Origin: a virus
Virus record (IMG/VR): IMGVR_UViG_3300033182_001600
Span: 1-25,102 of that record
Strand: one strand, 5' to 3'
Length of the DNA: 25,102 nt
How positions within the stretch are numbered: position 1 is the stretch's first letter; the number at the start of each line of letters is the position of its first letter. A program made the position numbers and the translations under genes. Shown in pieces: positions 1-25,102 of the stretch. Below the pieces are notes generated by a model. The model did not search any database, was not told the origin of the DNA, and was given only the letters and a program-made list of their open reading frames with translations.

Positions 1-7
1 GATGAGT

Positions 8-817
8 TCAGCGAGGTTCTTGAGATTCGCCGTAGTAGAGGTTGAGGTCGGTTTGTAGTGGGAAGAGGTATCCGCCATCAGGGATTCGTTCTGCTTTCGG
101 CATGTCGGGTCGGCTGTTGATCCCAGAGTAGTGGGCGATCAACGCACGGCGCTCCATGCCTTTCACGTTTGCTCGGGATCCACGGTGAAGTGTACGGCCG
201 TTCCAAATGAGGACGTCGCCACGGCTCGGCAGGTAGGTGACCGGTTCGATTCCACTGTCGGCCAGCATTTGTTCGAACACTGGGGTGAGTAGCCGTTCGC
301 TGTATTTCGGCCAGCGATGGTCACGCTCCTCGGGTTTGAGATGCTTTTTCACTTTTTCTTGGGTGACGATCCGCCAACGATGCGAGCCGGGAACATATTG
401 GAACGGCCCAGAGTCGGGGTGAATGTCGTCGAACGCAATCCAAACGGCGGCGTAGGAGTCTCCGACGTGGGGCGGGTTCAGGTAGGTGTCTTGATGCCAG
501 TCGCGCTCCGTGGACACCCAGCCGGTCAGGTTGAGGTGAAGGCCCGGCGGTTCCCCAATCAGTTTCTCAATTTCATCGACCAGCGGCTTCCACAACAGAA
601 TGTCTTGCAGCGGTATATGTCTGGTATACGGGATCGGGTCCGGCCAGCCTTGAACACGGCCGATACTGCCGTTTTCCCGCTCCCAGCACGCTTCGTATTC
701 CTGCATCAGGGTTTCGGGCAGGAAGTTTTTGAGGATAACGACGCCTTCGTCGTTCCAGTCGCGTGGCCCCTCAGGCGGAGGCGGGTCGGTCAGATCCTCA
801 AGCGTCGGGCTGTTCAT
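8..817 (-). CDS. PhyH-family Fe(II)/2OG dioxygenase (269 aa)
   Basis: The protein resembles phytanoyl-CoA dioxygenase (PhyH) family enzymes, which hydroxylate a substrate using Fe(II), O2 and 2-oxoglutarate. The metal triad is visible as H108-x-D110 (motif DWHQDTY) and H211 in GDVLIWNGRTLHRGS. R223/R224 follow at the right distance to bind the 2OG carboxylate. The family motif PGSHRW is at residues 143-148. Length (269 aa) is normal for the family and the fold looks complete. The ATG start lies 20 bp inside the upstream 50-aa gene, so the two are probably translated from one message. It shares the PGSHRW and GDVLIW-x-R-x-[IL]-HR blocks with the plus-strand gene at 3298-3939, so the two are likely paralogues. 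Family assignment is firm. The substrate is unknown, and many phage PhyH proteins have no assigned role. Confidence 0.93.
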   Translation of the reverse strand: MNSPTLEDLTDPPPPEGPRDWNDEGVVILKNFLPETLMQEYEACWERENGSIGRVQGWPDPIPYTRHIPLQDILLWKPLVDEIEKLIGEPPGLHLNLTGWVSTERDWHQDTYLNPPHVGDSYAAVWIAFDDIHPDSGPFQYVPGSHRWRIVTQEKVKKHLKPEERDHRWPKYSERLLTPVFEQMLADSGIEPVTYLPSRGDVLIWNGRTLHRGSRANVKGMERRALIAHYSGINSRPDMPKAERIPDGGYLFPLQTDLNLYYGESQEPR

Positions 818-950
818 TTTTAGGTAGCTCCGGTGGCGCCTGCATGGCTTTGAGCGCGGCTCGAAGGACTGCGTTGTCTACGGTCAGGCGTTTTACCTGT
901 TCAGCGAGGTCGTCAATCACGGCGTGGAGGTCGATATTCGCTTCTGCCAT
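798..950 (-). CDS. Small predicted coiled-coil protein (50 aa)
   Basis: A 50-aa reading frame starts MAEANIDLHAVIDDLAEQ and ends in NEQPDA. Residues 5-38 show a leucine/valine heptad-like pattern with charged flanks, which predicts one amphipathic helix or short coiled coil. The start fits a -10-like TAAGAT box located 6 nt upstream, consistent with a leaderless mRNA. The 3' end overlaps the start of the PhyH-type gene by 20 bp, so this gene probably leads a two-gene transcript. I do not recognise a specific family; short N-terminal-helix proteins of this kind are common in tailed phages. Coding status is supported by the overlap architecture and the regular helix pattern, not by homology. 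Confidence 0.62.
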   Translation of the reverse strand: MAEANIDLHAVIDDLAEQVKRLTVDNAVLRAALKAMQAPPELPKNEQPDA

Positions 951-956
951 ATTTTG

Positions 957-962
957 ATCTTA
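957..962 (-). promoter_or_regulatory. Candidate leaderless -10 box (TAAGAT)
   Basis: TAAGAT on the minus strand is followed by 6 nt and then the ATG at 950. A start site at the usual distance from a -10 box would fall on or next to the A of the start codon. No convincing -35 hexamer is visible 16-18 nt upstream. The same spacing recurs before other transcript-leading genes in this window. Confidence 0.4.
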
Positions 963-982
963 CCACCCGGTATGGGGTGAGG

Positions 983-988
983 TATTAT
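983..988 (+). promoter_or_regulatory. Candidate -10 box (TATTAT) for the fibre gene
   Basis: TATTAT is the best -10-like hexamer in the 69-bp divergent intergenic region, 31 nt before the chosen ATG at 1020. That leaves room for a short leader containing the GGGAGAG ribosome-binding site. There is no clear -35 at standard spacing, so this is a weak call. Confidence 0.25.
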
Positions 989-1019
989 GGTTGTATCTGA
1001 CCGCAATCGGGAGAGCAAA

Positions 1020-1847
1020 ATGGCAGTTACCACCTCAACTCGAATGGGCGTCACCCTCTGGTCCTCAGACGCCGATAATTTCACTCGCACCCAAATGAAC
1101 GGGTCGCACGAAAACATAGAGTTGGTCGCTGCCCGGTTCACCGCAGGTTCTGCGAACCCGACGCTCCCTGACTCTTCGTATGCGCGGTCGTTTTTTTACA
1201 ACACGTCAACGGGCGTTCTTCATTACTCGTTCAACGGCAACGACTGGGACGAGATCGTCACCGAGGCGAGTGTTGCCACCCTGACGGGCACGGAGACGTT
1301 GACGAACAAAACGCTGACTGCGCCGGTGATTTCTACGATTTCCAATACGGGAACCGTGACTTTGCCGACATCGACAACCACGCTTGTCGGCCGGGATACG
1401 ACAGACACACTGACGAACAAAACTCTTAGCGAGCCCACCATCAAGCTGGGTATCAGCCAGTCGCCAGTCGAACAATGGCAGGTCGTTGCTGCCGCCCCGA
1501 CCGGAACCCAAAACATTGACTGCGTCACGTCTGCTGCGTGGTACTACACCGCTAACACGACCACCAATTTCACGGCCAACCTTCGCGGCGATAGCGGAAC
1601 GACCTTTGACTCACTGCTTTCCGTCGGTCAATCAATGTCTGTGGTCATCGCGGTGCAGAACGCTTCAAATCCGCGTTACCTGACAGGATTGACGATCGAC
1701 GGTTCTTCCCAGACGGTTCTCTGGGCGGCGGACACTTCGCCGACTGCCGGCAACGCGAACAGCATCGACACTTATTTGTTGACTGTTATCAAAACCAGCG
1801 CGGCGCCCGGGTATACGGTGTTCGGCCAGCAGGTTCAGTTCGCCTGA
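1020..1847 (+). CDS. Phage tail-fibre-like structural protein with LTNKTL repeats (275 aa)
   Basis: This is a Thr/Ser/Asn-rich, cysteine-poor beta-type protein. Two copies of the repeat block TLTNKTL[TS]-x-P (about residues 93-102 and 130-139) are typical of phage fibre and baseplate-associated proteins. The N-terminal 80 residues (ADNFTRTQMN, followed by a YNTSTGVLHYSFNG-like segment) resemble the first domain of fibre proteins that describe a sample or surface module. I chose ATG 1020 over the in-frame ATG at 987 because GGGAGAG lies just upstream of it with good spacing. The gene is divergent from the small gene at 798-950. Its stop overlaps the 3' end of the convergent structural gene by 13 bp. 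It probably acts outside the cell, on the virion, in host attachment. The structural role is well supported; the exact position on the virion is not. Confidence 0.82.
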   Translation: MAVTTSTRMGVTLWSSDADNFTRTQMNGSHENIELVAARFTAGSANPTLPDSSYARSFFYNTSTGVLHYSFNGNDWDEIVTEASVATLTGTETLTNKTLTAPVISTISNTGTVTLPTSTTTLVGRDTTDTLTNKTLSEPTIKLGISQSPVEQWQVVAAAPTGTQNIDCVTSAAWYYTANTTTNFTANLRGDSGTTFDSLLSVGQSMSVVIAVQNASNPRYLTGLTIDGSSQTVLWAADTSPTAGNANSIDTYLLTVIKTSAAPGYTVFGQQVQFA

Positions 1848-2317
1848 GCGTCAAGCACCCACTCGCCAATATTTTTGTCCCACTTGTAGATTTTGCCGTC
1901 ATTGGGGTACGGGATGTCAGGGCTGCCGGGTTGCCGTTCCCAATGCTGCAGGACTTCGTCCCAGTTGTAGGCCAGTCCATCGTCCGGCGGCGGGATAGGC
2001 GGGTACCACTGCCCGTCTTCTGGATTCAAAATCCACGAGTCGAAACCTTCAGGTTTTGGCGGGATGAAGCCGTCGAGTTCCTCGCTATAGGAACCGCCAA
2101 TCGAACAGTAATTTAGGCGAAATGGTTCTTTGCCGAAACGGTGTTTACCCATCGACGTGTTGTATGAGGTTCTGAGACACCTTTTCCCAAGCATGTCACT
2201 GTAGTAGTCCTCCCACGAATCAAAGCCGTCTGGGAGGTCTGCGGTGTCGTCTTCATCACGTCCAGTGATCACGTCGATCACTGTGTTGTCATCGTCTAGA
2301 ACTGCGTAGTGTGCCAT
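1835..2317 (-). CDS. Putative virion structural protein, marine myophage type (160 aa)
   Basis: The N-terminus MAHYAVLDDDNTVIDVITG, then RTSYNT (residues 49-54), PFRLNYCSIGGSY (65-77) and FIPPKP (84-89) match a small protein repeatedly seen beside structural genes in cyanophages and other marine T4-like phages. Such proteins typically begin MAHYALL and carry RTSYNT...FRKNYAGIG and FIPPKP...SW. The C-terminal half has Trp/Pro-rich stretches (WYPPIPPP, YKWDKNIGEW) that probably form short beta repeats. A longer in-frame upstream extension exists but overlaps the glycine-rich gene, so the ATG at 2317 is preferred. It sits 2 bp after that gene's stop, suggesting co-transcription. The family resemblance comes from memory and has not been searched. 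The molecular role, fibre-associated or virion-associated, is unproven. Confidence 0.78.
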   Translation of the reverse strand: MAHYAVLDDDNTVIDVITGRDEDDTADLPDGFDSWEDYYSDMLGKRCLRTSYNTSMGKHRFGKEPFRLNYCSIGGSYSEELDGFIPPKPEGFDSWILNPEDGQWYPPIPPPDDGLAYNWDEVLQHWERQPGSPDIPYPNDGKIYKWDKNIGEWVLDAQAN

Positions 2318-2319
2318 GG

Positions 2320-3231
2320 TTACCAGCTGATGTTTCCGGTTCCTGCCGTGAAGCTGATCACGGTTTCCGATCCGAGCGTAGCGACCGAGTACGTAAGGCC
2401 AGCGTCGATATTCGGCATACGTCCCACGAATCGGATGATCACGAATCCTGAAGATCCGCTCTGTGATCCCCAATAGGCGTTTCCGCCGTTGCCGGTGTTG
2501 GTCCCGGGACCAGCGCTGGTTCCCCAACTTCCACCGTTGCATCTTCGGACCGTAGATCCACTGATTGTGCTGTTGATGCCGGCACCCCCTGTCGAGCCGC
2601 TGCCTGCCGCCCCAGCGCCTCCCCCGGCCACACCCCCGCCGTTAAACCCTTGGCCAGATAAGCCGGTACCGGGGATGCTGCTTCCGCAGCTGCCGTTGAC
2701 CGCGTAGTTCCAAGGTTCGCGGTCCGCTTCACACGCGGTGTCGAAGTTGACGTCCCCGCCTGCTCCCCCCCCGCAGCCGCCAGACGATCCGTTTGTTCCC
2801 CCTGAGCAGCATCCGAACCCGCCGCCTCCCCCTCCGGTTGCGCTGTAGCCAGCAAACTCAGAGGTGCCGCCTTGTGACCCGTTGTTTTGAACGTTTGCTC
2901 CCCCGTTGCCGCCCCCGCCAATTCTTACGAAGTAGTTGGTTCCTGCGGTCACCGAGATTTCACCGAGTGAGGTCGAGTTGCGTCCTGAGAGCTCGCCGGT
3001 GCGGCCTGACCGGTACCCGCCCGCCCCTCCCCCGCCACACGCGACGGGCTGTCCCCAGATTGCCCAGATTGGCGGGTCGCGCCATGGTTTATTGCGCTCT
3101 TTATAGACGAGTTGCTGTTGACGGCCTGAGCCGCCACCCCCTGCCCCCATTATCCATGACAGCTCTCGGGGAACGCCGGGGCCGAAGGTGAAGAATCCGC
3201 GTCCTGAAGTAGGGTTTGAAAAAAATGGCAT
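2320..3231 (-). CDS. Glycine-rich phage adhesin/tail-fibre-like protein (303 aa)
   Basis: An N-terminal beta segment (FFTFGPGVPRELSWIMGAGGGGSG) is followed by a long Gly/Ser/Asn-rich region (about residues 30-260) with GGGG blocks. This leads into SGFVIIRFVG, the strand that typically closes glycine-rich fibre domains. The last 30 residues (GLTYSVATLGSETVISFTAG followed by TGNISW) match the small C-terminal beta unit with an FTAGTG-x-[IV]-SW ending, often found on glycine-rich virion proteins of marine phages. Cysteines are unusually frequent for such a protein (CC, CGGG, CEADREP). The start is ATG 3231, with GGAG a few bases upstream. It lies immediately upstream of the 160-aa structural gene. 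Such proteins are known as receptor-binding adhesins in T-even phages. That role is inferred here from composition and position. Confidence 0.82.
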   Translation of the reverse strand: MPFFSNPTSGRGFFTFGPGVPRELSWIMGAGGGGSGRQQQLVYKERNKPWRDPPIWAIWGQPVACGGGGAGGYRSGRTGELSGRNSTSLGEISVTAGTNYFVRIGGGGNGGANVQNNGSQGGTSEFAGYSATGGGGGGFGCCSGGTNGSSGGCGGGAGGDVNFDTACEADREPWNYAVNGSCGSSIPGTGLSGQGFNGGGVAGGGAGAAGSGSTGGAGINSTISGSTVRRCNGGSWGTSAGPGTNTGNGGNAYWGSQSGSSGFVIIRFVGRMPNIDAGLTYSVATLGSETVISFTAGTGNISW

Positions 3232-3257
3232 GACTTCTCCAAAACGAGGCTACTCCA

Positions 3258-3263
3258 ATAATA
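3258..3263 (-). promoter_or_regulatory. Candidate -10 box (TATTAT) for the glycine-rich gene
   Basis: TATTAT on the minus strand lies 26 nt upstream of ATG 3231. This allows a short leader carrying the TTTTGGAG ribosome-binding site. No matching -35 at 17 nt is visible. It shares the 66-bp divergent region with the candidate plus-strand box at 3286-3291. Confidence 0.35.
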
Positions 3264-3285
3264 CCGCAAACGTTGCTAATCAATG

Positions 3286-3291
3286 TAAAAT
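3286..3291 (+). promoter_or_regulatory. Candidate leaderless -10 box (TAAAAT)
   Basis: TAAAAT lies exactly 6 nt before the ATG at 3298. There is no ribosome-binding site between them, so a transcript would start at or next to the start codon. No -35 hexamer is evident. It fits the TANNNT-plus-6 pattern seen at 957-962 and 14167-14172. Confidence 0.45.
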
Positions 3292-3297
3292 CCGGCC

Positions 3298-3939
3298 ATG
3301 AAGGAACTGGAGTGGGAGGCTGATGGGGCGGTTGTTGCGCGCAAGCTGATACCAGAAGAGGACGTCGACAAATATCTAGCTTTTTTTTACAAAACGTACA
3401 TTGAATCAGGCCAGACGTCGCGCGACGATGACTACATCAAATTCCCGGAAGTCCGCGACTTGGCTTGTCATAAAGCAATCGCTGACGTTTTTTGTACGAT
3501 TAACTTGATTGGTGACGTCGAGTTTTGCCTGCTCGACTGGAAGTACGATCCGATTGGTTGGCACGCAGACCTACTACCCCCGTCGACGCGTACAGCGGGC
3601 GTGATCATCGCTTTGGAAGACTTGGACCCGCGCAGCGGACTCTTCGAAATGATCCCCGGCTCACATCGCTGGGATCTTGATTTATCTCAGTGTGGGCCTT
3701 CGGACAATGGGCAAACAAAAGACTACGTGAAGGAGCAGATAGCCGACCACCTTGATTCCGTTTACAGGTTTGAGGCGTCAAAAGGTGACGTACTGATCTG
3801 GGATTCTCGGGTGATCCACCGGCGATCTCCACGAACGGCGGACGTCCCGAGGCCAACCGTCGTAACGTTGTGCAAGCTGCCGAGGTGGGAATCCAGTCGG
3901 CACGAAGGTGGTCTTGGGTTTTTGGCCGACCCTGATTAG
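3298..3939 (+). CDS. PhyH-family Fe(II)/2OG dioxygenase (213 aa)
   Basis: This is a compact PhyH-like oxygenase. The metal triad is H89-x-D91 (GWHADLL) and H174 (GDVLIWDSRVIHRRS), with R185 as the probable 2-oxoglutarate ligand. PGSHRW is at residues 120-125. At 213 aa it is shorter than typical PhyH proteins (about 250-300 aa) and lacks much of the usual N-terminal helical part, but the catalytic barrel is present. The start at ATG 3298 is supported by a -10-like TAAAAT 6 nt upstream and fits a leaderless mRNA. The 3' end overlaps the minus-strand 28-aa ORF by 4 bp. It is monocistronic in appearance, with convergent genes downstream. It is likely a paralogue of the PhyH gene at the left edge. 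Substrate unknown. Confidence 0.9.
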   Translation: MKELEWEADGAVVARKLIPEEDVDKYLAFFYKTYIESGQTSRDDDYIKFPEVRDLACHKAIADVFCTINLIGDVEFCLLDWKYDPIGWHADLLPPSTRTAGVIIALEDLDPRSGLFEMIPGSHRWDLDLSQCGPSDNGQTKDYVKEQIADHLDSVYRFEASKGDVLIWDSRVIHRRSPRTADVPRPTVVTLCKLPRWESSRHEGGLGFLADPD

Positions 3940-4022
3940 TAGATGTACGGTGGCCGGTCGTCTTTTCCGAGAAGTTTCCTGATTCTCCAGCGGATCATCA
4001 TTTTCCAGATTGCCAACTTCAT
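3936..4022 (-). CDS. Possible tiny basic protein (28 aa)
   Basis: A 28-codon frame begins with an ATGA overlap on the stop of the SGNH-like gene and ends at the 3' end of the convergent PhyH gene. The peptide starts MKLAIWKMMIRWRIRKLLG and ends KDDRPPYIY. It would form a basic amphipathic helix followed by an acidic/proline tail, a plausible membrane- or protein-binding peptide. The frame fills the whole 79-bp gap exactly, which favours it being real in such a compact genome. It has no recognised family, and no ribosome-binding site is obvious, so expression would rely on translational coupling. Confidence 0.42.
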   Translation of the reverse strand: MKLAIWKMMIRWRIRKLLGKDDRPPYIY

Positions 4023-5107
4023 GCGTAGTCGTGCGACGGTTCCAATTCCGTTCCTTCGAACCATGGTCGAATCTCCCTAATGTCTGTTGCCGACAGTCTT
4101 TCGCCGGACATGATTTCTGCGAAGTGAATTTGGCTATGTAGGCCCGGGTGGGGCCGCCGCCAAGTTTCCGTGCGGTCTAAGGCTACCGTCCATGCTTTCT
4201 CCTGCCAGTATCCGTCTGGTTCGAGATCGCAGCATCCGGGCCTTCCCATTCGTTCCAGCTGTTCGGGGTATGACCAGAACTGGAGCATTTCGGTTTCGGC
4301 GTGTCCAAATGACAATGGTGTTGACTCTTCGACCTCGGTGATCACGTGTTCTGGTGGGTCGATGAGCTCGGGGTATCCGATCTCTCTCAATGCGTTGAGT
4401 GTGCTGTTGTGCCACGTAAACAAACGAAGAGGTATTGCTTGTGAACGTGAATACATGAGAAGTATTTCTAAACTTTTTAAATTCGTGTCGAGCAAAACGT
4501 CAACTGGAACAAAGGTTTTGTGCCCAGAAAGGGTCTCGTGAAAATATGGATCCCCTGAGGAGTCGACCACGACGTTTGCGCCTTCATCATAAAAAAGCGT
4601 TCGCTGAATCCATCGATCTGGTCCAACAGATATCTGGCCTCGATACACATCAGGCATCAAAAGTAAGATCTGTTTCGGTTGTCCGTACTTCGAAATATTT
4701 GCAAACGCCCGGTATACCTGCTGCGCGACCGAAGATCCGGGACGGGCAATGTTGTTGACCGTCAGCCCAAGTGTCCGACGCAGAATATCGGGCCACGTGA
4801 AGTCGTAGGGAAGCCCCATCCCCGAGGTGATCGAACACCCAAGTGCCAGAACGTCAGGATTGGCGACGTTTTCCGGGCCGTGCATCCCGTCGGAGTTGAT
4901 GAAGTAAAGGCAGTCTTTGTGCCCGCCGCCGAACTCCTCTGATCCGTGGGTGTCGTGGAAGCGGATTCCGCGGCTCCATCTAAACCGCTTGCCCGTCTCG
5001 GGGTCCGTTGCTCTGTGAATGTCGGGGTAGTCGCGATACTTGAGGGTCGGGTACAGCGCTTTGTCGTCCCTGCGGAGGGCAGCAATGTCTAACGGTTTAT
5101 CGGCCAT
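4019..5107 (-). CDS. SGNH/GDSL-like hydrolase family protein (362 aa)
   Basis: The motif VLALGCSITSGMGLP (S92 as putative nucleophile) matches SGNH block I. NNIARPGSSVAQQ (residues 118-130) fits block II, and HPGLHSQIHFAE (residues 330-341) fits the C-terminal catalytic-His block. Block III (normally G-x-N-D) is replaced by LLLMPDVYR, so the oxyanion hole is atypical. SGNH enzymes are esterases, lipases or O-acetyl/acyl transferases acting on glycans and small molecules. Length is long for a single SGNH domain, with insertions around 150-300. The start is ATG 5107, which forms a TAATG stop/start overlap with the carbamoyltransferase; an upstream in-frame ATG would overlap that gene further and is disfavoured. 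It is the last large gene of the P450 operon, so it may trim or transfer acyl groups on the same product. Catalytic activity is inferred, not certain. Confidence 0.72.
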   Translation of the reverse strand: MADKPLDIAALRRDDKALYPTLKYRDYPDIHRATDPETGKRFRWSRGIRFHDTHGSEEFGGGHKDCLYFINSDGMHGPENVANPDVLALGCSITSGMGLPYDFTWPDILRRTLGLTVNNIARPGSSVAQQVYRAFANISKYGQPKQILLLMPDVYRGQISVGPDRWIQRTLFYDEGANVVVDSSGDPYFHETLSGHKTFVPVDVLLDTNLKSLEILLMYSRSQAIPLRLFTWHNSTLNALREIGYPELIDPPEHVITEVEESTPLSFGHAETEMLQFWSYPEQLERMGRPGCCDLEPDGYWQEKAWTVALDRTETWRRPHPGLHSQIHFAEIMSGERLSATDIREIRPWFEGTELEPSHDYA

Positions 5108-6555
5108 TATGAGACGATTCGGACGTGAGGATTGTCTTGGCGCCATCGGTCAACATCGAAAATGTCATCGAGCAGCGGCTGGTTTTTGACGTTCAAGCTT
5201 GTGTTGAGCAGAACGGGAATCCCCGTGTGTGTTTTCCATCTCTGGAGAACTTCGTAAAGACCGAAATGCTGATACTGGTTTACGGTTTGAACCCGACTCG
5301 TCTCATCTTTGTGGATCACCGCAGGTAGAAGGTCAGGTCTTTTGCACTGGACAGCGAACTGCATGTACGGGGAGGGGCGGTCGAGATCAAAGTATTCGTG
5401 GGCGTCCTCCTCCAGCACGACAGGCGCGAAAGGCCGGAACTGCTCCCGTTTTTTGACGGTGTTGACCTTCTTTTTCATTTCCGCGGTCCGTGGATCAGCC
5501 AAAATGCTTCTGTTTCCGAGTGCTCGTGGCCCGAACTCTGCGCGACCGTTGGCGACGGCGACAATGCCATTCGATGTCAGCTCGTCAACGATTGGTCCGA
5601 TCGGGTACGGGCCGCCGATGGCGTGCCCGAGGTATGGGCCTTCCCACCGAATGTGTTGTCCCCAAACTGCTAGGGCGGCGCCAAGGCTCGAACCCGCATC
5701 ACCCGGATTGGGCATAATCCAAACGTGGTCCCACATGTCCCACAGCATCGTGTTCGCTGCGCAGTTCAAAGCGCAGCCGCCCGTAAACACCAGATTTTTT
5801 GATGCGCTGTCACGTCGAACCCGCTGCATGAGTTCGCGGAGCCGGTCTTCGTAGACTTGCTGCACGGCTGCGGCGATGTCAAATTTGTCTTGTTCCGTGC
5901 GAATTTTGTGTGGCCAGTCTGGAACGCCGTAATGCATGTTGTACGGCTGATAGTGAAATTTCGGGAAGTACTGTTCGACTTCAGTGATGTATCTTCCCGG
6001 ATATCCGAAAGCGGACATGCCCATCAGGATGTATTCCTCGATGCCGGGTTTGAGTCCGAGGAGTTGGGTGAAGGCGCTGTAGAAAAGCCCGAAGCTTGTC
6101 GGGTATTTCAGTCCTCCGCGTTTGACTATTACCGGCCCTTTGGCGTCCCAGATGGTGAGGGTGTCGAATTCTCCGATGGCGTCGATGACGACGATCGTGG
6201 CGTTGTCGAATGTTGATGTGTAGTAGCCGGCTGCGGCGTGGCTTTTGTGATGGCCGACCTGTATCTCCGGGATTCGTTTGAGTGCTGGCGCGGTTTTCTT
6301 GTAGAGGTGCTCGTATGCGCCGTTGATTCCGCCGTGCACGAAGTTGCGCCACCTTTTTTTGTTTCTGTGTTCGAAGTATGCGATGACGTCGGGTTCGCCG
6401 AATTCCATGGCGGTGCCGAAGAGTGCGTGCGGGTTGGAGAACGAGTGTTTTTCTTTGTTTACACGTTCGCCGTGTGTGGCGAAAACGATTTTGCCGTTTT
6501 CCACGACTGATACGGCGGCGTCGTGGGACGAGTCGTTGATGCCGAGAATTCTCAT
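5107..6555 (-). CDS. NodU/CmcH-family O-carbamoyltransferase (482 aa)
   Basis: The ASKHA-type N-terminal domain begins MRILGINDSSHDAAVSVVEN and contains HHKSHA (residues 102-107), VFTGGCALNC (256-265) and NPGDAGSS (283-290). The YrdC-like C-terminal part carries GRAEFGPRALGNRSI (337-351), REQFRPFAP (370-378) and LLNTSLN (429-435). These are hallmark blocks of carbamoyltransferases such as NodU, CmcH and TobZ, which use carbamoyl phosphate and ATP to put a carbamoyl group on a hydroxyl. Length is slightly short for the family (usually about 500-600 aa) but no core block is missing. The ATG at 6555 overlaps the P450 stop by 4 bp (ATGA), and its own stop overlaps the SGNH start. A hydroxyl made by the P450 or by a 2OG oxygenase in the operon could be its acceptor. 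The family is known in marine phages, but the natural acceptor there is not established. Confidence 0.95.
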   Translation of the reverse strand: MRILGINDSSHDAAVSVVENGKIVFATHGERVNKEKHSFSNPHALFGTAMEFGEPDVIAYFEHRNKKRWRNFVHGGINGAYEHLYKKTAPALKRIPEIQVGHHKSHAAAGYYTSTFDNATIVVIDAIGEFDTLTIWDAKGPVIVKRGGLKYPTSFGLFYSAFTQLLGLKPGIEEYILMGMSAFGYPGRYITEVEQYFPKFHYQPYNMHYGVPDWPHKIRTEQDKFDIAAAVQQVYEDRLRELMQRVRRDSASKNLVFTGGCALNCAANTMLWDMWDHVWIMPNPGDAGSSLGAALAVWGQHIRWEGPYLGHAIGGPYPIGPIVDELTSNGIVAVANGRAEFGPRALGNRSILADPRTAEMKKKVNTVKKREQFRPFAPVVLEEDAHEYFDLDRPSPYMQFAVQCKRPDLLPAVIHKDETSRVQTVNQYQHFGLYEVLQRWKTHTGIPVLLNTSLNVKNQPLLDDIFDVDRWRQDNPHVRIVS

Positions 6556-7802
6556 TTGAACCTGACCGGCATTGTCCGCCAACCGTGAGCCCATCTTGAT
6601 GGGGCGAAAGTAAAGCCCTCTGTGATTGGTTCGAATTTAGGGAAGTACTCGAACAGGCAGCGTATGGCGGCCTTTATCTCCGCGCGGGCAAGATTTGCGC
6701 CGATGCAGAAGTGCGGGTTTGGTGTGCCGAAAGAAAGCTGCATTGGCTTCAGGGGGCGACGCACATTGAACCGGAGGGGGTCGTCAAAAACTGCTTCATC
6801 GAAATTGGCGGAGTGGTAAAAGAGAACGACGCGTTCCCCGGGTTTCACCTCGACATCGCCTATCTGGGTTGGCCGGACCGCCGTTTTGGCAAAGTGGATG
6901 ATCGGGCTGTGGTATCTGGCGAGCTCTTCTGTCGCTGTTCCGATGAGCTCGTCAAAGTTATTTTCGAGGTCTTCTCTTTGTTCTGGCTCTCTCCACAGGA
7001 AGTAAACCGCCGCGCTGATCACGTTTGACGTGGTTTCAAAGCCGGCATTGATCAGAAGTGAGAAAAAGTCTGCGTATTCGTCGGGGGTGAGCGGCCGATT
7101 CTGGAAATCTGTCGAAGTCATCAGGCGTGATGTGAGATCATCGCCCGGGTTATCCCTGCGTTCTTCTGCAAGTTTGTGTGCGTACTGATACATGTCGCGA
7201 CATGCCCGCAACCATTTGACCGGGTTCCCGTCCTCGTGGGCTGGGTGGTGCAGCTGCATCATCTGGGCTGTCAGGCCACCTATCCACTCGACGTCTTCTT
7301 CTGGTACCCCCATCATCCGGCAGGTGAGAAGACCTGTGATTTTGTCAGAGAACTCTGTTCTGAAATCGGCGAGCCCGTCAGGGTGCTTCGCGATAATGTT
7401 TTCTGCAACGCTTTTTGTTATATCGTCAATCGTGGATACTAACTCTTTGATCGCCTTGGGGGTAAAGGCGGAGGAGATGATGCTGCGAAGCTCAGTGTGT
7501 TCCGGCTGGTCCATCGCAAGGATCGACCCTGTGAACGGCATGCTTTTGAACCTCTTCGACATTTCCGCGCTTCGACCAAGCATGATGCCGTGCGCTGTGG
7601 AAAGCGCGTCGTCGGAGCCCGCCTGTACGCAATCCTTGTAGGAGAGCATGGCCCAGTAGGAGCGATCTTTGTCTCCGTGCTCGCAGAAAAGGTATGGCCG
7701 CTGCTGTCGGGCCATCTCCATAAAGCGTCTTTTCCTCAGCTCGTGGTGCTCCAGAGTTGAATAGAGTTCCGGAATCCAAGAGTCACTAACTGGTTCGTTC
7801 AT
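6552..7802 (-). CDS. Cytochrome P450 (416 aa)
   Basis: This is a complete bacterial-type soluble P450. The I-helix oxygen-activation motif is INAGFETT (residues 251-258). The K-helix ExxR is E293-L-A-R296. The heme loop is LSFGTPNPHFCIGANLAR, with C366 as the thiolate ligand. The C-helix segment DQPEHTELRSIISSAF (98-113) is typical of class I bacterial P450s. There is no N-terminal membrane anchor and no fused reductase, so electrons would have to come from host ferredoxin and reductase; none is encoded in this window. The start overlaps the preceding 2OG oxygenase by 17 bp and the stop overlaps the carbamoyltransferase start, so it is embedded in the phage operon and not a lone passenger. 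P450s are rare in phage genomes. Substrate unknown. It resembles actinobacterial P450s in general style, but the subfamily is not assigned. Confidence 0.97.
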   Translation of the reverse strand: MNEPVSDSWIPELYSTLEHHELRKRRFMEMARQQRPYLFCEHGDKDRSYWAMLSYKDCVQAGSDDALSTAHGIMLGRSAEMSKRFKSMPFTGSILAMDQPEHTELRSIISSAFTPKAIKELVSTIDDITKSVAENIIAKHPDGLADFRTEFSDKITGLLTCRMMGVPEEDVEWIGGLTAQMMQLHHPAHEDGNPVKWLRACRDMYQYAHKLAEERRDNPGDDLTSRLMTSTDFQNRPLTPDEYADFFSLLINAGFETTSNVISAAVYFLWREPEQREDLENNFDELIGTATEELARYHSPIIHFAKTAVRPTQIGDVEVKPGERVVLFYHSANFDEAVFDDPLRFNVRRPLKPMQLSFGTPNPHFCIGANLARAEIKAAIRCLFEYFPKFEPITEGFTFAPSRWAHGWRTMPVRFK

Positions 7803-8505
7803 TGTTTGAGGGTGGCGGTTTGAGATGGTCAGGTATTTTTGCTAAATCTTCTTCAGATAGAAGTTCTGTTACTTCGTGAATGTTCTCCACGTCGTGCCAC
7901 CAGTTCCTCTCCAAACTCGGAATGAGGTTGTGGATAATCGTTCTTGCTCTTGGCCAAAATGAAGTGATGATGTATCTATTGCCTGATCTTATTTCCCTCA
8001 CCCCGTGAAGGTACTGGGGTGAGGCCGGGAACGCGATCATTAGGCCCGGACGGGGAACAATCTGGACACCATAATGGTAGAAGTAAATTTCCCCTCCTTC
8101 AAAGTTGCTGTTCAGGTAGGTGACCGTGGCAAAGTCATTGTGGTGCAAGGAAAGGGTTCCCTTGTTTTGGGTGAAGATAACCCTTCCGTCAGCGTGGCCG
8201 ACATCACAATGCGGTGACTGGAAGTCTCCCGGAACCCACTTCCTGAAAGAACTCCTTCTGATTTTCACCAACGTTTCGCCGAAGAATTCCTCGAGGGCGA
8301 GCTTTTTTCTATCTTGGAAGGATTGAACGATGTCGATCAGGTTCGGGGGGACATCGAAAACTGATCGCTGGTAGTGTCGACGTTCGCGCAGGTCGCCGTG
8401 ACCGGGCTCGTCCCAAGTGTCTTCTCGATCGAGGAAATCTACGAGCGCGTCACATTCGTACTGTGAAAGAAATTCTTCCTTGATCAGAAGTTGGGGGAGG
8501 ATCAT
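7786..8505 (-). CDS. P4H-like Fe(II)/2OG oxygenase, subgroup C (239 aa)
   Basis: The protein has the double-stranded beta-helix (DSBH) blocks of prolyl-4-hydroxylase-like oxygenases. H99-x-D101 is in SPHCDVGHADG, followed by FATVTYLNSNFEGGEIYFYH, PRPGLMIAFPAS, H167 in YLHGVREI and R177 in SGNRYIITSFW. The YLHGV-x-x-I-x-SG-x-R block is shared almost exactly with the gene at 23666-24289, which defines a paralogous pair between the two minus-strand operons. About 55 extra C-terminal residues beyond the barrel are hydrophilic and end in a proline-rich tail. The start at ATG 8505 overlaps the stop of the upstream 101-aa gene (ATGA), and the 3' end overlaps the P450 by 17 bp. The likely reaction is hydroxylation of a protein side chain or small molecule. 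Substrate unknown. Confidence 0.92.
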   Translation of the reverse strand: MILPQLLIKEEFLSQYECDALVDFLDREDTWDEPGHGDLRERRHYQRSVFDVPPNLIDIVQSFQDRKKLALEEFFGETLVKIRRSSFRKWVPGDFQSPHCDVGHADGRVIFTQNKGTLSLHHNDFATVTYLNSNFEGGEIYFYHYGVQIVPRPGLMIAFPASPQYLHGVREIRSGNRYIITSFWPRARTIIHNLIPSLERNWWHDVENIHEVTELLSEEDLAKIPDHLKPPPSNNERTS

Positions 8506-8807
8506 CCCTCGGGTGTTTCAGGGTTCAGGTATGCGTACAGTGTGATGCGAGCGTGCCGCTCAAACGTCGGTAGCTCGAGGGGGAACGGGAGGTCCGCTTC
8601 GAGATGCCCGAGGATTTTGTAGGCAACCGTGCTGGACTCGAGATCAACGCCCGCGGGCTGCAAAAGTCGAAAAACTTTTCCGTCCCAGCGGATTTCGTAG
8701 TTGCCGGATTCGTGCTCAAGTAGAACGGTCTGCCCGTGGGTGGCAGTTTCCAGTTCAGCGATCTGCTCGGTTCCAGCGTCGGGAAGTTGGGGTGTTTCTT
8801 CAGTCAT
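8502..8807 (-). CDS. Hypothetical protein (101 aa)
   Basis: I do not recognise this family. The first 30 residues are acidic and probably disordered (MTEETPQLPDAGTEQIAELE). The rest looks like a small alpha/beta fold with NYEIRWDGKVFRLLQ, AYKILGHLEADLPF and a final strand RHARITLYAYLNPE. The start is ATG 8807; a longer in-frame extension would run into the upstream oxygenase and is disfavoured. The stop overlaps the next oxygenase start (ATGA), so it is an integral member of the operon, between two P4H-like oxygenases. It might be an accessory or substrate-carrier protein, but nothing in the sequence shows that. Confidence 0.75.
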   Translation of the reverse strand: MTEETPQLPDAGTEQIAELETATHGQTVLLEHESGNYEIRWDGKVFRLLQPAGVDLESSTVAYKILGHLEADLPFPLELPTFERHARITLYAYLNPETPEG

Positions 8808-8824
8808 GGCGGCAATCGTAGCAT

Positions 8825-9529
8825 CTACTTTGGCGGAGTTTGGTCCATCATTTCGAAAACTGTGTCTGTGTTCTCGTAGGTTTTCCACCACTCTGTCGGG
8901 ATGGTCTGGCCCATGAGTGCTCTCGCGATGGTGCCGCATCTGATCCAGTGGGTTGCTGATGTGTCCCTTACTCCGCTGGTCACTTCGGTGACCCTGTGCT
9001 CGTATCCGTAGGAGCACGGGAAGGCGACAAGTTTTCCGGGTTCTGGCCGAATCGTCATGCCCAGCTCTGGGAATTCGAGCTCGCCGCCCTCAAAATCATC
9101 GTTGTAGTACAAAACGGTGGCGACTTCGAAGAATGCCCGCGGGATTGTTGGCCCTCTGGTCTGGAAGTCGAGTTTGTTATCGTATAGGAAGCCGTCTCCG
9201 TGTCCACCCATGTGGGTTCCCGCGACCCATCGGCGAAATGTTGGGTCTGGTTTGAGCAGGAAGTCGTCTCCGAAGGCAAACTCCACGTATTTGTGCATGC
9301 GGTGGTTGATGTAGGCGTATGGTGCTGTTAGGCAGTTTTCTTCCCAGTATTTTTTACTGAACGTTTGGTGATGTGGCTGGCCTTCAATATGATCGGTCGA
9401 AGTGATCGGTTCCCAGAAGTCAGGGTTGCTGTGGTGTTTTCTCCAAAAATCAAGCTCGTCCCGATCAAGGACATGAGTCCACTGATGGATCACCTCGCCC
9501 GGCCTGAATGGAAATTCGTGGACTACCAC
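8825..9529 (-). CDS. P4H-like Fe(II)/2OG oxygenase, subgroup B (234 aa)
   Basis: Metal triad residues are H110-x-D112 (GGHGDGF) and H178 (YGYEHRVTEVTSG), with R188 as the probable 2OG anchor. The block IPRAFFEVATVLYYND, then DFEGGELEFPELGMTIRPEP and GKLVAFP, matches the gene at 19981-20664 nearly position by position (LPRAFIEFVSLIYFNADF, GGELIFPDLSLSIHPEAGML), so they are paralogues. Translation probably starts at GTG 9529: it directly follows the upstream TAA and has GAGGAG about 9 nt upstream. The N-terminal 80 residues (DRDELDFWRKHHSNPDFWE) also resemble the paralogue (FWQQNMADPRFWEGG). It sits in the P450 operon. Substrate unknown. Confidence 0.92.
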   Translation of the reverse strand: MVVHEFPFRPGEVIHQWTHVLDRDELDFWRKHHSNPDFWEPITSTDHIEGQPHHQTFSKKYWEENCLTAPYAYINHRMHKYVEFAFGDDFLLKPDPTFRRWVAGTHMGGHGDGFLYDNKLDFQTRGPTIPRAFFEVATVLYYNDDFEGGELEFPELGMTIRPEPGKLVAFPCSYGYEHRVTEVTSGVRDTSATHWIRCGTIARALMGQTIPTEWWKTYENTDTVFEMMDQTPPK

Positions 9530-10036
9530 TTAGATCACTCCTCGGATTACTGCCACAGAGTTCGCCCTTGCCCCCATGAACAAGTGTGTACTCGCATTCT
9601 CTACCAGCATCACACTGCCGACCTCGGCCTCGATCGGAGTATTTACTAGCCCGGCAGGCAGAAGCATAATGGGGTTAGGGCCGATCACAACAATGACGGT
9701 GTGGGTTGTGTCGGGGAAAAGCAGAGGAGAACCCCAGTGCAGCTCGGTTTGAGGTTCGGACGCGATGCGACACGCCCTCCAATCACCGACCTGATTTAGG
9801 TTTTCGCCTTTAAGAATCCGCTCATTGATGTCGCGTTCGAAGTGATGCAGGGCGTCATATAAAACTTTGCCGTGCTTGTAGGACCACAGCTCCGACATCA
9901 CCATATCTGCCTGCTCTAAGCCGTTTGCCAGAGTCATCGGCAGGGCGATCGCGCCATCCTTGTTGTGCTTTCGCATCGTTTCTTCGGTGGTGAATGTCAC
10001 CGCCGTGGCGAAAGGATGGACTTTCAGCTTAGGCAC
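9530..10036 (-). CDS. Hypothetical protein, possible degenerate beta-helix/cupin-like fold (168 aa)
   Basis: I do not recognise a specific family. The C-terminal two thirds look like a short beta barrel. TELHWGSPLLFPDTTHTVIV is followed by a strand pair VVIGPNPIMLLPAG, then EVGSVMLVENASTHLFMGA and VAVIRGVI. The order H...GS.MLVEN..THLF...R resembles the second half of 2OG-oxygenase or cupin barrels, but no HxD/E motif is obvious, so metal binding is doubtful. The N-terminal 60 residues are helical (ETMRKHNKDGAIALP, MVMSELWSYKHG). Translation starts at GTG 10036, 6 nt after the TauD-type stop, and the stop abuts the start of the next oxygenase. As a member of the operon it could be an inactive oxygenase relative or a binding partner. 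Confidence 0.7.
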   Translation of the reverse strand: MPKLKVHPFATAVTFTTEETMRKHNKDGAIALPMTLANGLEQADMVMSELWSYKHGKVLYDALHHFERDINERILKGENLNQVGDWRACRIASEPQTELHWGSPLLFPDTTHTVIVVIGPNPIMLLPAGLVNTPIEAEVGSVMLVENASTHLFMGARANSVAVIRGVI

Positions 10037-10042
10037 AATTCG

Positions 10043-11032
10043 TCACATTCCGATAGAGCGTAAATATTCCTGATACTGGTCTTCTGGCAGCCTGTCTTCC
10101 GGCTCGGAAGAAGTGCCAAACGGGAAGCACCAGAACCCGTGGAACGATCTTTCGCCCGGCTGGAAGCCGGCTTTGACGCCGTGAGCCATCCGGAACAAGT
10201 CCGGTATCACTGCGTCACCTTCTTGCCATTCCCACCAAATCTGGTTGGCGGCGTTGTTGGTGATTTCGTCGTACAGCCACTCGAAAAACTCGCTGAACAG
10301 GGCTTTTTCGTCGTCGGTTGGCTTGCGGTTGTCGACGGAAAGCAGATAATCCTGAGGGCCCCACGGCGCTTTGCATGGGCAAACTCTCAATGTTTCAAAT
10401 CCTGTTTTTGGACTAATTTCAAGCGGCGGACGACTGTGGGAAGCTTTATTTAAGTCTCCATCCTTTGTCCAAATAATTTCTGTAAAAGCATCAACTTTTG
10501 CTTCGAATGTATCTCTAAACCCATCCATTGACTCTGGCTTATGCTGCCAGTTGGGCATATGAACGACTTTAGATTTTTCCAACAGATCACGGTAATTCTG
10601 GGGAAGCTTCGTAGCCAATCGCTCCATGTCAACGAAACCAGTGTTCCCAGTTCCCGGCTCAGCCGTAAAGTTATACATCCACCACATAGATGCCGACTGG
10701 GTGTTTTTCATCGAAACACCCTCCACATGCCATTGGATTACCTCATGGTTTTTGTCATTCTGCTCGCCTTTGATCAGCCAGCCAATCTGGAGATCATGAA
10801 CTTGGTGGTACCGCCAAGAGCCGGTTGAGGCTGGGTCCAAACGATTTCTGTCTGGGGACGGTGTGAACCCAGCGATGTCACCGATTCTGGTCAGCAACTC
10901 CATCAAGTCGCCCTCGTTTTTTTGCTGGCCGCGAAGGACAACGAGTCCACGTTCCAGAAACTTGGCGGAAATTGTCGATGGCCTGAGGATTAGTTCCTCA
11001 AGCGGCCGATCGAAAACGAAATCTAAACTCAT
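10043..11032 (-). CDS. TauD/TfdA-like Fe(II)/2OG dioxygenase with HxE motif (329 aa)
   Basis: The TauD-type layout is clear. H102-V-E104 is in IQWHVEGVSM, NTGFVDMERL (residues 130-139) is the strand that usually reads GGxTxF.D, and H284 and R295 lie in FRMAHGVKAGFQPGERSFHGF. The carboxylate ligand is Glu where most TauD enzymes use Asp; HxE is known in the clavaminate-synthase branch of the superfamily and is compatible with activity. The N-terminal helix segment FLERGLVVLRGQ is typical of the family. Length is normal. The start overlaps the stop of the peroxidase-like gene (ATGA). It is likely an early tailoring hydroxylase or dehydrogenase in the same pathway as the P450. It is one of two TauD-type genes, one per minus-strand operon. 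Confidence 0.9.
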   Translation of the reverse strand: MSLDFVFDRPLEELILRPSTISAKFLERGLVVLRGQQKNEGDLMELLTRIGDIAGFTPSPDRNRLDPASTGSWRYHQVHDLQIGWLIKGEQNDKNHEVIQWHVEGVSMKNTQSASMWWMYNFTAEPGTGNTGFVDMERLATKLPQNYRDLLEKSKVVHMPNWQHKPESMDGFRDTFEAKVDAFTEIIWTKDGDLNKASHSRPPLEISPKTGFETLRVCPCKAPWGPQDYLLSVDNRKPTDDEKALFSEFFEWLYDEITNNAANQIWWEWQEGDAVIPDLFRMAHGVKAGFQPGERSFHGFWCFPFGTSSEPEDRLPEDQYQEYLRSIGM

Positions 11033-11715
11033 GCGTCGTAGGGTTCATCCAAGAAAAGCTCGATTGACGCCCGAATCCGCCGAAGCGCGTCCTGCGGGTC
11101 AAATGTTGACCATCCGCTCTCAAGGTTTGACGGCAGAAGGCTGCCGTTGGTGAAGCGCGAAATACGCCGGCCGTCGCGTGAAACAACAAATTTCTCAAAG
11201 TTGCCCCTGATTTCCCCAATGTCCACGCCAAGGCGCTCAAACAGGAGGTGGGGGTGCTGTTCGGGCTCATCCTCGCGATTATGTCGCGACGCAACCAACT
11301 CAGTGAATGGCAGGCGGATCCGGTAGTGCTGGTAGGCGAATTTGTGGCACTCCTCTGCCGTGGACCGGGAGTCCTTGAAGTCTCCGTAGCCGAATTCGCA
11401 GTAATCGTTGGTCGGAACGCAAACGACTTCGAATCCCCGATCGGCGTAGTCGTACTGGAGAACCTGAAGCATGGGGTATTGCATCGAGTTTCCGCATTCT
11501 CCGGTGACATTCACGATCATCGTGACGTTGCCTTTTCGGGGCGCGAGGCAGTCCATCTTGCCCGAAACGTCCCTGATCGGCACGTCATATACGGAAAGTC
11601 CATCTGGGGTCGGGTAGAGATGCCCTTCAGAGGCTAGGAACTCTTCCACGCTGGAACGGTTTTTGATGTCGCTGATCACGTCCACTTTTTCTCCAATCTT
11701 TCGGACTGATACCAT
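11029..11715 (-). CDS. Glutathione-peroxidase-like thioredoxin-fold protein (228 aa)
   Basis: The segment SVYDVPIRDVSGK is followed by VTMIVNVTGECGNSMQYPML and GFEVVCVPTNDY. These match the first half of glutathione peroxidases, where V-N-V-A-S-x-[CU]-G carries the peroxidatic residue; here C74 takes that place. PHLLFERL and GNFEKFVVSRDGRRISRF follow the family order. Two of the four usual catalytic positions look changed: the Gln of the P-C-N-Q-F block is replaced in PTNDYCEFG, and the Trp before NFEKF is Gly. So it may be a peroxidase with altered chemistry, a thiol-disulfide protein, or a non-catalytic relative. It has about 45 extra N-terminal and some extra internal residues. The chosen ATG 11715 avoids a TTG further upstream. 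It is the first gene of the P450 operon. Confidence 0.8.
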   Translation of the reverse strand: MVSVRKIGEKVDVISDIKNRSSVEEFLASEGHLYPTPDGLSVYDVPIRDVSGKMDCLAPRKGNVTMIVNVTGECGNSMQYPMLQVLQYDYADRGFEVVCVPTNDYCEFGYGDFKDSRSTAEECHKFAYQHYRIRLPFTELVASRHNREDEPEQHPHLLFERLGVDIGEIRGNFEKFVVSRDGRRISRFTNGSLLPSNLESGWSTFDPQDALRRIRASIELFLDEPYDA

Positions 11716-11750
11716 AGTAGTCGCTGCCCGGCCGCCTTGCTGGCATGCGG

Positions 11751-11756
11751 TATAAT
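11751..11756 (+). promoter_or_regulatory. Consensus -10 box (TATAAT)
   Basis: A perfect TATAAT lies in the 76-bp divergent region, 35 nt before ATG 11792. An AGGGAG ribosome-binding site at 11781-11786 lies between them. No recognisable -35 is present 17 nt upstream, although TG occurs near the extended -10 position. It would drive the six-gene plus-strand run; the opposite P450 operon also begins from this region. Confidence 0.6.
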
Positions 11757-11791
11757 CGTTGCGGCCACACAATTTCGCCTAGGGAGTTTCC

Positions 11792-12262
11792 ATGGTTGCT
11801 TTTCGCCACCTGACGCCAGATTTGATCGCCGACGATGTGTCGTTGACACTTAACGGGCATGAGGCAAAGATCTGGCAGCACGCAACGAGGCTCGGCATCG
11901 ATCCACGGTCTTTCAAGCTCGACTATGTCATTCCGACACCTGATTCTGAGGACGATGAGCAGCTGCTCGAAAATACGCTGTTTGAATGGCAGCGAAAAAT
12001 GCTTGTCGCTATGGAGATTGCTGGCGAAAGCCCATCATCTTTCGGCAGCTTTACGACTGGCGAAGAAAAGATGGCCGCGTTGGAAACCGCGCTTCAGCAA
12101 ATCGAAGTTACGGTCGCGTCCACTTGCGCCCGGCAGGGCATCGAGCCTGCGGATATTGTTGAGGGCTGGACGGCGACAACCGATGAGGAAGAGGACAAAA
12201 AGCTGGAGGATCTCGTTGCGATAATGTACAAGGCTCGCAGCGTGATTGATGCCCTTTCCTGA
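11792..12262 (+). CDS. Hypothetical acidic helical protein (156 aa)
   Basis: I do not recognise this protein. It is predicted to be mainly helical and acidic, with segments LFEWQRKMLVAMEIAG and KMAALETALQQIEVTVAST, and an acidic stretch TTDEEEDKKLEDLV near the C-terminus. There is no signal peptide or membrane segment. The start is ATG 11792 with AGGGAG 5 nt upstream, behind a consensus -10 box, so it heads the plus-strand operon. The next gene follows after 10 nt with its own GAGGAG site. A structural, scaffold or DNA-associated role is possible, but no motif supports any of these specifically. Confidence 0.82.
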   Translation: MVAFRHLTPDLIADDVSLTLNGHEAKIWQHATRLGIDPRSFKLDYVIPTPDSEDDEQLLENTLFEWQRKMLVAMEIAGESPSSFGSFTTGEEKMAALETALQQIEVTVASTCARQGIEPADIVEGWTATTDEEEDKKLEDLVAIMYKARSVIDALS

Positions 12263-12272
12263 GGAGTGAAAA

Positions 12273-12482
12273 ATGGCTTTAAGCGCAGAACAGGTAGCAA
12301 AAGCTCAGACAGAGGCTCGTGAGTTCTTGGAATGCTCGATTTTGGTCCTCGCTTCGATTCTTGGCGTCTCCGTCGACACGATTGGCGATGAATATGTCGT
12401 ACCCGTCACGGAAGACGACGAGTATTACGAGGGCCATCTGGCTTTGTCGCGTCAAGTCGCAGCTTTGGCGCTGCTCCCGTAA
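12273..12482 (+). CDS. Hypothetical small protein (69 aa)
   Basis: The sequence starts MALSAEQVAKAQTEAREF and continues with a hydrophobic helix LECSILVLASILGVSV and an acidic middle (VTEDDEYYEGH). It could be a helical hairpin; the hydrophobic stretch is short for a transmembrane helix. GAGGAG sits just upstream of the ATG and the stop forms a TAATG overlap with the next gene, so both start and operon membership are well supported. No family recognised. Confidence 0.75.
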   Translation: MALSAEQVAKAQTEAREFLECSILVLASILGVSVDTIGDEYVVPVTEDDEYYEGHLALSRQVAALALLP

Positions 12483-12781
12483 TGAAAATACACTCCGCTC
12501 ATCTTCGCCTGCCGGAGGCGCGGAACTATATGGATAGGGTCCGCGCCCATCAGCAGACCGCCAATAAGGCGGAGGGTTTGTCTGAACACAAGGTGAAGAG
12601 GGCGAGCGATTTGGAGTTGGAGTGGGATTCGGAAAACGGTGTTTACAGCCTTGGTGGCCGTCGAGTCACGTTTGCCTGTGAGGTGTACGAGTTTGACCAC
12701 GAAGTGATTGGCGAATCGGGCGAATCTGCTGATTCGGAAATTTCTTCTCAAATTAAAGATCCGGAGATTTCTTCATCATGA
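12482..12781 (+). CDS. Hypothetical protein (99 aa)
   Basis: Not recognised. The first 20 residues (MKIHSAHLRLPEARNYMDRV) resemble the start of the next gene (MIIKSKHLKIDDVRPLEDQL): both open with a [KI]-I-x-S-x-H-L strand followed by a helix, so the two may be diverged relatives. The middle is charged and helical, followed by a beta hairpin (YSLGGRRVTFACEVYEFDHE) and an acidic Ser-rich tail. It starts by TAATG coupling and ends with an ATGA overlap on the next gene. Confidence 0.78.
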   Translation: MKIHSAHLRLPEARNYMDRVRAHQQTANKAEGLSEHKVKRASDLELEWDSENGVYSLGGRRVTFACEVYEFDHEVIGESGESADSEISSQIKDPEISSS

Positions 12782-13062
12782 TTATTAAGTCGAAGCATCT
12801 TAAAATTGATGATGTTCGGCCCCTCGAGGATCAGCTCGTCGCCGCAGGGTACGGGTGGGACAAAAGCATAGATCATTACGGCTACGCCGTTGGTAGCGAG
12901 TCGCATGCCAATTCTGTCGCGCTATACAAGGATGGCTTGATGATTATCCCCGAAACGGGGAAGGCCGAAGTGCCGTCGATCGTTTACCTTGATTACGAGG
13001 AAACCATGATTTTCGACAAGTCTCCAGAGGTTGAGGAGCATTTTGACGAGGTTCCGTCATGA
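12778..13062 (+). CDS. Hypothetical protein (94 aa)
   Basis: Not recognised. It has an alpha/beta pattern: the strand MIIKSKHLKI, a helix with VRPLEDQLVAAGYGW, then strands YGYAVGSESH, SVALYKDGLMIIPE and PSIVYLDYEETMIF, with an acidic tail ending DEVPS. No metal or nucleotide motif is visible. ATGA overlaps at both ends make it an internal operon gene. Its opening strand resembles that of the preceding gene. Confidence 0.78.
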   Translation: MIIKSKHLKIDDVRPLEDQLVAAGYGWDKSIDHYGYAVGSESHANSVALYKDGLMIIPETGKAEVPSIVYLDYEETMIFDKSPEVEEHFDEVPS

Positions 13063-13397
13063 GGAGCTCTCAGACTGGCGGATTCAGCCTTTTTGACCCG
13101 GCTGACTACATCGCTGACCGTGAAACAACTTTGGCTACCGCCGCCCTTATTGGCGGTTTGGATATTGCGAACTTTGATTCGCTCACTATCGACGACATCG
13201 TGAACAGCGTTCGAGATATTTTTCCGTCGCAGGTTCAGCCACTGACGACAAAGATGTTTGGCCAGCACGGTATCCAGCAGAAAACCGTGAACCCCGCGTA
13301 TCTGTGGAACAAAAAAATGCAGCAGAAAGTTCTGCATAAAGTTCGCTGTGATTGGCGTGATCTTCACATGGCTAAGTGGGTGATGGAAAATGGCTGA
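13059..13397 (+). CDS. Hypothetical protein (112 aa)
   Basis: Not recognised. The N-terminal half (GGFSLFDPADYIADRETT, then LATAALIGGLDIANFDSLT) contains a small hydrophobic helix flanked by acidic residues. The C-terminal half is basic and helical (AYLWNKKMQQKVLHKVRCDW, then RDLHMAKW), which could bind nucleic acid or an acidic partner. It starts by ATGA coupling and overlaps the next gene by 8 bp. Confidence 0.75.
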   Translation: MRSSQTGGFSLFDPADYIADRETTLATAALIGGLDIANFDSLTIDDIVNSVRDIFPSQVQPLTTKMFGQHGIQQKTVNPAYLWNKKMQQKVLHKVRCDWRDLHMAKWVMENG

Positions 13398-14166
13398 TCG
13401 GCTAGTTGAGCGTGCCCGTTCACAGCGACTCATGTCTTCAGGTTGGGGCGACGACGAGTTCCCCTACTGGATGGATCGCTTCCAAGACTGGGGTATTGTC
13501 GGTCACAACATGCTTGAGTCTGCTGCGGTGGACAAAAGGCTTATTGCTGTGCAGGAAACCGAAAGCATCCCGATTTTTGATTTTCTGGTGACTTCGTCGC
13601 CCGAGTGGCGCGAAGTCATGTTTTACATGATGGCCCTACCTCGGCTGCTTCTAGAAACTTCGATGAAGCTCGGATGGCATAACTCGACCGGGTTGAACAT
13701 TCTGTCCCACGGGGTGGATATTCCGGTTTGGGATGCCGACATGGTGAGTGGCAACAACAACATTCACTTCTTAAACGAGTTTGAGCTTCATGTGAGCGAA
13801 ACCTTCTGGCAGTCGCCAGATGGACCCTTCGAGGACCCATCGGTGTTGAAGTATTTTGTTGTTGACCATTCTGAGATTCTTGACGGTTCTCTGGACGGTT
13901 ATTTTGACCTAATCATGATGCCTCTTCACCGTTTTCAAGATTTTTCTTTCGAGCACATGAATAAGCTTGTTGACTCGATGAAGCCGGGCGCGCTTCTGCT
14001 GTGCCGGAACATGGCGCCGCGAAACTTTTCTTATTATCAGCCGATGTTTTTGCATGCCTACCCGGAGCATGACTACAGCAGGCTTCTGGCCGACCATCCT
14101 GATCTAACGTCGAGGCACATGTCTTGGGGTAACGGTCTGGTTGTCGCCTACAAAAATTCCGAGTGA
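13390..14166 (+). CDS. Hypothetical protein, weakly methyltransferase-like C-terminal half (258 aa)
   Basis: No firm family. The C-terminal part has the order seen after motif IV in class I SAM methyltransferases: GYFDLIMMPLHRFQDFSFEH, then MNKLVDSMKPGALLLCRNM and a final strand WGNGLVVAYKN. The Gly-rich motif I (G-x-G-x-G) that binds SAM is not visible; instead there is LNILSHGVDIPVWDADM. So it could be a diverged or catalytically dead methyltransferase-like protein, or an unrelated Rossmann fold. It is the last gene of the plus-strand run begun at 11792. The next gene starts 12 nt later behind its own candidate promoter. Confidence 0.7.
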   Translation: MADRLVERARSQRLMSSGWGDDEFPYWMDRFQDWGIVGHNMLESAAVDKRLIAVQETESIPIFDFLVTSSPEWREVMFYMMALPRLLLETSMKLGWHNSTGLNILSHGVDIPVWDADMVSGNNNIHFLNEFELHVSETFWQSPDGPFEDPSVLKYFVVDHSEILDGSLDGYFDLIMMPLHRFQDFSFEHMNKLVDSMKPGALLLCRNMAPRNFSYYQPMFLHAYPEHDYSRLLADHPDLTSRHMSWGNGLVVAYKNSE

Positions 14167-14172
14167 TACACT
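14167..14172 (+). promoter_or_regulatory. Candidate leaderless -10 box (TACACT)
   Basis: TACACT starts 1 nt after the TGA that ends the upstream gene and is followed by 6 nt and then ATG 14179. No ribosome-binding site fits between them (CCCAAC). It has the same spacing as the candidate boxes at 957-962 and 3286-3291. The gene could also be read from the upstream operon message. Confidence 0.4.
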
Positions 14173-14178
14173 CCCAAC

Positions 14179-15189
14179 ATGAGACTTTTCGGCCCTCCAG
14201 ACAGCGACAAATTCGCCTACCACAAACTTGGCGAAGGTGACTTTGAGTGGATTGATTCGCTTGAGTACACCAACCATCCCGGTGGCGTCGTTCACTTCCA
14301 CGGCGCTTTCGAGATCGACCAAAAGCGAATCCTCCCCTATCTTGACGATCTGGCATACATGCCTTCTTGTGGCCTGAAGATCGTCAAAGACGATGATGGG
14401 AACATGCTTCACGGGGAAACCTTCGAAGGAACGATTGTCGACATCAGTGATCTGATGCGTCTCCCAATGCGGGTCGGTGGCCACGGAGAGCCAGAACCCG
14501 TCAACCCCCTCACCCCGGAAGACATCCGTGAGTTCTTCGAACACGTGGAGGAGACGTTCTACATGGCGCTCCTCCGCTACTGTGATTTGTACCCTCTGGT
14601 CGTCAACACCCTGCTGTGGCGCATGCGCGGTCATGCTCTTCGCTACAGCCCTGACGCCTCTCTAGGGATCCATAACGACAACGACACCAACACGCTGATG
14701 CGCAATGGTCAGCGATGGGAGTCAGGCCGCGAAATCGCGATGTATCAGGTCACCAACGGCCTCGCATATTTCAACGACGACTACGAGGGCGGCGAGTTCA
14801 GGTTCCCGTATCTGAATCTGACGCTCAAGCCGAAGACTGGTGACATCATCCTGTTCCCTGCGAACTACATCGGCACGCACGGTGTCGCCCCAATCAAATC
14901 TGGCCTCCGGTACTCGTACCTGACCCAGTTTGGTCATGGCGGCGGCCACCGCTATGAAGTGACGGAACCCAATGACAGCAATGTTTGGCTTCCACCTGTG
15001 TGGATGCCGTTTCTAGCTCAGGACCTCCACAAGCTTCAGCAAACCGAATATTCCCATTTGGACACCGCGGGCGACCGTGCAGTTGGCCTCTCAATGTCCA
15101 CGACTCTTGAGCAGACCCGCGAGGCGGAAGGCGGCGCGGTTGGCGAGTTCATCGCCTACGAGGAAAAACCTGTTACTGTCGGGTCATGA
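14179..15189 (+). CDS. P4H-like Fe(II)/2OG oxygenase, subgroup A (336 aa)
   Basis: Metal triad H165-x-D167 (SLGIHNDNDTN) and H234 (YIGTHGVAPI), with R244 in SGLRYSYLTQFGHGG. YFNDDYEGGEFRFPYLN is the usual strand between them. It shares W-x-[MI]-[RK]-x-H-x-x-x-Y before the HxD, and THxV...RxSYLxxFGHG after it, with the genes at 17952-18605 and 19170-19988, which defines subgroup A. The N-terminal 140 residues and about 80 C-terminal residues are extra compared with the minimal fold; the C-terminus is Thr/Glu-rich. It is the only P4H-like oxygenase on the plus strand. It overlaps the next small gene by 4 bp (ATGA). Possible targets are protein side chains or nucleotides; substrate unknown. Confidence 0.92.
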   Translation: MRLFGPPDSDKFAYHKLGEGDFEWIDSLEYTNHPGGVVHFHGAFEIDQKRILPYLDDLAYMPSCGLKIVKDDDGNMLHGETFEGTIVDISDLMRLPMRVGGHGEPEPVNPLTPEDIREFFEHVEETFYMALLRYCDLYPLVVNTLLWRMRGHALRYSPDASLGIHNDNDTNTLMRNGQRWESGREIAMYQVTNGLAYFNDDYEGGEFRFPYLNLTLKPKTGDIILFPANYIGTHGVAPIKSGLRYSYLTQFGHGGGHRYEVTEPNDSNVWLPPVWMPFLAQDLHKLQQTEYSHLDTAGDRAVGLSMSTTLEQTREAEGGAVGEFIAYEEKPVTVGS

Positions 15190-15497
15190 AATTCGTCTAT
15201 TACGAGGAAGTTCCCCTCGAGCAGCACAAGGATCTTGCTGAGGAAGTGGAGCGCATCGCGATGTGCGACGAGCTCCGCACCTATCGGGCATGGTTCGGTC
15301 CACACCCCGATTTTGACGGGTGGTTTATCCAGTGGTCAATGAATTACCTGAATGAGGATACCGACCCGGATAGTCGCGAGCCTGATGCTTACGGCTTAGC
15401 GAAGACATCTGACGATGACATTATGTTTCGCTGGAGCAGGGAGGGCGACACGGTGACAATCAACTCGGTCGCCCACAAAGTGATTTTAGATTTGTGA
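15186..15497 (+). CDS. Small protein, first of two tandem paralogues (103 aa)
   Basis: Not assigned to a family. The pattern is a helix with EQHKDLAEEVERIAM, then WFGPHPDFDGWFIQWSM, an acidic loop, and a C-terminal strand pair DDDIMFRWSREGDTVTIN ending VILDL. The next gene has the same order (WIGPVPDYEGWKLTFQA ... VQFFRRGEDVEILS ... VILDI), so the pair arose by duplication. The start is ATGA-coupled to the oxygenase upstream, suggesting a linked function. No catalytic motif is evident. Confidence 0.82.
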   Translation: MKFVYYEEVPLEQHKDLAEEVERIAMCDELRTYRAWFGPHPDFDGWFIQWSMNYLNEDTDPDSREPDAYGLAKTSDDDIMFRWSREGDTVTINSVAHKVILDL

Positions 15498-15504
15498 GCC
15501 CGTG

Positions 15505-15825
15505 ATGCGAATCAGAACTTCACAGAAGTTAGACATCGACGATTATCCAGTTGAGGCATCTATCGCAATGGAGATAGCCCAACATGATCGACTGGTTTTC
15601 GCGGAGCAATGGATTGGCCCTGTCCCGGATTACGAAGGCTGGAAATTGACTTTTCAGGCCGTAATGGTTCCACCAGATCCCGAAGATCCTCCTTCGGACC
15701 CGCCGCCAGCGCCAACGGGGAATGGAATGATTGAAACACCTGACGGGCTGATCGTTCAGTTCTTTCGCCGTGGCGAGGACGTGGAGATTCTGAGCATTTC
15801 CGAGAATGTAATTTTAGATATTTGA
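15505..15825 (+). CDS. Small protein, second of two tandem paralogues (106 aa)
   Basis: It is paralogous to the preceding 103-aa protein: shared GP-x-PD-[FY]-[DE]-GW block, an [FR]-x-R-x-GE/D-x-V-x-I strand and a VILD[LI] terminus. It differs by a proline-rich insert (PPDPEDPPSDPPPAPTGNG), probably a flexible loop. Both GTG 15502 and ATG 15505 are possible starts; ATG is chosen. The stop overlaps the 3' end of a 58-aa minus-strand gene by 12 bp. Function unknown. Confidence 0.8.
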   Translation: MRIRTSQKLDIDDYPVEASIAMEIAQHDRLVFAEQWIGPVPDYEGWKLTFQAVMVPPDPEDPPSDPPPAPTGNGMIETPDGLIVQFFRRGEDVEILSISENVILDI

Positions 15826-15990
15826 GTTGTGGCGGGCTTTATCATGAGTCCGCAGTGGGTGACCATACGGGAGGTACTGGCGCTTCTTCCCGGCCTTCGT
15901 CCCGGTAACAGTTTCCTTTTCTCCCGTTCTCGGATTGATTCGGGTCCTTTCGTTCCCTCGAACTCCGCTGCCTTTTTTGCCTTTGCCCAT
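15814..15990 (-). CDS. Small basic protein (58 aa)
   Basis: A 58-codon frame starts MGKGKKGSGVRGNERTRINP and ends KARHNSNI. It is rich in Lys, Arg and Gly, has no hydrophobic core, and includes PRTGEKETVTGTKAGKKRQY followed by LPYGHPLRTHDKARH. The ATG follows the stop of the upstream 211-aa gene by 7 nt, with TAGGA as a likely ribosome-binding site. The frame occupies the gap between that gene and the convergent paralogue pair almost exactly. A nucleic-acid- or virion-binding role is possible from composition alone. I do not recognise it. Confidence 0.6.
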   Translation of the reverse strand: MGKGKKGSGVRGNERTRINPRTGEKETVTGTKAGKKRQYLPYGHPLRTHDKARHNSNI

Positions 15991-15997
15991 ATAAATC

Positions 15998-16633
15998 CTA
16001 GAATTCGTAGTGAAGAAAGAATCCTGCCTCGTCAGCTATGCCCATTGATAAAGCGGTCTTGAAGCTTTCTTCGTCGTTCGGTGTGTCAAATGGTGTTTCT
16101 CCTAAAGCTTCGCACATAACATCTACGTATCTTTGATTACGCAACATTTCTGCCCCTTCGGCATGAAGCAAAGTTCCGTAAACAATTTCTTTTCCTTTTT
16201 TCACTGAAAAAGGTAAGGCGCAAACGTGTATCTCTTCGCCAAGGTCAGCGACGTGCAGAATAGACAGGCACTCATCGACATCCTTTTCTTTGCCTGAAGC
16301 AAACTCTTTCTGTAAGTCTTTTTTTCTTGTTTTCTCAGGCTTTGTCGAAACCCAGCCTTCGGCTAAAAGAGTGAAAGAGTCGCACCCCCAGCCGCGGCGC
16401 ATAATGGTGGAAGTTTTCCAAATTCTTTCGCTGCGCTCGTCCTCGTCTTTCGGATCCCCGAACTGCATATCCATCTGAGCCAGACACGCCAATTCGTCGC
16501 CGACCCACCCAACAAGATTAATTGCAAGCTCCTCGCCGATGCCGTATTCACTGACGAGATGATCTTTTGCTTGACGGCCCACGGCCATCACGAAAGCTAC
16601 TTTCGCGGGTGAATCAGGGTACAGGCCTTCCAC
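15998..16633 (-). CDS. Hypothetical protein (about 211 aa)
   Basis: Not recognised. It appears globular alpha/beta: FVMAVGRQAKDHLVSEYGIG, then ELAINLVGWVGDELACLAQM, GWGCDSFTLLAEGWVS, LGEEIHVCALPFSVKKGKEI, and a C-terminal helix. There are several Cys residues but no paired CxxC. The reading frame extends upstream to 16795, but that part is antisense to the Lys/Ala-rich gene and has the composition of a shadow. I use GTG 16633, which has a TAGGGT box 8 nt upstream; the ATG at 16588 (196 aa) is the alternative. It is followed by the 58-aa basic gene, probably on the same message. Confidence 0.72.
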   Translation of the reverse strand: MEGLYPDSPAKVAFVMAVGRQAKDHLVSEYGIGEELAINLVGWVGDELACLAQMDMQFGDPKDEDERSERIWKTSTIMRRGWGCDSFTLLAEGWVSTKPEKTRKKDLQKEFASGKEKDVDECLSILHVADLGEEIHVCALPFSVKKGKEIVYGTLLHAEGAEMLRNQRYVDVMCEALGETPFDTPNDEESFKTALSMGIADEAGFFLHYEF

Positions 16634-16641
16634 ACGTCGAA

Positions 16642-16647
16642 ACCCTA
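16642..16647 (-). promoter_or_regulatory. Weak candidate -10 box (TAGGGT)
   Basis: TAGGGT on the minus strand is 8 nt before GTG 16633. It lies in a short divergent region opposite the candidate box at 16672-16677. It is GC-rich for a -10 element and has no -35, so it is mainly an argument for the start choice. Confidence 0.22.
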
Positions 16648-16671
16648 CATCGGGACGACTGTTACGAGGTG

Positions 16672-16677
16672 TAAGGT
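16672..16677 (+). promoter_or_regulatory. Candidate leaderless -10 box (TAAGGT)
   Basis: TAAGGT is followed by 7 nt and ATG 16685. The intervening GTGCGAC does not hold a good ribosome-binding site. This matches the TANNNT-plus-6/7 spacing found before other single or leading genes here. Confidence 0.38.
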
Positions 16678-16684
16678 GTGCGAC

Positions 16685-16927
16685 ATGGCACAAAAGAAAA
16701 CTCCGGCGAAGAAGACCCCAGCGAAGAAAGCCGCGGCCAAGAAGGCGCCAGCAAAGAAGGCTGCGGCTAAGAAGACTCCAGCAAAAAGGGCACAAGAAGC
16801 CGTAAAAGCGTCCGCTCCCGTCGAAGCACCCAAGGTTGAGGCGCCAACGCCGAAGATCTATGAAAACAACGTGCCTTCACGCCCCAGCAAGCTGGAGATC
16901 ATGAAGCGCTGGTTCCGACGCCTCTGA
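16685..16927 (+). CDS. Histone-H1-like Lys/Ala/Pro-rich basic protein (80 aa)
   Basis: Residues 3-36 are imperfect repeats of K-K-x-P-A-K-K-[AT] (for example AAAKKAPAKKAAAKK), like the C-terminal tails of histone H1 and of bacterial Lys-rich nucleoid proteins. A Pro/Ala/Glu linker (SAPVEAPKVEAPTPK) follows. A basic amphipathic helix SKLEIMKRWFRRL closes the protein. Such tails bind DNA non-specifically, so a role in DNA compaction or genome packaging is plausible. The start is ATG 16685, behind TAAGGT; an in-frame GTG at 16676 is less likely. The repeat is short-period in DNA (AAGAAG...GCC), so slippage may vary its length. It ends 1 nt before the convergent gene's stop. Confidence 0.8.
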   Translation: MAQKKTPAKKTPAKKAAAKKAPAKKAAAKKTPAKRAQEAVKASAPVEAPKVEAPTPKIYENNVPSRPSKLEIMKRWFRRL

Positions 16928-16928
16928 T

Positions 16929-17366
16929 TTATCGCAGGAGGTCGACCACTTCGTCGGCCGACAAAATGATGACAACCGAGGACAGCACGAACGATTCGTC
17001 CTGATCTTCAGCGGCCTCAACAATCACTTCCACTGAGTCGATCGGCACTTTATAGTGGCTAGCCACGGACGCTTTGACCTGAGAAATTGTTTTTTCGTCA
17101 CCGGCGAGCCGGGAGTTTAACTCATCTAAAATCAGCTCATCAACGTCGGGCTGCTCGTTTGCCGTATCGGCACGCTGCTGATGTTCCTCGGTTAGCACAC
17201 ATCCCGCACATGCCATTGTTCCAGATGTCGACGGACGTTTCCTAACCTCGACGTGGCCGCACTCCAATTTGTGGTGATACTCGACCCGGCCCCACGAACC
17301 GATCCGGTCTATGCCGACTACCGACTTTCGCGGAGCAGCCTTGAGGTTTACTGGCTTGCGAGCCAC
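16929..17366 (-). CDS. Hypothetical protein with putative zinc-binding site (145 aa)
   Basis: The N-terminal part is basic (ARKPVNLKAAPRKS) and contains LECGHVEVRKR followed by MACAGCVL. That is C36-x-H38-x14-C53-x2-C56, a plausible zinc-ribbon-like site. The C-terminal 80 residues are acidic and alpha/beta (VKASVASHYKVPIDSVEVIV, then FVLSSVVIILSADEVVDLLR). The chosen start is GTG 17366 inside the 3' end of the upstream gene, with GGGAG 8 nt before it; this gives a 19-bp overlap. The longer frame to 17447 overlaps that gene more and is disfavoured. Function unknown; zinc binding is inferred from spacing only. Confidence 0.72.
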   Translation of the reverse strand: MARKPVNLKAAPRKSVVGIDRIGSWGRVEYHHKLECGHVEVRKRPSTSGTMACAGCVLTEEHQQRADTANEQPDVDELILDELNSRLAGDEKTISQVKASVASHYKVPIDSVEVIVEAAEDQDESFVLSSVVIILSADEVVDLLR

Positions 17367-17698
17367 TCTTCGCACTCCCGGATGGCCTTGGCGAGCCCTG
17401 ACCCCCAAGGGAAGCTGAGAGCAAGAGCAAAGGGTTGCGCCCTCCAAAGAGGAATGTCCTCAGGGGTGCCGGTGGGAAGCTGTTCGACGAGTTCTTCCAG
17501 ACGTGATCTCAGCTCAATGCGATTCTTGAGCCATTCGTCCAAGTATGCGAGGTTGGCTTCGTTTTGGTCGTCCGAGTTGACGATCTTGCACACGAGTTCA
17601 GGTGGCCAGAGATCGCGGGCGTCGTCATCGACCATGTCGATCATCGCGCACAGTTTGGCGAGCTCCTCGGGAACTTGGGTGTTGACTTCTTGTGGCAT
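17348..17698 (-). CDS. Hypothetical acidic helical protein (116 aa)
   Basis: Not recognised. It is acidic and mostly helical: VPEELAKLCAMIDMVDDDAR, then ANLAYLDEWLKNRIELRSRL, EELVEQLP, and a C-terminal helix AIRECEEWLASQ. There are no motifs. The start is ATG 17698 with AGGAG 10 nt upstream. It leads a two-gene minus-strand transcript with the putative zinc protein, whose start lies inside its 3' end. Confidence 0.78.
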   Translation of the reverse strand: MPQEVNTQVPEELAKLCAMIDMVDDDARDLWPPELVCKIVNSDDQNEANLAYLDEWLKNRIELRSRLEELVEQLPTGTPEDIPLWRAQPFALALSFPWGSGLAKAIRECEEWLASQ

Positions 17699-17733
17699 TG
17701 TGATTACACTCCTAGGCAGTCGGCTTGTTCGGG

Positions 17734-17739
17734 TATCCT
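17734..17739 (+). promoter_or_regulatory. Candidate -10 box (TATCCT), overlapping opposite-strand TAGGAT
   Basis: TATCCT on the plus strand is 15 nt before ATG 17755, leaving room for the GGGAG ribosome-binding site at 17743-17747. The minus strand of the same bases reads TAGGAT (17735-17740), about 36 nt upstream of ATG 17698. Two divergent start sites could therefore share one box. No -35 is visible on either strand. Confidence 0.3.
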
Positions 17740-17754
17740 ACTGGGAGAATAGTC

Positions 17755-17967
17755 ATGAATTACAACGATTTTGTCTCAATGGTAAATCGGGAGTTCGATC
17801 GATGTAAAAAGATCGACTCGACCTACAGGTACGGCCAGTGCATGTTCAACATGCTCGCCGCGTTCAAGGGCTACATCGCTGAAGAGATTCGGGCAACACC
17901 GCTAGATCCCTTTTACAAAAATGACGTGCCGCAGGAAACGTGGGAGTACGTTCACGACCGCTGGTAA
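17755..17967 (+). CDS. Hypothetical small protein (70 aa)
   Basis: Not recognised. It is helical with aromatic and charged residues: MNYNDFVSMVNREFDRCKKI, then YRYGQCMFNMLAAFKGYIAE, and a C-terminal QETWEYVHDRW. Two cysteines (in RCKK and GQCM) could pair. The start is supported by GGGAG 7 nt upstream. It overlaps the convergent oxygenase by 16 bp at the 3' end. Confidence 0.75.
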   Translation: MNYNDFVSMVNREFDRCKKIDSTYRYGQCMFNMLAAFKGYIAEEIRATPLDPFYKNDVPQETWEYVHDRW

Positions 17968-18605
17968 CCGACCGCGTTGGCGCGGGTTCCGTGACCAAAG
18001 AACTCTAGATACGACACCCGCCGACCCCACGTAACGTCTTTGACCGCGTGGGTGCCGAGGTAGCCGCTCGAGTAAACGATCGCCGATCCAAACTTCGGGA
18101 CGATCTCACAATCTGGGTAGCGGAATGCCAGCGCCCCACCCTCGCAGTAATCGTCAAGAATTAGCGACGCTGTCAGGACGTTCTGGATTGAAGCTTCGCT
18201 TGCCTCGCCGTCACCGACCAGATTGTCGTGGTGGAAGCCCATGCCGGCCGATATGCCATATGAGGCTAAGTGTGGGTCTGTCCGCCACCAAACACTCTTT
18301 TTGACGTCGGGATATGCCTCCATATAGGCATCGACGGCATATCCGACGGCTTCATATATCTTCTGGAAAATTGCGGCGTCTTCTTCGCTGCACTGTTCTG
18401 TGAGGTGAAGGGCTCTTCGGGGTGACGCCTCGATATCAGCCGCCTCGAAGCGATATCCACCACGATTCAGATATGAGCCGTCCTCTTGAAGGAAGTAATC
18501 CTCGGGCTGTTCATCGAACCGGCGTTGGATCCAGTCGAGAATCTCGCCACGGTTGTGGTTGAAGATGTCGGGGAATTCGACGACGCCGAAACCGTGGTCG
18601 ATCAT
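17952..18605 (-). CDS. P4H-like Fe(II)/2OG oxygenase, subgroup A (217 aa)
   Basis: Metal triad H125-x-D127 (GMGFHHDNL) and H186 (YLGTHAVKD), with R196 in WGRRVSYLEFFGHG. LTASLILDDYCEGGALAFRY is the intervening strand. WW-R-x-x-x-H-x-x-x-Y before the HxD and the SYLxFFGHG ending place it with the genes at 14179-15189 and 19170-19988. It is shorter than those, lacking their N- and C-terminal extensions. ATG 18605 forms a TAATG overlap with the Rossmann-protein stop, making it the last gene of the long minus-strand run. Substrate unknown. Confidence 0.91.
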   Translation of the reverse strand: MIDHGFGVVEFPDIFNHNRGEILDWIQRRFDEQPEDYFLQEDGSYLNRGGYRFEAADIEASPRRALHLTEQCSEEDAAIFQKIYEAVGYAVDAYMEAYPDVKKSVWWRTDPHLASYGISAGMGFHHDNLVGDGEASEASIQNVLTASLILDDYCEGGALAFRYPDCEIVPKFGSAIVYSSGYLGTHAVKDVTWGRRVSYLEFFGHGTRANAVGYQRS

Positions 18606-19201
18606 TACACGGGTCGGCCGGCTGCGATGTTTTCGGCTCGTTCGCGCTCGTTGCGAAGGCGCTTGAACTTTTTTGCGGTGATCCCGTCTCTTTCCTCGGT
18701 GTACATCACGTCCCAGTAGCCGCAGGTGAAAAGGTTTCCGACGGCCGTGGCTTTTTCTCCTGACAGGTACATCGTGTGCTCGTCGGTGTAGCCGTCAAGT
18801 CCGGGGTGGGGCCATCCATACAGTGCTGCTTCGACGTACGAAAATTTACCTGTCTGGGCTTTTTCGGCGACCTCGACTTCGGACTCTTCTCCCCAGAGAC
18901 CGTTGGCGTCGACCCAGATTCCGTCGAAGTCGCGAGCGATCGCTTGATCCATGTATTCGAACAGGCTTCCGCCATTGACGATGCAGAAGATGATGTCGCA
19001 GGTGTCGATCAGGTTGTCGACGGTGCCGAGATCGATCAGGTGAAATTCCTCGGCGCGTGCTGCTGTGAATTCGCTGCGCCCCTCGGACGCCCAATGGGCC
19101 TGATGTCCGCTGCCTTGGAGGCCGCGGGCGATCGTGCCGCCCATCTTGCCGGGGTGGATGATGCCGACTTTAGCCGACTGGGGGGAGAATCGAGTATCCA
19201 T
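18605..19201 (-). CDS. Rossmann NAD(P)-binding protein, 6PGDH/HIBADH N-domain-like (198 aa)
   Basis: Residues 11-29 read KVGIIHPGKMGGTIARGLQ, the dinucleotide-binding beta-alpha-beta turn in the G-x-I-H-P-G-x-M-G form of the 6-phosphogluconate / 3-hydroxyisobutyrate dehydrogenase superfamily. Later strands CDIIFCIVNG and GIWVDANG, and SYVEAALYGWPHPGLDG, follow the family order. The C-terminal all-helical domain that normally completes the active site and dimer (total about 290-300 aa) is missing; only a short basic helix (AKKFKRLRNERERAENIA) follows. So it may bind NAD(P)H without classical dehydrogenase activity, or pair with another subunit. ATG 19201 is chosen over ATG 19216 for the smaller overlap. 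It sits between two subgroup-A oxygenases and might oxidise a hydroxyl they produce. Confidence 0.8.
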   Translation of the reverse strand: MDTRFSPQSAKVGIIHPGKMGGTIARGLQGSGHQAHWASEGRSEFTAARAEEFHLIDLGTVDNLIDTCDIIFCIVNGGSLFEYMDQAIARDFDGIWVDANGLWGEESEVEVAEKAQTGKFSYVEAALYGWPHPGLDGYTDEHTMYLSGEKATAVGNLFTCGYWDVMYTEERDGITAKKFKRLRNERERAENIAAGRPV

Positions 19202-19988
19202 GTTCCATGTACACATTCGTTGAGATTGAAGCGATTTCGGGGTTTTCCTTGGGGTCGACCACGTTTTCGCTTACTGCCGGATTGGGTGTTCCCTGACAAT
19301 ACCACCCGAGGTACGAGTAGCGCCACCCTCCTGTAACTGGCCGGACTTCGTGGGCAGCCATGTAGTTGGACGGGAAGAACAGAATGTCGCCTTTCTTGAT
19401 GTCTTTGTGGGTGATGTCGAGATATTCGAAATGGTGTTCGCCGCCGGTGAAGTTGGTGCCGTCGAGTTCGTCTTCTGTTTCGACGCGGTCGTTGAGGTAG
19501 GCGACAACGGACACCGTATTTCGTGTGGCGAGCTGATCCCGCGGATGCGGTCTGCCGTATTCGTAATCGGTGCTGACGTCGGCATGCATTCCGAGGAATC
19601 CTCCGACCGGGTAGGCGACGATGTGGCTTTTGATTTTCCACCAGATGCATTTCCCGGCGATCGGGAATTTGTTCAGGTAGTCCAGAAGGCAGGCGTCGCG
19701 CTGCTCCTCGATGTAATTGAGGGCGTCGATAACTTCTTGTCGGCTGTCTTGATGGACGAAGCTTCCTCGCCACGGCATCTCGTCAAGCGACCGTTTGGAG
19801 AAGAAGTATTTGCTGCGGTTGATGTAGCCCTCTTCCCCGGTGATGGGGTCGATGCCGGGTTCGTACATCGTGTCGCGTTCCTTCTGGAGTGTTTCCTTGC
19901 AGTAGGAGCGCATCCACCCCCAGTCGAGCTCGAAGGCGTTTTCGTACAGGACTACACCGCCACCCAAATGTTCACCGCGCTTACCCAT
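19170..19988 (-). CDS. P4H-like Fe(II)/2OG oxygenase, subgroup A (272 aa)
   Basis: Metal triad H135-x-D137 (FLGMHADVSTDY) and H213 (YMAAHEVRPVTG), with R223 in GWRYSYLGWY. TGGEHHFEYLDI and KKGDILFFPSNY are the DSBH strands. CIWWKIKSHIVAY before the HxD matches subgroup A. There is a longer loop (EYGRPHPRDQLATRN, and DRVETEDELDGTNF) around the active site, which may set substrate choice. The start is ATG 19988, overlapping the upstream oxygenase stop by 8 bp; the long frame beyond it is antisense-like and rejected. The 3' end overlaps the Rossmann gene. Substrate unknown. Confidence 0.92.
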   Translation of the reverse strand: MGKRGEHLGGGVVLYENAFELDWGWMRSYCKETLQKERDTMYEPGIDPITGEEGYINRSKYFFSKRSLDEMPWRGSFVHQDSRQEVIDALNYIEEQRDACLLDYLNKFPIAGKCIWWKIKSHIVAYPVGGFLGMHADVSTDYEYGRPHPRDQLATRNTVSVVAYLNDRVETEDELDGTNFTGGEHHFEYLDITHKDIKKGDILFFPSNYMAAHEVRPVTGGWRYSYLGWYCQGTPNPAVSENVVDPKENPEIASISTNVYMEHGYSILPPVG

Positions 19989-20664
19989 TGTCGTCCTCCG
20001 GAAAAATTGCGTCGAGGTATCGCATCGTAGAACGAATTGTTCCCTCAAGCACTGTAGCGTGTGCCGCGATGCGCAAAGTGCGGACCCGTGTCCAGAAATG
20101 TGAAATTCGAAGTCTTGGCGAGCCTCCGGTAACGGCATTGACTGAGTGTCCGTGTTTATCAGTCGAAGGAAAAAAAACTAACATCCCTGCTTCTGGATGT
20201 ATTGAAAGGCTCAAATCGGGGAAAATAAGTTCACCGCCGGTAAAATCCGCATTAAAATATATCAATGAGACGAACTCTATGAACGCACGCGGCAAAGAAT
20301 CGCCGTTGGAGTCAAAATCTAAGCTTCCGTTGGGGTGAAGATGGTCGTGATGTGTGCCCATCCAGAAACCGGGCACAGAGCGTTCGAAAAAGGATCCCGC
20401 ATCTGTCGAGACATCCTCCCCGAAACAGGAATGAATAAGACTTCTTACCCTGTCGATAAGTGCAGCCTCTTTTTCTACCGCCATAGTAAAATTTGACATA
20501 ATTTCCGCTGAATCAGAGCGGACAGCTTCGATGCCGTCCTGAACAAAGCCGCCCTCCCAAAAGCGCGGGTCTGCCATATTCTGCTGCCAAAATTGGACTT
20601 CCGGGCCGTCTAAAAAGTTACGGACCAAGTAGACGCCGTCAACTAAAGAGACGTCGAGAGTCAT
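19981..20664 (-). CDS. P4H-like Fe(II)/2OG oxygenase, subgroup B (227 aa)
   Basis: Metal ligands are H105-x-D107 in GTHHDHLHP and H173 (or H171) in DKHGHSVNAVTGG, followed by R184/R186. LPRAFIEFVSLIYFNADF and GGELIFPDLSLSIHPEAG match the subgroup-B gene at 8825-9529. The DFDSNGDSLPRAF segment corresponds to DFQTRGPTIPRAF there. It starts ATGA-coupled to the upstream TauD-type gene and ends overlapping the next oxygenase by 8 bp. Its DNA looks more AT-rich locally (around 20160-20280) than its neighbours, which might reflect a different origin. Substrate unknown. Confidence 0.91.
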   Translation of the reverse strand: MTLDVSLVDGVYLVRNFLDGPEVQFWQQNMADPRFWEGGFVQDGIEAVRSDSAEIMSNFTMAVEKEAALIDRVRSLIHSCFGEDVSTDAGSFFERSVPGFWMGTHHDHLHPNGSLDFDSNGDSLPRAFIEFVSLIYFNADFTGGELIFPDLSLSIHPEAGMLVFFPSTDKHGHSVNAVTGGSPRLRISHFWTRVRTLRIAAHATVLEGTIRSTMRYLDAIFPEDDNG

Positions 20665-22238
20665 CGTTCGCGTTCATGCTCATTCAGCTCCAACATGTAG
20701 CCAATGTAGTCGTGGATGCGTTCCACGACCCTGCGGCGATCCTCGTTGTCTTTCAGATGGTTGAAACATCCCCACACCGTGTCGACGGCAAACTGAACAA
20801 GAAAATCTTCAGGGGGATCGGCGTCCTTCCAGTCGGTGTACTGCATGAACGGCAAGTTCTGGTAATCCCACGGCCTGAACTGGAGTGGCTGGTGTGGGAA
20901 CCAGTCCGGGTAGTGCCATGCGTGTCCAGCGTGCCGCATGTCGGGATGCCACTCGATGTGGGCGCGAATCTGCGGGATGACGTTCTTGGAACTGTCCGGG
21001 TTGTCGTACTGGAACAGATTCATATCCGGCTCGTAGAAGTAGTGGAAGTCGCCGTTTCTGGAACACAGGTACATGGTTCCTGCGGGTTCACAGTGGGGAA
21101 GTTTGTGGTTCTTGTATCGCATCAGGTTGCGGTACACGGCGTTGTTCTCGTCCTGCTCAACGATGTAGACGTTGAACAGGTCGTTGTTGATCTCGCGCGC
21201 TAGGAGATTGACGTCTTCTCGCCAGTCGCCGTTCTCGTCGGCAATCACAAAAAGTGTGACAGTCTGGTACAAATGATCGACTTCTTCGAGTGCGTAAAAG
21301 CCTTTGGTGAACACGAGCGGAATGTGATCTGGGTTGGGGCCGGAGGTCGAGTCCTTTTCGACGCCTTCTCGGCGGAACGTGTCGCCGAACTCTGGGTCGC
21401 GGCTGTCTGCAAAATTTTTCTCGTAGAACGGAAGTTGACGGCCAATCTCGAAACGATCGAAAATCCTGTTTTCTCGTTCCCAGCCGGGCGTAAACGCATG
21501 AAGTACCGCCCTGTTATCCCAAACGAGCACGTCGCCGACTTCCCATTCCCACTTCCACCGGTTAGCGGGGTTCGCTTCGTAGGCGGCAACGCAATCCTCT
21601 ACTTCGCTAAACCACTCCGGCGGGTCTCCTTCGCAGTCAAGAAAAGTTCCGGGCCCAGTCCAGTAGAGCATCGTCTCACCCGTATCGGGGTGGGTGCGAA
21701 GAGCACCGTGGCAGATGACGTCGCGGTTTTCCTGTCCGGGTTCTGCCGCACCGGTTTCACCTCGCAGCACTGCCTCCTCGAGGTGCGTCTTCAGGTGTTC
21801 GGGCATCGACTGATATAGGCCAGACAGCGAAATGAACAGGGTGTCGCCGAAACCGCGCGGTACGTCGAACTTTGTCATTTTCATCGACGTGAGTACCGGT
21901 GGGTCCTGCAAAAATGGGTTGTCGACGTGCCAGATTCCCTTGATGAACTCTTCGGTATCTTCGGTCTCGACGTCGGGAATTGACGGATGGTTTTGGTCCA
22001 TCAGGTTTCCGGGAGTCGGTTCCGATCCCCCGTCCGACTCGTGGGGTGAGTAGAGGGCGCGCATGAGCTCCATGTGCTCTTGGACGGACGGATCCATCCC
22101 TTTGAAGCCGATCACCTTGTTGCGCTTCAGTATTTCTCTGAAATAGTCCCTATTGTCAATTACTTCCCGCGCGGTAACACCTCGGATTTTGAATCCAAGA
22201 TCACCTAGTCGTAACCCTGCTGCGATTCCACCTTGCAT
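20661..22238 (-). CDS. TauD-like Fe(II)/2OG dioxygenase with large C-terminal extension (525 aa)
   Basis: Residues 1-280 form a TauD-type oxygenase. NKVIGFKGMDPS is the N-terminal block, H104-x-D106 lies in GIWHVDNPFLQDPP, FGDTLFISLSGLYQSMPE is the strand and helix usually reading GGxTxF.d...aY..L, H247 is in GDVLVWDNRAVLHAF, and R258/R262 lie in ENRIFDRFEI. Residues about 285-525 are an unusual extra region: aromatic- and Asp/His-rich, with VTLFVIADENGDW, an alpha/beta stretch, then Trp/Tyr/Pro-dense WHPDMRHAGHAWHYPDWFPH and a C-terminal helix. I do not recognise it; typical TauD proteins end near 280-330 aa. It could be a substrate-recognition or binding domain. TAATG-coupled to the DUF6065-like gene upstream and ATGA-coupled downstream. 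Confidence 0.9.
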   Translation of the reverse strand: MQGGIAAGLRLGDLGFKIRGVTAREVIDNRDYFREILKRNKVIGFKGMDPSVQEHMELMRALYSPHESDGGSEPTPGNLMDQNHPSIPDVETEDTEEFIKGIWHVDNPFLQDPPVLTSMKMTKFDVPRGFGDTLFISLSGLYQSMPEHLKTHLEEAVLRGETGAAEPGQENRDVICHGALRTHPDTGETMLYWTGPGTFLDCEGDPPEWFSEVEDCVAAYEANPANRWKWEWEVGDVLVWDNRAVLHAFTPGWERENRIFDRFEIGRQLPFYEKNFADSRDPEFGDTFRREGVEKDSTSGPNPDHIPLVFTKGFYALEEVDHLYQTVTLFVIADENGDWREDVNLLAREINNDLFNVYIVEQDENNAVYRNLMRYKNHKLPHCEPAGTMYLCSRNGDFHYFYEPDMNLFQYDNPDSSKNVIPQIRAHIEWHPDMRHAGHAWHYPDWFPHQPLQFRPWDYQNLPFMQYTDWKDADPPEDFLVQFAVDTVWGCFNHLKDNEDRRRVVERIHDYIGYMLELNEHERER

Positions 22239-22966
22239 TATTTAGGCTCCTCTAGTTTCACGTGACCGTCGAATGCCGGCCCAATTCGATTGCCGTCCGC
22301 ATCCAAACCAGTGCGTATACCGCCCATCCATGTCCACGGCTGCTCACGCAGTTTAATCATTTTCGCATCGCTGTATCTTTGACGTGCGTCGTTGATTTCG
22401 TTTTGATCTTCGTCCCACATGTTTTTCACGTTGAACTCGACACTGGGCATCAAAGTCGTGTCGTAAAACTGGAAGAACATGAACGGTGATCCCGCAGGAA
22501 ACGTCACCGGCTTGCCGATCTTGGTGATTTTCCAGTTCATATTGAACTCGTCAGGCCACCAGTCGGATGGAATATGGGCAGTTAGGGGTACCGCGCCATC
22601 CACGAAAAGATTAGGTGAACCCGATATCCATGTGGCTATACCGGGCGGCGTGTGGAAGGTCCAGCCGACCGCGAACGACATGATCCCGACGATTGACGGG
22701 ACAACGATTGGCCGGGTGTAACTCTGGCCATTGATCTCAAAATCCATGGTTTCGCCGGAGAGCACGCGTGGAACTGTCATCCCGCCGTCCCATTCGATGA
22801 CGACATCCTGCTGAAGCACCATTTCCCAGCCGTTTACGTTTGCCTCAGTAAGGGGAAGGCATTTGTAGGCGTGCTTTTTGTAGGTGTCGTCCATCCAGTC
22901 GCGTCGCACTGTCGACTGGCGGATCTCTGGAGGGTTCTGGTGGCTCCTGACGAGCGTAACTTCCAT
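22238..22966 (-). CDS. DUF6065-like protein (242 aa)
   Basis: The sequence HAYKCLPLTEANVNGWEMVL, then GIMSFAVGWTFHTPPGIATW, GSPNLFVDGAVPLTAHIPSD and FNMNWKITKIGKPVTFPAG, looks like the DUF6065 family as I remember it: K-C-L-P-[LM]-x-x-AN-x-GW near the start, an RTPPG-type block, and a [FM]-x-M-NW-K block. Members occur in cyanobacteria, other bacteria and phages, often near oxygenases; their biochemical role is not known to me. The chosen ATG 22966 is 1 nt after the upstream oxygenase stop; an upstream frame extension lacks family similarity. Its place between a P4H-like and a TauD-type oxygenase suggests it takes part in the same modification, perhaps as substrate-binding protein. Confidence 0.72.
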   Translation of the reverse strand: MEVTLVRSHQNPPEIRQSTVRRDWMDDTYKKHAYKCLPLTEANVNGWEMVLQQDVVIEWDGGMTVPRVLSGETMDFEINGQSYTRPIVVPSIVGIMSFAVGWTFHTPPGIATWISGSPNLFVDGAVPLTAHIPSDWWPDEFNMNWKITKIGKPVTFPAGSPFMFFQFYDTTLMPSVEFNVKNMWDEDQNEINDARQRYSDAKMIKLREQPWTWMGGIRTGLDADGNRIGPAFDGHVKLEEPK

Positions 22967-22967
22967 A

Positions 22968-23663
22968 TCAGGCGAGCGCCATCGTTTGACCTGAGGCAGA
23001 CGGCAAACCGACCGGAGATGTGGACTGCTGGTACGGCCCAGCATGATCCTGATGGTTCCGGTCGTTGTAGTCGTACATGGTGACCGCCGAGTACTTGATG
23101 CCCTTCTTCACCGGTAGTGAAGCGTGGGCGTAGATGAAGTCGCTCGGGTGGATGATGACGTCACCGAACTCGGGGATGAACTTGAGGTTCTTGTACGGCA
23201 TCATGTACTCGCCGCCCTCATAGTCATCGTTGATGTATCCGATCGCGGACACGGCACACGAGTACGAGAATCCTGAGTCGGGGTGGACGGCAAAGTGCTG
23301 CCCTTCGCCGTACTTCACGAAGTTTGTTGCCTCCTCGTATTCGAGGGACAGGTTGTAGATGCTGGAGTAGTGGCGAACGCATTCGCGGACACCGGCGATG
23401 ACTTCTTCGTACACGGCTCCAAGGTCAGCAAATTCGGTGGGCACTGGCATGTCGGCTTGCCGCAGCTTGAAGTCGAAGCAGTCTCGGTAGTCCTTCATGA
23501 TGTCGTTGTCGCCGACCATCGCCTGCTTCCACGAGTAGTACTCGGTGGTGCTGTCGGCGAGGCCACGCTCAAGCCGTCCGACAAAGTCTGAGTCTTTTGG
23601 CCAGACGTCCTTGTACAGGATGATTCCGTCGGTGGGCACTCCGAGAGTTCCAGCTACGCGCAT
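22968..23663 (-). CDS. P4H-like Fe(II)/2OG oxygenase, Lys-anchored (231 aa)
   Basis: Metal triad H127-x-D129 (HFAVHPDSGFSYS) and H180 (DFIYAHASLPVKKG). The residue that binds the 2OG C5 carboxylate is Lys (K190, in GIKYSAVTMYDYND) where the others in this window have Arg; Lys at this place is classical for prolyl-4-hydroxylases. IGYINDDYEGGEYMMPY is the intervening strand. About 35 C-terminal residues are polar and Gln/Ser-rich. The start is ATG 23663, 2 nt after the previous stop. It lies between the subgroup-C oxygenase and the DUF6065-like gene. Substrate unknown, though a peptide target is more plausible here than for the others. Confidence 0.92.
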   Translation of the reverse strand: MRVAGTLGVPTDGIILYKDVWPKDSDFVGRLERGLADSTTEYYSWKQAMVGDNDIMKDYRDCFDFKLRQADMPVPTEFADLGAVYEEVIAGVRECVRHYSSIYNLSLEYEEATNFVKYGEGQHFAVHPDSGFSYSCAVSAIGYINDDYEGGEYMMPYKNLKFIPEFGDVIIHPSDFIYAHASLPVKKGIKYSAVTMYDYNDRNHQDHAGPYQQSTSPVGLPSASGQTMALA

Positions 23664-23665
23664 TG

Positions 23666-24289
23666 TTACCTCAATTCGGTGATGGTGTAGAACGACGGTG
23701 TAGTCCATCGCTCTCCGCTAGTGATTTGCTTCACTCCGTGAAGATAGTGGACGTCACCCGGGTGAGCAACAGCCAGCCCGGGTTTGATGTCGAGTTCGAT
23801 GTCGTATTCCGGATAGTAGAACTGTCCGCCTTCAAATTCGTCGTTCCAGTAAATGATCGAGTTTATGTCATAGGTTGGAAATGGGTTAGGTGTCCCATCG
23901 TTCAACTGCTTGTCGGCATGCGGCAACTGTTCGTTACCGGGCAGCCAACGGATGAGAACCGGGGGGCGCTGGTAAAGACTGACATTAAATTTGTCTTCTA
24001 GAACGGCCTGCATCTTTTTGATGTATTTGTCGATTAGAGCGTGGATGTCTGGCGCGATGCGCGCGAGAATGTCGCCGCTGCACATCCGGTCCCACCAGTA
24101 CGAAGCGTCGTAGATGCATTCGCCGTCTTCGTTAAATTCGTCGCCACGAGGATTTTCCCATTCGTTGATCGTCGGGAAGAACGTCTGCAGCGTTTTCAGG
24201 TCCTCGGGCTCTACGAAATCTTCGATAATGACGATGTTGTCGGGTCCGGTGCCGAAATGCCCGGGCTGAATGAGCGATTTTTCCTCCAT
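23666..24289 (-). CDS. P4H-like Fe(II)/2OG oxygenase, subgroup C (207 aa)
   Basis: Metal triad H124-x-D126 (QLPHADKQLNDG) and H184 (HYLHGVKQITSG), with R194 in GERWTTPSFYTI. INSIIYWNDEFEGGQFYYPE and IKPGLAVAHPGD are the DSBH strands. The YLHGV-[KR]-x-I-x-SG-x-R block links it to the gene at 7786-8505. The N-terminus is acidic and helical (FVEPEDLKTLQTFFPTINEW). The start is ATG 24289; it may head the long minus-strand run from its own TACGCT box or be read through from genes upstream. Substrate unknown. Confidence 0.91.
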   Translation of the reverse strand: MEEKSLIQPGHFGTGPDNIVIIEDFVEPEDLKTLQTFFPTINEWENPRGDEFNEDGECIYDASYWWDRMCSGDILARIAPDIHALIDKYIKKMQAVLEDKFNVSLYQRPPVLIRWLPGNEQLPHADKQLNDGTPNPFPTYDINSIIYWNDEFEGGQFYYPEYDIELDIKPGLAVAHPGDVHYLHGVKQITSGERWTTPSFYTITELR

Positions 24290-24297
24290 CACCGAGG

Positions 24298-24303
24298 AGC
24301 GTA
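24298..24303 (-). promoter_or_regulatory. Candidate -10 box (TACGCT) for the second oxygenase run
   Basis: TACGCT on the minus strand lies 8 nt upstream of ATG 24289, in a 51-bp gap after the membrane-protein gene. A transcript from it would be leaderless or nearly so. No -35 is visible. Confidence 0.28.
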
Positions 24304-24340
24304 CCACATCTGCGGCAAGACAGTCTCAGGGGAGAAAGTC

Positions 24341-24613
24341 CTATTTGCCGTGGACTGCGCGTCGGATGTGGGGCTCGAGAGTCAGGTGGATGGTAACCCC
24401 AAGCGCAAGCGGGTATACCCACCAGCGGTGCTTGGGATGGAAGATGGCTTTCCAGCAGCTTCTCGTAAGCGTCTCAAATTTGCCGCCACGGATCGCGACA
24501 ACGTCATGCAGGATGACGTAGAGCGCGATAACTGCCCATCCAAACGATCCGGATTTCCCCTTATTTGTTTTTAGGTCAACCGGCTCTTTTAGCGTCCTCC
24601 ACAGCCAGCCCAT
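24341..24613 (-). CDS. Small membrane protein, two predicted helices (90 aa)
   Basis: A basic N-terminus (LKEPVDLKTNKGK) is followed by hydrophobic segments at about residues 25-41 (GWAVIALYVILHDVVAI) and 64-80 (WWVYPLALGVTIHLTLE), separated by a charged loop with HPKHRWW. The layout resembles small two-helix membrane proteins (DUF7427-like) of actinobacterial phages, with a His-x-Pro-x-x-[RL]-W block and an H-L pair in the second helix. This is resemblance from memory only. ATG 24613 lies 7 nt after the stop of the upstream partial gene, so the two are probably co-transcribed. It may sit in the host inner membrane. Confidence 0.72.
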   Translation of the reverse strand: MGWLWRTLKEPVDLKTNKGKSGSFGWAVIALYVILHDVVAIRGGKFETLTRSCWKAIFHPKHRWWVYPLALGVTIHLTLEPHIRRAVHGK

Positions 24614-24619
24614 CTCGCA

Positions 24620-25102
24620 TCACTTGAAGCGCGGCGGGAAGAACGGCGGGAAGAACGGGGGGAAGAACGGCGGGAAGAACGGGGGGAAGTGCGGTGGGAA
24701 ATGTGGCGGGAAGTGCGGTGGGAAAAACGGAGGGAAGTGGGGAGGGAAGAACGGTGGGAAATGCGGAGGGAAGTGGGGAGGGAAGAACGGTGGGAAATGC
24801 GGAGGGAAGAACGGTGGGAAGAACGGCGGGAAGAACGGGGGGAAGAACGGGGGGAAGAACGGCGGGAAGAACGGGGGGAAGAACGGGCCGATTGCACGAA
24901 CGACAATGGTAGTGCCGAGGGGAACCTCAAAGCTGGTGGTGCCGGTATAGGTGACACCGTCAACAACAATCTCGTGTGCCTTGCCGACATCACCGGAAAC
25001 TTCCGTGTCTGAAGTATCGGCAGCCTCAGAGACGTTCGTAAACCCGAGCGCCTGAAGGGCGGTTACACGGTCACCCGCATCCTCGTTGTCAGTGAAGGTG
25101 AA
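24620..25102 (-). CDS. C-terminal part of a protein ending in [F/H]FPP repeats (partial, at least 160 aa)
   Basis: An open frame enters from the right edge with no start in the window and ends at the TGA at 24620-24622. The visible N-terminal part reads FTFTDNEDAGDRVTALQALG, then beta-like stretches KAHEIVVDGVTYTG and FEVPLGTTIVVRAIG. It then passes into 21 tandem tetrapeptides PFFP (14 copies) or PHFP (7 copies) and ends in PRFK. The repeat variants differ mostly by synonymous changes on this strand (CCN, TTC/TTT, CAC/CAT), which supports the minus strand as coding. It could be a structural or fibre protein with an aromatic, proline-rich tail; no family recognised for the tail. The small membrane-protein gene follows directly. 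Confidence 0.75.
   Translation of the reverse strand, partial: FTFTDNEDAGDRVTALQALGFTNVSEAADTSDTEVSGDVGKAHEIVVDGVTYTGTTSFEVPLGTTIVVRAIGPFFPPFFPPFFPPFFPPFFPPFFPPFFPPHFPPFFPPHFPPHFPPFFPPHFPPFFPPHFPPHFPPHFPPFFPPFFPPFFPPFFPPRFK
24636..24887. repeat. Tandem array of 21 units of 12 bp (GGGAAGAACGGN and variants)
   Basis: Units run without any gap or phase shift over 252 bp. Plus-strand variants are GGGAAGAACGG[C/G/T], GGGAAGTGCGGT, GGGAAATG[T/C]GG[C/A], GGGAAGTGGGGA and GGGAAAAACGGA. They encode PFFP or PHFP on the minus strand. The TGC/TGT/TGG-type variants cluster in the middle (units 5-14), with near-identical units at both ends, as expected if the ends have expanded or been homogenised more recently. 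Confidence 0.95.

Follow-up and report, generated by a model that had tools for sequence, protein, structure and literature searches.

A conserved viral gene block of oxygenases, a cytochrome P450 and a carbamoyltransferase, with a possible role in modifying a proline-rich tail-fibre protein

The window analysed here is the entire IMG/VR record IMGVR_UViG_3300033182_001600 (25,102 bp), a fragment of an uncultured virus, most likely one of actinobacteria. WhiB is present in the large relatives of the window, which points to actinobacterial hosts, and isolated phages gave no DNA-level match. The main feature is a minus-strand run (11715–4019) encoding, in order, a GPx-like protein, a TauD-type 2-oxoglutarate (2OG) oxygenase, unk168, the oxygenase OGb, unk115, the oxygenase OGa, a cytochrome P450, a carbamoyltransferase (CT) and an SGNH hydrolase-like protein, with motifs intact (Table 1). 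There are 4-nt ATGA overlaps at the GPx/TauD, unk115/OGa (8502–8505) and P450/CT junctions, OGa and P450 overlap by 17 nt, and the CT/SGNH junction is TAATG if SGNH begins at its 14th codon. An earlier note on this DNA had described a single run of these enzymes with ATGA/TAATG couplings; the Pfam matches, motifs and junctions agree with it, the SGNH assignment by motifs and a structural model.

Table 1. Positions, strands and characteristics of features in the window
Feature	Coordinates	Strand	Characteristics
PhyH-type 2OG oxygenase	3298..3939	+	PhyH 3.7e-15; opposite strand, adjoins block; syntenic in L093, L094
SGNH hydrolase-like protein	4019..5107	-	GCS, HPGxH; AlphaFold model; start at Met14 possible
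NodU/CmcH-type CT	5107..6555	-	Carbam_trans_N 9e-37, Carbam_trans_C 6e-53 (PF02543, PF16861); phrog_1601 1e-102
Cytochrome P450	6552..7802	-	PF00067 1e-23; AGFET (I-helix acid–alcohol pair), ELAR (ExxR), FGTPNPHFCIG (heme Cys loop), all present
OGa, prolyl hydroxylase-like 2OG-Fe(II) oxygenase	7786..8505	-	PF13640 7e-9; HxD..H
unk115, small conserved protein	8502..8807	-	Met15 start; 62–71% in three syntenic contigs
OGb, 2OG-Fe(II) oxygenase	8825..9529	-	GTG start; PF13640 (2OG-FeII_Oxy_3) 2e-9; HxD..H
unk168, fast-evolving protein	9530..10036	-	GTG start; 36–38% identity in syntenic contigs
TauD-type 2OG oxygenase	10043..11032	-	PF02668 8e-21; 51% in syntenic contigs
GPx-like protein	11029..11715	-	First gene of run; PF00255 (GSHPx) 1.6e-10; NVTGECGN
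Methyltransferase-like protein (possible, by eye only)	13390..14166	+	Same place in three contigs
OGc, 2OG-Fe(II) oxygenase	14179..15189	+	PF13640 3e-7; 92–93% in syntenic contigs
Second oxygenase operon: OGd, NAD-binding protein, OGe, OGf, TauD2	17952..22238	-	PF13640 x3, F420_oxidored, TauD 1e-27
DUF6065 protein	22238..22966	-	PF19541 3.5e-42; dUTPase-like predicted fold
OGg, P4H-like 2OG-Fe(II) oxygenase	22968..23708	-	PF13640; profile top PDB match bacterial prolyl 4-hydroxylase 1.6e-5
OGh, 2OG-Fe(II) oxygenase	23666..24307	-	Pairs with xFPP-repeat gene
xFPP-repeat protein	24620..25102	-	C-terminal (F/H)FPP repeats; cut by window end

Both domains of the CT, PF02543 and PF16861, score above the cut-off, and the catalytic HHxxH (as HHKSH) and C-terminal GRxExGPRALGxRS (as GRAEFGPRALGNRS) motifs are present. 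By sequence, the protein is a member of the NodU/CmcH O-carbamoyltransferase family with predicted carbamoyltransferase activity. The nearest solved relatives of the P450 are CYP125/CYP124 (PDB 8vxg, 1.9e-59; 2wm4, 1.1e-57), and a tblastn search of 50,697 phage records gave no relative of it. In the phage collection, DUF6065 was also without a match and OGh was matched weakly. The SGNH protein has no match in a Pfam scan; its GCS nucleophile and HPGxH motif are invariant in 10 relatives. Its AlphaFold model (pLDDT 74.7) gives VIA Z values of 10–13 to many SGNH entries, including carbohydrate esterases, with 13.0 to 4rsh and the best match, 13.4, to 8a2n, the crocagin peptide hydrolase CgnD. 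The model indicates an SGNH fold with active-site Ser and His, a predicted hydrolase. The GPx-like protein retains the peroxidatic Cys position (NVxxxCG); judged by eye, it departs from the conserved Trp and NQ motif.

The gene order of the run is kept in four contigs, the window and three other viral contigs. Contig 3300033182_001465 repeats the order of the whole window, and a chimeric assembly was therefore rejected. Both grounds on which the earlier note would have abandoned its linked set of natural-product-like tailoring genes, chimerism and scattering of the genes in all relatives, were thus checked and not found. The CT protein is 82–87% identical among the syntenic contigs, with synonymous differences saturated. 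Identity among relatives is 87% for CT and 45% for P450, and since synonymous sites are saturated for both, the uneven divergence is attributed to constraint and recent gene exchange was rejected as its cause. These viral-contig relatives were found with alignment-based scans; single-sequence scans returned none. The P450 is missing or relocated in some relatives. The run is confirmed as a genuine, linked and conserved set of oxidising and carbamoylating enzyme genes.

The whole window encodes 12 intact 2OG oxygenases of several families; nine of them, and the proline-repeat gene, were absent from the earlier list. The order of the second oxygenase operon is retained in L224 and largely in L151. 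The possible methyltransferase has neither a Pfam nor a PHROG match. The AlphaFold model of DUF6065 (pLDDT 83.6) matches dUTPases in Foldseek at 1.3e-4. PDB and Pfam searches with unk168 gave no notable match, and a relative of unk115, 39% identical, adjoins CT in L013. PDB profile searches with relatives of unk168, unk115 and DUF6065, from shallow alignments and a genome fragment, returned nothing useful and did not reach the CgnB/CgnE chains.

OGh, OGg and OGa contain the HxD...H facial triad and the 2OG-binding basic residue, and their nearest relatives are prolyl hydroxylases, the activity predicted for them here. The top PDB matches are prolyl 3-hydroxylase 1 (1.2e-7) and P4H (1.5e-4) for the OGh profile, and prolyl 3-hydroxylase 1 (0.0021) for OGa. 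Among loci fetched by OGh alone, with 2.5 kb present on both sides and both strands scored, an xFPP-repeat gene lies within 5 kb in 40 of 41 (29/30 clusters at 95% identity), against 0/88 background loci (1.47 Mb). OGh is often convergent with it; a same-strand xFPP gene is upstream in 18/60, compared with the both-strand count above, and the pairing persists through gene inversion. Starting from xFPP instead, 46 of 60 cases have a 2OG gene on the same strand that begins within 2 kb downstream. Domains of the fn3 type, or PASTA domains scoring below threshold, are present in the xFPP proteins, and in relatives the genes for these proteins lie downstream of long, phrog_697-like tail or structural genes.

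The block is also joined to this system in some relatives, where P450 and CT are part of the xFPP/OGh operon. GPx, 2OG, SGNH and CT genes lie inside it in L014 and L155, as do P450, SGNH and CT in L096/L097; P450 adjoins OGh in L296. Every P450 contig long enough to tell also has OGh and xFPP, except the weak relative L098. Within the window, the block is a separate operon 13 kb from the xFPP gene. CT occurs in 1/24 OGh contigs and a strong OGh in 5/29 CT contigs. CT is thus found mostly without xFPP, so that the tie of the block to the xFPP protein is weaker than that of OGh, and CT may act on another substrate.

The reading preferred here, with a probability of about 0.45, is that the block is an optional module of a phage system which, in actinobacterial hosts, modifies a virion protein (a tail fibre) that is rich in proline and made on ribosomes. 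A ribosomally made target is suggested because the xFPP gene adjoins OGh, two of the nearest bacterial CTs (both from Plantactinospora) adjoin a class III lanthipeptide synthetase (LanKC), and the SGNH fold is nearest to CgnD. At the core of the system, the xFPP-repeat protein, encoded directly after a long tail gene, would be the substrate of a dedicated prolyl-hydroxylase-like enzyme, OGh, usually joined by OGg and DUF6065; the linkage of these genes is observed and the enzyme activity is predicted. We infer a role on the fibre protein for the module as well. Its other 2OG oxygenases and P450 would put hydroxyls on side chains, and CT would convert a hydroxyl (or amine) to a carbamate with carbamoyl phosphate and ATP; hydroxylation followed by carbamoylation, the order suggested earlier, is chemically sensible. 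The SGNH protein, like CgnD in the crocagin pathway, may cleave a peptide bond or an ester, and the GPx-like protein may clear peroxides that the oxygenases generate. The phage would gain a fibre of altered chemistry, with changed adsorption, stability or protease protection. A broader and less probable proposal is that actinobacterial tailed phages run a RiPP-like multi-enzyme line, in which OGh makes hydroxyproline in the tail-fibre xFPP protein and optional P450, 2OG and CT enzymes (in one relative also a tryptophan-halogenase-like enzyme) decorate it further to give diversified fibres.

The earlier note had favoured tailoring of a small molecule, either a host metabolite or a natural product, with hydroxylation by P450/2OG enzymes, carbamoylation by CT and trimming by SGNH. 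Such an enzyme set is typical of tailoring: the nearest PDB relatives of CT are the novobiocin, GdmN and TobZ enzymes, the P450 resembles lipid and steroid hydroxylases, and bacterial CT relatives occur in biosynthetic-type clusters of Nonomuraea and Plantactinospora. However, the lanthipeptide synthetases beside both Plantactinospora relatives indicate peptide chemistry, and the P450 contigs long enough to tell, other than the weak relative L098, carry OGh and xFPP. No scaffold enzyme or transporter was recognised within the window; as the note had stated, NRPS and PKS were not seen, nor was a terpene scaffold-forming enzyme, among the proteins Pfam-scanned from this genome fragment. The enzyme set is real and linked, but a small-molecule scaffold has weak support, the linked genes pointing to a ribosomally made protein. 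A cell-surface or virion glycan, modified by CT (sugar O-carbamoylation), SGNH and the oxygenases, is less probable again. NodU and TobZ have sugars as substrates, carbohydrate esterases are among SGNH folds, and CT genes of cyanophages and pelagiphages adjoin genes for sugar epimerase, UDP-glucose dehydrogenase and glycosyltransferase. Against this, neither a glycosyltransferase nor a nucleotide-sugar gene was recognised within the window, and the frequent neighbours in the closest CT clade are 2OG (42/80) and SGNH (41/80) genes.

Slightly further down the scale is the absence of any joint pathway, the genes being loose auxiliaries of a recombination-prone tail region or the oxygenases merely lowering 2-oxoglutarate. 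Modulation of 2OG, or DNA repair, was suggested by the authors of cyanophage studies (PMC3037559, PMC2984593), and the loss or relocation of the P450 in relatives would fit; the order held in four contigs despite saturated synonymous divergence, the 12 intact oxygenases from several families and the OGh/xFPP pairing that outlasts gene inversion argue against it. DNA modification, with hydroxymethyl bases made by the oxygenases and 5-carbamoyloxymethyl-cytosine by CT, is very improbable. A phage-type CT with the same Pfam pair does perform such chemistry in vitro (MetaGPA, eLife 2021; PMC8670742), and OGb has a Tet_JBP match in Pfam, at 0.0057 and below the cut-off. In the known system, however, CT is partnered by homologues of thymidylate synthase (PF00303), of which none was seen among the proteins scanned from the fragment; moreover, the oxygenases here resemble prolyl hydroxylases and a P450 would be out of place.

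The peptide-modifying reading has its closest parallel in the crocagin RiPP pathway of Chondromyces crocatus (CgnA-L; PMC10070186), which shares the peptide substrate proposed here and dioxygenase hydroxylations (CgnC), and also has the SGNH-like hydrolase CgnD, a carbamoyltransferase (CgnI) and a methyltransferase (CgnL). In contrast, the window is viral, has additional P450, TauD, GPx and many P4H-like oxygenases, and gave no identified CgnB/CgnE peptide-binding (aminopeptidase-like) proteins with shallow-alignment profiles on a fragment. The earlier note knew of no described phage system of this kind, and here too no precedent was found for the combination of CT and 2OG oxygenases with a P450. 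The parts do have precedents: cyanophages frequently encode CT and 2OG oxygenases (PMC3037559), and a P450 gene is reported in the actinobacterial Mycobacterium phage Adler (PMC9405906). Cyanophages and pelagiphages share the CT (phrog_1601, Nol-like) and 2OG (phrog_61) families with the window, whereas CT identity is 28–34% in isolates and their CT genes often lie in sugar clusters.

Chlorovirus PBCV-1 likewise encodes a prolyl hydroxylase, active on proline-containing peptides. It is a virus of eukaryotes, for which no constant partnership of the enzyme with a single repeat protein is described, and by analogy offers a counterpoint: although its P4H is active, hydroxyproline was not found in the virions (PMC7019647). 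In Baltic Sea viruses, genes for prolyl-4-hydroxylase ranked with the abundant auxiliary genes, and their use by viruses was called cryptic (PMC9301287); the near-invariant pairing of the OGh family with xFPP provides a concrete candidate substrate for a viral prolyl hydroxylase. Should the xFPP protein also be the target of P450 and CT, phages would possess an enzyme-based means of diversifying their surface chemically, along with a new source of peptide-modifying enzymes.

The window is most likely a fragment of a genome, its 25,102 bases being the whole IMG/VR record. It encodes twelve 2OG-dependent oxygenases, comprising eight P4H-like (OGa to OGh), two TauD-type and two PhyH-type proteins, all of which retain the HxD/E...H pattern. 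After the gene of the xFPP protein, named for its (F/H)FPP repeats, the minus strand continues with OGh, OGg, DUF6065, the second TauD (TauD2), OGf, OGe, a NAD-binding protein and OGd. OGh alone gave no match in the Pfam scan. Its family profile matched prolyl 3-hydroxylase 1 (1.2e-7) and bacterial P4H (1.5e-4), the OGg profile matched P4H (1.6e-5) and lysyl hydroxylase LH3, and the OGa profile weakly matched prolyl 3-hydroxylase 1 and P4H. A dUTPase-like fold is predicted for DUF6065, a protein roughly double a dUTPase in length.

Coordinates of features in the window and in related loci
Feature	Position	Strand	Basis
Nine-gene block, GPx-like to SGNH-like	11715-4019	-	
Carbamoyltransferase (CT), NodU/CmcH-type	5107-6555	-	
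PAKK-type repeat protein	16676-16927	+	
DUF6065	22238-22966	-	
OGh	23666-24307	-	
xFPP protein, C-terminal FFPP/HFPP repeats	24620-25102	-	sequence, at window end
Decayed block, apparent	L228 ~15500-17270		
Tryptophan-halogenase family gene	L230:3486-4895		Pfam 8e-93
Tail gene with collagen-like Gly-X-Y	L285:3840-4658	-	

At least 119 xFPP stretches were gathered with a DNA pattern for FFPPFFPPHFPP. The first 80 included 58 with a 2OG oxygenase and 48 with a DUF6065 gene. Where sequence was available, a same-strand 2OG gene started within 2 kb downstream of xFPP in 46/60 cases and upstream in 0/42, a contrast that is partly trivial because a long tail-type gene occupies the upstream side. The independent test was the reverse direction, using loci fetched by the OGh profile alone with 2.5 kb required on both sides (n = 41). 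An xFPP repeat lies within 5 kb of OGh in 40/41 of these loci and within 3 kb in 38/41; after clustering, the pairing holds in 29/30 clusters at 95% identity and 19/20 at 85%. Background loci, mostly CT loci of related phages, contained no xFPP repeats (0/88; 1.47 Mb). In L285, the sole one of these loci without xFPP, the neighbouring tail gene contains a collagen-like Gly-X-Y stretch, a feature rare among OGh loci (2/78). In many contigs (L248-L285 and others) OGh points the opposite way to the rest of its operon, in convergent orientation, and still adjoins the xFPP gene. This adjacency, near-invariable across uncultured phages, may be a larger finding than the block.

The xFPP repeat units differ at synonymous positions, as conservation at the protein level would predict. 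The proteins contain fn3 (1.9e-11) or PASTA domains, the latter sub-threshold, and are preceded by long genes with PHROG structural matches; we infer that they are virion proteins. OGh probably hydroxylates the prolines of xFPP (probability about 0.7). The small PAKK-type repeat protein (KKTPAKKTPAKKAAAKK) has weak matches at the same position in syntenic contigs. As the P4H of PBCV-1 acts on Pro/Lys-rich repeats, this protein would be an alternative substrate.

The block consists of nine closely spaced genes, in the order GPx-like, TauD, unk168, OGb, unk115, OGa, P450, CT and SGNH-like (unk168 and unk115 lack an assigned function). Families were assigned by Pfam, with the exception of SGNH, for which predicted structure and conserved GCS and HPGxH motifs were used. 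The CT starts with MRILGIND, its start codon overlapping the P450 stop as ATGA, and the catalytic motifs are all intact. Relatives were taken from viral contigs (CT, 80 loci; P450, 6 loci). The full block recurs in unchanged order in three of them, 3300033182_001465, 3300010389_003201 and 3300047562_005006, each with a second SGNH gene. The linked run of tailoring enzymes proposed in the earlier note is thereby confirmed, and it is kept in other viral contigs. A chimeric window is ruled out because 3300033182_001465 repeats both the block and the xFPP operon in identical order.

Between the window and this contig, synonymous differences in block genes reach 0.7-0.8 of sites, at or near saturation, and the proteins are 37-87% identical. 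All compared genes look to be under purifying selection, tight for CT and OGc and loose for P450, unk168 and TauD; the looser genes may face varying substrates. In the 156-kb relative 3300027848_000009, an apparently decayed block retains intact unk115 and OGa, with CT and SGNH matches of just 55 and 93 aa and no P450. A tryptophan-halogenase family gene lies near the GPx-like gene of the same contig.

Several loci join the block to the xFPP system. L014 and L155 each hold one run of xFPP, GPx, 2OG, SGNH, CT, OGh, OGg, DUF6065, TauD2 and OGe; L096/L097 have one run that begins with xFPP, passes P450 and oxygenases and ends in SGNH and CT, and in L296 a P450 adjoins OGh. Leaving aside two 14-15 kb fragments too short to decide, every sufficiently long P450 contig contains OGh and xFPP (the window, G003, G004, G007, G059, G073, and G001, where P450 is cut); G059 and G073 were reached via OGh itself and carry no independent weight. 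Neither OGh nor xFPP occurs in the 12.6 kb examined of L098, a 28% P450 relative, and no P450 was detected in 23/27 contigs searched, mostly large CT contigs. The tie of P450 to xFPP is fair, from few contigs. That of CT is weaker, since CT occurs mostly independently of OGh; its usual neighbours among the 80 loci are 2OG (42/80) and SGNH (41/80). The favoured reading, at somewhat less than even odds, is that the P450/CT/SGNH block acts on xFPP or another virion protein. The most serious weaknesses of this reading are the 13 kb separation in the window and the independence of CT elsewhere.

Prolyl hydroxylases have been reported in chloroviruses, with role unknown (PMC7019647), and as abundant in aquatic viromes, with a cryptic role (PMC9301287). 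No description of the xFPP/oxygenase pairing was found in the open-access papers searched, nor of the P450-CT-SGNH-oxygenase block. The earlier note's observation that no phage system with this combination is known holds within these papers; individually, CT and 2OG genes are already known in phages and P450 in one phage isolate.

The hosts are probably actinobacteria, judged from large relatives, as the window is too short: WhiB occurs in every close-clade CT contig >100 kb and in 6/6 FFPP contigs >90 kb, and among 14 control genomes in Corynebacterium alone. Searching bacterial genomes with the CT clade yielded six loci, of which the best four come from actinomycetes. In Plantactinospora, LanKC, a lanthionine synthetase of class III (1103 bits against a cut-off of 575), and ABC transporters precede CT; in Actinokineospora CT is followed by a DUF6071 protein that contains a GCS motif. 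The top match of the SGNH model in two programs was CgnD of crocagin synthesis, level in Z with another SGNH hydrolase. That RiPP pathway uses a dioxygenase for peptide hydroxylation, CgnD to free the core, CgnL for methylation and CgnI for carbamoylation (PMC10070186). Carbamoyltransferases have been termed exceedingly rare in RiPP synthesis (PMC13174530). The LanKC-neighbour and crocagin likenesses are analogies, not membership. The Plantactinospora loci (L100, L102) are carbamoyltransferase-bearing clusters of the class III lanthipeptide type and candidates for carbamoylated RiPPs. Marine virus AG-345-D19 (L002) encodes CT with two SGNH-like genes and, in the same 8 kb, what appear by eye to be radical SAM, amidinotransferase-like and sulfotransferase-like genes.
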